A DNA stretch of 64,000 nt, taken from the NCBI RefSeq assembly GCF_015500095.1, contig NZ_CP062983.1:2232001-2296000 (forward strand), given 5' to 3'. The notes beneath the pieces were generated by a model. It was given only the letters and a program-made list of their open reading frames with translations, was not told the DNA's origin and did no database searches. The position numbers and the translations under genes were made by a program. This document shows, piece after piece, positions 1 to 64,000 of the stretch (its first letter is position 1; each line of letters starts with the position of its first letter). Source of the DNA: Phototrophicus methaneseepsis (GTDB lineage: Bacteria; Chloroflexota; Anaerolineae; Aggregatilineales; Phototrophicaceae).

Positions 1-1114
1 CATCGAGTTCACTGATATACAGTTCGAGCGGGTTGGTAAAGCTGCTGACTGCATAGAGTAGCTTGCCATTTGCTAAGCCTTGAGGATGGCAGGAGCGTTC
101 GCCAGTGACGACAGCCTCGTAGCTTTCATCTCCTGTAAGTGCCACTTCATAGATATGGACCATGCCGCTTGTTTGGACCCACACGTAAGCTTTATCGCCG
201 ACGACATAAGGCACCATGCCACCACGTAGCTGGTTGAAGGTCGGGATGTCGCCCTGCAGCCCACTGCCAACGCCTTCTAATAGGCTTGGTGTCCGGTTTT
301 CAGGTTCTTTACCCGTCACATCTGTGACCCAAAGGTCCGTTTTGGTGCCGATGGGCAACCCATCAACCTGGCCGATGAAGGCAATGTTCGTGTCGTCAAT
401 CCAGGCAGCGGCACCGGTATCCCCCCAGCCTTCCAGCAAGGTGGTGATGTCCCCATCCAGGGTGATGGTGCGCATCAGGGGCGAGAATTTGTGCGTGTTG
501 GTGGGGAATGCCGCGCTGTAGAGGATTTTGCTGCTATCAGGGGACCATTTAAGCCCTGTGTTGATGTAGGTATCGTCTGTGAGCTGTTTGGCTTCGCCAC
601 CTGTGGTTGGGATGACGTAAACCTGCTGTACTGCCGGATCAATATAGCCAATGCCATCCGTCCGGTAGACGTGACGCGTTACGCGGTAGGGCTTGGTCAG
701 GTCGGGCATGTCTTCTTCGCTCCAACCGGATGTAAAGGCGACCCATTCCCCATCTGGCGACCAAACCGGGCCTTCGCGCACGCCTTGGTCAATAGACGTC
801 AGTTTCTGGCCCTCGCCCCCGTCAATCGGCAGCACAAAGATTTGTGGCTTACCTTCTCTGTCGGAAATAAAGCCAACTTTTGTGCCATCTGGCGACCAAC
901 TCGGTGATTTGGCGTTGGAACTGGGCGGCGTTAGCTGGCGCTTTTCCCCACTGCTGAGATCAGCAAGCCAGAGCGTCTGAATATCCGCGTCTTTTTCTTC
1001 GTCATAATGGGAAACCCCATAGACAACCTGTGTGCCGTCTGGAGATAACGCGGCACCCGATAAGAACTTGAGTTTGAAGTAGTCGTCTAGCCCGATTGGT
1101 GTTGTGTCTGCCAT
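1..1114 (-). CDS. S9-type peptidase, N-terminal beta-propeller part (partial)
   Basis: The reading frame starts at an ATG at 1114 and runs off the left edge, so only about 371 N-terminal residues are seen. They hold repeated propeller blades with the signature SPDGT / WSPDG / WSPDSS (for example LSPDGTQVVYGV near residue 20, then SPSWSPDGTKVGFISDREG, GPVWSPDGEWVAFTS and LKWSPDSSKILYSA). This blade pattern, starting directly after MADTTPIGLDDY without a signal peptide, is typical of acylaminoacyl-peptidase / dipeptidyl-peptidase-like S9 enzymes, where a propeller gates a C-terminal alpha/beta-hydrolase domain. The catalytic domain lies outside the window, so enzyme activity is inferred. A TolB-like protein without a hydrolase domain is the alternative. 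It lies just downstream (20 bp) of a serine hydrolase gene on the same strand, in a neighbourhood rich in peptide-processing enzymes. Confidence 0.75.
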   Translation of the reverse strand, partial: MADTTPIGLDDYFKLKFLSGAALSPDGTQVVYGVSHYDEEKDADIQTLWLADLSSGEKRQLTPPSSNAKSPSWSPDGTKVGFISDREGKPQIFVLPIDGGEGQKLTSIDQGVREGPVWSPDGEWVAFTSGWSEEDMPDLTKPYRVTRHVYRTDGIGYIDPAVQQVYVIPTTGGEAKQLTDDTYINTGLKWSPDSSKILYSAAFPTNTHKFSPLMRTITLDGDITTLLEGWGDTGAAAWIDDTNIAFIGQVDGLPIGTKTDLWVTDVTGKEPENRTPSLLEGVGSGLQGDIPTFNQLRGGMVPYVVGDKAYVWVQTSGMVHIYEVALTGDESYEAVVTGERSCHPQGLANGKLLYAVSSFTNPLELYISELD

Positions 1115-1134
1115 GTGTTTTCTTCCTTATATGA

Positions 1135-2490
1135 TTACGATGTCACACGTGGGTTGATGCGTAGCCCTAATCTGACGTAGGCGATTTCATCCTCCTCATT
1201 GCGGATGAAATCAAGGCGAATATCCTTGAATGGCCCTTCAATGACCACCATCTGATCGACACCGCAGAGTTGTAATGTTGCAGGCGGTGGCGGTGGTGGC
1301 GTGTCCTCGCTCGGTATGCCCCCATTTTTCATGGTGAGCTGCATGATGAGCTTATCATCTTCGTACTTCAGTTCGGTATCCATCGTCGGGCGGGAATAGG
1401 TGCCAAGATAAGGCTGTAATTCTTCCGGCGATGCCTGAATGGCTTCTGGTTCGGGTTCTTCAACGCCGAGGAAGTCCTTCATGACCCATTTTTCGACCTC
1501 GGAATTTAATTTACTGCCCTTATCCGCATTGGTCAGCACACCCATCACGAGGTTATGTTCCGGGAAGATCGTCAATTGGGCTTGCTGGCCCAGGGTAGAC
1601 CCGCCATGATCGACAACTTTTGTGCCGCCCACATCCCGCACAAACCACGATAGGCCAATTGCGCCGCTCTGGTCATTGATGGGGAACTGGGGCGTTTGCA
1701 TCATATCCAGGCTTTCTCGTTTGAGCAGGGGGGAACCATCGCCCAGGTGATATTGCCCGTAAGCCAGCAAATTCTTGATACTGCTGGCGATGCCGCCTGC
1801 CGGATTGGATGAGCGTGGGATCGGCCAGGGGCGCTGGACAATAGCGCCTTGCTCGTCATCCACACGATGCCCCATGACGAAGCGATAAGTCATGACTTCC
1901 TTGGGGAAGAAAAAGGTATGATCCAGGCCAAGCGGCTCAAATATGAGCTGCTTCATGGCTGTTTCGTAGACGAGGCCCGTCACGGCTTCAATCACCCGGC
2001 CTGCCGTACAAAAAGCCGAATTGTTGTATGAGAAGGTGAAATCAGGCGGTGCAAGCTGGTCCAACGTTGCCATCTGTTTGACGTATTCTTCCAGTGCGTT
2101 GTCGTTGTCGCCTGTATCCGTGAAGACATCGCCAATCCAGCCTGTGCTGTGTGTGATGAGATGCTTGATGGTTGCTTTCTCGGAGACGGCTTCGTCCTTG
2201 ACGCGAAAATCCGGCAGGTAGGTGCGAATAGGCGCGTTCAAGTCGAGCTTCCCATCTTCGACCAGGCGCATCATCGCTGTTGCCGTAAAGGTCTTGGTGA
2301 TCGAACCGATCTGGAACAAGGTATCTTCGTCGATTTCCAACGGGTTGATTGCGCTGGTGATGCCTGACCCATGGGTAAATGTCTCCCCGTCGATGGTGAT
2401 ACCGACGACGGCCCCCGGTACGCCGAGTTCTTCGCGCAGTGCATCGAATTTAGCGCATAGCTGTTCGAACTTCGTCTTGTTATCGCTCAT
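1135..2490 (-). CDS. serine hydrolase, beta-lactamase class C/PBP-like fold
   Basis: This 451-residue protein has the three active-site motifs of the class C beta-lactamase / DD-peptidase / esterase superfamily: SxxK at S63-ITK-66 (GSITKTF), YxN in FSYNNSAF near residue 150, and an HxG triad in VVDHGGST near residue 300. The C-terminal 100 residues form the lipocalin-like extension often found in such hydrolases (PYLGTYSRP motif), interrupted by a run of seven prolines (DTPPPPPPA). No signal peptide is visible, so it is probably cytoplasmic. Family members act as D-aminopeptidases, D-Ala-D-Ala carboxypeptidases, esterases or true beta-lactamases, and sequence alone does not choose. Its neighbours (another two such hydrolases, a racemase, peptide transport) favour a D-peptide role. 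An AGGGGG element precedes the ATG. Confidence 0.9.
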   Translation of the reverse strand: MSDNKTKFEQLCAKFDALREELGVPGAVVGITIDGETFTHGSGITSAINPLEIDEDTLFQIGSITKTFTATAMMRLVEDGKLDLNAPIRTYLPDFRVKDEAVSEKATIKHLITHSTGWIGDVFTDTGDNDNALEEYVKQMATLDQLAPPDFTFSYNNSAFCTAGRVIEAVTGLVYETAMKQLIFEPLGLDHTFFFPKEVMTYRFVMGHRVDDEQGAIVQRPWPIPRSSNPAGGIASSIKNLLAYGQYHLGDGSPLLKRESLDMMQTPQFPINDQSGAIGLSWFVRDVGGTKVVDHGGSTLGQQAQLTIFPEHNLVMGVLTNADKGSKLNSEVEKWVMKDFLGVEEPEPEAIQASPEELQPYLGTYSRPTMDTELKYEDDKLIMQLTMKNGGIPSEDTPPPPPPATLQLCGVDQMVVIEGPFKDIRLDFIRNEEDEIAYVRLGLRINPRVTS

Positions 2491-2522
2491 ATTGCCCCCT
2501 GACTGAAGCCGGATAAACGTTT

Positions 2523-3437
2523 CTATTTAGGTTGGTATGTTTCCAGGACTAACTGACCAATCTTGCCCATAGCTGTTTCGACTTCAAAGACACGCTGATG
2601 TTGGGCTTCTGCCTGGTCCCAGATAGGGGCCTGATTCCACTCAACGAATTCCGTCAGGATGACGTGGTTATTATCATCGATATAGATAATGCCACTGTCA
2701 TTGCGGATACCCCCGATGGTGCCTGTCTTGTGTGCGACTTTGATTTGTGGGGGGAAGAAGCGTGTCATGCGCACATTGAACTGTTGTTTGAATAAGATGC
2801 CGAGCGCTGTTTCTAGCTCTTCGCCGCCGAATAACTCGCCCTGATAGATCATATGCAGCAAACTGTTCATATCCAGCGCGGTGCTGATGTCGTTATCCGG
2901 CGTCAGGCTGAAGGTGCGGCTGTCGCGCAGGATGTCATGGGTACTTGCCCAGGCCATGCGCTCTTCCATTGGCATCGCTTGCACCTCTGGCGGGAACATC
3001 TCGCCAATCAGGTCTTTGCAGTTCATCTTGATGTAGATATCGTTCAGGCCGAGTTCGTGCATGTAGGATTCAATAGCTTCTGGGCCGCCAAGAATGTCGA
3101 TGATCATATCGGTAGCGGTGTTATCGCTGATGATGATCATGAGCGTGAGCATATCCAGGAAGGTTGGCTCAAGGCCCCCTTCAAAGTAAGGCAGGATGCC
3201 GCTGCCAGGGCTTTTATCTTCTTCCTTGAGCGGGTAGCGCGTCCCAAGGCTGAGCTTGCCTTGGGAAACTTGCTTCATAGCGGTTGCCAGGATCGGAATT
3301 TTGAAGGTGCTCGCCATGGGGTAGGGCACATCGCCGTTCACATCTGTCTTTTCACCGGATTCAATGTGCCAGACGGCGATGCCTGCTTTGATGTCGGCTT
3401 CTTCTAGGATGGCTTCGATTTTTTCTTTCAAGCTCAT
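2523..3437 (-). CDS. serine hydrolase, class A beta-lactamase-like (COG2367 type)
   Basis: A 304-residue protein with the class A beta-lactamase fold motifs: SxxK at S43-TFK-46, SDN at 104-106 (IIISDNTATDM) and KTG in AHKTGTIGG near residue 235. It has no signal peptide and I cannot find the ExxLN omega-loop motif that supplies the general base in true class A beta-lactamases. It may therefore be a peptidase or esterase of this fold rather than a resistance enzyme. The start ATG overlaps the stop of the upstream racemase gene by four bases, so the two are almost surely translationally coupled and functionally linked. The N-terminus begins directly with the catalytic domain (SLKEKIEAILEEA), which fits a cytoplasmic protein. 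Confidence 0.85.
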   Translation of the reverse strand: MSLKEKIEAILEEADIKAGIAVWHIESGEKTDVNGDVPYPMASTFKIPILATAMKQVSQGKLSLGTRYPLKEEDKSPGSGILPYFEGGLEPTFLDMLTLMIIISDNTATDMIIDILGGPEAIESYMHELGLNDIYIKMNCKDLIGEMFPPEVQAMPMEERMAWASTHDILRDSRTFSLTPDNDISTALDMNSLLHMIYQGELFGGEELETALGILFKQQFNVRMTRFFPPQIKVAHKTGTIGGIRNDSGIIYIDDNNHVILTEFVEWNQAPIWDQAEAQHQRVFEVETAMGKIGQLVLETYQPK

Positions 3438-4600
3438 AGGGCCACGCCTTTCTCAACGTAGGGGTAAACATTCTTCCAGTGTTCTTTGGCTGCTTCCAAA
3501 CGATCAAGCTGGACTTCAACGCCGATGCCGTAACCATCTGGCACAGCCAGGGTGCTGTTTTCTCCCAGAACAAAGGGCTTTTCTGTGATGTCCGGGTCGA
3601 AGTAGCGGTCCGTTGCTGAAATATCGCACGGAAGCGTCACACCGGGTAGAGCCGCAAAGGCCACATTGGCCGCACGCCCAACGCCTGTTTCGAGCATGCC
3701 ACCGATCCACAGCGGCAGATTTTCTTCGACGCAGACGCGGTAAATGCGCAAACTCTCGCTGTAACCGCCTACACGCGCAGGCTTCAGGTTGAGGATATTG
3801 ATAGCGCCAATCTGGATCGCGACCAACAGATCATTCACGGTGTGGATGCTCTCATCAAGACAAACAGGTGTATCCAGCAGCGGCGTCAGTTTGCCGTGCT
3901 CATAGATGTCATAGTAGGCTAATGGCTGCTCAATCATGAGCAGGTTGTAATCATCTAGCTGCTTAAGGTGCTCGGCATCAGCCAGCGTATAGTCGCTGTT
4001 GGCATCAAGCATCATGGTGATGTCTGGCAGGGCTTCTCGTACGCCTTTTGCCAGCTCGACATCCCAACCCCGCTTGATCTTAAGCTTGATGCGCTGGTAG
4101 CCCTGGTCCAGGCGCTTACGGATGATTTGGAGTGTATCTTCAACCGTTGGCTGGATGCCGATGCTCACCCCGACTGTTGCCGCAGGGCGTGGCTCATGGC
4201 CTTCTGGTAGGAATGTTGCGAAGTAATCCGCCAGCCGCATATCGTTCATCTTGGCGCAGGCATCCCATACTGCGGCCTCAATACCGGCTTTGGTGTGATG
4301 GTTGCCACGCGAGGCGCGCAGCAGTGCCGGGACCTCAGTCGCTTTTTCGATGGTTTTACCAACGAGGCTGGGAATGAGGAAATTCAGCAGAATATGCTCA
4401 GCGGTCGCTGTTGTTTCCATCCCATAACCAGGGTAAGTGTCGACGGCGGCTTCGCCCCAGCCCGTTACACCTTCCTCCGTCACAACTTCTATCAGAACCG
4501 CTGTTTTGTTCGGCTCTACGCCGAAGCTGGTCCGCAGTGGCTCGACCAGGGGGAGTGCAACAGTATGGATGATCACATCTTTGATCGTTATCGGTTTCAC
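3434..4600 (-). CDS. enolase-superfamily racemase/synthase (OSBS/NSAR type, MenC-like)
   Basis: This 388-residue protein belongs to the muconate-lactonizing subgroup of the enolase superfamily, close to o-succinylbenzoate synthase / N-succinylamino-acid racemase. Visible features are the N-terminal capping domain (LVEPLRTSFG), the KxK motif at K172/K174 (RIKLKIKRGWD), metal ligands in MMLDAN, IEQPL and CLDESI, and the barrel lysine in LKPARVGG. The start is a GTG at 4600 preceded by GGAAGG at a seven-base gap. It is co-directional with a GNAT acyltransferase 12 bp upstream and overlaps a serine hydrolase downstream. No other menaquinone gene is nearby, so the N-acylamino-acid racemase activity known for promiscuous members of this family is more likely than a menaquinone role. 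That choice is inference. Confidence 0.85.
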   Translation of the reverse strand: MKPITIKDVIIHTVALPLVEPLRTSFGVEPNKTAVLIEVVTEEGVTGWGEAAVDTYPGYGMETTATAEHILLNFLIPSLVGKTIEKATEVPALLRASRGNHHTKAGIEAAVWDACAKMNDMRLADYFATFLPEGHEPRPAATVGVSIGIQPTVEDTLQIIRKRLDQGYQRIKLKIKRGWDVELAKGVREALPDITMMLDANSDYTLADAEHLKQLDDYNLLMIEQPLAYYDIYEHGKLTPLLDTPVCLDESIHTVNDLLVAIQIGAINILNLKPARVGGYSESLRIYRVCVEENLPLWIGGMLETGVGRAANVAFAALPGVTLPCDISATDRYFDPDITEKPFVLGENSTLAVPDGYGIGVEVQLDRLEAAKEHWKNVYPYVEKGVAL

Positions 4601-4612
4601 TGAATTACCTTC

Positions 4613-5431
4613 CTACGTTCGGTCTCTTTGGAAAACATACCAGCCGCGTCCGTCGCGCACGACGAAGTGATAGGCTATGTAACCTTCTTTGAGTGCATGT
4701 AACATGGCTTCGCGCACGGCAAGCTGCCATGAAATTGCGAGCGGTTTATTTGTTTGCTTGAGTTTTGCAATCTGATAGGGGATCTCGATGCAGTATGTGT
4801 CTCGCGTCAGAGGTGCCTGGGGGACGTGCTGGCTATCATCACCATTTTCACCCACGAGAAAAGCTTCAGCATCAAATTCGGTATCTAGTGGCGTAAATTC
4901 TGGGTTTTCTGCCAGGGCCTGCACATGAGGCTGGTTTAAATCCCAATAAGCCTCACAACGGTCACTCGCTAAGCCTACGTTGATGCTATCCGTCATTTCA
5001 CCATATAGGTTGACTTCATAACGCTCAACACGCACGCCTAACCGATTGAAGTTGAAGTTGGCGTTGCCGCGCTGCAACGGGTCAAACGTCCAACGGATGA
5101 CGTTATAGCCGTTCTCTAGGGCCCAACGTCGCTGTGCTTGCTTGAGCATATAGCCCACGCCGTGCCCCTGGTACGCTGGCTCAACACCTGCCATATGTGA
5201 CCATAGAGAGATGGCATCGCCGTTTTTAGCCGGGAACCCCAGACAAAAGCCGATCATACGACCATCGAGCTCCGCACCGACGACCACGCCCCCATTATGG
5301 CTGAAGGCATTCATGATCGAGGGTGATGTGGTGCCGGACGTCTCCATTTGCCAGATGCTGATCTGGAGCGCCAGCACTTTGTCGAAATCTTCCATTGAGT
5401 GCAAAATGCGTAACGAGATTGTGTTGCTCAT
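4613..5431 (-). CDS. GNAT-family N-acyltransferase (COG3375-like)
   Basis: A 272-residue protein with an N-terminal GNAT fold. The acyl-CoA binding loop is visible as QGHGVGYMLKQAQRRWALENGY around residue 95, followed by the characteristic stretch WTFDPLQRGNANFNFNRLGV that I associate with the COG3375 family, whose genes are commonly next to MenC-like genes. In Geobacillus a GNAT and an N-succinylamino-acid racemase act together to turn D-amino acids into L-amino acids through N-succinyl intermediates, and the present pairing has the same layout. Substrate is not determined by sequence. It ends 12 bp before the racemase start, and starts 8 bp after the stop of a serine hydrolase gene, so it sits inside an operon of at least five genes. 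Confidence 0.85.
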   Translation of the reverse strand: MSNTISLRILHSMEDFDKVLALQISIWQMETSGTTSPSIMNAFSHNGGVVVGAELDGRMIGFCLGFPAKNGDAISLWSHMAGVEPAYQGHGVGYMLKQAQRRWALENGYNVIRWTFDPLQRGNANFNFNRLGVRVERYEVNLYGEMTDSINVGLASDRCEAYWDLNQPHVQALAENPEFTPLDTEFDAEAFLVGENGDDSQHVPQAPLTRDTYCIEIPYQIAKLKQTNKPLAISWQLAVREAMLHALKEGYIAYHFVVRDGRGWYVFQRDRT

Positions 5432-5439
5432 GACGTCAA

Positions 5440-6936
5440 TCAGACTTCTTCTGGCTGGGCTTCCGGTTCTGCGGCTTCTTCTTTAACGGGAACGCGTGTG
5501 AAGACGATTGGCTTGACATTCGGTTCCATCTGGACGCGTACTTCCTCAATATCTCCCTTGATGCTGGAGATGAACGACGCTGGCGTCTGGTCGTATTCGG
5601 TGTCTTGCTGCATCATGAAAACATCATAGTGGAAGTGGTGCACGCTAAAGTCGAGATTGTTGTAGCTGGCAGCCAGACCATTTTCATCGCCCGTGACGGT
5701 GAGGACCCCATACCCTGGATGTTCATATTCACCCACATAAGCCGTCAGTTCATGGGAGGGTTGCGTATCTGGGTGGCGTGTTTCTTGGAGCTCCTGGTGG
5801 CCTTCTTTCATCTTGCCAATGGCTTTATCGGTGAACTCCATCAGGACGCCGCTCCAATCAATGGATTCTTTGCCTAACAGGCGATCAAAGATGTTGCAGC
5901 ACACCGCGATAGGGGCATGCTTACCGCCCAGGTTGGAGAGGCACACCGCGCCGATATTCTTCTGGGGCAGCATTGCAACCTGTGCGATAAAGCCATCAAT
6001 CGCGCCGCCATGATGGACCCATTTGGTCCCGCGATAGTTCTGGATGAACCAGCCCATACCATAGCTTGCCTGGCCGATTTCTGGGTGGGTATCCAGGAAG
6101 GGGAACATCATCGCTTTTGTGACGATGGGCATTTGCCGTGATTGCATTTCCGTGACGACATCTTCTGAAGCGATGCGTTCACCATTGAAGGTGCCCTTGT
6201 TCAGGTTCAGGCGCAGCCAATTTGCCATATCTGCCGCTGTGGAATTGATGGACCCGGCAGGGCCGATAGCGTCGATATTGCGGAATGGGATCTGCTTGAG
6301 GTCGCCATCGAAGGGCTTGCTGTGCGGGTAGGCATAATTTTCGCCTGCCTGTGTATCATCCACGGAGCAGTTGCTGCGCGTCATGCCGAGTGGTTCAAAA
6401 ATGCGCTCCGTAACGAATTCTTCCCATGTTTTGCCGCTAATCGCTTCGACCAAGACACCCGCTGTCATGAACATCAGGTTTTGGTACTGCATCCAACTGC
6501 GGAAGTCTTTACTCGGTTCGAGATACTTTAATTTGGTGAAGATTTCTTTGCGGCTGAGGGGGCTGTTGTACCACAGTAGGTCATGCCGGGGTAAGCCGCT
6601 GCGATGTGTGACGAGGTCCATGGCATTCATCCGCTCAGTGGCGAACTTATCCATCAGCTCGAAGTCCGGCATATACTGCCGCAAGGGCTTGTGCCAATCC
6701 AGCAGGCCATCATCCACCAGGATGCCCAGGCACATGGCTGTAAAGGCTTTGCTTGATGAACCAATTGCAAAGATGGTCTCCGGCGTGACGGGAGCTTTGG
6801 ACTCAAGTTCTGTATAGCCAAAGCCTTTTTGATAAATGATCTCGTCATCCTGGACGACTGCGACCGCCATACCGGGGACGCTCCACTGCTCCATGATATC
6901 TGCCATGAAGTCGTCAAAACCATCAAAAACGCTCAT
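5440..6936 (-). CDS. serine hydrolase, beta-lactamase class C-like
   Basis: A 498-residue member of the class C beta-lactamase/PBP-like hydrolases with SxxK at S60-SSK-63 (GSSSKAF), YxN as YQN in MQYQNLMF, and HxG in VHHGGAIDGF. I place the start at the ATG at 6936 because GGAGAAG stands six bases upstream; an in-frame TTG at 6951 would overlap that ribosome binding site. After the catalytic domain comes a beta-rich C-terminal domain (YVGEYEHPGYGVLTV) and an acidic Ala/Glu/Pro tail. No signal peptide is seen. It is the first gene of the run with the GNAT protein, racemase and two further serine hydrolases, 166-180 bp downstream of the peptide-binding protein gene. Confidence 0.9.
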   Translation of the reverse strand: MSVFDGFDDFMADIMEQWSVPGMAVAVVQDDEIIYQKGFGYTELESKAPVTPETIFAIGSSSKAFTAMCLGILVDDGLLDWHKPLRQYMPDFELMDKFATERMNAMDLVTHRSGLPRHDLLWYNSPLSRKEIFTKLKYLEPSKDFRSWMQYQNLMFMTAGVLVEAISGKTWEEFVTERIFEPLGMTRSNCSVDDTQAGENYAYPHSKPFDGDLKQIPFRNIDAIGPAGSINSTAADMANWLRLNLNKGTFNGERIASEDVVTEMQSRQMPIVTKAMMFPFLDTHPEIGQASYGMGWFIQNYRGTKWVHHGGAIDGFIAQVAMLPQKNIGAVCLSNLGGKHAPIAVCCNIFDRLLGKESIDWSGVLMEFTDKAIGKMKEGHQELQETRHPDTQPSHELTAYVGEYEHPGYGVLTVTGDENGLAASYNNLDFSVHHFHYDVFMMQQDTEYDQTPASFISSIKGDIEEVRVQMEPNVKPIVFTRVPVKEEAAEPEAQPEEV

Positions 6937-7031
6937 TGGGTGCTTCTCCAATCTTGTCTTGAGGTATGTTTGGGTGCGTGTCAGGGCGCGTTTAGTCTTG
7001 GAAAGGCTATTTGCCCTTTGTCGAATGGATA

Positions 7032-7055
7032 GGGAGGGCTGCGATGTGCCCTCCC
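7032..7055 (-). terminator. intercistronic hairpin after binding-protein gene
   Basis: A perfect 8-bp inverted repeat (GGGAGGGC, 8-base loop, GCCCTCCC) lies in the 181-base gap between the peptide-binding protein gene and the following serine hydrolase gene. No T-run follows in either direction, so it is either a weak or Rho-assisted terminator or an mRNA-stabilising hairpin that keeps binding-protein message more abundant than the downstream enzymes. Confidence 0.45.
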
Positions 7056-7117
7056 CAAGTGCTTGGCCTGATGCATCATCGCCTGATGTATCACAGCCGG
7101 CTCGGTGCCGCTGACGC

Positions 7118-8731
7118 TTAATCCTCGCCCAATGTCCATTCTTGGATGGGGTTATAACCCCAACTGGTTATCTCGTAGTTGCCAAGCTGCGGGCTGTAGG
7201 CAACGCGCCCGACCTGGGTATACATGAAGTCCATTGGTACATCTTCGCTGATGAGTTCCTGAATACGGTCATAGGTCGGCTTACGATCTTCTACGGCGCA
7301 GCCCAGGCTCGGCAGGTCCGCAATGAGGCTGTCGACTTCTTCATTGATGTAGGAGTTAAAGTTGGTGCCCATATCGTTGGCAACCGGGTACAGGAACTTC
7401 AGCAGTTCGTCAGGCGTGGGGCTGTCCCAACTAATGCCAATGATGAAAGCATCGAAGTTTTGTGCGCTCAGGCGGTCAGCGATCATGGCTCCCTGTTCGC
7501 CCGTCGTCAACGTGACATCAACGCCCAGATCACCCCAGTAATCTGCAATCAGCGTTGCAACATCGTCGTAACCGGCCAGGTAAATCAGTTCCAGGGCGAG
7601 TGGCTCACCCTCTTTATCGCGGATGCCATCGCCATCGCTGTCTGTCCAGCCAGCTTCTTCTAGTAAAGCGATAGCGCCTTCCATATCGTAGGTGTAGGGC
7701 TCCAGGTCTTCGTCAATATACTGCGGCAGTACGGGAGCAACCGGCCCATAGAGCGGCAGCGCACCGTCACCCGCGAGGAAAAGACCATCTTCGTGGTCCC
7801 AACCCATCACCAGGGCTTCGCGGACACGGACGTCACCCAGAATAGGATGCGGAGCCTGCTCGACTAAGTTGCCATCTTCATCCAATGCGGACAGCGGATT
7901 ATCGGGGTCCGTCAGGTTGAACATATTCATGATCCAACCATTGATCGGATAGGTTTCGAGCACGACGTCCGGATTGCTTTCCAGCAGCAGGGCCTGATCT
8001 GGCGTGATGGTCGTCACGAGATCGACCTGACCGCTTTCCAATGCCTGGAAGCGAACTTCTGGATCTGGCATGACTTGTACGACCAATTGGTCAATATTGG
8101 GCGTGCCACCGTAGTAGGTTTCATTCGCTGCAAAGCGCATGTATTCATCTGTTGAGCGCTCGACAAACACATAGGGCCCACCAGAGACTGTTGGCTGTGT
8201 GTTGTAGGAATTGGTGGAGAAATCACTGTAATCATCTGCATAGACGTGGGATGGCAAAATGCTGAAGCTGACTTCTGTAAACAGGTTACATGTCGGTGCC
8301 GTGAAGACCATCTCAAAGGTCTTGTCATCAATGATATTCAGCGTTTCGAAGTTACTAATCGCGCGGAAGCCCTCAACGCTGTCTTCGAACAGTGCATTCA
8401 CCGTAAAAGCAACATCTTCTGAGGTAATCGGTGTGCCATCGCTCCACACAGCATCGGGATTGATGCTAAAGGTGTAGGTCAGCCCATCTTCTGAGATTTC
8501 CCAGGTTGCGAGGTCCGGTTCTGCTTCACCAGTCACAAGGTTGTTGCGGCTGAGGCGGGGCATAACAAGACCTTGAAGTAAAGAATCGACAGTTTCAACT
8601 TGTAGAATGGAGTTGAATGTCGAACCATCTGCTGGGAAAGCCCAGATCAATGTGTCGTCTTCCTGTGCTGTGATGGGCAAGGCAGCCATCACCAACAGCC
8701 CGATTAATAGTAATAAGCTGTATCGTTTCAT
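7118..8731 (-). CDS. peptide ABC transporter substrate-binding protein (SBP_bac_5)
   Basis: A 537-residue exported binding protein of the DppA/OppA family (SBP_bac_5). The N-terminus has a clear Sec signal peptide (MKRYSLLLLIGLLVMAALPITAQ) with a likely cleavage after Ala22-Gln; no lipobox cysteine is present. Family hallmarks are SVDSLLQGLVMPRL-like start, DGLTYTFSI / AVWSDGTPITSEDV near residue 90 (the classic WSDG.P.TA.DV signature) and ALLEEAGWTDSDGDGIRDKEG near residue 360. It delivers oligopeptides (or related solutes) to the DppB/DppC-type permease encoded by the divergent operon beyond the M81 gene. It is transcribed away from the M81 gene from a shared 184-base control region. Confidence 0.92.
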   Translation of the reverse strand: MKRYSLLLLIGLLVMAALPITAQEDDTLIWAFPADGSTFNSILQVETVDSLLQGLVMPRLSRNNLVTGEAEPDLATWEISEDGLTYTFSINPDAVWSDGTPITSEDVAFTVNALFEDSVEGFRAISNFETLNIIDDKTFEMVFTAPTCNLFTEVSFSILPSHVYADDYSDFSTNSYNTQPTVSGGPYVFVERSTDEYMRFAANETYYGGTPNIDQLVVQVMPDPEVRFQALESGQVDLVTTITPDQALLLESNPDVVLETYPINGWIMNMFNLTDPDNPLSALDEDGNLVEQAPHPILGDVRVREALVMGWDHEDGLFLAGDGALPLYGPVAPVLPQYIDEDLEPYTYDMEGAIALLEEAGWTDSDGDGIRDKEGEPLALELIYLAGYDDVATLIADYWGDLGVDVTLTTGEQGAMIADRLSAQNFDAFIIGISWDSPTPDELLKFLYPVANDMGTNFNSYINEEVDSLIADLPSLGCAVEDRKPTYDRIQELISEDVPMDFMYTQVGRVAYSPQLGNYEITSWGYNPIQEWTLGED

Positions 8732-8825
8732 GATGAGTTGCTCCTATATCTACGAAGGCGAGGGTTTGGGAAATGCGGTGGTCGAGTGACCGATGCCATA
8801 TTCGCCAGATGATAGCAACGGGAGA

Positions 8826-8860
8826 TGCAAATTGCAAAATTTGGTGCAATTTTTTTTGCA
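8826..8860. promoter_or_regulatory. candidate operator with four TGCAA/TTGCA half-sites
   Basis: Four half-sites occur in 35 bases: a perfect 5-1-5 palindrome TGCAA-A-TTGCA (8826-8836) and a second pair TGCAA-6-TTGCA (8845-8860). The last half-site overlaps the -35 element of the promoter read toward the M81 gene. The position between divergent binding-protein and peptidase/permease operons, with an RpiR-type regulator as the last gene of the rightward operon, makes this a natural operator for that regulator. The link to the regulator is inference. Confidence 0.5.
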
Positions 8861-8884
8861 GTCTGGTTCTTGTGTCGTTATAAT
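8856..8884 (+). promoter_or_regulatory. promoter of M81-permease-regulator operon
   Basis: A consensus -10 box TATAAT (8879-8884) is preceded at 17 bases by TTGCAG (8856-8861), a 3/6 match to the -35 consensus. Transcription would start near 8891, leaving a 25-base leader before the ATG at 8916. The weak -35 and the overlap with operator half-sites suggest a regulated promoter. Confidence 0.5.
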
Positions 8885-8915
8885 GCGCCGCAATTCATCA
8901 TCAGCGAGGTTCGCA

Positions 8916-10385
8916 ATGAAGGTATTCTTCTCTGGATTGGTGACCGAAACCAATACGTTTGTGCCGTTCCCGACAGGTCTAAAAGACTTTCATACCATCA
9001 GGGCAGAAGATGTGCAGCAGGGGCAGACTTTTACAGATTGGTCCGCTGTGATGCAGGTGTTTACAGAGGTTGCCCAGGCACGCGGCTGGGATTATGCGTT
9101 TGGGCTTCATGCCACGGCTGAACCCGCTGGTACAACAGTACAATCAACTTATGAATCACTCCGCGACGAAATTCTATCGCGCCTAGAAACAGCCATGCCC
9201 GTGGATGCTGTCCTGCTAGACTTGCATGGGGCGATGGTTGCTCATGGGTACGATGATTGCGAAGAAGACATCGTCAGTCATGTGCGCAAGAGAGTTGGCC
9301 CGGATGTGATCATTGGTGTGGAATTGGATTTGCACTGCCATGTCTCTCAGAAATTGGTCGATACGGCGGATGTCATCTGCATCTACAAAGAGTACCCTCA
9401 TACGGACATCCTCGACCGCGCCCGCGATCTCATTGATTTGGTAGGGGATGCCGTTGAAGGTAAAATCAAGCCGACAATGGCACTTTACGACTGCAAAATG
9501 GTCGGAACGTACCTGACTCCTTATGAACCTATGCGGGGCTTTGTCGATGAGATGTTCGCTGCTGAAGGCAAAGATGGTGTCCTGTCGTTATCCCTGGCGC
9601 ATTGCTTCCCATGGGGAGATGTGCCGCACTTAGGCACGAAGATGCTTGCTATTACAGATAACAATCCTGAGCAGGCTGCTGAGGTCGCAGCTTCTTTTGG
9701 CCGTAAGTTCTTTTCGCTGCGGCATGAGGTCAACCAGAAGCAAATGAGCTTATCCGATGCCCTGGACACGGCGCTTGCTCATGAGAGCGGCCCCGTAGTC
9801 ATTGCGGATGCGACAGATAATCCCGGTGGTGGCGCGCCGAGCGATTCCACAATGGCGCTGCGCGAGCTGCTGGCTCGTGGTGTGACGAATGCAGCCATTG
9901 CGATGATGTGGGACCCTGTCATCGTGAACATTGTGATGTCAACGGAAGTCGGGGCGAAGCTGGATGTGCGCCTGGGCGGTAAATTAGGTCCTATGTCCGG
10001 CGACCCGCTCGACCTGGAAGTGGAAGTCGTGGGCATCATCCCACAGATGCTACAGGAGTTCCCACAACCGGGCAGTGCACCGCTTGCTTATCCTTGCGGG
10101 GATGCTGTTGCATTACGTTGTAAGGGGATCGACATTATCGTGAACAGCCTGCGCGGGCAGGTCTTTAGCCCCCATGTGTTTACGAATTTTGGCATCGACA
10201 TCAGCCAGAAGCAGGTTCTCATCGTGAAATCGACACAGCATTTTTATGCTGCGTTCGCGCCGGTTGCCTCCAAAATTCTCTATATGAATGCGGGTGGGGC
10301 GCTGCAAACAGATTATCCGAACATCCCGTACCAGTACGATCATCGTCATCAGTATCCCTGGGTGGATGACCCGTTCGCCCTCTAA
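8916..10385 (+). CDS. M81 family metallopeptidase (MlrC-like)
   Basis: A 489-residue protein of the M81 / microcystinase-C family: the N-terminal domain begins MKVFFSGLVTETNTFVP and carries DLHGAMVAHGYDD and ELDLHCHVS, where the conserved Asp/His residues are expected to bind zinc; the C-terminal domain contains DNPGGGAPSDST, the family's hallmark. MlrC finishes degradation of linear microcystin peptides; relatives are thought to be small-peptide hydrolases. I chose the ATG at 8916 because GAGG lies seven bases upstream and family homology begins exactly there; the open frame continues upstream to 8793 but crosses the promoter. It is the first gene of an operon with peptide permeases (22 bp gap), which supports intracellular hydrolysis of imported peptides. 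Confidence 0.88.
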   Translation: MKVFFSGLVTETNTFVPFPTGLKDFHTIRAEDVQQGQTFTDWSAVMQVFTEVAQARGWDYAFGLHATAEPAGTTVQSTYESLRDEILSRLETAMPVDAVLLDLHGAMVAHGYDDCEEDIVSHVRKRVGPDVIIGVELDLHCHVSQKLVDTADVICIYKEYPHTDILDRARDLIDLVGDAVEGKIKPTMALYDCKMVGTYLTPYEPMRGFVDEMFAAEGKDGVLSLSLAHCFPWGDVPHLGTKMLAITDNNPEQAAEVAASFGRKFFSLRHEVNQKQMSLSDALDTALAHESGPVVIADATDNPGGGAPSDSTMALRELLARGVTNAAIAMMWDPVIVNIVMSTEVGAKLDVRLGGKLGPMSGDPLDLEVEVVGIIPQMLQEFPQPGSAPLAYPCGDAVALRCKGIDIIVNSLRGQVFSPHVFTNFGIDISQKQVLIVKSTQHFYAAFAPVASKILYMNAGGALQTDYPNIPYQYDHRHQYPWVDDPFAL

Positions 10386-10407
10386 CACTCATGAGGCATC
10401 ATCGCAG

Positions 10408-11433
10408 ATGACAACATACCTGATTCGCCGTGTTATACAAGCAATCCCGACGATCATCGGGATTACGCTCATTTCCTTTATATTGATCATGCTTGCACCG
10501 GGTGATCCTCTGACACGCTTTGCCCTGAACCCGGAAGCCTCGCCAGAATCTATGGAGCGTTTGCGTCGCCAGATGGGCCTTGATAAGCCTATTCTGGAAC
10601 AGTACCTCTATTGGATGATTGGCAACGACTGGACCACAATTGATGTAGATGGTGATGGCGTCGGCGATATACAGGGGACGCGACAGGGCTTGCTGCGGGG
10701 CGATATGGGGCAGTCTTTCCAGCATAGACGGCCCGTCCTTGAGCTTATCTTAGAGCGCATCCCCGCCACATTGCAGTTGACACTGCCACCGCTGCTGATC
10801 GGCTATGGACTGGGGATTGTGTTGGGCACCTTGGCCGCGGCAAACAAAGGTTCCTTGCTGGACCAGGCTGTGCGTATTCTCTCTGTTTTGGGGACGGCAT
10901 TGCCTAACTTCTGGCTGGGGCTGATTTTGATCATCCTCTTCAGCGTCAAGTTACAGGTGCTGCCTATTGGCGGCATGCGCGACCTGACGCGAACAGATGG
11001 CTCTGTCGATGTGATGGATACCCTTGTGCATATGATCCTACCGGTATCTGTGCTGGCCCTGGGGATTATCGCCAGTGTCACGCGTTATATGCGCGCTTCT
11101 GTGCTGGAAGTCATCGAGCAGGATTACGTCCGTACGGCACGTTCAAAGGGCCTTTCTGGGCGGCGCATCTTTAATGTGCATGTGATGCGCAATGCACTGC
11201 TGCCAATTGCGACCTTATTTGGCCCTGGCCTGGCCGCTTTGTTGAGTGGTGCAGTCATCATTGAGCAAGTCTTTAGCTGGCCGGGTATGGGGCGGCTGAC
11301 GATTACAGCTATCTTCCAACGTGATTTCCCCCTCATTATGGGGTCCGTCCTGATCAGTGCCATTCTGTATGTCATCGGCTTGATAATCTCCGATGTGCTT
11401 TACGCCCTTCTTGATCCCCGCATTCGGTTTTGA
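10408..11433 (+). CDS. peptide ABC transporter permease, DppB/OppB type
   Basis: A 341-residue integral membrane permease. The first membrane segment lies directly after the start (YLIRRVIQAIPTIIGITLIS), followed by the family motif APGDPLTRFALNPEASPE, an external loop, and a five-helix core with the EAA-type signature (RTARSKGLSGRRIFNVHVMRNALLP near residue 245). The start ATG at 10408 matches the usual beginning of the family; GAGG is 11 bases upstream. An unusual insertion in the large external loop reads IDVDGDGVGDIQG, a DxDxDG loop resembling EF-hand/dockerin calcium sites. It pairs with the next gene and the divergent binding protein. No ATPase gene follows, so ATP-binding partners must come from elsewhere. 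Confidence 0.92.
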   Translation: MTTYLIRRVIQAIPTIIGITLISFILIMLAPGDPLTRFALNPEASPESMERLRRQMGLDKPILEQYLYWMIGNDWTTIDVDGDGVGDIQGTRQGLLRGDMGQSFQHRRPVLELILERIPATLQLTLPPLLIGYGLGIVLGTLAAANKGSLLDQAVRILSVLGTALPNFWLGLILIILFSVKLQVLPIGGMRDLTRTDGSVDVMDTLVHMILPVSVLALGIIASVTRYMRASVLEVIEQDYVRTARSKGLSGRRIFNVHVMRNALLPIATLFGPGLAALLSGAVIIEQVFSWPGMGRLTITAIFQRDFPLIMGSVLISAILYVIGLIISDVLYALLDPRIRF

Positions 11434-11447
11434 TAACAAGGTTAAAG

Positions 11448-12353
11448 ATGTCTGACCCAATACAGGTGAGCCAACTCGCTGCTGAATCCATCAACAAACG
11501 TCGCTCTTTCTGGTCGAACGCGGTCTACCATATCTGGCATGATCGCCTGACATTGCTTGCGCTTGTGATTCTCTTTTTACTGACGTTGGCCTGTTTTGTG
11601 GCCCCGCCAATCGTCGAAGAAGTCTTACATGTCGACGTCGAAGACGCCAGCGTCCGTGACCGTTATTTGCCGCCCAGCCCGGAGCACATCCTGGGTACGG
11701 ACCAACTGGGCCGCGATCAACTCATCCGCCTGCTATATGGGGGGCGTATCTCTTTGCTGATTGCTTATAGTGCCAGTTTGCTCTCGATGACGATAGGCGT
11801 TGTGGTGGGGTTGGTCGCAGGGTACTTCGGCGGGATTATCGACGATGTGGTGACGTGGTTTATATCTACCCTGAGTTCGATTCCATCGCTATTTTTACTC
11901 CTCATTGCCTCTGCGGTTTTTTCGCCATCCGCGACGGTGTTGGTCATGATCCTGGGCCTGCTTGGTTGGGTCCAGATGGCGCGCCTCGTGCGTGGGCAGA
12001 TACTCTCCCTCAAGCAGCAGGATTTTGTGCTGGCTGCCCGTGCTTTAGGGAGTTCACACCTTCATATTATGCTCTATCATATCTTGCCGAACGTGTTATC
12101 TATCGCCTTAATCTCGGTGACCATCAGCGCAGGCAATTTGATCCTAACGGAATCTGGCCTGAGTTTCCTGGGGCTGGGGGTTCAACCGCCTACGCCGACC
12201 TGGGGCAATATGTTGAGCGATTCTCGTTCTTATTTTGCTCAGGGGATTCATCTGGTGGTCTGGCCCGGCAGCCTGATTACGATAACCGTGCTATGCTCTT
12301 TCTTATTAGGCGATGGCTTGCGTGATGCTCTCGATCCACGTAGTCGCAAATAA
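11448..12353 (+). CDS. peptide ABC transporter permease, DppC/OppC type
   Basis: A 301-residue permease with an N-terminal cytoplasmic segment and first helix (LTLLALVILFLLTLACFVAPP), the DppC-type motif PSPEHILGTDQLGRDQLIRLLYGGR near residue 85, and the EAA loop (LAARALGSSHLHIMLYHILPN near residue 200). The ATG at 11448 is chosen over an upstream TTG at 11430 because an AAGG element sits six bases before it. It begins 14 bp after the DppB-type gene and forms the transmembrane heterodimer with it. After it comes an 88-base gap with a hairpin, then the regulator gene, where a fifth-component ATPase pair would normally be expected. Confidence 0.92.
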   Translation: MSDPIQVSQLAAESINKRRSFWSNAVYHIWHDRLTLLALVILFLLTLACFVAPPIVEEVLHVDVEDASVRDRYLPPSPEHILGTDQLGRDQLIRLLYGGRISLLIAYSASLLSMTIGVVVGLVAGYFGGIIDDVVTWFISTLSSIPSLFLLLIASAVFSPSATVLVMILGLLGWVQMARLVRGQILSLKQQDFVLAARALGSSHLHIMLYHILPNVLSIALISVTISAGNLILTESGLSFLGLGVQPPTPTWGNMLSDSRSYFAQGIHLVVWPGSLITITVLCSFLLGDGLRDALDPRSRK

Positions 12354-12401
12354 TGGATCCGGAATTCGTTCGATGTAACCTTGCCATCTGATAAGCTGAT
12401 T

Positions 12402-12422
12402 ACCGGGTACCTGGTGCCCGGT
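12402..12422. promoter_or_regulatory. palindromic hairpin between permease and regulator genes
   Basis: ACCGGGTAC, a three-base loop CTG, and GTGCCCGGT form a 9-bp near-perfect inverted repeat (one G-T wobble) 20 bases before the regulator start. There is no T-run, so it may be an operator for autoregulation or an RNA hairpin limiting regulator translation. Confidence 0.35.
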
Positions 12423-12441
12423 CAATGGATCGGGGTGATGT

Positions 12442-13341
12442 ATGACAGGGAAAGCTTCTAAAGATGATGTGATTCAGTGGATACGCCAGCAGCATGAGTC
12501 ACTCAGCCCTAGCCAGCGCAAAGTTACAGAATTTTTATTGCAAGGTGGTATAGACGTTCTGCATTATCCCATTGCCAAAATTGCGAGCGAGATCGGCGTT
12601 AACGCCTCAACCGTCGTGCGTACAGCGCAATCACTAGGCTACAATGGCTTCCCGGAATTGCAATCGGAACTCAGACGTTATTTTTTGCGGCAGGCGCGTC
12701 TGTCGCAGCGGTTACAAATTGGTTCCAAACAGCTCATTGATGATTTAAAAGATGAACCTGACCAGGGTCGTCATATTCTGACGACTGTTTTACGCGATGA
12801 AATGCAAAACTTGCTCGATTTACCCCAGTATGTTCCCCTCGCTGTGTTCGATAAAGCTGTTGATATGCTGGATGATGCTAACCACGTCTTCATTATAGGC
12901 TTAGGCGCATCTTTCCCACTCGCTTTGAATTTTGGCGTTTACCTGCGCTATGTCAGGCCGAATACGACCGTCCTCACACCGGGGATCGATCCTATTCCTT
13001 CCCAACTCACCCCACTGACCTCTGGCGATCTTGTCTTTTCAATCTGTTTTGCACGCTACACGCGCGAAACGCTGACAACGATGGAATATGGTCATCGTAA
13101 GGGTGCCCAGGTCATCACGATCACCGATAGCGACCTTTCCCCCGCGGCGAAACGTGCTGATTTATCCCTGATCGTACCCTATAGACTGCGCCTGTATGGC
13201 AACATGATCGCACCTTTTGCGCTGATGGATGGATTATTAGGCGCGCTCTCTCTCCGCTATCCTGAAGCGACCCGCCAACGTCTGGAAAGCCTGGAAGAGC
13301 TGTATGAGACTTTCAACCTCCTGACAACTGGCGATGATTAG
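12442..13341 (+). CDS. MurR/RpiR family transcriptional regulator
   Basis: A 299-residue regulator with an N-terminal RpiR helix-turn-helix domain (residues about 10-85, HYPIAKIASEIGVNASTVVRTAQ being the reading helix region) and a C-terminal SIS sugar-isomerase domain (about 125-270; FIIGLGASFPLALNF and DLVFSICFARYTRETL). SIS domains of this family sense phosphosugars, including muropeptide sugars in MurR. The gene begins at an ATG with GGGGTGA just upstream, and ends the M81-permease operon. Its position suggests it controls this operon and perhaps the divergent binding-protein and hydrolase genes; a cell-wall-derived ligand would fit the surrounding enzymes. Ligand and targets are inferred. 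Confidence 0.88.
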   Translation: MTGKASKDDVIQWIRQQHESLSPSQRKVTEFLLQGGIDVLHYPIAKIASEIGVNASTVVRTAQSLGYNGFPELQSELRRYFLRQARLSQRLQIGSKQLIDDLKDEPDQGRHILTTVLRDEMQNLLDLPQYVPLAVFDKAVDMLDDANHVFIIGLGASFPLALNFGVYLRYVRPNTTVLTPGIDPIPSQLTPLTSGDLVFSICFARYTRETLTTMEYGHRKGAQVITITDSDLSPAAKRADLSLIVPYRLRLYGNMIAPFALMDGLLGALSLRYPEATRQRLESLEELYETFNLLTTGDD

Positions 13342-13667
13342 GTTTGTCTTTGGTCTGAAATGATAGAGTCTTCGAACAATACAGTTTCGTAAGGTCAAAA
13401 ATCTTGATCTTAACTTTATGAGCTGGCGATGAGTTATACACTTCTGGTAACGACTCAACTCCTCAGGATATTATCGTTGGCAAATTTCCTGTATTGGCAA
13501 TACATGATAAATGTCAATAAACAGGGATTTACGGTATCATCCTGAATAAGTTATTAAAGCGTTTGTGGGAATAGGGCTATTCATCACAACGCCGTGTGTT
13601 TTATTCAGGCACTGGGGGACGACACTGTAGCAGTTTCGTTGTTGCCTCTTAAGGGGAATACAATATT
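13342..13667. promoter_or_regulatory. long upstream region of the giant surface-protein gene
   Basis: A 326-base non-coding stretch separates the regulator gene from the giant gene. It is AT-rich in its middle. Two direct copies of TTGGCAA (13477-13483 and 13494-13500) stand 17 bases apart, and the second lies within a perfect 7-1-7 inverted repeat TGTATTG-G-CAATACA (13490-13504). A possible promoter uses TTGGCA (13494-13499) and AATAAA (13516-13521) with a 16-base spacer. That would leave a leader of about 140 bases. An AAGGGG ribosome binding site precedes the ATG at 13668. No open frame of interest was found in it. Confidence 0.4.
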
Positions 13668-16600
13668 ATGCATAAACGAAGCATGGTGATTTCTGCATTA
13701 ATTGCAGTGGTCATGGCTTTTGTAACGACTGGTGTTGTTATGGCGGCACCAGCGGCAACAGTCACCATTGGTGGCGGTGGTGACATCTTCATTGGTACCT
13801 CAAGTATTGAGTTATCGGCGACATTTGATAATACCGCTGCAGCTGGCTCTGCGAATATTGGGTATGGGCCCTTTATAGACATCTATTTCCCTGTTAATGG
13901 GGCTGATGGTGCTGCAAATACCAGCTTGCCATTAGATGGCATTGATTATATTGCTGATAGTGCCACGTACCTGGGCATAAGCGTTACAGAAGTTATCCAG
14001 GTCTTCCCGGATAGTCCATTAGGGGAAAATGGCTGTGGCCCAACGCAGTCATGGGTTGAACATCCCTATGCTGTCGAGACAAATTTCGACCCTGTTACAG
14101 TTTGCGGTATACCAGGGGATAAGCTGGTCACATTCCAGCTTCCATTTGGCTCCTTCACACCGGAGCAACCCCCTGCAACGGTTGAATTCCAGGCGAGCCT
14201 GCATGACTATGCGGACCTTGCACAGCCTCTGACACTGCGGGCACAAGGTGGCTTCCAATTTGGTAACGATCCCCTTGATAATCCCTGCTGCGATCCGAGC
14301 ATCCCAACCACGCGGCCCTATGATGCGACGACTTTCCCCAATACGGGGACCATTACGCCGACATTGCTGGAAATTGAAAAAGAATATAATGGCCCTGAAG
14401 ACGAAACAGCGACCGGGCCTAACTATTCGCGCAGTTACACTGTCACTGTGACGGCCGCACCAGATCAAACGATTGAAGATCTGGATGTTTTTGATTATCT
14501 GGATGACAACGTCGTGATAACGGGCGTGAATGCACCCGGTTCCTCGTCGATCACCATCGGCGGCGTGGCGGCTGTTTTCCCCATTGGGCCGCTCACCAAT
14601 AACGGTACCACGAACGAACTGATTGTGAATTACGCCAGCATGCAAGATACGGTGTCGTTTACGATCTCGTTCTATGTGCCGCTGCGAGATGCAGCGGGTA
14701 ACCCGGTTGTCTCGTCCTCAACAGGTTCAGATGGCACCACGGAAAACCGGGCCTTTGCTTTAGGCGATTGGGACCCGTTGGACCCACGCGACGCAGGCGC
14801 GACGGATAATGCTTTAGCCGGGAATGCTTCTTGCCCTGGTTGTCCGCCACTTGTTACGCATGAAGATTCACCTATGGTGATCCAGAAAACCGTGACTAAC
14901 CTCACGGATAGTGCTAACACGCCAGGTGATGTGCTGGAATACACGCTCGATATTCAGTTATCGGACTTTTTTGCCCTGGATGATGTGGAAATTTTCGATG
15001 TGATTTCCGATGGTCAGCGAATAACCGGACCACCACAAATCATATTCTTCCAACATGGGACGCCGTCCAATAGAGCAATTGACGCTGCATATTATGAAAT
15101 CCGCGAATATTTTACAGGCGGTGCGGATAGCCTGCCTGATCCAGATGTCACAGCTATTGCGGGGGATACGGTCCTCTATATTGATTTGAGTGGCGAAGTT
15201 GAAGATAGCACGTCATTCACAGAACTGTTAGGTGGCTGTGTGCCAGCTGGTGGCACAGGTGGCGGGGACCCAGATTGTAGCCCTAACTTAGGCGCGACAT
15301 CGGCCACCATCAGGTATCAGACGACTATCCAGGATGCCTTCACAGATCAATTCCCATCAAATGATGCCAGTGTTGATGAAGGCGATACCCTGATGAACAC
15401 GGTAGAGATCCGGCCTGGTGTTGTGCTGGATACGGCAACACTCGCTCCGACAGGTGGGAGTTACGACGCAGGCGATAACAGCGGTGCCGAGGTTGAGATC
15501 GTCACAGGCACCCTGGAAAAAACAATCTACGGGATTCGTGAACCAGCTAGCGGAAATGTGAACCTTAGCCCTGGCTCCTCACCTCAGATCCGCCCAGGGG
15601 ATGAAATCATTTTCCGGCTGCGATACACGATGCCTTCAACGGACTTTGAAAACTTCATCCTTTCCGATTATTTACCACTGCCCGTCATGGATGCAAATGA
15701 AATCGTGGCATTTGATGATGTCATTTCTGATGGTGGCACAAGCGTTGGCACAGGTATCCCGGCTGCTGGGCGCGCGATGTGGGGCCCAACACCGGGACAA
15801 ACGAACTTTGCCGCGCACCGGGCAACCCTGGGGACGCCGCTAGAAAATGGAATGACCGTCCCCACGTTGATCGTACCGGGCGGTACCATTCCTATATCCT
15901 GTGACGGCGGTACGATTTCCGCAGAAGAAAATTCGGTCGCGTTCTGCTTTGGCGACTTTGACGATCCGACCAATACAGATAGCATCGTCGATATTCTGTT
16001 CTCCGTGACGGTGAGCAACCAATCTTTTGCGGATGGCCTGTTCTTAACGAACTTCGCCCAGAGCGGTACAGGCTCTACAAATGCCGGTACGTCATCCAAC
16101 GATGAGATCATCGGCTTTGAACTGCGTGAGCCGATCTTGCAGATCAAGAAAGGCATCATTGATTCCACCAATCCCAATGAGGACTTTAGCAGCCAGACCA
16201 CGCCTTCTGGGACGACTTTTGCTGATGCGGGTACGGGTGGGGCTCCATTCACGGGCTCGATTGAAACCAGCGAAGGTGGTGGTAGCGGCAACGTTGATGG
16301 TGCCCTGGATGCAGACGCCAGCGGCCTGGATGCGAATGACACGGTTCGTTATGCTGTCACGATCCAGAATACAGGCGGCAGTGGGGCCTTCGATATCAAG
16401 CTAACCGATTCGTTGCCAACTGGCCTCGTGTGTAATCCTGCAAATTTGAACCTATCCGTCACGCTGGGCGATGGAACCTCTGTTGCCTATACGACGCCTT
16501 CTGGCAATGACTGCGACTTCTTCATTAACTTTGATGGCGATACGGACGATGGTATCGAACTGATTGATCCCAGCGCCGGGACGCCAGTTTGCCAACATCC

Positions 16601-19600
16601 AGGTGTTGACCCTGCTTTAGCGGTCATCATCGTCACATATGACCTCGTGATTGATACATCGGTCGCTTCAGGCGATGAAATTATCAACACCGCTACCCTG
16701 ACAAATTATGCAGCAACGGATGGCGGGCCTAACTTCCTGGGTAATGACCCAAGTAATTACCCGGATGATGACGCTTCAATCACCATTGAGGGTAATCTGG
16801 AAAAAACAATCGTCAGCACCAGCGACACGGATAGCAGCGATGTAGAAGATGGCACCGTCGGTAATGAACGCCCGGTACTGATTGGTGAAGTCATCACCTA
16901 CAGCATCAGCCATGACATCCCGGAAGGCACCACAACAAACCTGCAATTCCGCGATAACTTGCCGGATGGTTTGACCTTCGCAGGTAATGCAACTGTGACC
17001 TTCGATAGTGATACGGGCATTAGCTCCAGCGATGCTGGTATTGGCACAGGTGGACCGATCCCGGCGGGGAATATTACAGGTGGCACCGTCAGTGGCGAAG
17101 ATGTGACCTTCAGCCTGGGGACAATCTCTAACAGCGATAATGATGATGATGCGGAATCCGTCACGGTGACGTTTGATGCCGTTGTGGTGGATATTCCCGC
17201 CAACCAGGCCGGGGTGCAACTCGTCAATGATGCGACTCTGTTCATCAATAGTAATGAAATCATCACTTCAGAGACACGTACTGTAGAAATCATCGAGCCA
17301 GATGTCGACATTACGAAAGTGAACGATGTTACAGGTGTTGATGTTGATGCAGGAGATACTGTTGAATTCACGCTCACGGTAGAAAATACGGGCACATCCC
17401 CTGCTTATAACATTGAAATAACGGATACCTTGCCAGCCATTGGCGCATCCTATCTTACATTCAGTGCATTGGATGCCAGTACGTCGACATGTGATGATCT
17501 CGTTGGTTGGAGTATCGACACGGCCTCACCACCTGCTGTTAACTTTACGCTGGATAGATTGGCAAATGGTGACGACTGTACGATCATTTACTCGGCGATT
17601 GTGCCGTCTGAGGCAACGCCTGGCGAGACATATACTAACACTGTCGAAGTGACATCTTTCGATAGTCGTGATAATCCTGCTGACCCAGGTAACCGAAACT
17701 ACACAGGCGGCTCAGATAGCTCCGACATCACAACACCGGATATTACGATTGCAAAATCTTCCCTGGCGACTTCGGAAGATCACACAGATCCGGGTGATAC
17801 GCGGACGGGTACCAGCAATGCCACAGAGATACCGCTCGCTATTGGCGAAATCATTCGCTTCAGGCTTGAAGTCACGCTTATTGAAGGCGAACACGAAAAT
17901 CTGACCATCGCTGATAACCTGCCCACTGGGTTAGATGCAATCTACGATAGTGCTTTTACGGTGACGATCCCGGCAAGTGTGACGGTGCCAACAGCGGGGC
18001 TGACCTCTGGCACGACGACATCAATTTATAATGACGATGGCACGGAAGCCGTCGCAGGATTGAACACAGGCAATCCAGGGAACATTAGCCTACGGTTTAA
18101 CGGTACGACGACAAATGCCGATACAAATAACGGCACCGATGAAATCATCGTTGTAGAGTTCAACGCGCTCTTGCTCAACAGTACCGCAGCCAGCAATGAT
18201 CGAGGCGAACAGCGCGACAATAGCGCCACCGTCAATGAAGGCGGCGGTCAATCGACAGGTACCTCCAATGTTGTAAACACGCGTATTCGAGAGCCGCTGG
18301 TCACTGTAGATAAAGTAGCATCACCAACGAGCGGTGATGCGGGCGATACGATTACATTCACTCTGACGATCTCCAACGATAACAACGCTTATGGTGCGAC
18401 GGCCTACAATTTGAATGTGGTCGATGTGCTCCCGGCCAATTACTCCGATGTGACTGTGACGAGTATCCCCAGCGGTGCGACGGATAACAGCTCCGGTAAT
18501 ACCATTGATGTGGTTATTCCTTCCCTGGCACAGAATGCTTCCGTTACGATTACCTATACAGCGGATATTATTCTGAATGTAGCGCCAGCGGATGTCGTCA
18601 CCAATACGGCGGACCTGACGTGGACGTCACTGCCTGGGAACTTCGGCACGGATGATGGTACAGGTGGCAATAACACTGGTTCTAGCCTGGCAGACCTGGA
18701 TAGTGACCAGGGTGGCGGCTATGATTCCGGTGAAGATGGTGGTGAGCGTACCGGTAGCGCGACCAACGCCAACGACTATAACGACAGCGACAGTGCAGAC
18801 GTCACTGTGGATAATGTCGCCCCGGTGAAGGCGCTCTTCGCCACAAGTGAAGGCCACACGAGCGAAGCCTTCGATGGCAGCAGCGGCAATGAACGCCCGG
18901 TGGCAATTGGCGAAGTTGTGACATTCCAGCTCACAACAGGGATACCGGAAGGTGTCTCACAGGATGTGGTTCTGTCGGATGTCTTGGTGCCGGGCCTGAG
19001 CTTTATCGACGGCACAGTAACGGTTTATACCAATTCCGCCTCGAGTATGGACTTCGCGGATATAACAGGGACGATTCCAACGACCCCAACAGGGTTGGCA
19101 GTCCCGGCTGATGGGGATGGTGCCCCGACAAACGCGGGGACGTATCGTTATGATGCTGCAACGCGCACGCTGGAAATCAACCTGGGCGACATCACAAACC
19201 AGGATGACGATGCGGATGATGAGCAAGTCATTGTCCTGTTCAATGTGGTCGTCGCCAATGATACCGTTACGGGGGATACCAACAGCAACGGCGTCAATGA
19301 TCTGGGCGACATCTGGGCGAATGTGTTCAGTGCCTCCGTAGCAGGTAACACGCCTGTGAACTCGAATCCGGTCAGCGTCGTTGTCGAAGAGCCGCAGCCG
19401 ACCATCACCAAGACCATCAATGCGGCACTCTCCAACCCGGCCACAGGGCCTTATGATGCGGGTGATACCGTTGTCTATGATATTGTTGTCAGCAATCCGT
19501 CAACGGCAAATATCATAGATGCCTTTGAGCTCGACATCGTAGATGATGTCGATGCCAACCTTAACCTGACCAACCCGATTGCATTTATAGGTACGATTAA

Positions 19601-22600
19601 CGGCACTCCAACGGATAACTCAGACTATTTGCCTGTCTCCGGTGATGGTGATGGTCAGTCCGTCATCGTCAGCATCGACCAGTTGGAACCAGGCGAGAGC
19701 CTCACTATCCGCGTGACGACGACCGTGCTTGCAACTGTCACGGATGGTCAGATCATCGCCAACCAATCCGATCTGACGTGGACTTCGCTCCCTGGTGACC
19801 AGGGTACAAGCAATCAGACACCGGGTGACAGCGGCGATAGCGATGGCGAGCGTAATGGCAGTGGTGGCACAAATGACTACAGCGATACGGATACGGTCAA
19901 CTTCACAGTAGGTGGTACCTATACCGCTGAAAAGAGCATTACCGCCACATCGGAAACGCATACCGATGATAGCGGCCTGCCGAATACCGGAGCGGGCAAT
20001 GTGCCCGTCGTCGTGGGCGAAGTGCTGCGCTATCGTCTGGTAACAGGGCTGGCAGAGGGTACAAATCACAATCTATCCCTATCTGACCAGCTAAGTATGA
20101 TCGGCAGCAACCCGCTCATCACGCCGATTTTTGATGATACCTTCACAGTGACTTTCCAGGGTGTGGGCGCGGGCTTGATCACCTCATCAACCTATGGTGC
20201 CAGCCTGGAAGCTGCCAATGGTTCAACTGTCTCTTTGTTCGATGCAGGGGGGACGCCTCAATTTGCCAGCCTCGTGGACTATAGTGCATCGACCAATTTG
20301 TTGGAACTCAACTTTGGCGATCTGGTAAATGCTGATAACGATTCAGGCGTTGAATATCTGATTGTCGACTTCAACGTGGTCGTGATGAACAATGCAGATG
20401 TCAACCTCAGTGACATCATTGCCAATAACTACGTTGTCATCAGTGATGATGTGAGTAACAATCCCATCACACGTGTGACGTCTAACACGGTGAATGCTGT
20501 TGTCCAGGAACCGGGTGTGTCCCTCACCAAGTCCATCAACGCGACACTTTCCAACCCGGCGACGACAGGGCCTTATGATGCAGGCGATACCGTCGTCTAT
20601 GATATTGTCGTCAGCAATCCGACGGGGACAAATATCGCCGATGCGTTTGATCTCAATATCGTGGATGGTATTGATGCCAACCTTGACCTGACCAATCCGA
20701 TTGCGTTTGTAGGGACGATAACAGGCTCATCAACGGATAATTCCGACTACACAGCTCCTGGGCAATCGGTAGATGTGACTGTTTCTCAGTTAGCACCGGG
20801 GGAAAGCCTGACGATCCGTGTGACGACAACGGTTCGTAACACGGTGACGCTAGCCCAGGTCATCGCCAATCAGGCAGATGTCACATATACTTCTCTGCCT
20901 GGGACCGGGACGGCTTCTAACCCGACTGGCAGCACAACCCCTGGCACCAATGGTGCCCCTAATGGCGAGCGCGATGGCAGCGGCAGTGTAAACGACTATA
21001 CCGATACGGATAACGTCGATTTCACGGTTGGTGGTCCAGTTGATGCCGCTAAATCGATTGCAGGTACGTCTGTCGTTGGTACGGATGACACCACAACGGA
21101 TACTTCTGGTGATCCGCGCCCGGTTGCCATTGGCGAACTCGTTACCTATCGTCTGGTTACGGGCCTGCCGGAAAGTACAAGTACGACGTTGCAGCTCTCG
21201 GATATTCTGGCCGATGGCATCGAATATGAAGCCAACTCGGCGCGCGTATCCTATCTTGCGGATAATGCACCGACTTTCGCCGCCGACTTCAGCGGCATCC
21301 AGAACGAAACAACCCCGACTTTCGTTTTCCCAGCCTCGCGCATCAATTTTGACACAGGGTCGCGCGAGCTTACCTTTGACTTTGGGGCGGTCGTTAATAA
21401 TGACGGTGACAGCAACACGGAAAACATCATCGTTGAGTTTGATGTGCGCGTTGTGGATGATACCCTCATCAACAATTTGGGCGACATCTGGAGTAATAGC
21501 TACGATGTGATTATTGATGAGGGCCTGCCCTCGGAGATCATTACGCCGAGCGCTGACGTATACATCGAAGTTGTTGAGCCAGCGCCAACGCTGACGAAAT
21601 CCTTCTCGTCGGCTGAAACAGGTCTTGGCAGTACCGTGACCATGACGCTCGTCGCCAGTAACCTCGCTACCGATGGGGCGAATGCACCCATTTACGATGT
21701 CAACGTCACGGATGTGCTTGATGATTGGCTGCATGTGACCGATGTGGACGTCAGCTTTAACACGGAGGCCACAGCCTTTGGTAGTTCAGCGACGGATAAC
21801 TCGGTCATCACGCCGGGTTATGCAACGGGTGTGACGGATAATATCGCTGTCCTGATTGATGGGCTGCCAGTCGATGGCGTTGCGACAATCACGGTCACGC
21901 TTGTGGTTGATCCCAATGGAGACTCGCTCCAACTACCGCGTACCATCAACAACATCGCCAACCTGGCAGGGGATAGCCTACCGGGAGAAGATACAGTCGA
22001 CCGTGATTACACCGATAGCGATACAGCCGATCTGGATATTTATGTTCCAGTGCTTCTCGTCTCCAAAACAGATAGTGCGGACCCGGTCAACGCGGGCGAT
22101 ACGCTGAACTATACCATTACGATTGAGAACCCCGGCACGCCGAACTATAGTGCGACACAGGTCGTCTTTACGGATGAACTGCCAACGGGATACCAGGTGA
22201 CGTTAGTTGTGCCATCTCAGGGGACGTGTAGCCCGATTGTTGGCGGTATCCTGACTTGTAACCTGGGGACGATTGCCAGCGGTGGCAATGCGACAGTCAC
22301 AATTAATGGTCGCGTTGGGGCGACGGTTGTAGATGGCGCTGTCTTGAACAACGTTGCCTATGTGACGTCGCAAGAAGGCGTGAATGGCAACGATGGTAAT
22401 GATACGCCTGATGATGGTGATGATGCGCGTGCGGAAGAAGAAACGACAATCGGGCGTGATGTTGACCTTGAGATCGAAAAGACGGTCAACGACAGCACCC
22501 CGAACGAAGGCGACCTGATTACCTATACGCTCCTTGTGACCAACAATGGCCCATCGGATGCGGCGAATGTCGTTGTTACGGATACACTGCCCATTGGTGT

Positions 22601-25600
22601 AACCTACACGACCTTTACGCCGAATACGCTGCCATGTGCTTTTGCACCCAATACCCTGACCTGTACCTTCCCGATGTTAGATGCGGGTGACTTTGTGGAA
22701 ATTGGCATCCGGGCACGTGTAGGGGCTGGTACAAGCGGCACAACAATCACCAATACCGCCTCGGTCACATCGGATGAACCGGAAATCGACACATCGAACA
22801 ACAGTGATGATGTTGACATCAATGTGGATGAAGTTGATCTGGCGGTGACGAAATCAGTAAATAACACATCCCCGGCGGAAGGTGGCACGATCATTTATAG
22901 TGTCACCGTCATCAATAACGGCCCGGCCCCTGCAACGGGCGTCACCGTCACAGATGATCTGAACGCGCTGAATGGTGTTACCTACGTCAGCGATAATGCT
23001 GCGACGCTCATCAACAGCGCCAGCACGCCAACGAGCTATAACAGCGCGACGGGTGCCTGGACGATTGGGCAGCTTAACGCGGGTGCCAGCCTGACGCTGC
23101 AAATCGCGGCTACAGTCGATATCGGCGCAGGGTCCCTGACACAACCCCTCGTCAATACTGCGGCTGTCAGCGGTGTGGATCAGCCGGATAGCGATAATAC
23201 CAACGATAGTGATGATGCCAGTATCTCCGTTGATGGTGTTGACCTCAGCCTGGAGAAAGTGGTTGATCGCAATGTCGTTGATGAAGGTGAGACGATCACC
23301 TACGGCATTATCGTCACTAATGAAAGCTCAATTGTGGCAACCAATGTCGTCGTCACAGATGATCTGTTCGCTGTGCCTGTTACCTATATCAGCCATGTAG
23401 CCCCGACAGGCACCACTTATAACCCCACGACGGGTGAATGGTCCATTCCAAGCATTCCGGGCCTGGGCAACCTGCGCCTGAATATCACGGTATCGGTCAA
23501 CGGCGGTACGGCTGGCACGCAGTTCCCCAACGAGGCTGAAATCACCAGCCTGGACCAGGTTGATGGTGATGATACCAATGACAGCGATGACGAAATCGTC
23601 CGGGTGCGTGCAACAGACGTCCAGGTGACGAAATCGGTTGATAATCCCACCGCAGCAGAAGGTGATACGGTCGTTTACAGCATCTCTGTGACCAACAACG
23701 GCCCGTCCCGTGCGACCAATATCACGGTTGAGGATAATCTGCCCACTGGCCTGACCTATGTCAGCGATAATGCTGCGACGTTGATTGATTCCGCCACCAA
23801 TGTGACCACTTACAATCCGGCCACTGGCGTATGGTCGGTTGGTCTCTTGAATGCGGGTAGCAGCCTGACGTTGGAAATCACAACAACGATTAACGCAGGT
23901 ACAACGGGGACCACGCTCAATAACACGGCGACGATAACCAATGTCGAAGAAGGCGATACCAACCCGGCGAATGATGACGACAGCGCGACAATTGCTGTCT
24001 CCGGGTTGGACCTGAGCCTGACAAAGGCTGTGGATAACCCAGCCCCGAACGTGGGCGATACGGTTGTGTATCATATCGTCGTCGTCAACAACGGCCCTGC
24101 CAATGCGACGGGTGTTGTCGTGACGGATGACTTCAACACGCTACCAGGCTTATCCTATATCTCGGATAACAGCGCCAGCTCAAGCACGACCTATAACAGT
24201 GCAACGGGTGAATGGACGATTGGTAATCTCGCCAGTGGTGCGACTATCGACCTGTTCATTTCAGCACAGGTGCAGGCTAGCGCGGTGGGTACGGCAGTCA
24301 CGAACACAGCGGCTATCACCGATGTTGATCAGCCGGATAGCAACCCGACTAACAATGAAGACGACGCTGTCATTGGTGTGGGCACGTTAGATATCGAAGT
24401 TGAAAAAGTCGTCGATAATCCGGCGCCTTCAACAGGTGATAACGTCACCTATACGATTACCGTGACCAACAATGGCCCATCGAATGCAACGGGTATCATC
24501 CTGGATGAAAACCTACCGTTGGATGGTGTCTCGCTCACATATGTCAGCGATACGCCATCGCAGGGGACCTTCACGCCAGTGCCAGCAGGCAGTACATGGA
24601 CTGTTGGGAATCTCGCCAGTGGGGCATCGGCCACATTGCAACTGACGGTAATGGTCAACATCACAGACGGTAGCATCGTGAATACGGCATCGCTTAACAG
24701 CGTTGACCAACCGGATAGCAACCCGGATAACAACACAGATACAGCGACGATCGTCCTGGGCGGTACCGACTTGGCGGTTGATAAGACCGTTGATAACACC
24801 ACGCCCGAACAAGGCGGCTCGGTCACCTATACCATCGTGGCGACCAACAATGGCCCTGTCGATGCAACCAATGTCGTCGTCGTAGACATCCTGCCACCGG
24901 GCATCACCTATATCTCTGATAATGCTGCCACAGTGAACAACTCAGTTGGTAGCCCGACGAGCTTCGACCCGGGTACAGGTAACTGGACAATTGGTGAGCT
25001 GAATAATGGCGAATCGCTATCCTTGCAGATTGCCGTGACGGTCGACGTCAATGGTGGCTCTGTGCGCAACACGGCAGAAATCAGCGGTGACCAGCCGGAT
25101 AGCAACCCGGATAACGACATTGATGATGCAATCATCTCCGTTGATGGCGCTGACCTGAGCTTGACGAAATCAGTCAATACATCGACGCCGCAGGTGGGCC
25201 AGGACATTGTCTATACGCTGACAGTCAGCAACAGTGGCCCCAGCACAGCTTTCAATGTGGAAGTCACGGACACGCTGCCGGGTGACGTCACCTATAATGG
25301 CGATCACGTCGCATCACAAGGTACCTTTGATGGCAGCCTGTGGGTCGTCGGCCAATTGAATGCAGGTCAGTCTGCATCGCTGCAAATGACCGTCAGAGTG
25401 ACGGGCAATACCGGCAATACAACAAACATTGCGGAAGTCACTCGCAGCGATCAACCGGATCCTGATTCAACACCTGGTAATGGCAACACGACGGAAGACG
25501 ACTATGCAGCCAGTAACTTCGCCTTTGATCCGCCATTTGGCCGTAAGGTCTTCGATGATAATGGCCTGCCGTTGTTGGAATGGCGCATCGAATGGGTGAA

Positions 25601-26444
25601 CCCTGGCACGCAGCCCCTGGCTATCACCGTTGTTGATCCGATCCCGGATGGCACAACTTACGAACCGGGCAGCCTGACATGTACATCACCAAGTGGCATA
25701 CTGACGGTGAACCGCTGCGCTTATAATGCGGGTAACGACAGTGTCGTGTTCGAAGGCGTGCTCTTCCCAGATCCAGGCGCAACGCCTGATGACATCACAG
25801 CGGCTAACAACCGCCTGATCATGACCTTCCTTGTCGATGTTGATGATGATGTGGAAGAAGTCAACAACGAAGCGATGCTCAATGCCATCACAGGGGATAC
25901 AGTCAGTACCAGTAATGTGTGGCGTCGTCCAGAAGAACCAGCCCCAGATGATGATGGCGGTGCTGATACGCCTGCGCAGGAAGCGAATATTCGCATCAAT
26001 AAATCAGCTTATCCGGCGATTGCCTTCCCAGGCGAAGAACTGGCCTGGATTATCGAAGTCGCCAACGACAGCGGCGTAGATGCCTACAACGTCCGGGTGA
26101 CGGATAGCATCCCGGCCCAGTTGACGATCATCAACACGATCTACGGCGAAGGTAGCGTGACGGTCAATGATCATGATGTGACCTGGCAGTTAGGAACGGT
26201 CCCGGCTGGTGCATCCTATAGCCTGCGCATCGTAACGCGCGTCCCGGCTGATCTTAACGAGCCTGTGGCTAACACCGCCTATCTATCCGGTGATAATATC
26301 TCGCCGCAGGAATCCCAGGCTGTTGCAGCCATTGTGGAACAACTGCCAGCAACAGGCGAGACGCCTCTGTGGAGCTTCTTCTTGAAGGTCCTTGGCCCCG
26401 GCGTGATCGTGGCCCTGGTAAGCTGGTTGTTCTTGCGGCGGTAA
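13668..26444 (+). CDS. giant LPATG-anchored surface protein with DUF11-like repeats
   Basis: This 4258-residue protein fills one fifth of the window. A Sec signal peptide (about residues 1-27, cut after VVMA) is followed by an N-terminal region with cysteines (to about 600), six two-module repeats (about 613-2790), an array of eight roughly 127-residue repeats (about 2931-3950), two divergent modules, and a C-terminal sorting signal: LPATG at 4226-4230, a hydrophobic stretch and terminal RR. Repeat modules carry the DUF11/TIGR01451 pattern (VTNNGPSxATNVVVTDxLPxGxTY) and longer modules resemble isopeptide-forming fimbrial D2 domains (NERPVAIGEVVTYRLVTGLPEG). It is probably exported, folded as a string of beta-sandwiches and anchored by a sortase; adhesion or S-layer-like function is inference. 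No sortase gene is in the window. It is monocistronic and ends in a strong terminator. Confidence 0.93.
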   Translation: MHKRSMVISALIAVVMAFVTTGVVMAAPAATVTIGGGGDIFIGTSSIELSATFDNTAAAGSANIGYGPFIDIYFPVNGADGAANTSLPLDGIDYIADSATYLGISVTEVIQVFPDSPLGENGCGPTQSWVEHPYAVETNFDPVTVCGIPGDKLVTFQLPFGSFTPEQPPATVEFQASLHDYADLAQPLTLRAQGGFQFGNDPLDNPCCDPSIPTTRPYDATTFPNTGTITPTLLEIEKEYNGPEDETATGPNYSRSYTVTVTAAPDQTIEDLDVFDYLDDNVVITGVNAPGSSSITIGGVAAVFPIGPLTNNGTTNELIVNYASMQDTVSFTISFYVPLRDAAGNPVVSSSTGSDGTTENRAFALGDWDPLDPRDAGATDNALAGNASCPGCPPLVTHEDSPMVIQKTVTNLTDSANTPGDVLEYTLDIQLSDFFALDDVEIFDVISDGQRITGPPQIIFFQHGTPSNRAIDAAYYEIREYFTGGADSLPDPDVTAIAGDTVLYIDLSGEVEDSTSFTELLGGCVPAGGTGGGDPDCSPNLGATSATIRYQTTIQDAFTDQFPSNDASVDEGDTLMNTVEIRPGVVLDTATLAPTGGSYDAGDNSGAEVEIVTGTLEKTIYGIREPASGNVNLSPGSSPQIRPGDEIIFRLRYTMPSTDFENFILSDYLPLPVMDANEIVAFDDVISDGGTSVGTGIPAAGRAMWGPTPGQTNFAAHRATLGTPLENGMTVPTLIVPGGTIPISCDGGTISAEENSVAFCFGDFDDPTNTDSIVDILFSVTVSNQSFADGLFLTNFAQSGTGSTNAGTSSNDEIIGFELREPILQIKKGIIDSTNPNEDFSSQTTPSGTTFADAGTGGAPFTGSIETSEGGGSGNVDGALDADASGLDANDTVRYAVTIQNTGGSGAFDIKLTDSLPTGLVCNPANLNLSVTLGDGTSVAYTTPSGNDCDFFINFDGDTDDGIELIDPSAGTPVCQHPGVDPALAVIIVTYDLVIDTSVASGDEIINTATLTNYAATDGGPNFLGNDPSNYPDDDASITIEGNLEKTIVSTSDTDSSDVEDGTVGNERPVLIGEVITYSISHDIPEGTTTNLQFRDNLPDGLTFAGNATVTFDSDTGISSSDAGIGTGGPIPAGNITGGTVSGEDVTFSLGTISNSDNDDDAESVTVTFDAVVVDIPANQAGVQLVNDATLFINSNEIITSETRTVEIIEPDVDITKVNDVTGVDVDAGDTVEFTLTVENTGTSPAYNIEITDTLPAIGASYLTFSALDASTSTCDDLVGWSIDTASPPAVNFTLDRLANGDDCTIIYSAIVPSEATPGETYTNTVEVTSFDSRDNPADPGNRNYTGGSDSSDITTPDITIAKSSLATSEDHTDPGDTRTGTSNATEIPLAIGEIIRFRLEVTLIEGEHENLTIADNLPTGLDAIYDSAFTVTIPASVTVPTAGLTSGTTTSIYNDDGTEAVAGLNTGNPGNISLRFNGTTTNADTNNGTDEIIVVEFNALLLNSTAASNDRGEQRDNSATVNEGGGQSTGTSNVVNTRIREPLVTVDKVASPTSGDAGDTITFTLTISNDNNAYGATAYNLNVVDVLPANYSDVTVTSIPSGATDNSSGNTIDVVIPSLAQNASVTITYTADIILNVAPADVVTNTADLTWTSLPGNFGTDDGTGGNNTGSSLADLDSDQGGGYDSGEDGGERTGSATNANDYNDSDSADVTVDNVAPVKALFATSEGHTSEAFDGSSGNERPVAIGEVVTFQLTTGIPEGVSQDVVLSDVLVPGLSFIDGTVTVYTNSASSMDFADITGTIPTTPTGLAVPADGDGAPTNAGTYRYDAATRTLEINLGDITNQDDDADDEQVIVLFNVVVANDTVTGDTNSNGVNDLGDIWANVFSASVAGNTPVNSNPVSVVVEEPQPTITKTINAALSNPATGPYDAGDTVVYDIVVSNPSTANIIDAFELDIVDDVDANLNLTNPIAFIGTINGTPTDNSDYLPVSGDGDGQSVIVSIDQLEPGESLTIRVTTTVLATVTDGQIIANQSDLTWTSLPGDQGTSNQTPGDSGDSDGERNGSGGTNDYSDTDTVNFTVGGTYTAEKSITATSETHTDDSGLPNTGAGNVPVVVGEVLRYRLVTGLAEGTNHNLSLSDQLSMIGSNPLITPIFDDTFTVTFQGVGAGLITSSTYGASLEAANGSTVSLFDAGGTPQFASLVDYSASTNLLELNFGDLVNADNDSGVEYLIVDFNVVVMNNADVNLSDIIANNYVVISDDVSNNPITRVTSNTVNAVVQEPGVSLTKSINATLSNPATTGPYDAGDTVVYDIVVSNPTGTNIADAFDLNIVDGIDANLDLTNPIAFVGTITGSSTDNSDYTAPGQSVDVTVSQLAPGESLTIRVTTTVRNTVTLAQVIANQADVTYTSLPGTGTASNPTGSTTPGTNGAPNGERDGSGSVNDYTDTDNVDFTVGGPVDAAKSIAGTSVVGTDDTTTDTSGDPRPVAIGELVTYRLVTGLPESTSTTLQLSDILADGIEYEANSARVSYLADNAPTFAADFSGIQNETTPTFVFPASRINFDTGSRELTFDFGAVVNNDGDSNTENIIVEFDVRVVDDTLINNLGDIWSNSYDVIIDEGLPSEIITPSADVYIEVVEPAPTLTKSFSSAETGLGSTVTMTLVASNLATDGANAPIYDVNVTDVLDDWLHVTDVDVSFNTEATAFGSSATDNSVITPGYATGVTDNIAVLIDGLPVDGVATITVTLVVDPNGDSLQLPRTINNIANLAGDSLPGEDTVDRDYTDSDTADLDIYVPVLLVSKTDSADPVNAGDTLNYTITIENPGTPNYSATQVVFTDELPTGYQVTLVVPSQGTCSPIVGGILTCNLGTIASGGNATVTINGRVGATVVDGAVLNNVAYVTSQEGVNGNDGNDTPDDGDDARAEEETTIGRDVDLEIEKTVNDSTPNEGDLITYTLLVTNNGPSDAANVVVTDTLPIGVTYTTFTPNTLPCAFAPNTLTCTFPMLDAGDFVEIGIRARVGAGTSGTTITNTASVTSDEPEIDTSNNSDDVDINVDEVDLAVTKSVNNTSPAEGGTIIYSVTVINNGPAPATGVTVTDDLNALNGVTYVSDNAATLINSASTPTSYNSATGAWTIGQLNAGASLTLQIAATVDIGAGSLTQPLVNTAAVSGVDQPDSDNTNDSDDASISVDGVDLSLEKVVDRNVVDEGETITYGIIVTNESSIVATNVVVTDDLFAVPVTYISHVAPTGTTYNPTTGEWSIPSIPGLGNLRLNITVSVNGGTAGTQFPNEAEITSLDQVDGDDTNDSDDEIVRVRATDVQVTKSVDNPTAAEGDTVVYSISVTNNGPSRATNITVEDNLPTGLTYVSDNAATLIDSATNVTTYNPATGVWSVGLLNAGSSLTLEITTTINAGTTGTTLNNTATITNVEEGDTNPANDDDSATIAVSGLDLSLTKAVDNPAPNVGDTVVYHIVVVNNGPANATGVVVTDDFNTLPGLSYISDNSASSSTTYNSATGEWTIGNLASGATIDLFISAQVQASAVGTAVTNTAAITDVDQPDSNPTNNEDDAVIGVGTLDIEVEKVVDNPAPSTGDNVTYTITVTNNGPSNATGIILDENLPLDGVSLTYVSDTPSQGTFTPVPAGSTWTVGNLASGASATLQLTVMVNITDGSIVNTASLNSVDQPDSNPDNNTDTATIVLGGTDLAVDKTVDNTTPEQGGSVTYTIVATNNGPVDATNVVVVDILPPGITYISDNAATVNNSVGSPTSFDPGTGNWTIGELNNGESLSLQIAVTVDVNGGSVRNTAEISGDQPDSNPDNDIDDAIISVDGADLSLTKSVNTSTPQVGQDIVYTLTVSNSGPSTAFNVEVTDTLPGDVTYNGDHVASQGTFDGSLWVVGQLNAGQSASLQMTVRVTGNTGNTTNIAEVTRSDQPDPDSTPGNGNTTEDDYAASNFAFDPPFGRKVFDDNGLPLLEWRIEWVNPGTQPLAITVVDPIPDGTTYEPGSLTCTSPSGILTVNRCAYNAGNDSVVFEGVLFPDPGATPDDITAANNRLIMTFLVDVDDDVEEVNNEAMLNAITGDTVSTSNVWRRPEEPAPDDDGGADTPAQEANIRINKSAYPAIAFPGEELAWIIEVANDSGVDAYNVRVTDSIPAQLTIINTIYGEGSVTVNDHDVTWQLGTVPAGASYSLRIVTRVPADLNEPVANTAYLSGDNISPQESQAVAAIVEQLPATGETPLWSFFLKVLGPGVIVALVSWLFLRR
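15504..22048 (+). repeat. six A/B two-module repeats in the giant gene
   Basis: Long A modules (start at about residues 613, 1043, 1358, 1717, 2084, 2458; core ATSExHT...NERPVAIGEVVTYRL) alternate with B modules (about 823, 1212, 1544, 1910, 2283, 2639; core PYDAGDTVVYDIVVSNP). The last four dyads recur every 315-374 residues. The fourth and fifth B modules are still similar at DNA level (19440-19510 against 20565-20635), which points to fairly recent duplication of a unit of about 1.1 kb. Confidence 0.75.
22458..25509 (+). repeat. tandem array of eight ~127-residue DUF11-like repeats
   Basis: Units start at about residues 2931, 3055, 3190, 3316, 3445, 3572, 3698 and 3827, a period of 123-138 residues. 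Each begins DLxxxKxVDNxxPxxGDxVxYxIxVTNNGP, passes a YVSDNAAT-type strand, and closes with an acidic DQPDSNPDNNxDDAxI linker that looks like a calcium-binding hinge. Confidence 0.8.
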
Positions 26445-26486
26445 AGCGAACGCCAACAGCCAGCAAGCTATATAGAGCAACAAAAA

Positions 26487-26518
26487 ACGAGCAGCCTGTT
26501 TATAGGCTGCTCGTTTTG
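26487..26518. terminator. bidirectional rho-independent terminator
   Basis: A perfect 10-bp stem (ACGAGCAGCC / GGCTGCTCGT, 8-base loop) is flanked by A5 on the left and T4 on the right. It lies between the convergent giant surface-protein gene and the CobW-type gene and can serve both. Confidence 0.85.
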
Positions 26519-26557
26519 CTTGTAGGTAGGTTGTATTGGGCAAATTTTAAAACGGAT

Positions 26558-27637
26558 TTATTTTGACTGTTGGCGCAGCCAGCGCAATTCATCGAGTACG
26601 GCGTCGGCTTTTTCTTCTGGGGTAGCGATGCAGGCTTCGAAGGCATCCGTCAGGGTTTCTTTGTTGATCGCATCATGGTTGCCAATGATGACCACCTGCG
26701 ATTGACGCTGTTCATCTGGCCGCCAGGGGCGATGCCCCGCCAGGACAGCCCGTTTGCCGACGAGCTGTAGCACGTAACGCATATCCGGGTTGCTGGTGAC
26801 CTGGAAGATGCCTTTCGCACGGTAGACGCCCAATGGCAAATTGCCAACGACTTCGCGTAGGCGCTCCAGGTTAAGCGGCTGCGTGCTGGTCCAACTCCAC
26901 GTGCTATAAATCAGTGTATGGTCTTGATGCTCGTGGTCATGGTCGTGCTCATGATGTGCTTGCCCCTGTTCGTGCACATGGACATCATAGGTGGTTTGCT
27001 CTGCCATTTGCTCCGGGGCATAGCGCCCAACGCCCAGCAGCAATTCCAGCGGGACCTGTGCATGGGTTGTCTCAAAGATACGGGCATTGGGCACCAGTTC
27101 GCGTATACGTGCTTTGACCTGCTCACGATATGTATCTGTGACAGTATCGACCTTATTGAGCACGATGAAATCTGCCACGATGACCTGACGCAGGCTGAGC
27201 GCCTGATCCTGGCCTTCCAGCTCCAAAAATTGTTCTGCATCCACGAGTGCGATGACGCTATCGAGGTTGACCAGGGGCATGACTTCCGGCATACGGAACG
27301 TCATGGCAACAGCTAACGGGTCGGAGACGCCGCTGGCTTCGATGATGATATATTCTGGCGGATCATCAGACTGCGTTAAGCGCAGCACCGCTGAGAGCAA
27401 ATCGCCGCGTATCGTGCAGCAGATACACCCGTTAGAAAGGTTGACCATCTCACCCTCAACGCCGACGACAAGCTGCGTATCAATATTGATCGCGCCGAAG
27501 TCGTTGACAAGGACGGCAATTTTCAGGCCATGATCAGCATGCAAGATGTGGTTGAGTAGGGTTGTCTTGCCAGCACCGAGGAACCCCGTCAGGATCGTAA
27601 TCGGGGTCGGTGGGTGGGATTGTGTAGGGCGGGTCAT
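26558..27637 (-). CDS. CobW/COG0523 family GTPase, putative zinc chaperone
   Basis: A 359-residue G3E GTPase. It has a Walker A (TGFLGAGKTTLLNH near residue 18), the metal-binding CxCC motif in NGCICCTIRGDL, the GTPase NKxD motif (VLNKVD), a histidine-rich loop of about 30 residues (HEHDHDHEHQDH) before the CobW C-terminal domain, and the C-terminal domain itself (LPLGVYRAKGIF). Start: the ATG at 27637 is preferred, with GAGAG upstream; an in-frame TTG at 27664 lacks a good site. COG0523 proteins deliver zinc or other metals to apo-proteins. It follows the metal-uptake permease gene by about 80 bases on the same strand, which strongly suggests a zinc-homeostasis operon. Confidence 0.9.
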   Translation of the reverse strand: MTRPTQSHPPTPITILTGFLGAGKTTLLNHILHADHGLKIAVLVNDFGAINIDTQLVVGVEGEMVNLSNGCICCTIRGDLLSAVLRLTQSDDPPEYIIIEASGVSDPLAVAMTFRMPEVMPLVNLDSVIALVDAEQFLELEGQDQALSLRQVIVADFIVLNKVDTVTDTYREQVKARIRELVPNARIFETTHAQVPLELLLGVGRYAPEQMAEQTTYDVHVHEQGQAHHEHDHDHEHQDHTLIYSTWSWTSTQPLNLERLREVVGNLPLGVYRAKGIFQVTSNPDMRYVLQLVGKRAVLAGHRPWRPDEQRQSQVVIIGNHDAINKETLTDAFEACIATPEEKADAVLDELRWLRQQSK

Positions 27638-27662
27638 GAGTCTCTCACTCTCAGCTAGATTC

Positions 27663-27675
27663 AATAATGATTATT
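27663..27675. promoter_or_regulatory. Fur/Zur-like inverted hexamer upstream of CobW gene
   Basis: AATAAT-G-ATTATT is a perfect 6-1-6 inverted hexamer, the basic layout of Fur-family boxes. It sits just upstream of the CobW-type gene and after the permease gene, so it may control an internal promoter. Short AT-rich palindromes also arise by chance. Confidence 0.35.
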
Positions 27676-27717
27676 TAGACGTTTTCTATCTAGATGCTTT
27701 GTTATTCAGACGCTTTG

Positions 27718-28590
27718 TCAGGCCAATTTATTCTGTGATGTGGTTTGCAGGCTAACCTGAATGCGCTTACCGACGAAAACAATCGCGAAGATGGTGCTCA
27801 TCGTCAGGACAATCGAAGCCCCAGAGGGAATGTCCAGATAGTACGATAGATAGAAGCCCGCCATGCCGCTCACGATGCCAATAATCACGGATGTCACGAT
27901 CATGATATGCAGCCGACGGACCATCAGCCGGGCTGTTGCCGCAGGTGTGATGAGCAGCGCCAGCATCAGCGCAATCCCAACAGCCTGTAAGCTGGCGACG
28001 ATGGTCACGGCAATCAGGATGAGAAGCAGCACGCGCAAAAACTCGACCCGCAGCTTGAGCGTGTGTGCCAGGCTGAGGTCGAAGCTGATAATGACGAATT
28101 GTTTATAGAAGATGCCAATCGTCACCAGGACGATGGCCCCCATAATCGCCATGATTTCTAAATCGCCCTGGCTAATGCCGTTGATGCTGCCGAATAGGAT
28201 ATGGGCCAGGTCAATACTGTAGCTGCCCTGTGTGCTGATGATGGCAATCCCCAGCGCGAACATCGTCACAAATACCAGTCCGACAGCTGTATCTTCTTTT
28301 AGGCGTTCGTTGCGCGTCAGATAGGCAATGACCAGAGCCGAGATGATCCCCGCACCGAGGCCGCCAACGAATAAATTGCTGCCGACTGTGCCGCCTGCTG
28401 CTGTATAAGACAAGGCGACGCCTGGCAGCACTGTATGGGCCAATGCATCGCCGAAGAAAGACATCCCGCGTATGACCACGAAGCAGCCGATCACAGCGCT
28501 GATACCACCAACAAGCACCAGGGCGAGCATGCCGCGCTGAATGAAGACATAACTGAGTGGCTCAGTGAAAAATTGGAGGATGGCGTCCAT
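27718..28590 (-). CDS. metal ABC transporter permease (ZnuB/MntB type)
   Basis: A 290-residue ABC-3 family permease with about eight or nine membrane segments (for example LVLVGGISAVIGCFVVIRG near residue 25, IIGIVSGMAGFYLSYYLDIPSG near 240). Family signatures include GMSFFGDALAHTVLPGVALSY (residues about 46-66) and ALLITPAATARLMVRRL near 220, the cytoplasmic coupling region. It begins two bases after the ATPase stop codon. Substrate within the Zn/Mn/Fe group is not settled by the permease itself, but the His-rich binding protein and the CobW partner suggest zinc. Confidence 0.92.
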   Translation of the reverse strand: MDAILQFFTEPLSYVFIQRGMLALVLVGGISAVIGCFVVIRGMSFFGDALAHTVLPGVALSYTAAGGTVGSNLFVGGLGAGIISALVIAYLTRNERLKEDTAVGLVFVTMFALGIAIISTQGSYSIDLAHILFGSINGISQGDLEIMAIMGAIVLVTIGIFYKQFVIISFDLSLAHTLKLRVEFLRVLLLILIAVTIVASLQAVGIALMLALLITPAATARLMVRRLHIMIVTSVIIGIVSGMAGFYLSYYLDIPSGASIVLTMSTIFAIVFVGKRIQVSLQTTSQNKLA

Positions 28591-28592
28591 AA

Positions 28593-29462
28593 CTAGCTAT
28601 TTGCTCCGTGTTCGTCCGCAATGAAGATCGTCTCATTGCCCTGTTGGAAGACGCTCAGCCCACCGCCAAAAGCGAGCCTGAGCACATCCGGCTGCATGAT
28701 TTCACTCGGCGGGCCATAGGCGAGCTGCTGCTGTTTGAGCAGCAGAATTTTATCGAAGGCACTGGCTGCTTTTTCCAGGTTGTGGGTCGCCAATAGAATC
28801 GTAATGCCCTGGTTGCGCAAGACGTCGAGCGTCTCCATAATTTCCTGCTCGGCTGTGGTATCCACGCCGGTAAAGGGCTCATCCATCAACAAGACGCTGG
28901 CTTCCTGGGCCAGTGCCCGCGCGATGAAGACGCGCCGCTTTTGCCCGCCGCTGAGTTCGCCGATTTGCCGATTGGCGATGCTGGTCAGGCTGAGTTGTGC
29001 CAGGAGTTGTTTGGTGCGCTCATGGTCACTTTGCTGCCACCAGGGGAACCATTTGCTATGGCGTGCCCGTCCCATCATGATGACGTCATACACGCTGACT
29101 GGGAATGTCCAGTCAATATCCTGCTGTTGGGGGACGTAGCCGACATAGGCGTGGCTGCTGCGGCAGTCTTCGCCCTGTACGGAAATTTCCCCCGTTGTGA
29201 AGGGGATCAGGCCAGCAATCGCTTTAAAAAGCGTACTTTTACCTGCGCCATTGGGACCAATGATTGCCACGCGCTCGCCTCGTTTGATGGCGAATTGAAT
29301 ATTTGAGATCGCCTGACGATCCCCAGGGTAGCCAGCAGATAGATTATGTACATTGAGCGCCACGCTTTGGTGATGTGTATGGCTATCGGCTGTCTGATTA
29401 GGCGTTGCACCAGATAATGGGTTTGATTGTGTCACGGTTTGCTTCATCACTGTTTGATTCAT
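28593..29462 (-). CDS. metal ABC transporter ATPase (ZnuC/MntA type)
   Basis: A 289-residue ABC ATPase with Walker A (GPNGAGKST near residue 75), a Q-loop (VPQQQDIDW), the signature LSGGQKRRVFIARAL, Walker B (VLLMDEPFTGVD) and the switch histidine (LLATHN). An extension of about 30 residues at the N-terminus is Gln/Asn/His-rich and not part of the ABC fold; an alternative start lies 15 bases further in. It couples with the downstream permease gene and the upstream binding-protein gene, from which it is separated by an 87-base gap containing a stable hairpin. Confidence 0.92.
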   Translation of the reverse strand: MNQTVMKQTVTQSNPLSGATPNQTADSHTHHQSVALNVHNLSAGYPGDRQAISNIQFAIKRGERVAIIGPNGAGKSTLFKAIAGLIPFTTGEISVQGEDCRSSHAYVGYVPQQQDIDWTFPVSVYDVIMMGRARHSKWFPWWQQSDHERTKQLLAQLSLTSIANRQIGELSGGQKRRVFIARALAQEASVLLMDEPFTGVDTTAEQEIMETLDVLRNQGITILLATHNLEKAASAFDKILLLKQQQLAYGPPSEIMQPDVLRLAFGGGLSVFQQGNETIFIADEHGANS

Positions 29463-29480
29463 AGTACCTCACTAAATCAC

Positions 29481-29515
29481 AATGGCGACATACACAGTTT
29501 TAGCATGTCGCCATT
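29481..29515 (-). promoter_or_regulatory. intra-operon hairpin after binding-protein gene
   Basis: An 11-bp perfect stem (AATGGCGACAT / ATGTCGCCATT, 13-base loop) lies between the binding-protein and ATPase genes; a second smaller inverted repeat (ATCCTTA-3-TAAGGAT, 29522-29538) lies beside it. Neither has a U-run. Such structures usually protect the binding-protein mRNA so that it is made in excess over the membrane parts. Confidence 0.5.
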
Positions 29516-29549
29516 GATAGAATCCTTATTTTAAGGATAGAGGGTGTTT

Positions 29550-30743
29550 CTATTCTATACCACCACCCAGGGCTTCGACGATGGTCGTTATGTTGTAATG
29601 GATATAATCCACATAAGTACTGGCCGGGCCATCTGCATCGCTCAGGGAGCCGCTGTAGAGCGTATAGATGGTTGCGCCTGTTTCTTCTGCGATCTGGTCG
29701 GCAAGGCTTGTATTGACAGTTGTCTCTGCGAAGATTGCCGGGACGTTTGCTTCTCGGATCGTATCAATCAGGGCCGCGACATCGGCTGTGCTTGGCTCAG
29801 CGAGCGTGCTGCCACTTGGGATGACTGTGCCGACAACTTCAAACCCATAATGTGCAGCGAAGTAGCCGAAGGCATCGTGGTTTGTGACGAGGATTCGGTT
29901 TTCTTCCGGCACGCTCTCGACCATCGGCACAATAAAGTCATGGGCCAGTGTATCCAACTCATCCAGATAGGCGGCGGCATTGCTGGTATAGGTATCAGCA
30001 TTAGCCGGGTCGGCTTCTATGAGCGTATCCCGGATGAGCATGGTCCAATACATGACGTTGTGCGGGTCTAGCCAGACGTGCGGGTCACAGGCACCGTGAT
30101 TATGTTCACCTTCTTCATGTTCTTCTTCATGATCTTGGCTCTCACAGTTGAGCGTATAGAGCGGGCCAAGCGACTCGCCTGCGCTGTGATCATGCTCGGC
30201 ATCTTCGCCTTCATGGTCCTCAGTTTCAGCAGATTCTTCACCTTCGTCATGGCTTGCTTCATGCAGTGCTTCCATCTCAGCATAGTGAGATTCACACAGC
30301 GCTGCGATGTCACTGTCGACCTCAGCAGCAGGTTCGACGGTGTGTTCCTCTTCATGCTCCCCGGCTTCTTCCTCATGGTCATGGTCATGCTCACCGAAAG
30401 CAAGGATATCCACACAGGACGAAGCCGTGACGATGTTCATATCCGTGCCGGCATTTTCAATGGCTTCTAACAAGCCTTCTTCGAATAGCGCCCCGTTGAC
30501 GAAGACAATATCGGCATCTGCCAGGGCAGTGAGTTCATTCGGCGTTGGCTGGAAGCTGTGCGGATCCGCCCCGGCGGGCATCGTGCTGGTGACATCGGCA
30601 GCATCACCTGCCACTATTGTGGCGACATTTGCCAGAATGCTGTTGCTGGCGACAATTTGCAAACGATCATCCTGGGCATGGACGAATGAGACTGCACTCA
30701 GCAGTAAGAGACATATAACCCCTGAGAATAGGCGTTGGCGCAT
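29550..30743 (-). CDS. zinc-type metal substrate-binding protein with very long His/acid loop
   Basis: A 397-residue cluster A-I (ZnuA/TroA-like) binding protein with a signal peptide (MRQRLFSGVICLLLLSAVSFVHA). Expected metal ligands are visible in DPHSFQPTP, ACDPHVWLDPHN and NHDAFGYFAAHYGF, plus an acidic residue in AETTVN. Between the first and second ligands lies an unusually long loop of more than 100 residues (about 125-235) full of His, Glu and Asp with runs such as EHDHDHEEEAGEHEEEH, and four cysteines. His-rich loops in ZnuA bind extra zinc and act as chaperone or sensor; here it is far longer than usual. It is the first gene of the four-gene uptake operon. Confidence 0.92.
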   Translation of the reverse strand: MRQRLFSGVICLLLLSAVSFVHAQDDRLQIVASNSILANVATIVAGDAADVTSTMPAGADPHSFQPTPNELTALADADIVFVNGALFEEGLLEAIENAGTDMNIVTASSCVDILAFGEHDHDHEEEAGEHEEEHTVEPAAEVDSDIAALCESHYAEMEALHEASHDEGEESAETEDHEGEDAEHDHSAGESLGPLYTLNCESQDHEEEHEEGEHNHGACDPHVWLDPHNVMYWTMLIRDTLIEADPANADTYTSNAAAYLDELDTLAHDFIVPMVESVPEENRILVTNHDAFGYFAAHYGFEVVGTVIPSGSTLAEPSTADVAALIDTIREANVPAIFAETTVNTSLADQIAEETGATIYTLYSGSLSDADGPASTYVDYIHYNITTIVEALGGGIE

Positions 30744-31075
30744 TGTGATGACCTCGTTCCTTTAGTATTTAGACACAACGACAATTCATCTCTTTATTGA
30801 GACAAAATATCAATGACTTGGTAATTGATACCAAATATCATTTAAGTTTGCAAGCCCATCTCTTTTATGGATGTGGCCAATTTGCTTTAACAGCGCGTTA
30901 ATAGCGGGACCAAAAGTGTCATCTGCTGCCAAATTGTATGGCAATGGATTTGGTCTGTTCAATCAAAAAAGGGTACCCTCATATGTGTGACTGCTTAAAT
31001 TAATGGCATACAGGATTCACTTGTTGTAGACCTGTTCACGGCCCGCAAGCGGGTATCGGATTTTGAAAAGGATTT
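30744..31075. promoter_or_regulatory. divergent control region of metal operon and oxidoreductase operon
   Basis: A 332-base gap between divergent genes, with no convincing reading frame. It holds the candidate metal-operon promoter and operator described separately (30806-30834) on its left side. On its right side a small CCCGC-AA-GCGGG hairpin (31042-31053) lies just before an AAAAGGA ribosome binding site. I could not fix a rightward promoter. Confidence 0.4.
30806..30834 (-). promoter_or_regulatory. candidate metal-responsive promoter/operator
   Basis: Reading leftward, TTGGTA (30834-30829) and GATATT (30811-30806) are 17 bases apart and match -35 and -10 boxes at 4/6 each. The -35 hexamer is one arm of the inverted repeat TTGGTA-5-TACCAA (30818-30834). 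A repressor bound there would block the promoter, as expected for Zur or another metalloregulator. The regulator is not identified. Confidence 0.4.
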
Positions 31076-32206
31076 ATGATGACTTTACAAAAAAAAGTTC
31101 GTATCGGGGTGGTTGGCGTCGGCATTATGGGGGGCTCCCATGTGCGAGACGTTATCAGCCTGCCGAATGCGGAACTTGCCGCTATATGTGATATTGATAC
31201 ACAGAAAAGCCTACTCGCAGCAGACCACGACGTTCCCTTTTTCACAGATTATAACGAGATGCTGGCGATGGATGGCCTGGATGCCATCATTATTGCGACC
31301 CCGCATTATGATCATCCCGGTATTTCGCTCGCAGCGCTGGAAAAAGGCATCCACGTCCTGGTGGAGAAACCCGTTGCTGTGCATATCAACGAAGCCCAGC
31401 GTATGAATGATGGCTACGAAGCTGCTCTCAAAATATACCCGAGCCTCAAATTTGGCGTGGTCTTCATGCAGCGCACTTACGGCCATTGGCTGAAGATCAA
31501 GGATCTCGTCGATAGTGGTGAATTGGGTGAACTCATGCGCACCACCTGGATCATCACGGATTGGTTCCGCACCCAGTACTATTACGATATGGGTGGTTGG
31601 CGCGCCAGTTGGAAGGGCGAAGGTGGCGGTATCCTGATGAATCAAGCCCCACACAACCTGGACTTGTATCAATGGCTGGTGGGTATGCCTAGCCGGGTAC
31701 ATGGTTTTGCTAGCTTCGGCAAGCATCATCGGATTGAGGTCGAAGATGAGGTCACGGCCTACTTCGAACACGCTAACGGCATGGTGGGGCACTTCATCAC
31801 CACCACGGGGGAATCCCCAGGAACCAACCGTCTTGAAATCGTCGGAGAAAATGGCAAGCTCGTTTACGAAAATAATGTGCTCCTGTTTTATCGCAATCGC
31901 TTTTCATCGCGCCAGCAAATCGCAGAAGCTCAAACTGGCTTTGAAAAGGTGGAAAGCTGGCAGATTGATGTACCCTACGCGCATCATGGGCAGTCCGGGC
32001 ACCGTCACATCATTGCAAACTTCGTTGATGCTATCCTGAATGACGCGCCCCTGGTGGCGCCTGCTGTGGAGGGCATTTATTCTCTGATGATTGATAACGC
32101 CATTATCTTATCTGCTTATCAAAATCAGACGGTGGATTTGCCGATTGATGGCGATGTTTATGAAGCCTTGCTCAACCGCCTGATTGCTGAATCAACCCGG
32201 TCCTGA
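31076..32206 (+). CDS. Gfo/Idh/MocA family oxidoreductase
   Basis: A 376-residue NAD(P)-dependent dehydrogenase of the Gfo/Idh/MocA family: Rossmann nucleotide loop GVVGVGIMGGSHVRDV (residues about 10-25), the catalytic lysine motif VLVEKPVAVHINEA near 100, and the C-terminal beta-sheet domain with GGILMNQAPHNLDLYQWLVG near 190, where His is likely catalytic. Such enzymes oxidise or epimerise sugars, inositols or amino sugars. Two adjacent ATGs (31076, 31079) both fit the AAAAGGA site. It is the first of three co-directional genes with a TIM-barrel isomerase, the standard partnership in inositol or sugar catabolism. The substrate cannot be named. Confidence 0.92.
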   Translation: MMTLQKKVRIGVVGVGIMGGSHVRDVISLPNAELAAICDIDTQKSLLAADHDVPFFTDYNEMLAMDGLDAIIIATPHYDHPGISLAALEKGIHVLVEKPVAVHINEAQRMNDGYEAALKIYPSLKFGVVFMQRTYGHWLKIKDLVDSGELGELMRTTWIITDWFRTQYYYDMGGWRASWKGEGGGILMNQAPHNLDLYQWLVGMPSRVHGFASFGKHHRIEVEDEVTAYFEHANGMVGHFITTTGESPGTNRLEIVGENGKLVYENNVLLFYRNRFSSRQQIAEAQTGFEKVESWQIDVPYAHHGQSGHRHIIANFVDAILNDAPLVAPAVEGIYSLMIDNAIILSAYQNQTVDLPIDGDVYEALLNRLIAESTRS

Positions 32207-32250
32207 TTCTTTTGCTGCTTACTAATTATGAAATTGATAGAGGATTTCTC

Positions 32251-33048
32251 ATGCAAAAACCCGTCTTAGCTGCCCAACTTTATACAATCCGTGATTACAC
32301 AAAAACGGTGGATGACTTCGCCGCTAGTATGAAGAAAATTGCGGAAATTGGTTATACTGCCGTGCAGGTTTCGGCCATTGGGCCGATCTCTCATGAGGAT
32401 GTATGGCGCATCGTGCAGGATAACGGCTTAACCATCTGCATCACGCATATTCCTTATGATCGCCTGTTGAATGACCTGGATGATGTCATCGCACAACACA
32501 AGCTCTGGCAGACGAAGCACGTTGCTATTGGCAGTATGCCCGCTGAATTCCGTTCCAGCGGGGAAGAAGGTTACCAACGCTTTGTGGCGTTCGCCAATGA
32601 AACGGGCGAAAAGCTCTATGATGCTGGCCTCACCTTCAGCTATCACAATCACAGTTTTGAATTTGTTAAATTTGGGGGGCGCAGCGGTCTGGAGTTCATC
32701 TACGAAGAGAGTGACCCGCGTTACCTCAAAGCTGAGTTGGATACATACTGGGTACAGCATGGCGGCAGCGACCCCGCAGCCTGGATCAAGAAGCTCAAAG
32801 ATCGTATGCCTGTGGTTCACCTGAAGGATATGGTCATGCACGATGTAGACCCGAATAAAATTGAGCGCGGCGTTGAGCAAATCATGGCGGAAGTTGGCGA
32901 GGGTAATTTGAACTGGCCGTCCATCTTGCAAGCCTGCGAAGAAGCCCATGTTGAGTGGTACGCCGTCGAGCAGGATATCTGCCAGCGTGATCCCTTCGAG
33001 AGCCTCACCATCAGTTACAACAATCTGAAAGTGATGGGCCTTTCTTAG
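32251..33048 (+). CDS. sugar phosphate isomerase/epimerase, xylose-isomerase-like TIM barrel
   Basis: A 265-residue protein of the AP-endonuclease-2 / IolE-like TIM-barrel family. The barrel metal site is suggested by SYHNHSFEF, AELDTYWVQHGG and PVVHLKDMVMHDVD, and by the final acidic YAVEQDICQ strand. The ATG at 32251 follows AGAGGA by six bases and begins right at the domain (MQKPVLAAQLYTIRDY), so an upstream in-frame start at 32212 is rejected. It begins 44 bp after the oxidoreductase gene. Together they would interconvert keto- and hydroxy-forms of a sugar or cyclitol. Confidence 0.9.
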   Translation: MQKPVLAAQLYTIRDYTKTVDDFAASMKKIAEIGYTAVQVSAIGPISHEDVWRIVQDNGLTICITHIPYDRLLNDLDDVIAQHKLWQTKHVAIGSMPAEFRSSGEEGYQRFVAFANETGEKLYDAGLTFSYHNHSFEFVKFGGRSGLEFIYEESDPRYLKAELDTYWVQHGGSDPAAWIKKLKDRMPVVHLKDMVMHDVDPNKIERGVEQIMAEVGEGNLNWPSILQACEEAHVEWYAVEQDICQRDPFESLTISYNNLKVMGLS

Positions 33049-33130
33049 CAAAATATGGCTGGATGTCGGGCCGATTGAGGCACCACGATACGTTTAATCA
33101 ATGAGGAAAGTATTTCAGGAATACGCTGTT

Positions 33131-34066
33131 ATGGAAAATCTTGTACGGAACCGATTAGAACAACTTGGCTTGCCTGCTGGTGATTTGTACACGCTGCCAG
33201 ATTCCCAAAAGCGCTTCCCGGATGGCGCGCAGTACCGTATCGAAATTCCCAGTGTCGAGGGGCCGAATGCCCTGGCCGCTGTGCTGGAAGAAGCAGAGCG
33301 TTACGGTATCCGCATTCATCGGGTATCGCAGGGCAGCGGCATTATGATGCTCACTGATGAAGAAATCCGTGAGGTGGCACGCCTGGGCCACGAAGCACAG
33401 ATTGAAGTTAGCTTATTTGTGGGGCCGCGCGCTGCCTGGGATACCAGTGCACAGGTGATCTCGCCAGCGGGGCGTAACCTGGGAGCTCGTTTGCGCGGTA
33501 TGGACCAGGTTGTCTATGCGACACAGGATATTATCCGCGCCACACAATTGGGGATTCGCTCTGTGCTGGTCGCTGATGAAGGTCAGCTATGGCTTGTGAA
33601 TGAGATGAAGAAAACAGGCGATTTGCCGACTGATCTCGTGGTGAAAATCTCTGTACAGATGGGTGCTGCCAACCCAATTTCTGTACGCTGGATGGAGACA
33701 CTAGGTGCAGGTACTTATAACGTGCCGACGGATCTATCACTGCCACAGTTGGCAGCCATCCGGGCGGCTGTTTCGCTGCCATTGGATATTTACGTAGAGG
33801 TGCCGGATAACTTCGGTGGGTTTGTGCGCCATTACGAAGTGCCGGAGATGATCCGCGTGGCTGCGCCGATGTATGTCAAGCTTGGCATTCGTAATGGCGT
33901 TGATATTTATCCGTCCGGGCGGCACATTGAGGACCTGGCGATTAAGCAGGCTCGTGAGCGCGTCCACAGGGCCAAGCTTGTCTATGATTTGATTCAGCGG
34001 TTTGTACCGGAAGCTGTGATGACTGCGCATACAGCCCCGGACCTGGGCGTGCCTGTCCTGGTCTAG
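33131..34066 (+). CDS. unidentified conserved TIM-barrel-like protein (possibly U32-peptidase-like)
   Basis: I do not firmly recognise this protein of 311 residues (321 if the ATG at 33101 is used; only the later ATG has an AGGA element, 11 bases upstream). The pattern of short beta strands and helices looks like a TIM barrel: RYGIRIHRVSQG, EVSLFVGPRAAWD, LGIRSVLVADEGQ, DLVVKISVQMG, LPLDIYVEVPDNFGG, PMYVKLGIRNG. It vaguely resembles U32-family proteins but I see no proven catalytic motif. It has no signal peptide. As the third gene of the Gfo/Idh and isomerase operon, before a terminator, it is likely part of the same pathway, perhaps an aldolase- or epimerase-like step. Confidence 0.8.
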   Translation: MENLVRNRLEQLGLPAGDLYTLPDSQKRFPDGAQYRIEIPSVEGPNALAAVLEEAERYGIRIHRVSQGSGIMMLTDEEIREVARLGHEAQIEVSLFVGPRAAWDTSAQVISPAGRNLGARLRGMDQVVYATQDIIRATQLGIRSVLVADEGQLWLVNEMKKTGDLPTDLVVKISVQMGAANPISVRWMETLGAGTYNVPTDLSLPQLAAIRAAVSLPLDIYVEVPDNFGGFVRHYEVPEMIRVAAPMYVKLGIRNGVDIYPSGRHIEDLAIKQARERVHRAKLVYDLIQRFVPEAVMTAHTAPDLGVPVLV

Positions 34067-34084
34067 TTGAATAGTGGCTATAGC

Positions 34085-34111
34085 AAAAAGCCGCCTCAGT
34101 GGCGGCTTTTT
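34085..34111. terminator. bidirectional rho-independent terminator
   Basis: AAAAGCCGCC, a 5-base loop and GGCGGCTTTT form a 10-bp stem followed by T. It ends the rightward three-gene operon and can also end the leftward amidohydrolase gene that stops at 34141. Confidence 0.88.
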
Positions 34112-34140
34112 GACCTTGTAATACACGCTTTTGACGCAGT

Positions 34141-35460
34141 TTATTCATAAACCTGGATGCGCGCGCCGGGGACTTTTTCGCTCAGGCGGCCCATGCCTTC
34201 GCGCAAGTGGGCGATGATATCCGCTTTATTGAGTGTCAGTAGGACGCGGTCGCGCATGAGGACAGCCCCATCACAAATGACTGTTTGCACATCACTGGCG
34301 CGCGCGCTGTAGATCAGGCTGGCCGGGATGTCATAGAGTGGTTGATGGTGTGTCGCTGTCAGGTCAACCAGGATGACATCTGCGAGCTTGCCTACTTCCA
34401 ACGAGCCGAGTTGTTCAGGCTGCCCGTAGACGGTGGCGCTCTCCTGGGTGGCGATATAGAGCACTTCATGTTTGGGCAGCACTGTAGGCGTGCCCATGCG
34501 CTCTTTCTGGGTCATCGCCATCAGGCGCATACTCTCCCAGATATCGAGCGTGTTATTGCTGACAGCCCCATCTGTCCCCAGCCCGACGGCAATACCGCGC
34601 TCGCGCAGTTCCGGGACGGGCGTCAGGCCCATTGCCAGCTTGAGATAGGTCTTGGGGCAGTGGGCGATGGTCGTCTCATATTGCTCAAGAATATCGAGGT
34701 CGCTCTCTGTGGCACCGCAGATATGCGCTAGAAGAGCGCTCTGTTCTAACACGCCCGTATCGCGCAGCACTTCAATCGGTGTTTTGCCACGTGTGTTCAG
34801 GCTGTCCTGGGTTTGCTGAGCCGTTTCTGACGCATGAGTATGAATGCGCGCTCCAATTTGCTCCGCTTTACGAGAGACAGCACGCAAAAAATCATCGTCG
34901 CAGGTATAAGGTGCGTGCGGTGCCATAATCGTTGTGATGCGGCCATTGGCAGCGCCATTATAGTCACGGACGAACGCTCCCGTCTTTTCAATGGCTTCTG
35001 GACCATCGCTACCGAACATTGCCCAACCTAATAGAGCTCGTGTGCCTGCTTCTTCAACAGCTTTTGCGGCCATATCCTCGTACCAGTAATGGTCCGCCAC
35101 TGCGGTGACCCCGGCTTCGATCATCTCCGCGATGCCAAGCATCATGCCCCAATAGACATCTTCTGGCGTGAGATTTGCTTCTAGTGCCCACATTTCGTTA
35201 AACCAATTCGCCAGATCGACATCTTCTGCCAATCCACGGAACATCACCATTGGCACATGGCTGTGCGTATTGATGAGGCCCGGCATTGCAAGCTGCCCAC
35301 CGGCATCAATGACAGTCTCAAAGTGGGAAGCATCGACCTTACCAGTCGCTTGTATCGCTTCGATGCGATTACCGCGTATCAGGATGTCCTGGTTTTCCAG
35401 TATGGTCACGGCATGAGGCGCGGTTTGTAGGACGCGCGCGTTGCGTATCAGGATACTCAT
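34141..35460 (-). CDS. amidohydrolase, S-adenosylhomocysteine/methylthioadenosine deaminase-like
   Basis: A 439-residue metal-dependent amidohydrolase of the ATZ/TRZ (MtaD/SsnA) group. It shows the metal-binding NTHSH motif after PGLIN (residues about 64-72), HAPYTC for the third His, EVLRDTGVLEQSALLAHIC with a Glu-His pair, and the catalytic GLGTDGAVSNN. These enzymes deaminate adenosine derivatives, guanine or s-triazines. The ATG at 35460 has AAGAAG upstream; the open frame reaches 35514 but that would run into the neighbouring regulator gene. It lies 29 bp downstream of a LysR gene on the same strand. Confidence 0.9.
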   Translation of the reverse strand: MSILIRNARVLQTAPHAVTILENQDILIRGNRIEAIQATGKVDASHFETVIDAGGQLAMPGLINTHSHVPMVMFRGLAEDVDLANWFNEMWALEANLTPEDVYWGMMLGIAEMIEAGVTAVADHYWYEDMAAKAVEEAGTRALLGWAMFGSDGPEAIEKTGAFVRDYNGAANGRITTIMAPHAPYTCDDDFLRAVSRKAEQIGARIHTHASETAQQTQDSLNTRGKTPIEVLRDTGVLEQSALLAHICGATESDLDILEQYETTIAHCPKTYLKLAMGLTPVPELRERGIAVGLGTDGAVSNNTLDIWESMRLMAMTQKERMGTPTVLPKHEVLYIATQESATVYGQPEQLGSLEVGKLADVILVDLTATHHQPLYDIPASLIYSARASDVQTVICDGAVLMRDRVLLTLNKADIIAHLREGMGRLSEKVPGARIQVYE

Positions 35461-35489
35461 AACAGACTTCTTCTTTGCATGATTTGCAA

Positions 35490-36392
35490 TTAATCCACGA
35501 GTAGATGGTACCATTCAGCACGGAACATTTGCACAAACGCTTGTGTAGGGGCGTCTAATTCCCGTCCTTGTATCGAGATGAGCAGCAGTTCGTTCATTAA
35601 AGGCGGCAGGTCGCCAATCGTCAAAGGCATTAATTCACCCGTCTCGACCTGTGTCTTTACGGCGCTTTCCGGTAGGAAGGCCACGCCCTCGCCCTGGACC
35701 AAAAAAGGAATCAGCATAATGGCAGGCAGGCGCAAAACAGCGCCCCCGCTGCCCGGCCTGGCATGTTCAACGATGGTCGAGATGGTCGCTGTGACGTCGC
35801 GATTCAGCGTTGTGAGATAAATCGTATGGGAATACAGGTCCCCGACGACGAGATTTTGCGCCTGGGCGAGTGGATGTGATGGCGCGACGTAAGCGTGTAT
35901 CGGCTCAATAAAGCGCCCATGGACATCGACCCCTTTACCATACAACCGTGTGCCGATTAAACCAAGTGAAACAGTCCCTTGCATCAGGCTGGCTATAATT
36001 TCAGGCGAGGTTCGCAATACGATAGACGTATCAACAAATGAATACGCCTTGCGAAACCGCATGAGCGGCTTGGGCAGCATAAACTGAGCAGGTAAATCCA
36101 GCGCCGCCATAGTGAGATAACCCGTTTTCCCTTCGATATGCCGCCGCACGGCCTTGGCTCCATCGTCAATAGCTGCCAGGGCGCGCTCTGTATAAGGTAG
36201 GAATGCTTTTCCGAGCTGGGTCAGAGTGAGCTGACGCCCGCCACGTTCGAACAAAGGCCCGCCCAGGATCTGCTCCAGGCCCGCAATCCGCGCACTGACG
36301 GAAGGCTGTGTCAGCCCTAGTTCTTCGCCTGCCAGAGTGAAGCTCCCTCTGCGGGCTGCGGATTCAAATGCTTCTAGTTGTCCTAATTCCAT
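35490..36392 (-). CDS. LysR family transcriptional regulator
   Basis: A 300-residue LysR regulator (304 if started at the ATG at 36404). The N-terminal winged helix-turn-helix is typical: FESAARRGSFTLAGEELGLTQPSVSARIAGLE (DNA reading helix near residue 30-50), then a long linker helix and the two-lobed effector domain. It is co-transcribed with the amidohydrolase gene downstream and divergent to a tiny gene. The upstream region has two ATATCAA repeats (about 36415-36435) that may be part of its binding site. The effector is not known. Confidence 0.9.
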   Translation of the reverse strand: MELGQLEAFESAARRGSFTLAGEELGLTQPSVSARIAGLEQILGGPLFERGGRQLTLTQLGKAFLPYTERALAAIDDGAKAVRRHIEGKTGYLTMAALDLPAQFMLPKPLMRFRKAYSFVDTSIVLRTSPEIIASLMQGTVSLGLIGTRLYGKGVDVHGRFIEPIHAYVAPSHPLAQAQNLVVGDLYSHTIYLTTLNRDVTATISTIVEHARPGSGGAVLRLPAIMLIPFLVQGEGVAFLPESAVKTQVETGELMPLTIGDLPPLMNELLLISIQGRELDAPTQAFVQMFRAEWYHLLVD

Positions 36393-36504
36393 AGACAATC
36401 CCATAGAAAACTTCTATATCAATTATATATCAAATTGTCTTCAACAATACCTCAAATCTGATTATGATAAATACATGATTCATAACATATCAGAAAGGTT
36501 CACA

Positions 36505-36651
36505 ATGGGAATTTTTAATCGAAAGAAACAATCCCAGAACAAACAGGACAAACGCAAACAAGATCGTGAGCAGCAGGACAATAATCCCGCATTCAACGAG
36601 CAAGTCGAACGCTTGCTGGCGATGAATGGCATGCTGCAAAACGGTCGGTAA
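36505..36651 (+). CDS. tiny highly charged protein, 48 residues
   Basis: A 48-residue reading frame starts at ATG 36505 with AAAGG six bases upstream, and a terminator follows 35 bases after its stop. The protein begins MGIFNRKKQSQ, is dominated by Lys, Arg, Gln and Asp to residue 27, and ends with a short amphipathic helix (NEQVERLLAMNGML). I do not recognise it. A good ribosome binding site and terminator suggest that it is real; the composition suggests a nucleic-acid or ribosome-associated peptide, which is a guess. Confidence 0.55.
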   Translation: MGIFNRKKQSQNKQDKRKQDREQQDNNPAFNEQVERLLAMNGMLQNGR

Positions 36652-36685
36652 GCCATGCATTTGACTGATGGCAGTGTCCCCAACT

Positions 36686-36722
36686 AGCGCACCGTAAGAG
36701 AACGCTCTACGGCGCGCTTTTT
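36686..36722 (+). terminator. rho-independent terminator
   Basis: AGCGCACCGTA and TACGGCGCGCT pair over 11 bp with one mismatch, followed by five T. It ends the tiny charged-protein gene. Confidence 0.75.
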
Positions 36723-36918
36723 GATTCTGCACGCTTCATTAGTCTGGGTTTACATGTCTTAAGCTGATTTTTCCCCGCTGCTTTTTCCTGCATTTCCCTT
36801 GCTCAACATCATAATTTACATGCGTTTTACACACCCGTAGTAACCTGGGTCCTGTTTCTGACGTATACTGATACATACTGGTACACGTACATTTCCCCGT
36901 GTTGGTCTGAGGCGCAGC

Positions 36919-37701
36919 ATGAGTCTGATTGTTGAAAAGCCGAAGAATTATCGCCGTCGGGCACTGCTTATCAGCTTCCTGGCGATGATTCTGGTCTATA
37001 TCCTCTGGAATATGCCCGATTTACGGGGCATCCTCTATCCAATTAATCTATTCGTCACCTATATTCACGAAGCAGGACACAGCCTCGCTGCGATTCTGAC
37101 AGGTGGTTCTGTACACTCTTTCGTTGTCTCGCAAGATGGCAGTGGCCTCGCCCGTACGATTGGTGGCAACCCGGCGCTGATTATGCCCGCAGGTTACCTT
37201 GGTGCAGCGTTATTCGGTTCCATTTTGTTCTTCTTGAGCAATCGCTTTGCCCGTTATTCACGCGGTATTGCTGTGGCCCTGGGACTATTTATGCTGGTCT
37301 TCACGGTACTTTTCGCCCGTGCGGATGAATCTGGCGCGCCTGTAGCGATTATGATTGGCTCAGTCTTCGGTGCGCTGCTGGCGTTCAGCGGGCTAAAAGG
37401 CCCGACGTTGTTAAATATGCTGCTATTGAATGTGCTGGCTGTTTCCGCAGCGTTAGAAGCCCTGTTTGATCTCATTTATCTGACGCAGAACAGTGGTGCC
37501 AGTCGTGGCTTAGTGACGAATGATGCGGCCCAATTTGCACAATCGTTTGGCCTCTCGCCGGAGCTGGTTGCTTTTACGTGGGCCGGGGCTGCTGTAGTTA
37601 TGTTTGGGTTCGCGCTGTGGTATGGGGCTTATAAGCCGCTGCGCCGAGAAATTAACGATGCGTATGCCAGCATCACGACCCGGCGTGGCAAAGCAGTATA
37701 G
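36919..37701 (+). CDS. M50-type membrane metallopeptidase (M50B-like)
   Basis: A 260-residue polytopic membrane protein with the zinc protease motif HEAGH at 50-54 (TYIHEAGHSLAAILTGG) in the first half, then PALIMPAGYLGAALFGSILFFL, the glycine-rich helix typical of M50B-like proteins, and four or so further helices. Such proteins are related to site-2 proteases, though small M50B-like members have no proven substrate. The ATG at 36919 has GAGG at six bases. It is monocistronic. The upstream DNA has two phased copies of ATACTG (36865-36880) of unknown meaning. Confidence 0.85.
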   Translation: MSLIVEKPKNYRRRALLISFLAMILVYILWNMPDLRGILYPINLFVTYIHEAGHSLAAILTGGSVHSFVVSQDGSGLARTIGGNPALIMPAGYLGAALFGSILFFLSNRFARYSRGIAVALGLFMLVFTVLFARADESGAPVAIMIGSVFGALLAFSGLKGPTLLNMLLLNVLAVSAALEALFDLIYLTQNSGASRGLVTNDAAQFAQSFGLSPELVAFTWAGAAVVMFGFALWYGAYKPLRREINDAYASITTRRGKAV

Positions 37702-37751
37702 CCTTAGCCATAGCACCTGAAGAAGATAAGGGCTGATTCAGCCGAATAAAG

Positions 37752-37773
37752 ACCGCCAATCAGGCGGTTTTTT
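37752..37773. terminator. rho-independent terminator
   Basis: ACCGCC-5-GGCGGT with six T follows the membrane peptidase gene. A few A bases on the other side allow partial use by the convergent TPR gene. Confidence 0.85.
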
Positions 37774-37793
37774 GTGTTTGGATGATTTTTGGT

Positions 37794-38723
37794 TTATTTA
37801 CGAATACGTGCCAGCATTGCTTTGACCTGTGCGGCTTTTTGTGGCTGGGAGAGTTGTTCAAAGAGCGTCATGCTGTGTTGCAGGTAGCTGATTGCATGCT
37901 GCTGCTGGCCTGCATCCGCCAACACACGGCCAATTCCCCGTAATAACTCGGCTTCGCTCACGGGGTCTTTCATCTCACGAGCGATGATCAGCGTCCGTTC
38001 ATAATAATCCAGCGCTTGCTTGAAGGAAGGTATAGCTTCTTCGGTAGTAGAGGCCAGCCGCCCGATATGAGCGTAGAGATTCCCGATGATACCCAGACGC
38101 AGGGCCATCTCCTGGCGGCGACCAAGTTGGTCGTAGAGTTCTGCTGCTTCTTCAAAATGGGGTAGCGCCTGCTGGAATTGTCCCATTGCGACTAGGCTGT
38201 TACCCATATGGCCCAGGCGCAGCGCCAGGTTGGGCTGATCATAAAGCTGGCGGGCAATAGCCGCGGCCTGCTCGTGCATTTCGTAAGCGTGATGTGCCTG
38301 CTGTAAATCGTCATAGACGAGGCCTAGATTACTCAGCCAGATGCCGCGACCGCGTTTATCCCCCACTTCCTGAGAGATGAGCAGGGCTTCATTCAGATAG
38401 TGGATAGCCTGCTCGTGCTGGCCCATCTCTCGCAAGATATTGCCCATATTGCCCAGTAAACCATTTTCTGTCAGCCGGTCGTTATCGGCACGGGCGCAGG
38501 TCAGGGCATCGTTGAACGTGGTCAGGGCCTTTTCTGGCTGCCCACTACGATAATAGGTCAGGGCTAGGTTCCCCAGATGACGGGCAGCGGCGCCTAAGTC
38601 CTCGCGTTCTTTGGCGAGCACGACGATTTGTTCCAGGCTCTCAATCGCTGCGGGATAATCATCATTTTGTAAGGCCACACGAATATCGCGCAGCAGCCGC
38701 ACTTGCTCTTGTAACCCTTGCAT
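37794..38723 (-). CDS. tetratricopeptide repeat protein
   Basis: A 309-residue all-helical protein made of about seven TPR units, recognisable as LGNLALTYYRSGQPEKALTTF, LGNMGNILREMGQHEQAIHYL, LSNLGLVYDDLQQAHHAYEMH, LGHMGNSLVAMGQFQQALPHF and so on, each 34-40 residues. There is no signal peptide or DNA-binding domain, so it is likely a cytoplasmic scaffold. An AAAAGG site is five bases before the ATG. Its partner is unknown; the neighbouring gene is an unrelated oxidoreductase. Confidence 0.9.
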   Translation of the reverse strand: MQGLQEQVRLLRDIRVALQNDDYPAAIESLEQIVVLAKEREDLGAAARHLGNLALTYYRSGQPEKALTTFNDALTCARADNDRLTENGLLGNMGNILREMGQHEQAIHYLNEALLISQEVGDKRGRGIWLSNLGLVYDDLQQAHHAYEMHEQAAAIARQLYDQPNLALRLGHMGNSLVAMGQFQQALPHFEEAAELYDQLGRRQEMALRLGIIGNLYAHIGRLASTTEEAIPSFKQALDYYERTLIIAREMKDPVSEAELLRGIGRVLADAGQQQHAISYLQHSMTLFEQLSQPQKAAQVKAMLARIRK

Positions 38724-38818
38724 AAGCGCCTTTTCGTTGTGAGTGTTTCTTATGCTTGCTCAGTTGCTTAATACTCTGTTTGATTTTACGCACATTGATG
38801 TGCGCGGGCGAATGAGCA

Positions 38819-39421
38819 TTAATTCTCGTGCCGTACACGCCAGCCAACCATACCTGCGCCAATGATGACCGCTGTCAAAGCCGTTACCCACCAGCGTGTC
38901 GCCCGGATGCCTTCCAGCTCCGGTGGTGTGTGCAAAGGGTCAAAGCGCACGACAGTAAACTCCCCGGAGACGTCCATCAAGGTGCCCAGGTTGATGTGAT
39001 CTGCTGAACTGATGCGTGCCAATAGTTTTGCGTATAACGGCGAATTCTTGCGGAATCGGTACACGGCCCGTGCTGCTTCATGCGCATCTGTCACGGGGAC
39101 GGCGCGGGCAGCAATTTCCTCATTGCCGATTTGCAGCGTCACCACCGGGTGAGAGAGCAAATTCTGATACCATGACGGGCGCGCACCCCATACGCTCAGG
39201 GCATAATATTTGCTGCCATGCCGCCGATATTCCAGCACTGCATGGCGTGGTAGGCCGCTGCGCTGTCCGCGCGTCGTCAGGACCATAAACGGCATCAACC
39301 CGACAACATTCCCCAGGCCAAGCCGATACAACTGCAACGGCGAACGCAGTAGGAGGCGTAAAGCGCCTGTGGGATAGGGGACATAAGGTTTTTGAGGTTC
39401 TTCACTCATTGCAAAGCTCAT
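38819..39421 (-). CDS. deazaflavin (F420)-type nitroreductase-like protein, DUF385
   Basis: A 200-residue protein of the DUF385 / Ddn family with a split-barrel flavin fold: MVLTTRGQRSGLPRHAVLEYRRHGSKYYALSVWGARPSWYQNLLSHPVVTLQIG is typical. Members use F420H2 or other deazaflavins, or bind FAD/heme. A C-terminal transmembrane helix (WWVTALTAVIIGAGMVGW) anchors it, which is an addition to the usual 150-residue family length. Two in-frame ATGs (39421, 39409) are possible. F420 usage would fit a Chloroflexota or actinobacterial host. Confidence 0.85.
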   Translation of the reverse strand: MSFAMSEEPQKPYVPYPTGALRLLLRSPLQLYRLGLGNVVGLMPFMVLTTRGQRSGLPRHAVLEYRRHGSKYYALSVWGARPSWYQNLLSHPVVTLQIGNEEIAARAVPVTDAHEAARAVYRFRKNSPLYAKLLARISSADHINLGTLMDVSGEFTVVRFDPLHTPPELEGIRATRWWVTALTAVIIGAGMVGWRVRHEN

Positions 39422-39561
39422 TGCAAAATAACTTCTTTGAAGGTGAATTTGAAGATATATTATTCAGCGATGGCTAGCCCATAAACAGCCAGACGCTTAT
39501 CGTCATTATACAGCAAGTTATTCCTGGCGTGTCGATGTCCCATGGCATCTGCCTGACGCAA

Positions 39562-39586
39562 CAGCGGCGGTTGATCACCGCCGCTG
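39562..39586. terminator. strong GC-rich hairpin
   Basis: CAGCGGCGGT, a 5-base loop and ACCGCCGCTG form a perfect 10-bp stem in the gap between the glycosylase gene (which ends at 39631, leftward) and the oxidoreductase gene. It lacks a clear T-run, so it may need Rho or act as an mRNA-protecting hairpin. Confidence 0.5.
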
Positions 39587-39630
39587 CTCGTTTGCCTCTG
39601 TTTAATTATCCTGGTGCATCGCTCAGGGGG

Positions 39631-40239
39631 TTAGATGAACTCTTTCAGAACCTGGAAGTCTTTCATCAGCGTTTCTTTTTGGTCCTGACGATAGAGCGCC
39701 GCCGCCGGGTGAAATAAAGGGATAACCATCACATCGCCATAGCCTGCTTTTACGGGAATAAGCTGGCCGTGTAACTGGCTAATTTTCTGGCTCGCTTTTG
39801 GGGAACCAAACCGCTCCAAAATCCAGACCATGCTGAAGCGCCCCAGGGTCGCAATCACTTCTGGTTGGATGATTTCAATCTGTTGATCTAAGAAGGGTGC
39901 GTACAGTTCGATCTCTTCCGAGCGCGGATCACGGTTATCCGGTGGGCGATCTTTGACGATGTTGGTCACGTAGACATCTTCTCGCTTGAGGTTAATGCTA
40001 TCGAGCATTTCATCGAGCAAGCGCCCGCTGGCCCCACAGAATGGTCGGCCTTGTTCGGCTTCATTTTTGCCAGGCGCTTCGCCAATGAACATGATACTGG
40101 CGTCATGGCTGCCCTGGCCGATGACCGGATAATAATTGTGACTGGTGCGATATTCGTATAATGGGGATTCTTTGAGGTTTACGATGGCGTCTTTGATGGC
40201 GCGCATCTGCTCTGTTTTCCCTGGCACAACGTCCGACAT
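39631..40239 (-). CDS. family-4-type uracil-DNA glycosylase lacking Fe-S cysteines
   Basis: A 202-residue protein with the family 4 (thermostable-type) uracil-DNA glycosylase motifs: FIGEAPGKNEAEQGRPF at 51-67 (motif 1, water-activating region), VTNIVKDRPPDNR near 91-103, and FHPAAALYR at 176-184 (motif 2). Family 4 enzymes carry a 4Fe-4S cluster on four cysteines; all four positions are changed here: Leu22 and Ser25 replace the CxxC, Asp97 replaces the KCRPP cysteine, and Tyr113 replaces the last. Cys68 is the only cysteine. The ATG at 40239 begins the family-like part. It would remove uracil from DNA if active. Confidence 0.87.
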   Translation of the reverse strand: MSDVVPGKTEQMRAIKDAIVNLKESPLYEYRTSHNYYPVIGQGSHDASIMFIGEAPGKNEAEQGRPFCGASGRLLDEMLDSINLKREDVYVTNIVKDRPPDNRDPRSEEIELYAPFLDQQIEIIQPEVIATLGRFSMVWILERFGSPKASQKISQLHGQLIPVKAGYGDVMVIPLFHPAAALYRQDQKETLMKDFQVLKEFI

Positions 40240-40434
40240 AAGTTTATTCCGTTTGGTATCTCTCCCTTTATTGCGTGCATTATAACGCAGAAATGAACTA
40301 CAGGGCACTATTTTGCGCGTTCCTCATCGCTTTCTGAGAGTGTGGCGGCGGGCCTATTATTCATTCTTTGCCCAATGATTGAGGGATCATCGGGACGGCG
40401 TCAGGTAGGCAACGGATAAATAACGAGCTTGCAA

Positions 40435-40462
40435 TTGTGCCCACGTGCTACCCTGATACAAT
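40435..40462 (+). promoter_or_regulatory. promoter of PBP gene
   Basis: TTGTGC (40435-40440) and TACAAT (40457-40462, 5/6 match) are separated by 16 bases. The start would be near 40469, with a 26-base leader carrying GGAGA before the ATG at 40495. Confidence 0.45.
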
Positions 40463-40494
40463 AAAGTTATCGCCACATTTGGAGACTTGACCTT

Positions 40495-43400
40495 ATGCCC
40501 GATGAACGTGATTTACCGGAAAATCAGGCAAACAATGACTATGAAAATGAGAATCCGTACGACCGCGATAATGAGCAAACGGCGGATTTTATAGAAGGTG
40601 AATTTGAAGAGCATAGCGACCCGAACCCGGATGACGAGTTAACCGAAGACTTCCATATGCGGGATTCTGTTGACCGGGCGGGCACAGATACCTACACGGA
40701 TGCCTATGAAGAAATCGACGAATACAATGTCGAGACGATGCCGCATCCTTCCACAGGGACAGAGCCCGTCACGCTGGACGATGATACGGATGAATACTTC
40801 GTCGATGACCCGGACGTGCCGTTCCATTTGCCCCACATCAAAGAGGGTAAATCGACGCCGCCCGATGAGCGCAATAACCCGTATAAAATGGTCACGATGC
40901 CTATGTTCCAGGAACCGGGTGCATCGGACCCGCGTGTGACGCTGCCAGGGACAGGTGGCCTGGACCCGAACCCGGATATGCCTGCTCCGCAGCATTCGAC
41001 CGAGACAATGGCGCGTATTCCTTCTGTTCAGCAGGCTGATTACAATTACCCTGCGCCGAATGCACCCTATCAGCGCCCTGCACCGCAGCAGGCTGCTTAT
41101 CCACAGCCGCAGCCGAGCGCCTATCGCCCCAATATGCAGCCACAGCCCAAGCCAATGCCGCACCGCAGACGTCGCCGCCGCATTATGGGGCTGCGTCCGG
41201 GTTGTGTTTACCTGATGCTGGGCCTGATTGTGACGTTTTGTGGCGGTATGACGCTGCTCACGGCTGTATCTGCGGCGGTGTTCATCCCCCGTATTGAAGA
41301 ACAGTGGAATGCGGAATTGGCCCGTGTGGATGATTACCAGGCATTCGAGAGCACGTTCATCCTTGATCGCTATGGCAATTCTTTGTTCGAAGCTTTCGGT
41401 GAAGGCCGACGCGTCAGCGTGCCCTACAGCCGCTTCCCGGAGGCGCTCATCAATGCCACGATTGCTATTGAAGATGATAGCTTCTTTACGAACCCTGGTA
41501 TTGATGTGGCTGCCACGATGGTCGCTTTCTTACAATTTGTCGGCGCAGAAGCGGACGAAACGACGCCAGGTGGTAGTACTATCACCCAGCAGGTTGTGCG
41601 TAATGTGCTCTTCGACTTTGAAAAGCGCGCAGAACGCAGCGTTCAGCGTAAAGCTGAGGAAATTGTCCTGGCATTGCTGCTCACTCAGCGTAAATCCAAG
41701 GAAGAAATCCTGGAGCTTTACCTCAATGAAATTTACTACGGCAATCTCGCTTATGGTGCCCAGATGGCATCGCAAGTGTTCTTTGGCAAAGATGTCGAGG
41801 ATTTGACGATTGGCGAAGCCGCCTTATTGGCTGGCTTGCCCCAGGCCCCTGCTAACCTGGACCCCTTGAACCCTGACCCGCAGGTACAATCGGCTGTTGA
41901 TGCGCGCTGGCGGCAGGTGCTCAATGAGATGGTTGAAGAGAGCCTCATCACTGACGCCCAGCGTAACGAAGCGCTGAACCAGGGCTTGAATTACGTCACA
42001 CCGCAGACGTCATTGCGTGCGCCGCACTTCACAGTCTATGCCCAGGCAGAATTTGAGCGTTTGATGACAGACCTTGGCTTTTCGCCGGATGCGCTGTCAC
42101 GGGGTGGTTTTCGCGTTTATACAACCATCGACCAGAATGTGAATACCCTGGCATTGGGCGCGGCCCGCACTCAGATTGGCAACATTTCCCATCTGAATGC
42201 CAGTAATTCCGCGGTAGTGGTCCTCAAGCCTCTGACGGGTGAGATCATCGCTATGGTGGGTAGCATCGACTATAACAACGATGCTATTGATGGGCGCGTC
42301 AATGTGGCGACGGCTTTTCGCCAGCCGGGTAGTACCATGAAGCCTTTTACCTATAGTGCCGCCATGGAACGCGGTCTGACGGCGGGAGATGTCATCTGGG
42401 ATACGCGCACTGAGATTGGCATCCCAGGGCAGGATACGTATGTGCCAGTCAACTACGACCGCACCTATCATGGCCCTATGACGATCCGCACCGCGCTAGC
42501 GAATAGCTTTAATGTGCCTGCTGTACAGACGCTGCGCCTCGTCGGTGTAGATTATCTGCTGGAATTAATGAACCGCTTCGGCGTGGAGTCGCTGGGTACG
42601 GATGCCAGCCGCTATGGGCTGTCGCTGACGCTGGGTGGCGGTGAGGTGACGCTGGTCGAGCTAACCAACGCATACAGCGTCTTTGCGAACCAAGGCTCTT
42701 ATGTGCCTGTGACATCCATTTTGTGCGTGGTCGATAGCGATAGCAATATCGTCTATCAATATGAGAATGGTTGTCCTGAGGGCGCTGGTAACTTTACGCC
42801 CAATACCGTTGATCGGACTGGCTTCGGTCGGCAGGTCCTGGACCCGCGCATTGCCTTTACGATTACCGATATCCTCAGCGATAATCAGGCGCGCAGCCTC
42901 GCGATGGGGTCTAACAGCGCGCTATATACGCCCGGTATTGATTCTTCCGTTAAAACGGGCACAACGGATGACTGGAAAGATAACTGGACTGTTGGCTTTA
43001 CGCGCAATGTCGCAATTGGCGTCTGGGTAGGGAACAATGATGGCGACCCCATGTCCAGCCAATCCAGCGGCCTCACGAGTGCCGCGCCTATCTGGAATTC
43101 CGTTATGAACAGCATCTACGCTGATTCAGGCGTTCTGGATGTGTTCCGCGTGGGTGGGCAGTTGTTGCAAGACAAAGCCAATTCACCGCAGGGTATTTCC
43201 TTGCGCCAGATTTGTGATGTGCGCAATCTGCGAGACCCAGCCACAACGTGCAGTACACGCAATGAATGGCTGTTGGATGGCCCTCCAGGCGTGCCAGATA
43301 CGGATGGCAACCTATTCTATCCTAATCAGCCCATCATCCAGGCATCTGGCAGCAGCACCTTGACGGAATACAGCCCTGGCGTTTATCGCTCGCTGGTCTA

Positions 43401-43980
43401 TCAGATTCCTGAGAACGTCGCCGCTAGCATTCAGTTCCAGTTGCAGCCAGGGGATAAGCAGCCACTGCCGCCTAAATACTGTAACGTGCCCCAGGATTTA
43501 CAGTCGGTAGCTTTAGGGGCTGGCGCGCAGGAGTTGCTGTTCATCGGCGCACCTGTGACTTCTCAGGGCGACCGTGTAGAAGCAGAGCGTTATGCACGCA
43601 GTGCCGGGTTGGCAATGCTGCCGACGATTGATTGCTGGGCGGAAGTGTTCAATTATCAATCTGTGAACCCGGTCGGAGAGCGCGTCATTACGACGTTTAT
43701 CAGCCAACCAGCCAATGGCTCGACGATCCAGGGCGGCGTGGAGATTCTGGGTACGGCTTGGTTCAATGAGCGCCAGGGTGATTTCTATCATCTGTATATC
43801 CGGGGCGGCCAATTTGCGGATTGGACGCCATTGGGCACGCAGCATGGCAACGCTGTCTCCAGCGGTCATCTGGAGGACCTGGCACCGCTGCCAGCCGGGA
43901 CGTATACGCTGCGCTTAGCCGTCGTCATTGATGGGGGCTTTGCTTCTCAGTACGAGAGTACCTTCACGGTGACGCAATAA
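40495..43980 (+). CDS. class A penicillin-binding protein (transglycosylase/transpeptidase)
   Basis: A 1161-residue bifunctional peptidoglycan synthase. Residues 1-235 are an acidic, Pro/Gln-rich cytoplasmic tail of low complexity, closed by a basic HRRRRRR stretch; a membrane helix follows at about 238-265. The GT51 glycosyltransferase domain shows IEDDSFF near 320 (the usual downstream His is Asn) and GGSTITQQVVRN; the transpeptidase domain shows SxxK at S613-TMK-616, SFN at 671-673 and KTG at 820-822 (VKTGTTDDWKDNWTVGF). A C-terminal part of about 280 residues includes a beta-sandwich (FISQPANGSTIQGGVEILGTAWF), perhaps a cell-wall-binding domain. It makes and cross-links peptidoglycan at the outer membrane face. 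Monocistronic. Confidence 0.95.
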   Translation: MPDERDLPENQANNDYENENPYDRDNEQTADFIEGEFEEHSDPNPDDELTEDFHMRDSVDRAGTDTYTDAYEEIDEYNVETMPHPSTGTEPVTLDDDTDEYFVDDPDVPFHLPHIKEGKSTPPDERNNPYKMVTMPMFQEPGASDPRVTLPGTGGLDPNPDMPAPQHSTETMARIPSVQQADYNYPAPNAPYQRPAPQQAAYPQPQPSAYRPNMQPQPKPMPHRRRRRRIMGLRPGCVYLMLGLIVTFCGGMTLLTAVSAAVFIPRIEEQWNAELARVDDYQAFESTFILDRYGNSLFEAFGEGRRVSVPYSRFPEALINATIAIEDDSFFTNPGIDVAATMVAFLQFVGAEADETTPGGSTITQQVVRNVLFDFEKRAERSVQRKAEEIVLALLLTQRKSKEEILELYLNEIYYGNLAYGAQMASQVFFGKDVEDLTIGEAALLAGLPQAPANLDPLNPDPQVQSAVDARWRQVLNEMVEESLITDAQRNEALNQGLNYVTPQTSLRAPHFTVYAQAEFERLMTDLGFSPDALSRGGFRVYTTIDQNVNTLALGAARTQIGNISHLNASNSAVVVLKPLTGEIIAMVGSIDYNNDAIDGRVNVATAFRQPGSTMKPFTYSAAMERGLTAGDVIWDTRTEIGIPGQDTYVPVNYDRTYHGPMTIRTALANSFNVPAVQTLRLVGVDYLLELMNRFGVESLGTDASRYGLSLTLGGGEVTLVELTNAYSVFANQGSYVPVTSILCVVDSDSNIVYQYENGCPEGAGNFTPNTVDRTGFGRQVLDPRIAFTITDILSDNQARSLAMGSNSALYTPGIDSSVKTGTTDDWKDNWTVGFTRNVAIGVWVGNNDGDPMSSQSSGLTSAAPIWNSVMNSIYADSGVLDVFRVGGQLLQDKANSPQGISLRQICDVRNLRDPATTCSTRNEWLLDGPPGVPDTDGNLFYPNQPIIQASGSSTLTEYSPGVYRSLVYQIPENVAASIQFQLQPGDKQPLPPKYCNVPQDLQSVALGAGAQELLFIGAPVTSQGDRVEAERYARSAGLAMLPTIDCWAEVFNYQSVNPVGERVITTFISQPANGSTIQGGVEILGTAWFNERQGDFYHLYIRGGQFADWTPLGTQHGNAVSSGHLEDLAPLPAGTYTLRLAVVIDGGFASQYESTFTVTQ

Positions 43981-44031
43981 GCCACCTGAAAATATAGCCG
44001 CCTGAAATTGGCAAACTATGCCAACTAAAAC

Positions 44032-44059
44032 AAAAAGGTCGCATAAACGCGGCCTTTTT
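44032..44059. terminator. rho-independent terminator
   Basis: AAAAAGGTCGC-6-GCGGCCTTTTT pairs over 11 bp with one G-T wobble and has T after the stem. It ends the PBP gene, and the A-run lets the convergent reductase gene use it too. Confidence 0.8.
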
Positions 44060-44095
44060 GTTTTCTAATCTTTTTTAAATTCGTTGAGGAACACG

Positions 44096-45010
44096 CTAGT
44101 TGGTGCTGCCAAGCACACGGAGAATATAGTAGACAGTCCGGTTATAGGGGGTGTCGATATTGTGTTTTTCGCCCAGTTGCAGCACGCGCCCCGCGAAAAG
44201 GTCGACTTCATTAGGGCGGCCTGCTTCGACATCTTGCAACATGGATGTCTTGTCATCTGCCGGGACCTTCGCCAGGGTATTCTGGAAGTCCTGAATATCG
44301 TCTTCCGTGAGCGTGATGCCTTCCGCGCTTGCCACATCAATGACTTCGTGCATCAGGCCGAGCATCAACGTCTGGGCCTCTGGTGAGGTCCGCATGGTGT
44401 GGTAGGTGGCCCTCATGACGGCGCTGGCCTGGTTGACACCTGTATTGACCATGAACTTCCACCACATGGCGTGTACCATATCCTCAGGTGTATCGTAAGC
44501 GATGCCTGCTTTATCAAAAGCGGCCTGCACACGCTTGACATCGTCACTGAGCGGGTTGTTCTGTGCTTCGCCAAAGGTCAGCCTGCCCAGCGATGTATAG
44601 GTTACATCGCGCCCGACACGCTGAGGCGTCATCGCGACAGTCATACAATAGAGGACATTGGCTTGCGGGTAGGCCGCTGCCAGGGCGGGTTCGCTATCTA
44701 GCCCGTTCATAACGGAGAGGATAATCGTACCCGGCCCAACAAAGGGGGCCAGGTCCGGCAGGGCAACCTCCATATGATGCTGCTTGAGTGCGACGATGAT
44801 TAAATCCGCTGGGTCAGGGTGATCTCCGGGGAGCTTGACGGGAGCCGCGTAATGTTGTCCGTTGAGCGTGAACCCTTTCTCTTTTAACGCCTGGGCGCGC
44901 GCGCCCGTAGCGATGATACTGACGTCAAAGCCAGTTTCCATAAAGACACCGGCATACATCGTACCCATAGCGCCCATTCCCTGGATCGCAATGTGCTGAA
45001 TGTCGTTCAT
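44096..45010 (-). CDS. 2-dehydropantoate 2-reductase (PanE/ApbA family)
   Basis: A 304-residue NADPH-dependent reductase. It has the Rossmann loop IQGMGAMGTMYAG at the start, the interdomain QHHMEVALPDLAP and SVMNGLDSE, the catalytic lysine and asparagines in WWKFMVNTGVNQASA near residue 190, and the C-terminal GRPNEVDLFAGRVLQLGEKH substrate loop. Ketopantoate reductase makes pantoate for pantothenate and CoA, though relatives act on other 2-keto acids. AAAGGAAA is eight bases before the ATG at 45010. No other pantothenate gene is nearby. Confidence 0.88.
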   Translation of the reverse strand: MNDIQHIAIQGMGAMGTMYAGVFMETGFDVSIIATGARAQALKEKGFTLNGQHYAAPVKLPGDHPDPADLIIVALKQHHMEVALPDLAPFVGPGTIILSVMNGLDSEPALAAAYPQANVLYCMTVAMTPQRVGRDVTYTSLGRLTFGEAQNNPLSDDVKRVQAAFDKAGIAYDTPEDMVHAMWWKFMVNTGVNQASAVMRATYHTMRTSPEAQTLMLGLMHEVIDVASAEGITLTEDDIQDFQNTLAKVPADDKTSMLQDVEAGRPNEVDLFAGRVLQLGEKHNIDTPYNRTVYYILRVLGSTN

Positions 45011-45108
45011 GCGGTTGTTTCCTTTGCGTGGCGTTGTTCTGTAGCGAGTTAGATCTTTGGTGCTATAGGCGCGATGTCGCGCACAGGTACCGCTTTTAAA
45101 CAGCGTAT

Positions 45109-45681
45109 TTAATGTGGTTTGCTGCCATTTGGGCTGGGCGGCTGGGTATCATCATCCTCATAGGGCTCATCATCATCGTATGTATCGTGGTTTTCGCCCA
45201 GGTCGTCATCGTCTTCCTGAGATTCAATTTCCTGGATGATGTCTGCCGGGGTCTGGTCGCCATAGATGACTTTCATGACGCCGGGTAAGTAGCGGTCGGT
45301 GATGACGACGTTGGAGTAGACAACCTGCCGGATTAACGGCGGTGTCAGTTCTTCGCCTTCGACATCAATACTGGTCTTATAACGGATTTCGCCATCGTCG
45401 TAATCCATCTCGAAGTTGCCAATAATCATGCCGTAATTAGCCCGCGTGAGGAATTCCGCCGTGGCCTGCCGTTTATTTTTTGGCACGTTGATGGGTAATA
45501 CAGAGTAAAACACGAACTGTTGTTGAACTTCGCGCGCCTGGGCAAAGCACGTCCATTTGCCATTCTTGCCGCTGAATGCCATTGTCAATACGGACATGCC
45601 AGACATCCACTGGAAGTCCCACTCATCTTCTTCGAAGAATTCAATCATGATGTTGAAGATTTGCTGCTCACCCATGTGCAT
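45109..45681 (-). CDS. YbjN-domain protein (T3SS-chaperone-like fold)
   Basis: A 190-residue protein with a YbjN-like domain (FAQAREVQQQFVFYSVLPINVPKNKRQ then EFLTRANYGMIIGNFEMDYDDGEIRYKTSIDVEGEEL), a fold related to type III secretion chaperones that in this family is associated with stress or protein regulation. The last 45 residues are very acidic (runs of Asp and Glu) and probably disordered. A GGAG element precedes the start; an in-frame ATG two codons later is possible. The biochemical role is not known. Confidence 0.8.
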   Translation of the reverse strand: MHMGEQQIFNIMIEFFEEDEWDFQWMSGMSVLTMAFSGKNGKWTCFAQAREVQQQFVFYSVLPINVPKNKRQATAEFLTRANYGMIIGNFEMDYDDGEIRYKTSIDVEGEELTPPLIRQVVYSNVVITDRYLPGVMKVIYGDQTPADIIQEIESQEDDDDLGENHDTYDDDEPYEDDDTQPPSPNGSKPH

Positions 45682-45794
45682 GACGCGCTCCGCTCTGGTT
45701 AGCAGTGGGTCTCATTCGCTTCTGCCATATTACCAGATATTGTGTGGAATGTCCCTGTTGGAGATAAGTTCAGGCCATAGCAGGGCCCGAAAGG

Positions 45795-46025
45795 CTATTG
45801 ACCATCCGGGGCATCGGGCGTGTCATCGTCACGCACATCATCATCAGGGAATTCTGTTATCAGGGGCATCACCCCCGTACGCGAAGGATCAAAGGGCATA
45901 TCAGAGAGCTGGCGAGGCCCAGGTGCTTCTGCTTCTCGCGGGGCGGTGGGTTCGCCTTCTTCCAATGGTTGAAATGCCCCTGTCTTGGAAGGGTTGCCGG
46001 ACGGATCATATCGAGTTTCGTACAT
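45795..46025 (-). CDS. small acidic hypothetical protein, 76 residues
   Basis: A 76-residue reading frame with no known family. It has two related segments, RYDPSGNPSKTGAFQPL near the N-terminus and PFDPSRTGVMPL near residue 46, suggesting a short internal repeat with a DPS-x-TG core, and an acidic tail (FPDDDVRDDDTPD). The upstream AAGAGA is a weak ribosome binding site. It is separate from the neighbouring genes by more than 100 bases on each side. Whether it is translated is uncertain. Confidence 0.5.
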   Translation of the reverse strand: MYETRYDPSGNPSKTGAFQPLEEGEPTAPREAEAPGPRQLSDMPFDPSRTGVMPLITEFPDDDVRDDDTPDAPDGQ

Positions 46026-46145
46026 CGGTCTATCTCTTCGTTCGTTCGCTCACGGGCAGAGTATAACGAACGAAACGCTATCTCCACACTCTAAAGCATA
46101 AATATTGTGCAAAAAATAAGGTATATCGCGGCTGCCGGATGCCTA

Positions 46146-48338
46146 TCAGGGTACGAAAAGGGACCCGCCATCAAAATCTGCCGCAATCCACCCTCTAAAG
46201 TTACGAGCATTACTGACTTGCCACCAGCCAAAGCCTTCCGCTTGGAAAGGTCCCGCCAGGATAGCGACAAACTCATAAGGCGCAACCAGATCAATGACGG
46301 TGCTGTTTTCCGTTGAGGGGACATCACGCAGATTACGGACGGTATCGCCGACGAACTGCACGGTCTGGCCCGGCTGATAGCGGCTGCCTTCAATGACCCC
46401 CTGCGGAATATCGCCTTCTGTCGCCGGGGCTTCGTCACCTTCTCGGACGCCAATGGGCGCGATGCCGCCTGCATCTTGGTTGGCGTTGGCTCCTGCGGAG
46501 CCGCCGATTTCCACTGTGCCCGTCACATTCGGTACGCTGATTGCCCCGGAATTCGCGTCAACCTGGTACTGCACACCATGAACCGTCACGACGACAGCGC
46601 TATAGTTGCTGGCCCAATGGATGCGTTCCGGGTAGGCGTCGCCAATGTTGCCGCTGATGGATGTTGCCTGCCCATTCGCGATGCGATAAAGCTGCAACGG
46701 ACCATCCGGCGCGCCCGGTTTGCCCAGGGCCAGATAGGTATTGTTCCCAACGGGTACGGCATCCTGTATCCAGATGTTGGCAGCGGAGCCATCGAAAAGG
46801 ATCGTTTCCTGGCCGACATCCTGGAAATTGGTATCGACAATCCCCAGGATGACATGCCCATCGCTCGGACGTCTGCCGCTCACCAGGATATTGTCATCAT
46901 CCAGCCAGATGCCGCTGTCATAGCGCCAGATACCCGCTGCGGATTTAGCGTAGTCCGGGTCCATGCTGGCATCGACCACAGCAATGCCGCCGCGCCCCTC
47001 ACTGCGGATGAAGACGTTAATGAGCATACGGTTGCTATCCGGTGACCAGTAGACTGTTTCGCTCTGCCAATGCTCAACTGGGTGCTGGTCAGCGAGATCG
47101 CAGGAGGTATAGCCGTTTTCAGGGCAATCATGCAATACGGCGAAGCTCTGGCCGAAGTCCGTCATCTGGGGCTGCCAGAACCATACCCCGGCATTCTGAT
47201 TATCCGTGCCCGGTGGTGGCACAATCACAAAGGCAAGCTTTTGCCCATCCGGCGACCATGCCAGATGGGCGACGAAATTCTTGTTCGATTCCGCTGCATT
47301 CGCCTGGAAACCATCATAAAAGGGTGCCCCTGTGATCTGGCCTTCGCCATTGCTCCCTGGTGCCCTGAATAAGAGCATACCCGCGCTGTTGGTGCGGGCA
47401 TAGCTGTTAGGGTCGATTGGATTAGGCGCAAACAGACTCACGCCGCCGGGGAACCCCTGCCCATTGAATATGAATGCGCCGTCACCCACGCTGAACTGGA
47501 ACGCATCCGTGTTCACTGTGGTGAATTCCGGGTCGAACGAAGTTTGTGTCGAGCGAATGACCAGGTTCGGCACTTGCTCCGGTGGTAGCGCAGTGGGCGT
47601 AAAGGGCGTGACCGTTGCTGTTGGTGCGTCCTGCTGCGGCTCTGGCGAACCGGGTATCGCTGTTGGCGGGTCGATCAGGCCCAGGTCACCACCGGGTGTG
47701 GCTGTGATGAATGTGGGAGTGATATCCAGGGTGGGTGGAACGATGACCACGGTGTTGGTTGCTGTCGGCAGCGGTAAAGGCGTCCATGTTGGTAGCGGCG
47801 ATGGGGTGACCTCCGCGCTGAGTGTTGAGAGTAATTCGGATTCACGCGTGACTGTCGCGGCAAAGTTAGGCGTCAGGGTTGCTGTAGGGGATGGCGTCGC
47901 CGTATTCACGGGCGTCTGGGTTGTTGTGCTGGTGGCGAAGATTAAATCTGTCGGGCTTGGCGCTAACGTTTCTGTGGGTATCGCCGTTAGAGACGGCTGG
48001 ATTGTAAATGTTGGCGTCAGGGACGCTGTCGCTGTTGCCGTAATAGTGGGTGTGCTGCTCGGCGTTGATGTGCCCGTCGTGGTTGGTGTGGCTGTGGTCG
48101 TCTCCGTTAGCCCTGATGTGACAGTTGCTGAAGGCGGCGCAAGGGTGGGAGTGGCTGTCTCCGTAAAGATGCGGATCGGCGTGCGCGTGGCTTGTTGGGA
48201 AATCTGCGTTGTTTCTGGCGTCGGGGTACTGGTTGGGGCCAGGGTAGGCGTCACTTGCGGCAGGCCCGTGCTGCACGCTGCCAGAGAGAACGCCATAGCA
48301 AATGTCAAAATGAACCAGCTTAACCGCCTGATGTGCAC
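46146..48338 (-). CDS. Thr/Pro-rich lipoprotein with beta-propeller and SH3 domain
   Basis: A 730-residue secreted lipoprotein. The signal peptide ends in a lipobox (FSLAACSTG, Cys22). Residues about 28-270 are extremely rich in Thr, Pro, Ala and Ser (mucin-like). Next comes a beta-propeller-like domain (HLAWSPDGQKLAFVI, VYWSPDSNRMLINV) and, at the C-terminus, a bacterial SH3 domain (VQFVGDTVRNLRDVPSTENSTVIDL to GWWQVSNARNFRGWIAADF), which usually binds cell-wall peptides. The start is GTG at 48338, one base after the TAA of the sugar transferase, with AGGAAGG at seven bases. It lies in an operon with that transferase, so cell-surface glycan attachment is possible. Confidence 0.85.
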   Translation of the reverse strand: MHIRRLSWFILTFAMAFSLAACSTGLPQVTPTLAPTSTPTPETTQISQQATRTPIRIFTETATPTLAPPSATVTSGLTETTTATPTTTGTSTPSSTPTITATATASLTPTFTIQPSLTAIPTETLAPSPTDLIFATSTTTQTPVNTATPSPTATLTPNFAATVTRESELLSTLSAEVTPSPLPTWTPLPLPTATNTVVIVPPTLDITPTFITATPGGDLGLIDPPTAIPGSPEPQQDAPTATVTPFTPTALPPEQVPNLVIRSTQTSFDPEFTTVNTDAFQFSVGDGAFIFNGQGFPGGVSLFAPNPIDPNSYARTNSAGMLLFRAPGSNGEGQITGAPFYDGFQANAAESNKNFVAHLAWSPDGQKLAFVIVPPPGTDNQNAGVWFWQPQMTDFGQSFAVLHDCPENGYTSCDLADQHPVEHWQSETVYWSPDSNRMLINVFIRSEGRGGIAVVDASMDPDYAKSAAGIWRYDSGIWLDDDNILVSGRRPSDGHVILGIVDTNFQDVGQETILFDGSAANIWIQDAVPVGNNTYLALGKPGAPDGPLQLYRIANGQATSISGNIGDAYPERIHWASNYSAVVVTVHGVQYQVDANSGAISVPNVTGTVEIGGSAGANANQDAGGIAPIGVREGDEAPATEGDIPQGVIEGSRYQPGQTVQFVGDTVRNLRDVPSTENSTVIDLVAPYEFVAILAGPFQAEGFGWWQVSNARNFRGWIAADFDGGSLFVP

Positions 48339-48941
48339 TTAGTCACCTTCCTGGGTTGGGACGTTGTCTGCGGGGCTTCTGGTTGGGATGCCTCGCGCCT
48401 TGATGTTGCCACCACTGGCGACCCATTTCTTCAGGCTCGCGAGCAGGATGTTGACGTCATAACTTAGAGACTGCTTTTTAATGTATTCCAGTTCCAATTT
48501 GTTACGTTCTGCCTGGGATGTGCTGTTAAAGTCCTTTGCCAGCACCAGCACAGCATAACTGAGAATGCCGGGTCGCACACGGAGGATGTGCTGCCAATCT
48601 GGATCATTTAGATTGACGCGTTCCGGTTCTGTTGGGCGTGGGCCTATCAGGCTGATGTGGCCCATTAACAGATTATATAGGTTCGGCAAGTGGTCCAGCG
48701 AGAGACTGCGTATCATACGCCCCACACGCGTTAGCCGCCTGGAGACAGGTTGATCAGGGTCATCTCGCATTGTGCGAAAGCGCAAAAACCGAAATGGCTT
48801 GCCATATTGGCCGATGGCAACAGGTGCATAAAAAGCCGGATGACCGCTCTCCAGCACAATCGCGATGGCGATGAGTAGCATCAAGGGTGATAACACGAGG
48901 AACAGGATACCGCCAATGCTCAAGTCCACCAATCGTTTCAT
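48339..48941 (-). CDS. bacterial sugar transferase (WcaJ/undecaprenyl-phosphate type)
   Basis: A 200-residue initiating glycosyl-1-phosphate transferase with the single N-terminal membrane helix (LVDLSIGGILFLVLSPLMLLIAIAIVLE), the conserved FRFLRFRTM and RVGRMIRSLSLDHLPNLYNLLMGHISLIGPRP motifs, which hold the catalytic Asp and the UDP-sugar site, and a C-terminal VRPGI motif. It lacks the four extra N-terminal helices of WcaJ, so it is the short PglC-like form. It transfers a sugar phosphate to undecaprenyl phosphate to start a surface glycan. The ATG at 48941 is chosen over an in-frame TTG at 48971, AAAGG being nine bases upstream. Other glycan genes are absent nearby. Confidence 0.9.
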   Translation of the reverse strand: MKRLVDLSIGGILFLVLSPLMLLIAIAIVLESGHPAFYAPVAIGQYGKPFRFLRFRTMRDDPDQPVSRRLTRVGRMIRSLSLDHLPNLYNLLMGHISLIGPRPTEPERVNLNDPDWQHILRVRPGILSYAVLVLAKDFNSTSQAERNKLELEYIKKQSLSYDVNILLASLKKWVASGGNIKARGIPTRSPADNVPTQEGD

Positions 48942-49202
48942 CGTATGTTGCCTTTTATGTTGCCTTATCAAGTGCTTTCAGTCGGGTGCTTTCAGCCATG
49001 TGTGTACCGGATCTTTCTCCCCGATTATAGGACGGTTCTCTGCCGCTTCACAAACCGCTCATGCCCCGTTTACCCTACGCCCTCAATACGGCATGAACTC
49101 ATAGCAACCTGGGCGGAACTCTCCTCTAGAAACCTGTGTCCAATAAAGTAAGGAACGTTGAAACAGGTGATTGAACACCTGGCGTGATCAGTTGGAGGAA
49201 CG

Positions 49203-50147
49203 ATGAAACACAGAAAAATGTTGCTATGGATGTTCTTTTTGGTTCCGTTGTTGGGCCTCTTTATGTTGGTCAACGTTGCTGAGGCCAGAACAACCCATGC
49301 ATCAGCGGCATACCAAGCATTTGATGGGGGCATTATGCTCTGGGAGTCATCAGAGGGCGGCATCTGGGTGCTGGCCTATGATGGTACCGCGACGTATTAT
49401 CCACAATCTGTCTATGCGAGCCGCCCTGATAACCCTGTAACGGAGACGCCACCTGCTGGCCGTGTGAAGCCCATCAGCGGCTTTGGCAAAGTCTGGGGGA
49501 ATTTCAGCAGTGTACGTACAACGCTCGGATGGGGCCTTTCAGCTGAATGGGGTTATGTTGCGACGATCAACGAAGTACGCGAATTAAATACCTACCTCGC
49601 CCAGATCCGCATCAATCTGCCGACAGGTGGCACAGTGACGATAGACCCGTATCAGCGCACATGGTCTGGCGGTGGCGTTACGCCTGGCCCGACGCCGACC
49701 TATACCTCGACGCCTGTGCAGCAGCCTTCAGGATACATCCCGCCGTTCTCCGATGGCAGTCAAATTGCGACGACGCTGCAAGCCTTCGAAAATGGCTTTA
49801 TGCTCTGGATTGCGGGTACTGGGGACATCTACGTTTTTAACACCAATACCTTCGGTTATGAGCGCTTCCCTGTCTGGAGCTATGCCGGCCAGCCGGATAA
49901 CTCTGTGACGACTCAACCGCCCGACGGACTTATCAAGCCAGGGTTTGGCTTTGGTAAAGTGTGGGGCAATAATCCGCTGGTGCGCAGTCAACTGGGTTGG
50001 GCAACCACGGGTGAACAGGGCGTTCTGATGCCGTTTGCCCGGTCGATAGACCCAGTTCTGCAACGGGAGACATATGCCTTTGATACAGGCACCCGTTATG
50101 GCTGGGCGCGCGTCGATCCTCTGACCAATACCTGGCAGCGAGAATAA
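49203..50147 (+). CDS. secreted two-repeat protein of unknown function
   Basis: A 314-residue protein with a signal peptide (MLLWMFFLVPLLGLFMLVNVAEA) but no lipobox. Two homologous repeats of about 85 residues follow: QAFDGGIMLWESSEGGIWVL... and QAFENGFMLWIAGTGDIYVF..., both going on to PPxGxxKPxxGFGKVWGN and a final LGWxxxxExG. Between them is a TPGPTPTYTSTPVQQPS linker. I recall similar repeats in secreted Chloroflexota proteins, but no function. An ATG at 49203 has GGAGG nearby. It is monocistronic. Confidence 0.8.
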   Translation: MKHRKMLLWMFFLVPLLGLFMLVNVAEARTTHASAAYQAFDGGIMLWESSEGGIWVLAYDGTATYYPQSVYASRPDNPVTETPPAGRVKPISGFGKVWGNFSSVRTTLGWGLSAEWGYVATINEVRELNTYLAQIRINLPTGGTVTIDPYQRTWSGGGVTPGPTPTYTSTPVQQPSGYIPPFSDGSQIATTLQAFENGFMLWIAGTGDIYVFNTNTFGYERFPVWSYAGQPDNSVTTQPPDGLIKPGFGFGKVWGNNPLVRSQLGWATTGEQGVLMPFARSIDPVLQRETYAFDTGTRYGWARVDPLTNTWQRE

Positions 50148-50178
50148 TCTTCTGTGTTAGTGTGTATCAGGTAGCAAC

Positions 50179-50204
50179 AAGGCCCCGTCATTTGGCGGGG
50201 CCTT
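50179..50204. terminator. terminator-like hairpin
   Basis: AAGGCCCCG, an 8-base loop and CGGGGCCTT form a perfect 9-bp stem between the convergent secreted-protein and DUF5684-like genes. The T-run is short. Confidence 0.6.
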
Positions 50205-50228
50205 GCTATTGAAACTGAAGGGAAGTGG

Positions 50229-50636
50229 TTATACAGATTCTGCGTAATCGTTCTTGCGCTTGGCTTTGTAGTCGTCATAGCCATACTGGTACTCGGCATC
50301 GCCAAAGGCCAGGATCAGCAAGAACAGCGGCGGGATGAAGGTTAACCCGAGTGCGAATAGACAGCCATCTTGCCCAAATGCCTTGGAGAACGACATCATC
50401 ACATCCACGTAGATGAAGAAGTTCAAGATCGGAACGAACATTAGCAAGACGTACCACCATGGTTTGCGCGCAATGTCGACGAACGCGACATAGTTCAGAA
50501 TAGGAACGAGCGACCACCAGGCTGGCTTACCGGCCTTTTCAAAGATGAACCACCAGGAGAGCACAACAAGCACATAAACCGCAATGGCTAGTGGCCCTCT
50601 GACGGAAAAGGCTTCTACAATGTTTGACATGAACAT
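50229..50636 (-). CDS. DUF5684-like small membrane protein
   Basis: A 135-residue membrane protein with about four helices. It matches the pattern of DUF5684 proteins: FEKAGKPAWWSLVPILNYVAFVDIARKPWWYVLLMFVPILN, then MMSFSKAFGQ and a final FIPPLFLLILAFGDAEYQYG, ending in a charged cytoplasmic tail. A GGAG element is five bases before the ATG. The family has no established function; signal-peptidase-like relatives are often fused to it. Confidence 0.8.
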   Translation of the reverse strand: MFMSNIVEAFSVRGPLAIAVYVLVVLSWWFIFEKAGKPAWWSLVPILNYVAFVDIARKPWWYVLLMFVPILNFFIYVDVMMSFSKAFGQDGCLFALGLTFIPPLFLLILAFGDAEYQYGYDDYKAKRKNDYAESV

Positions 50637-50719
50637 GGTAACTCCATGAAGTAATCAGATATGACTTTTATCATACTCCATATTACGCATAGGAAGCCCC
50701 CAAAGTTGTGGGGTTCGGC

Positions 50720-52342
50720 TTAATATCCTGCGACAAGGCCGTCTTTACGTGGGTCGCTGCCGCCAAAGAGCGCGCCGCTCTTCTGATCGCGAATAATAAT
50801 CTGCCCACTACCGAATAGCCCCCGTCCCCTGCCAGAAATAGGCTGCACACGGTGCCCAAGTTCTGCCAGCCGCGCCATCGTCTTGACGGGGATACCTTCT
50901 TCCAGGGCGAGCGTACTATCGTCTGTTCCGGCTGTCAGGCACCAGCGCGGACGGTCGAGCGCTTCCTGCGGGTTGATGTCATCATCAATCAGGGCGTTCA
51001 CGACCTGGAAGTGCCCCTGGGGCTGCATAAAGCCGCCCATCACGCCGAAAGTCGCATGGAACGCGCCATCTTTCAGCAGCATCCCTGGAATGATGGTGTG
51101 ATAGGGACGTTTGCCGCCTGCCAGTGCATTCGGATGGGTTGGGTCCAGCACGAAGTTGGCCCCGCGATTTTGCAAGAAGACGCCTGTTCCCTTCGCGACA
51201 ATGCCGCTGCCAAAGCCCATATACAGGCTGTTGATGAAGGAGCAGGCATTGCCATCGCCATCGACCACGCACAGATAAATCGTGTTAGAGCTATCTGGCG
51301 GGGTGCCATAGCCAGGAGGCTGCATGGCGGCGTCTGCGCTGACCATTGCCCGTCGTTGGGCTGCGTAGCTTTCACTGAGTAAGGCATCGACCGGGACAGG
51401 GGAAACATCCGGATCCGCGATGTATTGGCGCGCATCTGCGAAGCCCAGGCGCATGGCCTCTACCATGAGATGCAGCTTCTCCGGCGATAGGTTATCCATA
51501 CTGGCGAGGTCCCAGGCTTCCGCAATTTTGAGTGCCATCAGTGCGGCTAGGCCCTGGCCGTTCGGTGGATGCTCCACCACGGTCACACCGCGATAATCAA
51601 CGCTGATGGGGTCGCCCCAGGTGGATGTGTGCTTCTTGAGGTCTTCTTTTGTCATCAGGCCACCCTGCGCCTGGAGCGTCTCTACGATGGCATCTGCAAC
51701 GGGGCTTTCATAAAAAGCCTGTGGGCCGCCTTCCGCGACGGCGCGCAGCGTGCTCGCCAGCCCTGGCAGCGTCACCACCTGGCCGACCTGTGGCGCTTTG
51801 CCCTGAGGTAGATAGTCTTCCGTATTGGGGCCATTCTTCAATAATTGCTCGCTGGCTTGCCAACTAGCGCCAAAGACGGGCGTCACCGGGTAGCCTTCAG
51901 AAGCATAGTAGATGGCATCTTGCAGCACGTCGGCTAGTGTCATACGTCCATAACGCGTTATGAGATCGTGCCAGCCCATGGCTGCACCGGGTACTGTCAC
52001 AGCATGGACGCTTCTTGCGGGCAACTCGCCCGTGATGCCCTGCTCTCCGAGATAATCAATGCTGAGCTCTGCCGGGGCGCGCCCGCTACCATTTAAGGCC
52101 GTGACCTGCCCACTCTTAGCGTCGTAATACAGGGCGAAGCAATCCCCGCCGATCCCTGTGCTGGCGGGTGCGGTCACGTTCATCATGGCGGCAGTCGCAA
52201 TAGCAGCGTCGGCGGCATTGCCACCCTGGCGTAAGATGTTCAGGCCAGCCTGAGCGGCCAATGGGTTACTTGCTGCCACCATACCACGCCGTCCCGTGAC
52301 CATACTGCGCCGAGAGACGAAATCAAAATTCATCGGTTTCAT
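50720..52342 (-). CDS. gamma-glutamyltransferase family protein
   Basis: A 540-residue N-terminal-nucleophile hydrolase of the gamma-glutamyltransferase family. GGNAADAAIATAAMMN and APASTGIGGDCFALYYD near the start are typical. The self-cleavage site is NTIYLCVVDGDGNACSF, where Thr354 would become the N-terminal nucleophile of the small subunit (about 186 residues). It differs from classical GGT (TTHxSVVD) and from signal-peptide-carrying GGTs, since no signal peptide is seen; the cytoplasmic YwrD-like branch is a better match. It may cleave gamma-glutamyl bonds of glutathione-like compounds or other amides. No ribosome binding site is obvious. Confidence 0.9.
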   Translation of the reverse strand: MKPMNFDFVSRRSMVTGRRGMVAASNPLAAQAGLNILRQGGNAADAAIATAAMMNVTAPASTGIGGDCFALYYDAKSGQVTALNGSGRAPAELSIDYLGEQGITGELPARSVHAVTVPGAAMGWHDLITRYGRMTLADVLQDAIYYASEGYPVTPVFGASWQASEQLLKNGPNTEDYLPQGKAPQVGQVVTLPGLASTLRAVAEGGPQAFYESPVADAIVETLQAQGGLMTKEDLKKHTSTWGDPISVDYRGVTVVEHPPNGQGLAALMALKIAEAWDLASMDNLSPEKLHLMVEAMRLGFADARQYIADPDVSPVPVDALLSESYAAQRRAMVSADAAMQPPGYGTPPDSSNTIYLCVVDGDGNACSFINSLYMGFGSGIVAKGTGVFLQNRGANFVLDPTHPNALAGGKRPYHTIIPGMLLKDGAFHATFGVMGGFMQPQGHFQVVNALIDDDINPQEALDRPRWCLTAGTDDSTLALEEGIPVKTMARLAELGHRVQPISGRGRGLFGSGQIIIRDQKSGALFGGSDPRKDGLVAGY

Positions 52343-52456
52343 AAAGGCTGTGCAACTCTCGCTGATTGGAAACTTACCCGATTATAGCGAGTAAAGATAA
52401 GCGCGTTAAAACCACATGGACTTATCACTATGGGCATAATGGGCATAAAAACAAAA

Positions 52457-52481
52457 AGGGCGAGCATGATGTGCTCACCCT
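52457..52481 (-). terminator. rho-independent terminator of the DUF4177-like gene
   Basis: AGGGTGAGCA-5-TGCTCGCCCT (leftward strand) is a near-perfect stem followed by five T. It lies 48 bases after the small gene ending at 52529 and insulates it from the gamma-glutamyltransferase gene. Confidence 0.75.
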
Positions 52482-52528
52482 GTCTATGATCGCTTTATCG
52501 TGGATGTGACGAATGCCGTAAATGGGCT

Positions 52529-52801
52529 TTACATGCGTTCCAGTTCAGATGTGTAACCGCTGGAAGCCACGATGTCATTATTCTGTAACGGAGTAATGCC
52601 GTTCGATTTTTGAGGTGTCGGACGTTTAAAGATATACATCTCGCCGTCAATGCTCACCATCTCAAAGCCCTTGTTACCCATGTTTTGCAGCATGGCAAAT
52701 AGGGGAATATCATTCCATTCAGATATGCTCTTACCGTTTACGCGGTATTTGACGCCGTATGATTTCACCACCTGTACGCAGGCATAATCCCAACGCTGCA
52801 T
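52529..52801 (-). CDS. DUF4177-like small protein
   Basis: A 90-residue protein resembling DUF4177: MQRWDYACVQVV, YRVNGK, a Trp/Leu-rich centre and GFEMVSIDGEMYIFKRP. The ATG is preceded by GGAGG at seven bases, one of the best ribosome binding sites in the window, and a terminator follows. Function is unknown for the family; it may be cytoplasmic. Confidence 0.8.
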   Translation of the reverse strand: MQRWDYACVQVVKSYGVKYRVNGKSISEWNDIPLFAMLQNMGNKGFEMVSIDGEMYIFKRPTPQKSNGITPLQNNDIVASSGYTSELERM

Positions 52802-52877
52802 CGTATCGCCTCCAACAATTCACCGTTTTATCGTTGCGATACTATTGTAAGTGATTATTTTCGTTGTTCCGTCTTAA

Positions 52878-53486
52878 TTATTCATTTATTTTTGTCAGCG
52901 GCCAATGTTCATACTCCATATGGCGAGCAGTTGCGTCTGCTGTGGCTTGGTCGAACAGCTTGCTGATGACATATAAGGACATATCAATCCCGGCGGAAAC
53001 ACCCGCAGATGTCACAATTTGCCCATTGTCGACCCAGCGTTGGCCCGGTTGCAGGCTGATGCTGCCATCAATGCTATGGAGTAGATCAAAGGCAGTGTGA
53101 TAGGTGGTGGCGGATTGGTTGGCGAGTACGCCTGCATCGGCCAGCAAGAGGGCGCCTGTACAAACAGAAAGCAGTTGCTCTACCTGCGGTTGTTGAGCCT
53201 GAATGAATTGACGAATCGCTTCATTGCCGACGAGAGGCCGCGTCCCTTGTCCACCAGGGATCAGTAGAATATCCGGTTGGGGCATCGTCTCAATGCTGTA
53301 AGCGGGGTTGATGCTCAGGCCATTGCGGGCGAGGAGCGACTTGCCATCCAGGCTCGCTGTATAGACGTTAAATAACGGCTCACCATCATCAACGCCGCAG
53401 ACGGCAAACGCTTCATAAGGTCCGGCAAAATCCAGTATTTCCACATCCTCAAAGATGAAAATAGCCACATTGCGTTTTTCAGTCAT
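52878..53486 (-). CDS. DJ-1/PfpI family protein (isonitrile-hydratase-like)
   Basis: A 202-residue single-domain DJ-1/PfpI protein. The nucleophile elbow is SVCTGALLLADAGVL (Cys near residue 110), with an acidic partner in EILDFAGPYEAFAV and THxW-like TTYHTAFD near 130. This Cys context is typical of the isonitrile hydratase / ThiJ-like group rather than protease PfpI. The ATG at 53486 follows AGGAG by five bases, preferred over an overlapping GTG. It is 30 bases after a PhzF-family gene and probably co-transcribed with it. Confidence 0.88.
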   Translation of the reverse strand: MTEKRNVAIFIFEDVEILDFAGPYEAFAVCGVDDGEPLFNVYTASLDGKSLLARNGLSINPAYSIETMPQPDILLIPGGQGTRPLVGNEAIRQFIQAQQPQVEQLLSVCTGALLLADAGVLANQSATTYHTAFDLLHSIDGSISLQPGQRWVDNGQIVTSAGVSAGIDMSLYVISKLFDQATADATARHMEYEHWPLTKINE

Positions 53487-53521
53487 ATTCACTCCTGATT
53501 TTTGATTGAGGGCCTATAAAG

Positions 53522-54415
53522 CTAAGGCAGGTAGAGGGTGCCCATTCCCATATAAACGCTGCTGCCGCTGATTTCGACATGGGTGATGGCATCGCCATCG
53601 CGGCTAATATGGATGTCGATGCGGCTTGGGCGGCCCATTTCAACACCCTGTTCATTGTGAATGATGCCATCCTGGGCAAGGCCATATGTCACGAGGTAAG
53701 CGCCCAGCGGCCCACAGGCTGCACCTGTCGCCGGGTCCTCCGAGATTTTCATCGCCGGGGCGAACATGCGGCTGTGTACGGTGGCATCTGGCTGAGACGT
53801 TTCTAGGGTGAATGTATAGATATGCTTGCCGTTGAAGATGGGGCTTTGCTGCCAGATGTCTTCTCGGAATTGAATGCGCTGGGCTGCGTCAAGTGTGCGC
53901 AATGGCACATAGACAAATGGGACACCTGTAGAGACGGTCTGTATGGGCAGTTCATCAGCCAGATCATCAGCGGTCAGGCTGAGTAGGGCGGCTGTATGCT
54001 CGCGGTCTGTAATGATATCGCCGAAGGTCGGCAGCGGTTGACGCATTGCCACGCGGACCGGGTCACCAGGATAGAGCGTCAGCGGGATGGAGCCGACGCC
54101 TTCTTCCACGGTCATGGCGACGGGGTCCGTATCCAGGGGCACCATGCCTAAATGTGCCAGTAAGGACCCTGTGCCAATCGTTGGATGCCCGGCCATGGGT
54201 AGTTCCATGCCGGGTGTGAAGATGCGCAGTCGATAGGTATGGGCGGCATCTTGTGGTGGCAGGATGAACACCGTTTCGGAGAGGTTCAGTTCATTGGCGA
54301 GCTTCTGCATCAGCGCCGGGTCGATTTCATCAGCCTGAGGGAAGACGGCTAGCGGGTTGCCGCCAAACGGCTCTGTTGTAAAGACATCAAGCAGGTGATA
54401 AGTGTGTTGTGGCAT
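53522..54415 (-). CDS. PhzF family isomerase
   Basis: A 297-residue PhzF-type protein built of two similar hot-dog-like domains. Landmarks are the N-terminal DVFTTEPFGGNPLAVF, FILPPQDAAHTYRLRIFTPGMELPMAGHPTIGTG, and EDPATGAACGPLGAYL in the second half. The Glu of the NLSETVF motif is the usual catalytic acid. Family enzymes isomerise or epimerise small metabolites; phenazine synthesis itself is not implied as no other phz gene is present. It lies upstream of the DJ-1 gene. Confidence 0.9.
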   Translation of the reverse strand: MPQHTYHLLDVFTTEPFGGNPLAVFPQADEIDPALMQKLANELNLSETVFILPPQDAAHTYRLRIFTPGMELPMAGHPTIGTGSLLAHLGMVPLDTDPVAMTVEEGVGSIPLTLYPGDPVRVAMRQPLPTFGDIITDREHTAALLSLTADDLADELPIQTVSTGVPFVYVPLRTLDAAQRIQFREDIWQQSPIFNGKHIYTFTLETSQPDATVHSRMFAPAMKISEDPATGAACGPLGAYLVTYGLAQDGIIHNEQGVEMGRPSRIDIHISRDGDAITHVEISGSSVYMGMGTLYLP

Positions 54416-54510
54416 GGGCGACCTTTATGCTTGTGTAAATACACATCAGATTACCACCATAACAAAGGCAGCCAACGCATGCCTAGCACCACCCCATGCC
54501 GTTTTCTTCG

Positions 54511-55005
54511 TTAGCCGTTCTTTTTCTTCTTTTTACGCATATCGCCATAATCAATGACCGTATTGCGGCGTAGTTTCCATACTATGATGAAGAGGACCAC
54601 AATCGCAATGAAGACCAGGACACTATGGAATTGTTGGGCGCGTAGTTCTGTTGGTAAATAATCACTGAGATCATTATTTGTCTGTGGCGGCACCAGTGGC
54701 TCCGAGGTGCGCGCATTGAGAGTCGCATCTAGCGCAGCGGATTGATCCGTCGCCTGTACAGGTGCCTGATCGTTGGCCTTAAGGGTTGCATCCAGCGCAG
54801 CCGATTGGTCCGTCGCTTGTGCGGGTGATGTGTTATTTGCTTTGAGTGTGGCTTCTAGCTGGCTTGAATAATCCTGTACATTAGCCTGAATCGTTGGCGG
54901 GGCGACCATTGTTGCCAAGGGGTCGCTGGCGTCATCCTGTTCCTGCCCATATACGGGCATCACGGCAAATAACAGTAAAAAGATCAGCCAAAAGCCACGC
55001 TGCAT
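54511..55005 (-). CDS. small exported membrane-anchored repeat protein
   Basis: A 164-residue protein with a signal peptide (FWLIFLLLFAVMPVYG), a linker containing three related segments built around LxATLKANxxxPxQATDQSAALDATL (period about 26 residues), a C-terminal membrane helix (FHSVLVFIAIVVLFIIVW), and a basic cytoplasmic tail ending in KKKKK-NG. The family is unknown to me. Its ATG lies inside the stop codon of the TrmO-like gene, so it is translationally coupled with it. It may sit with its repeats outside. Confidence 0.8.
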   Translation of the reverse strand: MQRGFWLIFLLLFAVMPVYGQEQDDASDPLATMVAPPTIQANVQDYSSQLEATLKANNTSPAQATDQSAALDATLKANDQAPVQATDQSAALDATLNARTSEPLVPPQTNNDLSDYLPTELRAQQFHSVLVFIAIVVLFIIVWKLRRNTVIDYGDMRKKKKKNG

Positions 55006-55457
55006 CAGGCATTCCCCTGCATCAATTGGATAAACCAGGCCGGCACTAACGGATCCTGCACGCCATCGTAAACGGGCGCATAAGGCTTAATATCCAGGAT
55101 AGGGCTGCCATTGATAGCGTCCAGGCCCTTCACGGTGATGATGTTATCTTTCACGCTCATGATGCGCACAGCGGTCAGGCCCAGGGTGTTCGGATGGAAG
55201 CGCGCACGCTGAGCGAAGATGCCTACCTGCGGCAGATCGAAGCCGGGGGAACGTATGAGGTGTTCTTCCGGGCTGAACTCAGAGCCATGCATAGAATAAA
55301 TCACAACGATGTGGGACCAATCGCTCAGGCCATCCAGTCCTGCCGAGAAGGTATCATCAATGTGGAGTTCGCTGATGACCTTGCTCCAATCGTCTCCTTC
55401 TGGTTCTGGCGAAATAGTTTTCACGGTGCCAATTGGCTGAATTGTCAGGGGCTGCAT
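55005..55457 (-). CDS. TsaA-like SAM-dependent methyltransferase (TrmO-type)
   Basis: A 150-residue TsaA/TrmO-like protein. The family pattern is visible in FSAGLDGLSDWSHIVVIY, PQVGIFAQRARFHPNTLGLTAVRIMSV and GLDAINGSPILDIKPYAPVYD. TrmO methylates N6-threonylcarbamoyladenosine at position 37 of tRNA using S-adenosylmethionine. The usual RPNPIG is HPNTLG here, and the protein lacks the longer C-terminal domain of E. coli TrmO. Function on tRNA is likely but not certain. Confidence 0.82.
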   Translation of the reverse strand: MQPLTIQPIGTVKTISPEPEGDDWSKVISELHIDDTFSAGLDGLSDWSHIVVIYSMHGSEFSPEEHLIRSPGFDLPQVGIFAQRARFHPNTLGLTAVRIMSVKDNIITVKGLDAINGSPILDIKPYAPVYDGVQDPLVPAWFIQLMQGNA

Positions 55458-55637
55458 ATCGGTCCTTCTTGTGGGAGTCCATTACATCACGAAAGCCATG
55501 TCACAAAGCCATTTTACAGCAAAATGCCAGCGACGACGTAGGCTCCGGTGAACACTACCACGTTTCGATAGATCCACGCAAGCAAAGGAACGTTGACCCT
55601 TACAACATGCAGCCCGATTGATGCCCGAATGCACAAA

Positions 55638-56744
55638 CTAACGCGTCAGGTTCTCCAAGGCCTGTGAGGATGTCTCAAGCAAGGCGATATCCAGCAAATA
55701 CAAATCCCATTGGTCGCCCTCTACCTGGATGAATAGCGCCGTTTGCCCATCAGGTGAGAAGGCCAGCGAGAACTGCGAACCGCTATCGCAGGAGATGGCT
55801 TCTGTCTGTTGGGCCGTGGCGGTATCCAGGATGTAAAGCGCTGTCTGGATTTGCGCCTGCTCATCAGCAGACCATTCGCCAGCTAAAAAGGCGTCGGATA
55901 CGCGAGCAGGGTCACAGTAGATGATATAAGCGATGGCCTGGCTCTCGGCAGAATAAGCGACGTCAGCGACTAGCGCATTGACTTCTGCCAGCACCTCATC
56001 ACCCTGCCTGAATGCCGTCACCTGGTAAGTAAGGCCTGCATAGCTTTCTTCCGGTGAATAATCAAATGTGATGGGTTCACCTGTAGTGGATTCTCCGAGT
56101 TGAATGGTCGATGCGTCATCAGCAGCGTACTCGACGTACTGCTCATAAGGCGTAGTGGCTGTGATGGTGACTGTTGCATCTGTGAGCCTGTGCTCGTCAT
56201 CTTCCAATCGGGTTTGGGCGATGATTGCGTCATCGGCTTCGTTCCAGCTTAGGGCAAAACTGGATAGTTCCGCGATTGCGACGGGTGCGTTTCCGTCTGT
56301 ATTGACGAGCCAGATCATATTCGGCGCGTCATCGGCTTCTCTGCCGGAGATTGCGACGCGTTCGCCATCGTGAGAATAGGCCACGGTGTTGATGTAAGCA
56401 ATTTCCGGGAAGAGTTGGACGGGTTCGCTGCCGTCAATAGGATAGGCCCATAATTCAAGCGCGGTAGGATATTGATTTTCTGAGATGAGCAGGCTTGTGC
56501 TATCTGGCGTCCATCCCAGGAAGCCTGTTGGTGGGGTGATGATGTGGTCATTTTCGCCATCTACCCCTATGACGTGGATGCCATCAGTAGCCATGTAAGC
56601 GATTTGCTGCCCATTTGGGGACCAGACGGGGCTGAGACGAAGCACGGGGGTGGTATCAGCATCATCGGCAAAAGCGGGCACAGCGAAAATAAAGCATACG
56701 AGGATCAGTGAACTGAAGTGCACAAAACGCCACTTGTCGGACAT
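55638..56744 (-). CDS. secreted TolB-like beta-propeller protein
   Basis: A 368-residue exported protein with a signal peptide (FVHFSSLILVCFIFAVPAFA) and repeated PD40-type propeller motifs: RLSPVWSPNGQQIAYMAT, WTPDSTSLLISE, YSHDGERVAISG, FSPDGQTALFIQ. No catalytic domain is attached. It probably mediates protein or ligand binding outside the membrane. AGGAGAG is four bases before the ATG. It is monocistronic, after a 246-base gap from the amidohydrolase gene's stop. Confidence 0.85.
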   Translation of the reverse strand: MSDKWRFVHFSSLILVCFIFAVPAFADDADTTPVLRLSPVWSPNGQQIAYMATDGIHVIGVDGENDHIITPPTGFLGWTPDSTSLLISENQYPTALELWAYPIDGSEPVQLFPEIAYINTVAYSHDGERVAISGREADDAPNMIWLVNTDGNAPVAIAELSSFALSWNEADDAIIAQTRLEDDEHRLTDATVTITATTPYEQYVEYAADDASTIQLGESTTGEPITFDYSPEESYAGLTYQVTAFRQGDEVLAEVNALVADVAYSAESQAIAYIIYCDPARVSDAFLAGEWSADEQAQIQTALYILDTATAQQTEAISCDSGSQFSLAFSPDGQTALFIQVEGDQWDLYLLDIALLETSSQALENLTR

Positions 56745-56990
56745 AGTTCTCTCCTGAGTTTGGTAAAGTGCTCCTTATAAATGGATTCATAAACGGATTC
56801 GAAATAAAAGCATTCGAAGGTCGTTTGAGCATCTCTTTTGACTATACAGAGGCTTGCGGACGGAGAGAACACGGCACAGGTAAAGCACCGTGCTGTCGTA
56901 GGGATGTCACTGAATTAGAACGAAGAGTCGAGTGAAGGGACGAATGACCAGTGGGTGCACCCTGCTGTACCCACTGGCGTTGAATAATGC

Positions 56991-58223
56991 CTAAGCGCGA
57001 ATGTCCTTGACGACCTTGCCACCTTGCATCACAAAGAGGATATTTTTTGGGTCTTCCAGGCTTTTCAGGTCTTCTAGTGGGTTCGTCTTGGTAATGATAA
57101 CGTCCGCGAATTTGCCTTTTTCCAGCGTGCCAATGCGATCATCCCAGCCCAGGCACTCAGCGGCGGTCTTGGTTGTTGCGACAATGGTCTCCATCGGCGT
57201 CATGCCGATCTGGTGCATGAGGTTCAGTTCGCGCAGATTCGTGCCATGTGGCATCACGCCGGCATCCGTCCCCATAGCGATCTTCACACCAGCGCGGTAC
57301 GCCTGAGCAATGCTCTCTGTATGTGCTTCAATGACCTCTTTTGATTTTTCAATGGCATAAGCTGGCATCGTGCCGGTTGCTTCGCCAATTTCCAGTACGG
57401 CCAGCGGTGCCAAGAGCGTTGGCACCAGGAACGTCCCTTTTTCCAGCATCAGGTCAATGATTTCATCATCCAGGTAAATGCCATGCTCAATAGAGTGAAT
57501 GCCTGCTTTAACGGCATTCAGGATGCCTTCACGCCCCTGGGCATGGGCCATGACCTTCACCCCGTTGCGATAGTGGCCTTCCTGGACGATGACGGCCAAT
57601 TCTTCTTCGCTGAATTGGGTGAAGTTAGGGTGGTCGGTTGGGCTCATGACGCCGCCCGTAGAGCAAATCTTGATGACCTCAGCACCCGCGCGCAGCACTT
57701 CGCGCACTTTCTTACGTACTTCTGGCACACCATCACAGATGCCGCTGGGGTTGCCTGGATAAACCGGGAACAGCGATGTATTCAGGCCGGAAGGATTCCA
57801 CCCGTCTGTGTGACCGCCCGTAATGCCCAGGATTGTGATGCTAATCTGCATGCGGGGTCCCTGGATCAAGCCTGTTTCTACCGACTTTTTGACGCCGAGA
57901 TCTGCGCCGCCAGCATCGCGTACGCTCGTAATCCCCACATCGAGCGTCCGGCGCATATTGCGCAGGGCTTGATAGAACATCATGGAGAAGGGTGTGCTGG
58001 CACGCTGTTGCAGGGGGGCGATTTCCGTCATTATGTGAACATGTGTATCAATAAAGCCGGGGAGAATATAGCCTCCCTGGGCATCAATGCGTTCTGTGCC
58101 TGCTGGTGCCTGGATCACACCAACCTGGTTAATCTTTCCATCGTCTACAAGTAAACCCCCGTTGGCGACAGGCTGAGCGCCTGTACCATCGATCAGGGTT
58201 CCATTATGAATGAAGGTTGTCAT
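56991..58223 (-). CDS. metal-dependent amidohydrolase (prolidase/imidazolonepropionase-like)
   Basis: A 410-residue amidohydrolase with the DTHVH metal motif (residues near 62), a carboxylated-lysine site in EVIKICSTGGV, HAQG and IEHGIYLDD for the next His pair, and GTDAGVMPHG for the catalytic Asp. This pattern fits the prolidase / Xaa-Pro dipeptidase-like amidohydrolases. The ATG at 58223 begins the typical MTTFIHNGTLIDGTG N-terminus with AGGGA nine bases upstream; the open frame reaches back to 58334 without family match. The substrate may be a dipeptide or an organophosphate-like amide. Confidence 0.9.
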   Translation of the reverse strand: MTTFIHNGTLIDGTGAQPVANGGLLVDDGKINQVGVIQAPAGTERIDAQGGYILPGFIDTHVHIMTEIAPLQQRASTPFSMMFYQALRNMRRTLDVGITSVRDAGGADLGVKKSVETGLIQGPRMQISITILGITGGHTDGWNPSGLNTSLFPVYPGNPSGICDGVPEVRKKVREVLRAGAEVIKICSTGGVMSPTDHPNFTQFSEEELAVIVQEGHYRNGVKVMAHAQGREGILNAVKAGIHSIEHGIYLDDEIIDLMLEKGTFLVPTLLAPLAVLEIGEATGTMPAYAIEKSKEVIEAHTESIAQAYRAGVKIAMGTDAGVMPHGTNLRELNLMHQIGMTPMETIVATTKTAAECLGWDDRIGTLEKGKFADVIITKTNPLEDLKSLEDPKNILFVMQGGKVVKDIRA

Positions 58224-58659
58224 GGCTGCCATTCCCTGGAGAATCGATTTAAATGCGACTAAGGGCACGGATATTTGCCCTATTGCCACCAAATATAACG
58301 TCCATGCGTCTTCGTAGCTAAGTCCAATCATCAAGTCAATGGAGGCAATGGGCTGTCGTATGGCTGTAGCCGTAATAGGATGCCGTTATGATAGCGAGGC
58401 CAAGAGGACGTGGCATAAGAAAGAACGGATGGTAGGCTGAGCGTCGTTTGCAGACTTGGCAGAAACGCCTACAATCCGTATTGAGGGGATGGCACTGGCG
58501 CTGTATAGTTGGTGCGATTTTTAGAAGATATTTTTAAATCTTGGATTTTGTAACCAATACCGCTGGCTCATCGAAGTGATGCACTGTGGCTGATGTGCAG
58601 GGGTGCGCTTGATACCAGGTTGATCTGGTAGCAGGACAGGCAGTAAGGAGACGTGGGAG
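58224..58659. promoter_or_regulatory. divergent intergenic region before the LysM gene
   Basis: A 436-base gap lies between the divergent amidohydrolase and LysM lipoprotein genes. The best rightward promoter candidate is TTGAGG (58481-58486) with TATAGT (58504-58509), 17 bases apart (4/6 and 5/6 matches). A weaker candidate is TTGCAG (58448-58453) with TACAAT (58470-58475). No leftward promoter is clear. AAGGAGA precedes the LysM start. No coding frame of note. Confidence 0.4.
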
Positions 58660-59571
58660 ATGCCAAAAAGAGTATTCGGATTCATTGGGATGTTGGCGAT
58701 GATTTTGTTGGCAGCGGGCTGCTACCAACAGGCTGCTGAAGATTTCGAGACAATTGATAGCCAGAATGTGCAGCCAACGAATAGTTCCGATGTCGTGATC
58801 ATTGATCCCAATAGCAGCGATGCTGAGGGCGATACCACGCCAGAAGAAGACATTATCATTAGCGATATGGAACTGACGGCGACGGCGATCTTCTCTGAGC
58901 CTACAAGCACGGCGGATATGGTTGACGCTATTGTGCCGACGACGCCCGCGCCAGATGCGCCAAACGCGACAGCCACTATCCGCATTATTGAGCCTGCTGG
59001 TGGGACGACCCCAACCCAATTGGGTGGTGACGGAGATGGGGCTTTGGTGCCGACTGCGACACGCGTCACGGTTGTAACGCCAGGTGTCGATACGCAGATT
59101 GACTTCCCCACAGCGACGGACGCCGTCGGCGGGAGTACAGGCAGTACAGGGGCCAGCGATCTTGATGCGACCCCAACGGGTATTGCTGAGGTTGGCGATG
59201 CTTCCTGCACCTATGTCATTCAATCAGGGGATACGCTCTTCCGTATTGCTATCAACGATGAACGCTTCTCATTAGAAGAGTTGTTAGCGGCAAACGACCT
59301 CGCGGAAAATGCGATTATTCAGCCTGGGCAAGAACTCGTCCTGCCGAACTGTGTCTCCTCAAGCACCACAACAACAACAGACGAAACAGTCAGCCAGCCG
59401 ACCGTCGTCGCACCAACGGGCAGCACGATACACGTTGTTGCTTCTGGGGAAACGCTGTTCGTGATCGCGCAGAATTATGGCATTACCATGGATGATATCA
59501 TTGCTGCGAATGACCTCCCGAACCCAGACAATCTTTCCATTGGGCAGGAACTCATTATCCCACAGGGCTAG
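58660..59571 (+). CDS. LysM-domain lipoprotein
   Basis: A 303-residue lipoprotein. Signal peptide with lipobox LLAAGC (Cys21), a disordered acidic then Thr/Pro-rich linker to about residue 180, then two LysM domains: CTYVIQSGDTLFRIAINDE...LVLPNC (about 185-231) and IHVVASGETLFVIAQNYG...LIIPQG (about 257-303). LysM binds N-acetylglucosamine-containing glycans such as peptidoglycan, so the protein probably bridges membrane and wall. The first LysM is flanked by two cysteines that could pair. A terminator follows. AAGGAGA precedes the ATG. Confidence 0.88.
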   Translation: MPKRVFGFIGMLAMILLAAGCYQQAAEDFETIDSQNVQPTNSSDVVIIDPNSSDAEGDTTPEEDIIISDMELTATAIFSEPTSTADMVDAIVPTTPAPDAPNATATIRIIEPAGGTTPTQLGGDGDGALVPTATRVTVVTPGVDTQIDFPTATDAVGGSTGSTGASDLDATPTGIAEVGDASCTYVIQSGDTLFRIAINDERFSLEELLAANDLAENAIIQPGQELVLPNCVSSSTTTTTDETVSQPTVVAPTGSTIHVVASGETLFVIAQNYGITMDDIIAANDLPNPDNLSIGQELIIPQG

Positions 59572-59629
59572 TATCGGGATATAGCAGCGACTCTATAACG
59601 AAATATCGTCAACGAAACTGGTAACAATC

Positions 59630-59669
59630 ACAGCCACGATGAGCACGACGGATCGTGGCTGTTTTCATT
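59630..59669 (+). terminator. rho-independent terminator
   Basis: ACAGCCACGAT, an 11-base loop and ATCGTGGCTGT form an 11-bp perfect stem followed by TTTCATTTTT, just after the LysM gene. Confidence 0.8.
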
Positions 59670-59699
59670 TTTGAGATTTCTATCTCCAAGAATGATGTG

Positions 59700-60383
59700 T
59701 TAATCCCCAACGGCCCATACACGCACGTTGTCGAAGACGACATCAGCGGGGTTATCGAGTGTGGTTGCTTCTGGTAGGGCCAGGGCTGCACCGAAGAAGC
59801 CTCTGCTATAGCGGTCATCCGTCACATCTGCCACGAACTGGTTGTTCACGTACAGGGCCAGGTAATCACCAGCGCAGATGATGCGAATCGTATTGATGCG
59901 GCCATCGGTATAAATTGCGCTGTGGTTCTGCCACTTCACCAGTGGCTCAATGGCATTGCCAGCCCCATAGCGGATAGAAAAAGCCCCATCGGCGCTCAGC
60001 ATGAAGTAATAACCATTGGCAGGGTTGCCTTCACTGGCTCGGCAGCGCAGACCATAGATCGTCTTAGGATTATCGCTCATCAAGAGGGTACTGGCTTCCA
60101 TTACCGTATCGGTAAACGATTCTCGATACAGCCCGTAGATATAGACGTTGCGCGTCAGCCACATACGATAGCCTTCATTGATGACGTCCATATAGGCCCA
60201 ATCACTTTCGCGCGCTTCCCAGCCTTTTTGCAGCGTGAATGTATCATCTAACAGCAGTTCCCCAAGGGGGATTGTTTGCTGTGGGGCAGATTGCCCGATT
60301 GGCACACATGCACTGAGCAGCGCGCCCAATAACAGGCTGAGGAACAATTGCATTCGTGGCTTTAAAGTGGGTATGTTCGGCAT
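59700..60383 (-). CDS. lipoprotein with concanavalin/LamG-like domain
   Basis: A 227-residue lipoprotein with a lipobox (LGALLSAC, Cys26) after MPNIPTLKPRMQLFLSLL. The mature part is a beta-sandwich reminiscent of DUF1080 / LamG domains: DDTFTLQKGWEAR, YGLRCRASEGNPANGYYFMLSADGAFSIRYG, NTIRIICAGDYLALYVNNQFVADVTD, VVFDNVRVWA. It may bind carbohydrate. It converges on the LysM lipoprotein gene. Binding partners are not known. Confidence 0.82.
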   Translation of the reverse strand: MPNIPTLKPRMQLFLSLLLGALLSACVPIGQSAPQQTIPLGELLLDDTFTLQKGWEARESDWAYMDVINEGYRMWLTRNVYIYGLYRESFTDTVMEASTLLMSDNPKTIYGLRCRASEGNPANGYYFMLSADGAFSIRYGAGNAIEPLVKWQNHSAIYTDGRINTIRIICAGDYLALYVNNQFVADVTDDRYSRGFFGAALALPEATTLDNPADVVFDNVRVWAVGD

Positions 60384-60494
60384 GTGTGGCTCCGGCTTGG
60401 GCAGGTGTGATCAGTGCCGTTTCGTCTGCGGCATGAGTTAAGATTAGAGTTGAGATTAGAATAGATAACTATTAAAAAATACGTTGGGACCCTG

Positions 60495-60522
60495 TTGCTA
60501 TGCATCTAACCCTGTGTATAAT
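60495..60522 (+). promoter_or_regulatory. promoter of DUF151 gene
   Basis: A perfect TATAAT (60517-60522) lies 16 bases after TTGCTA (60495-60500, 4/6). Transcription from about 60529 would leave only eight bases before an ATG at 60537 but 38 before the ATG at 60567; this supports the later start. Confidence 0.5.
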
Positions 60523-60566
60523 CGTAGCATAACCCAATGTCGTATTTGTATGACAAAGTGACTCTC

Positions 60567-61163
60567 ATGATAGAAGTAGAAGTTGACAGCATCCGGGTGA
60601 GTTTGACCAATCAACAGCGCCTTGTTGTCCTGAAAGATATTAACGATGACCGCTATTTGCCCATCTGGATTGGGCAGTACGAGGCGGAAGCGCTCACGCT
60701 GGAACTCCAAAATACGGAAACGGCACGGCCCCTGACCCATGATCTGTTGAAGCAGACCATTGAGCACATGGGCGGGAAGCTCATTCATATCCTGGTCAAC
60801 GATGTGCGCAAAGAGATCTACTATGCGCGCCTCGTTATTGATATGGATGGCAACACGATTGAAGTGGATGCGCGCCCCAGCGATGCCATTAATCTGGCAA
60901 TCCGGGCTAAAGCGCCGATTTTTGTCTCCCAGGCTGTGATGGACCGTTCTTCACAGCGTCCAGCTTCTGATATCGACCTGGATAACCCCGATCTTGATGA
61001 GTTCGACGAATTTGACCTGCCAGGGCGTGAAAACGAAGCTGAGTTCGAACTGCCTGAGGAACCGGAAACTGCCGTGGATGTGGATGAAAGCCGTTTCAGT
61101 GCATTCGCAGATTTCGTCAATACTTCGTTGGACCTGGACGAACTCGACGACGAAGATCAGTAA
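60567..61163 (+). CDS. DUF151 bifunctional nuclease family protein
   Basis: A 198-residue DUF151/BFN-domain protein: MIEVEVDSIRVSLTNQQRLVVLKDINDDRYLPIWIGQYEAEALTLEL and IEVDARPSDAINLAIRAKAPIFVSQAVMD are the family signature. Family members have been described as dual nucleases, mainly in plants. The C-terminal 60 residues are strongly acidic and unstructured (runs of Asp/Glu with DEFDEFDLPG), an extension beyond the usual domain. I prefer the ATG at 60567 over 60537, because the promoter sits so close. A terminator follows. Confidence 0.85.
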   Translation: MIEVEVDSIRVSLTNQQRLVVLKDINDDRYLPIWIGQYEAEALTLELQNTETARPLTHDLLKQTIEHMGGKLIHILVNDVRKEIYYARLVIDMDGNTIEVDARPSDAINLAIRAKAPIFVSQAVMDRSSQRPASDIDLDNPDLDEFDEFDLPGRENEAEFELPEEPETAVDVDESRFSAFADFVNTSLDLDELDDEDQ

Positions 61164-61221
61164 TGCCGAAGGCCATCTCGTCGCGTTGGTCGCGTTAGAA
61201 CCTGGATACATCGCCACAGAT

Positions 61222-61249
61222 AAACGGCGCTAATTTCTTGCGCCGTTTT
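61222..61249 (+). terminator. rho-independent terminator
   Basis: AAACGGCGC, a 9-base loop and GCGCCGTTTT form a 9-bp stem ending the DUF151 gene, with the next gene 156 bases on. Confidence 0.8.
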
Positions 61250-61404
61250 GCATTAAGGGCCTTTTAGGCGCTCTAGAACACGCTATGATAAGCAGTGGGG
61301 TGTGCTGCGCAGCACCTCGGATTTTTGTTCCATAAGTGCGGCCTTGTCGCTGCACTTTTGCACGATCCTTGAAGAATGATGACGGTGGGAAGTAAAGATA
61401 CCTG

Positions 61405-62763
61405 ATGAGTATGCCTCTAACTACGGACCCCGGCGCGCCCTTTAGCCAGCAGGCTGAGGAAGCGGTTGTCGGTGCTGTTCTACTGGATCCGTCCTCGTTT
61501 GTGAATGTATCCGCTTTCCTGCATTCTGAAGATTTTTTCCTCCTGCGTCATAATTACATCTGGGCAGCGATGAGCCGCCTCAGCGAGCGAAACGACGCGA
61601 TTGACCTGCTGACTGTCGCTGAAGAACTGGATAATTACAGCCAGCTAGAGGCCATTGGCGGGCAAGCCTATCTCATCCAATTGACGAATAACACGCCAAC
61701 CTCCGTCTATGCGGAAGTATACGGCCATATTGTCGAGCGGACGGCTATTCGGCGGCGGCTGATGGAAGCTGCTGACCAGATTAAGCAGCTCGCCCTGGAT
61801 GAAGAGAAAAATATCGATCACGTCATCTCTGATGCGGAGGCACAGCTCTTCAGCGTCAGCGATATGCAGATGAAGCGCGACTTTGTGCCGATGTGGGAAG
61901 CGCTCAGCGCCTACTATGATCGCATCGAAGAATTGCTGCAAAATCAGGGGCAGGCCCTGGGTGTACCCAGCGGCTTTAAAGACCTGGACCAGCTATTGGG
62001 TGGCTTTCAGCGGTCGGATTTGATCGTTTTTGCAGGCCGCCCAGGTATGGGTAAGACCAGTTTTTTGCTCACAACAGCGATGAACGCCGCCCGCGTGGGC
62101 GCGCGTGTCGCAATCTTCACGATGGAAATGGGCGTGGAGCAGATGGTCCAGCGTATGGTCGCTATGGAGACGGGCATCAACGTGCAGAAGCTGCGCCTGG
62201 CCCAGCTTACGGCACAGGAAGCCGCTCGCTTTACGGAAGCTGTCGGGCGCATCAGTAACTTCCCCATTTTCATTGATGATACGCCCGCTATGTCCCCGTT
62301 GGAGATGCGCACCAAATGCCGCCGCCTGGCTCATGAGCACGGCCTGGATCTCGTGATGGTCGATTATATGCAGTTGATGAACGCGGGCCGGGGTTATGAG
62401 AATAATCGTGTGCAAGAAATCAGCTTTATCAGCCGTAACCTTAAAGAGATTGCCCGCGAATTCAATATCCCTCTCATCAGCGCGGCCCAGCTATCGCGCG
62501 CGGTGGAGCAGCGCCAGGATAAGCGCCCTGTGCTGAGTGATCTACGTGAAAGTGGTAGTATTGAACAGGACTCCGACATTGTGATGTTCCTCTATCGTGA
62601 TGAGGTATACAATGAAGCTACGGAGTTCCCGAATCAGGCTGATATCCTGGTGTCGAAGCATCGTAATGGCCCAACCGGGACAATCCAGCTCTATTTTGAA
62701 AAACGCCTGACCAAGTTTATGGATGCCAGCGTGCATCGGGTTGATTTGAGTGATCTTGAGTAA
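61405..62763 (+). CDS. dnaB: replicative DNA helicase DnaB
   Basis: A 452-residue replicative helicase with the N-terminal DnaB domain (residues about 10-115, PFSQQAEEAVVGAVLLDPSSF), then the RecA-like motor: Walker A at G211-RPGMGKT-218, Walker B LDLVMVDYMQLM near 315, and H4-type ISAAQLSRAVEQR and LRESGSIEQDSDIVMFLYRDE. It unwinds DNA ahead of the fork as a hexamer. The gene is the first of a three-gene set with a DnaD-like and a DnaC/DnaI-like protein, 59 bases before the next gene. Length is standard. Confidence 0.96.
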   Translation: MSMPLTTDPGAPFSQQAEEAVVGAVLLDPSSFVNVSAFLHSEDFFLLRHNYIWAAMSRLSERNDAIDLLTVAEELDNYSQLEAIGGQAYLIQLTNNTPTSVYAEVYGHIVERTAIRRRLMEAADQIKQLALDEEKNIDHVISDAEAQLFSVSDMQMKRDFVPMWEALSAYYDRIEELLQNQGQALGVPSGFKDLDQLLGGFQRSDLIVFAGRPGMGKTSFLLTTAMNAARVGARVAIFTMEMGVEQMVQRMVAMETGINVQKLRLAQLTAQEAARFTEAVGRISNFPIFIDDTPAMSPLEMRTKCRRLAHEHGLDLVMVDYMQLMNAGRGYENNRVQEISFISRNLKEIAREFNIPLISAAQLSRAVEQRQDKRPVLSDLRESGSIEQDSDIVMFLYRDEVYNEATEFPNQADILVSKHRNGPTGTIQLYFEKRLTKFMDASVHRVDLSDLE

Positions 62764-62822
62764 CTTCTGAATGAAGCAAAGTGAGCCTATTTTGAAGCAA
62801 AACCTATGAATGAGATGCCCAG

Positions 62823-63536
62823 ATGAGCGAGCCATTCAAAGGCTTTAACGCCAGCAAAGATAATGTCATACGCGTTCATGCCCAGTTTTTTACCGAGCTG
62901 CTGCCGCAGATTGATGACATGGCTGAGCTAAAACTCACGTTGTATTGCTATCATGTGCTGCATCAGATTGATGGGGCTTATCGCTATTTGCATTACAGCG
63001 ACTTCCGCGAAAATGGGGCTTTTATGGGTATGCTGGAAGCAACTGCCCCTGATAAAGACCCGGATGAACTGCTGGACGAGACGATTATGAAGGCGCTCTC
63101 TCGTGGGACGCTGCTATACGTTGCTGTGGAGTTGGAAACAGGGCCAGAAGCGCTCTATTTCATGAATACGGATAAGGGCCGAGAAGCCATCGACCAATTG
63201 AAATCAGGCAATTGGCAACCGGACCGCGTGCGTGCTGTGGAAGTACTGCCGCCGCGCTTGAATGCGTTTGCCCTGTACGAGGCGAATATCGGCCCACTGA
63301 CGCCACGTATCAAAGACGAAATTGTGGATGCTGAAGAAGAATTTTCAGCGGCCTGGGTCGAGGATGCGATTAATCAGGCTGTCCAGCAAAACGTACGCAA
63401 GTGGAGTTATGTCCGTGCTGTTTTAAAGCGCTGGCAGCAAGAAGGGAAGCGACAGGATGAAAGACTTTCGGGATCTGGCCTCGAAGATGGCAAGCGCTAT
63501 GCAACCGGAAAATATGCCGACTTCATCGATTCATGA
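62823..63536 (+). CDS. DnaD-domain replication protein
   Basis: A 237-residue protein with a DnaB2/DnaD C-terminal domain: ALYEANIGPLTPRIKDEIVDAEEEFSAAWVEDAINQAVQQNVRKWSYVRAVLKRWQQEG (about residues 150-210) is the family's YxxxIxx/W-rich signature. The N-terminal half (about 10-120) resembles a winged-helix domain. DnaD-type proteins take part in helicase loading at origins in Firmicutes and some Chloroflexota. Its 3' end overlaps the next gene, a helicase-loader ATPase, by 80 bases in another frame. It is placed between the helicase and the loader, as expected for a primosome module. Confidence 0.88.
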   Translation: MSEPFKGFNASKDNVIRVHAQFFTELLPQIDDMAELKLTLYCYHVLHQIDGAYRYLHYSDFRENGAFMGMLEATAPDKDPDELLDETIMKALSRGTLLYVAVELETGPEALYFMNTDKGREAIDQLKSGNWQPDRVRAVEVLPPRLNAFALYEANIGPLTPRIKDEIVDAEEEFSAAWVEDAINQAVQQNVRKWSYVRAVLKRWQQEGKRQDERLSGSGLEDGKRYATGKYADFIDS

Positions 63537-64000
63537 GAGTGCTGAACCGGCTGTTTCCTGCTTTGACCCGGACCATCCAGAATCCCCATGCCCGATCTGC
63601 GGCGGGCTAGGCGTTGTCAAGTATGACGTGCCCGTCATGCATCCGCGCTTCGGCAAGTTGTTCCGCTGCCCCAACTTCCCGGTAGAGGCAGACCGTGAGC
63701 GGCGCGAACGCCTGCGCAAACTGAGTAATCTGGAATCCTTCGGCGAGAAGTCATTTTCTAATTTTGAGATAGCACCTCAGGGCTATTCCTCCGTTGAATG
63801 CCAATCTCTGGAGCTTGCGTTCAATGGCGCGCATAATTACGCACAGCAACCGGATGGCTGGCTGCTGTTAGAAGGGCCATATGGCTGTGGTAAAACGCAC
63901 CTCGCGGCAGCAGTCGGGCACTATCGGCTGGAGCGCGGCGATGCCGTGTTGTTCATCACCACGCCGGATTTGCTGGATCATCTGCGCAGTGCTTTTAGCC
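63457..64000 (+). CDS. DnaC/DnaI-like helicase loader ATPase with zinc-binding N-terminus (partial)
   Basis: The reading frame starts at ATG 63457 (GAAGGG ten bases upstream) and leaves the window after 181 codons. An N-terminal zinc-finger-like segment has CPIC at 45-48 and Cys71 in LFRCPN, as in DnaI-type loaders. An AAA+ core begins near residue 120, with Walker A GPYGCGKT at 140-147. It would load the DnaB helicase with the help of the DnaD-like protein. In-frame ATGs at 63487, 63499 and 63514 are alternative starts; the last would cut the overlap with the DnaD-like gene from 80 to 23 bases. The rest of the AAA+ domain is beyond the window. Confidence 0.87.
   Translation, partial: MKDFRDLASKMASAMQPENMPTSSIHESAEPAVSCFDPDHPESPCPICGGLGVVKYDVPVMHPRFGKLFRCPNFPVEADRERRERLRKLSNLESFGEKSFSNFEIAPQGYSSVECQSLELAFNGAHNYAQQPDGWLLLEGPYGCGKTHLAAAVGHYRLERGDAVLFITTPDLLDHLRSAFS

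What the first reader, a model, noticed from the sequence alone, without database searches (positions are those of the whole stretch)
2523..6936. GNAT + MenC-like racemase + three serine hydrolases: a possible D-amino-acid/D-peptide salvage module
A GNAT acyltransferase (4613-5431) and an OSBS/NSAR-type racemase (3434-4600) are adjacent and co-transcribed with beta-lactamase-fold serine hydrolases on both sides, the racemase and hydrolase sharing four bases. In Geobacillus a GNAT succinyltransferase, NSAR and an L-desuccinylase turn D- into L-amino acids. Here the desuccinylase would have to be another enzyme (a serine hydrolase or the nearby M81 peptidase). With the peptide importer and the RpiR/MurR-type regulator, the cluster looks like a pathway for D-residue peptides, perhaps wall-derived. 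This combination is not one I know as described.
Basis: partly seen in the sequence, partly recalled or inferred. Interest (0 to 1): 0.62.

Follow-up and report, generated by a model that had tools for sequence, protein, structure and literature searches.

The report
D-peptide import-and-salvage gene cluster
A run of genes in an uncultured Chloroflexota-type bacterium appears to import short peptides, cut them with penicillin-binding-type hydrolases, and flip D-amino acids to the L form through an N-acyl intermediate; the same mix of genes recurs in Bacillus relatives, which makes a shared job likely, but no step has been tested.

Summary
On the minus strand a peptide-binding protein, an S12 hydrolase, a GNAT, an NSAR/OSBS-type racemase, a class-A-like hydrolase (PF13354), a second S12 and an S9 peptidase follow closely; a D-aminoacylase-like amidohydrolase, outside the window, ends the run. 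M81, OppB, OppC and RpiR diverge from it. Comparison supports a functional module. Of 30 loci with the PF13354 gene in this order, 26 have the racemase, 27 M81 and 22 RpiR; of 30 other racemase loci, 2 have M81 and RpiR. Bacillaceae operons carry the same enzyme families in other orders, with racemases from a separate branch, which suggests repeated assembly. GNAT plus NSAR plus an M20 deacylase is a known D-to-L route (recalled); its extension with peptide import and PBP-fold hydrolases is a variant for which I found no description. Against it: the closest relative lacks the GNAT there, the amidohydrolase has lost metal ligands, and deacylase and substrate are unknown.

The parts
7118..8731 (-). 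Peptide-binding protein of an Opp/Dpp-type ABC importer (SBP_bac_5); N-terminus reads as a signal peptide
   Evidence: PF00496 246.7 bits; best NCBIfam Opp4A 182.9 bits, below its cut-off of 650
5440..6936 (-). S12 beta-lactamase-fold serine hydrolase with DUF3471 (S12a), no signal peptide by inspection; SSSK, YQN, HGG motifs
   Evidence: PF00144 219.6 bits, PF11954 61.4 bits; best PDB match 2qmi, 125.7 bits; motifs by alignment
4613..5431 (-). GNAT acyltransferase, 272 aa, C-terminal extension
   Evidence: PF00583 33.2 bits; AlphaFold model pLDDT 89.9, GNAT fold over residues 2-172, best Z 15.7; WTxDPxxxxNA motif in 13 of 13 sequences aligned, own included
3434..4600 (-). NSAR/OSBS-type racemase of the enolase superfamily
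   Evidence: TIGR01928 308.3 bits, cut-off 200.65; N-acylamino acid racemases 2zc8, 1sja and others at E down to 2e-87
2523..3437 (-). PF13354 class-A-beta-lactamase/PBP-A-fold serine hydrolase (called ClsA in the call notes), no signal peptide by inspection; STFK, SDN, KTG
   Evidence: PF13354 199.9 bits; bla_class_A 131.8 bits, below cut-off 200; best sequence match PBP-A 2j7v; model pLDDT 94.5, Z 33-37 over the 50 entries shown, PBP-A 34.5
1135..2490 (-). Second S12 serine hydrolase (S12b), no signal peptide by inspection; SITK, YNN, HGG
   Evidence: PF00144 203.8 bits; PDB 7spn (IS11) 419.1 bits
1..1114 (-). N-terminal part of an S9 (prolyl oligopeptidase family) peptidase that continues outside the window; a D-aminoacylase-like amidohydrolase follows 5 bases after it, outside the window
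   Evidence: L008 11153-13114: PF00326 164.4 bits, PD40; L008 9528-11147: D-aminoacylase 1m7j E 1.2e-77
8732..8918 (.). Divergent intergenic region with promoter-like sites on both strands and clustered TGCAA/TTGCA half-sites (possible RpiR operator, weak)
   Evidence: Promoter-like sites at 8855-8884 + and 8837-8809 - (over the scanned region no more sites than in shuffles, 13 against 13.3); 5 half-sites against 1.19 expected, 4 of 300 shuffles as many; not enriched in most of the more distant clusters
8919..10385 (+). M81 (MlrC-like) metallopeptidase
   Evidence: PF07364 279.7 bits, PF07171 169.9 bits; NF041767 MlrC 344 bits, below cut-off 999
10408..11433 (+). OppB-type permease
   Evidence: PF00528 146.5 bits
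11430..12353 (+). OppC-type permease; no OppD/OppF ATPase gene found in the cluster
   Evidence: PF00528 106.2 bits; OppD and OppF no hit in the own 30 kb
12442..13341 (+). RpiR-family regulator (HTH_6 + SIS)
   Evidence: PF01418 58.5 and PF01380 63.4 bits

Best explanation
The cluster is a catabolic regulon for peptides that contain D-residues. (1) The binding protein and OppBC, with ATPases encoded elsewhere, import short peptides (inferred). (2) Enzymes without signal peptides (two S12 hydrolases, the PF13354 hydrolase, the S9 peptidase, M81) cut them in the cytoplasm; PBP-fold enzymes are apt for D-residues (inferred from family). (3) Freed D-amino acids are N-acylated, probably succinylated or acetylated, by the GNAT, or by a paralogue elsewhere in genomes whose cluster lacks it (inferred). 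(4) The NSAR-type racemase interconverts the N-acyl-D and N-acyl-L forms (family activity; residues present). (5) A deacylase releases the free amino acid. In some relatives this is plausibly the M20 enzyme in the operon; here it would be an M20 enzyme elsewhere in the genome, with the D-aminoacylase-like protein acting on N-acyl-D forms as a side or alternative exit. (6) RpiR controls the divergent units (inferred). Shown: gene content, conservation, catalytic residues of the racemase, no recognisable MenD or MqnC. All chemistry and transport is inferred.
For: Racemase is a full NSAR/OSBS-type protein with the KxK, D, E, D, K set conserved in 7 racemases aligned from three phyla. MenD and MqnC are not recognisable in this genome; in the order 44 of 115 genomes with the racemase have no MenD over cut-off, though many of these genomes are incomplete. 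PF13354 loci in the order: racemase in 26 of 30, M81 27, RpiR 22, OppA 27, OppB 26, GNAT 19. Contrast: 30 other racemase loci, M81 2, RpiR 2 (the PF13354 count of 0 there follows from how I chose them). Bacillaceae: 6 of 193 genomes have the PF13354 gene; around it racemase 5 of 6, S12 6, RpiR 5, OppB/C/D/F 5, GNAT 4, S9 3, M81 2 (three of the six are near-identical strains). Examples: OppBCDF-NSAR-GNAT-S9-S12-PF13354-RpiR in L218, and L221 with an M20 deacylase after the GNAT. L222 holds an M19 dipeptidase in the same run. Tree: the order's cluster racemases lie inside the housekeeping racemase clade, the Bacillota ones on another branch; the label needs at least two changes.
Against: The nearest relative keeps 11 of 12 genes but has no GNAT there. 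In L050/L051 the GNAT sits with S12 hydrolases and OppA but no racemase, and in many clusters of one genus the GNAT lies several kb from the racemase beyond RpiR, so GNAT and racemase are separable. The D-aminoacylase-like protein lacks the HxH pair and the Cys ligand of D-aminoacylase and, if active on N-acyl-D forms, would work against a D-to-L flow. No M20 deacylase and no OppD/F in the cluster itself. S9, S12b and the amidohydrolase together are seen only in the own genome and the nearest relative among the 30 loci. One full-length PF13354 locus (G115) has no racemase, M81 or RpiR. Four PF13354 relatives of about 40% identity in the order have no such neighbours (L090-L093); of 55 more distant loci printed, 2 have a racemase hit. 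At E 1e-50 the PF13354 protein was found in 1 of 400 genomes drawn across the phylum, the window's own. There is no substrate evidence.
Confidence: 0.55

Rival explanations
1. Mlr-like degradation of nonribosomal or other heterochiral natural-product peptides: importer, S12 and M81 peptidases dismantle such peptides, as MlrB (PBP-type serine peptidase) and MlrC (M81-like) do for microcystin, and the racemase step uses the D-residues released. A narrower form of the best explanation.
For: S12, M81 and peptide transporter together; own M81 keeps the D-x-H-x21-H spacing of the zinc ligands reported for MlrC (D167, H169, H191; PMC4810221 passages; sequence). By recall some of the isolate names are sponge metagenome bins; no call shows it.
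Against: M81 scores 344 bits against a MlrC cut-off of 999; no MlrA-type linearising enzyme among the 12 own cluster genes; M81 in 2 of 6 Bacillaceae loci only.
Confidence: 0.2
2. Salvage of peptidoglycan stem peptides (L-Ala-D-Glu-containing), with RpiR as a MurR-like sensor.
For: PF13354 enzyme closest in sequence to PBP-A, a DD-peptidase by recall; RpiR/SIS regulator; M19 dipeptidase in L222.
Against: None of the 12 own cluster genes is a muramic-acid, amino-sugar, LD-carboxypeptidase or Ala-Glu epimerase gene by family match; flanks of relatives were not searched for these families. The RpiR protein scores far below the MurR model (31.9 bits against 408).
Confidence: 0.15
3. The flow runs from L to D: GNAT acylates an L-amino acid, the racemase inverts it, the D-aminoacylase-like enzyme frees the D-amino acid for wall or signalling use.
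For: D-aminoacylase-like gene at the end of the run and in other clusters (5 of 30 in the order; L198 beside the racemase; L103).
Against: Peptide importer and five peptidases/hydrolases point to catabolism; altered metal site; M20 deacylase in L221 and L171.
Confidence: 0.08
4. Ordinary peptide utilisation plus an OSBS for menaquinone that sits there by chance.
For: TIGR01928 is named o-succinylbenzoate synthase; 71 of 154 genomes have both racemase and MenD.
Against: No MenD over cut-off (61.8 bits against 244.2) and no MqnC match in this genome; a second racemase copy of the same family; recurrent linkage in two groups of bacteria.
Confidence: 0.02

Closest known systems
Geobacillus kaustophilus GNAT-NSAR-L-desuccinylase pathway (Sakai et al. 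2006; seen here only as a reference title in PMC8762209; content recalled)
   Same: Adjacent GNAT and NSAR-type racemase; D-to-L conversion through N-acyl forms; M20 deacylase in some relatives (L221, L171)
   Different: Here together with a peptide importer, five hydrolases of the S12, PF13354, S9 and M81 families and an RpiR regulator; no M20 gene in the cluster itself
mlr microcystin degradation cluster (MlrB, MlrC: PMC4810221 passages, PMC11070527 abstract; MlrD transporter: PMC9505733 passages)
   Same: A PBP-type SxxK serine peptidase and a metallopeptidase (MlrC, M81-like) that act on a peptide, with a putative transporter
   Different: No racemase in the passages read (0 occurrences of the word in PMC9505733); no MlrA-type enzyme among the own 12 genes; M81 well below the MlrC cut-off
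D-aminoacylase / N-acyl-D-amino acid deacylase (1m7j, 3gip)
   Same: Sequence similarity over most of the length; two later His kept and the Asp kept in the alignment (one search places a gap there); residue numbers His220, His250, Asp366, Cys96 recalled
   Different: HxH replaced by LSW and the Cys lost; a Glu nearby may replace it (inference)
SAR202 enolase-superfamily expansion and 'chiral complexity' hypothesis (PMC6946804 passages)
   Same: Chloroflexota racemases proposed to unlock chiral organic matter
   Different: That work concerns mainly mandelate-racemase-like paralogues, not an NSAR peptide cluster, in the passages read

Membership tests
NSAR/OSBS subfamily (N-succinylamino acid racemase type) | Scores above a curated family cut-off and aligns nearly full length with characterised NSARs | tested here: met
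   TIGR01928 308.3 bits against 200.65; 2zc8 and 1sja, E down to 2e-87
NSAR/OSBS subfamily (N-succinylamino acid racemase type) | KxK base, D-E-D metal ligands, second Lys, and Arg equivalent to AmyNSAR R266 (roles recalled) | tested here: met
   K172, K174, D199, E224, D249, K273, R276 invariant in 5 sequences; also in the 7 sequences
NSAR/OSBS subfamily (N-succinylamino acid racemase type) | Racemisation of N-acylamino acids | not testable with these tools
   needs an assay
MenC in a menaquinone pathway | MenD (or the MqnC route) encoded in the same genome | tested here: not met
   MenD best 61.8 bits against 244.2; MqnC no match; genome 95.7% complete; other Men/Mqn genes not searched
Geobacillus-type GNAT-NSAR-desuccinylase pathway | GNAT next to NSAR | tested here: met
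   same pair in many relatives
Geobacillus-type GNAT-NSAR-desuccinylase pathway | M20 L-desuccinylase in the same operon | tested here: not met
   No M20 hit in the own cluster; present in L221 and L171; two TIGR01891 members over cut-off elsewhere in the genome
Geobacillus-type GNAT-NSAR-desuccinylase pathway | GNAT is a succinyltransferase for D-amino acids | not testable with these tools
   fold only
D-aminoacylase (N-acyl-D-amino acid deacylase) | HxH and Cys metal ligands (roles recalled) | tested here: not met
   LSW in place of HTH, no Cys; the altered motif in 7 of 7 rows, own included
Class A beta-lactamase | SxxK, SDN, KTG motifs and fold | tested here: met
Class A beta-lactamase | Curated family cut-off and ExxxN omega-loop motif (motif recalled) | tested here: not met
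   131.8 bits against 200; no ExxxN by eye between SDN and the helix that follows the loop (sequence)
MlrC (microcystinase C) | NCBIfam MlrC cut-off | tested here: not met
   344 bits against 999
MlrC (microcystinase C) | Zinc ligands D, H, H with reported spacing | tested here: met
   ELDLH then H 22 residues on; ligands from PMC4810221

The most novel reading that the evidence does not exclude
A previously undescribed heterochiral-peptide catabolic regulon, put together more than once in different phyla, in which peptide import and PBP-fold cytoplasmic peptidases feed D-amino acids into an N-acylation/racemisation/deacylation route, and in which a family of PF13354 'class A beta-lactamase-like' proteins serves as dedicated D-peptidases rather than in resistance or wall building.
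Probability: 0.38. Interest if true: 0.66.

Novelty: new variant of a known kind. Interest (0 to 1): 0.5.

Why it matters
D-amino acids and D-peptides are a poorly understood food source for bacteria (the SAR202 paper, passages read, says that information on D-amino acid use by marine microbes is limited). A recurring, assayable gene set would give concrete candidate enzymes, would offer a role for GNAT-NSAR pairs that are now named as menaquinone genes, and would give a job to beta-lactamase-like proteins that may be mistaken for resistance genes.

Tried and rejected
Menaquinone role: tested with MenD and MqnC and disfavoured. M81 or a serine hydrolase as the L-desuccinylase: no evidence found; M20 enzymes in relatives are better candidates. 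RpiR operator: TGCAA half-sites are enriched in the own region and in L066, L058, L086 and L096, but not in most others (42 seen, 20.4 expected in 22 regions; those five hold about two thirds of the excess), and the spaced palindrome is not rare in shuffles (3 seen, mean 1.42, 15 of 100 shuffles as many), so this stays a weak lead. Promoter and terminator scans gave no more sites than shuffles (13 against 13.3 and 14 against 13.4). GNAT fold search: generic GNAT domains, only residues 2-172 covered, so no substrate inference. PF13354 relatives farther away: of the 55 loci L131-L185 printed, racemase hits were seen in 2 (L132, L171); loci L106-L125 were annotated in that call but not printed.

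Literature: searches (held open-access library only) gave no description of this combination in their listings; the three NSAR papers looked up by id are not held, so absence from print is not shown.

Rows dropped and limits of the counts: five of the 35 genomes with a PF13354 match were left out (G131, G002, G003, G035 at about 40% identity, G111 at 31%); the first four were read and lack the neighbours, the fifth was not read. Of the four loci without a racemase, three (G039, G051, G053) are on contigs of 4-10 kb and one (G115) is a full 19.5 kb; G107 and G104 are also on short contigs. The hits are tblastn hits anywhere in the locus, not necessarily adjacent genes. The 30 contrast loci are 27 from this order (own second copy and 26 chosen from the places) and L198-L200 from two Bacillota genomes; they were chosen among racemase places not already fetched for the PF13354 gene, so their PF13354 count of 0 is by construction. 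Of the six Bacillaceae loci, L218 and L219 have identical racemases and L220 starts its PF13354 and RpiR proteins with the same residues, so there are about four independent cases.


Full report
Observation. On the minus strand, in order of transcription: SBP_bac_5 peptide-binding protein (7118-8731), S12 hydrolase with DUF3471 (5440-6936), GNAT (4613-5431), NSAR/OSBS racemase (3434-4600), PF13354 class-A-like hydrolase (2523-3437, sharing four bases with the racemase), S12 hydrolase (1135-2490). Fetching the DNA beyond the window start showed that an S9 peptidase (starting at window base 1114) and a 539-aa D-aminoacylase-like amidohydrolase continue the run with gaps of 20 and 5 bases, followed after 499 bases by an ammonium transporter gene. 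Divergent from the binding protein are M81, OppB, OppC and an RpiR regulator. N-termini read by eye show a signal peptide only on the binding protein, so the hydrolases look cytoplasmic.

The racemase. It scores 308 bits with TIGR01928 (cut-off 200.65), and its best solved relatives are N-acylamino acid racemases. Catalytic residues are conserved. The family name says o-succinylbenzoate synthase, but this genome (5.63 Mb, one contig, 95.7% complete) has no MenD over cut-off (61.8 bits against 244.2) and no MqnC match, and has a second racemase of the same family at C1:4.05 Mb. Across 154 genomes of the order, many incomplete, 71 have racemase and MenD, 44 the racemase only, 4 MenD only and 35 neither (lists, counted). 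MenB, MenE and other Mqn genes were not searched.

Two kinds of racemase locus. The second copy in this genome sits as GNAT paralogue-racemase-P5C reductase. Of 30 racemase loci other than those fetched for the PF13354 gene, 21 have a GNAT paralogue in the locus, 17 the P5C reductase, and 2 have M81 and RpiR; these two (L103, L198) are cluster-like in other respects. None has the PF13354 gene, but that follows from how they were chosen. Around the PF13354 gene in the order (30 loci, own included) the racemase is present in 26, M81 in 27, RpiR in 22, OppA in 27, OppB in 26, OppC in 23, GNAT in 19, the amidohydrolase in 5, the first S12 in 4 and S9 in 2. Of the four without a racemase, three lie on contigs of 4-10 kb and one, G115, is a real miss. 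The larger own arrangement with S9, both S12 and the amidohydrolase is seen among these only in the own genome and its nearest relative; the core is racemase, PF13354, M81, Opp and RpiR.

The GNAT is the exception: a 133-base gap separates S12 and racemase. In two genomes of another family, S12-GNAT-S12-binding protein occurs without a racemase (L050, L051). In many clusters of one genus the GNAT lies several kb from the racemase, beyond RpiR. The GNAT is thus a loose member, which weakens a strict GNAT-to-racemase reading of this locus; paralogues elsewhere could serve.

Other phyla. A scan of named genomes for the PF13354 protein found a Bacillaceae genome with racemase-OppABC-PF13354-OppD-OppF-RpiR-S12-GNAT (L132) and a Gemmatimonadaceae contig with GNAT-racemase-PF13354-M20 (L171). 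In 193 genomes of that Bacillaceae family, 6 have the PF13354 gene. Around it: OppBCDF-racemase-GNAT-S9-S12-PF13354-RpiR (L218, L219), OppBCDF-racemase-GNAT-M20-S12-PF13354-RpiR-amidohydrolase in two ORFs (L221), racemase-S12-OppABCDF-M19 dipeptidase-PF13354-M81-S9 (L222), M81-S12-PF13354-RpiR on a 7.3 kb contig (L220). L218, L219 and L220 are near-identical strains, so there are about four independent Bacillaceae cases. An Alicyclobacillus genome has RpiR, M81, amidohydrolase and racemase together (L198). Identities of the enzymes, permeases and regulator to the window proteins are 21-47%, and gene orders differ. In a tree of 55 racemase rows (52 different) the order's cluster racemases lie within the housekeeping clade, and the Bacillota ones on another well-supported branch shared with the Gemmatimonadaceae row; the 'peptide cluster' label needs at least two changes (midpoint root, some long branches, 17 rows in no group). 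The simplest reading is that the ensemble was put together more than once, which argues for a shared function. Limits: of 55 more distant PF13354 loci printed (Aminicenantes, Acidobacteria, Proteobacteria and others) only L132 and L171 have a racemase hit, four relatives of about 40% identity in the order have no such neighbours, and at E 1e-50 the own PF13354 form was found in 1 of 400 genomes drawn from the phylum.

The hydrolases. Both S12 proteins have SxxK, YxN and HGG motifs. The second is close to IS11 (7spn, 419 bits); the first matches 2qmi best. The PF13354 protein has STFK, SDN and KTG, is closest in sequence to PBP-A, falls below the class A beta-lactamase cut-off, lacks an ExxxN motif in the omega-loop region by eye, and its model (pLDDT 94.5) matches class A enzymes and PBP-A alike (Z 33-37). 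So it is a PBP/class-A-fold hydrolase, and a beta-lactamase role is not indicated. M81 keeps the zinc-ligand spacing reported for MlrC but is well below the MlrC cut-off.

The deacylase question. The amidohydrolase at the end of the run aligns with D-aminoacylase over most of its length, but HxH is LSW and the Cys is missing. The two later His are kept; the catalytic Asp is kept in the alignment, while one search places a gap there. The altered motif is the same in 7 of 7 rows, own included. It may be an active one-metal enzyme with a Glu ligand (inference). M20 deacylases, the kind used in the known D-to-L pathway by recall, are in the operon in L221 and L171, and the own genome has two TIGR01891 members over cut-off elsewhere.

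Mechanism and verdict. The best-supported account is import of D-residue peptides, cytoplasmic cleavage, N-acylation, racemisation and deacylation, under RpiR control. Gene content, conservation, the lack of recognisable MenD and MqnC and the recurrence in two groups are shown; every reaction is inferred. GNAT-NSAR-M20 is known from Geobacillus (Sakai 2006, seen only as a title; content recalled), and MlrB and MlrC act on a peptide in the mlr system. What may be new is the union of the two with peptide import and a dedicated PF13354 hydrolase. No account of it appeared in nine searches of a held open-access library, which is no proof of absence.

Noticed in passing
13668-26444 (+): One open reading frame of 4258 aa with 12 DUF11 stretches and an LPATG motif followed by a hydrophobic stretch at the C-terminus, a giant surface-type protein next to RpiR.
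   Followed up: partly
L008 9528-11147 (genome C1:2229528-2231147): D-aminoacylase-like subfamily in which the HxH pair and the Cys ligand are replaced by a motif conserved in 7 of 7 rows; possibly an uncharacterised one-metal amidohydrolase subfamily.
   Followed up: partly
L046 8832-11734 (genome C1:4053831-4056733): Second racemase locus: GNAT paralogue-racemase-P5C reductase, also in other genomes of the order (P5C reductase in 17 of 30 loci). Its function is unclear; it hints at a link with proline metabolism.
   Followed up: partly
L050 and L051: Binding protein-S12-GNAT-S12 without a racemase in another family of the order; the GNAT-S12 link exists without racemisation.
   Followed up: no
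L054 7584-8576 and the same place in other clusters: A PLP-dependent PALP-family gene between RpiR and the GNAT in many clusters of one genus (cluster c0, 15 loci; PF00291); could be an ammonia lyase acting on freed amino acids.
   Followed up: partly
L008 7619-9028: Ammonium transporter gene downstream of the amidohydrolase, same strand, 499 bases away.
   Followed up: no
8732-8918: Clustered TGCAA/TTGCA half-sites between the divergent units, kept in the nearest relative, weak or absent in most other clusters.
   Followed up: partly
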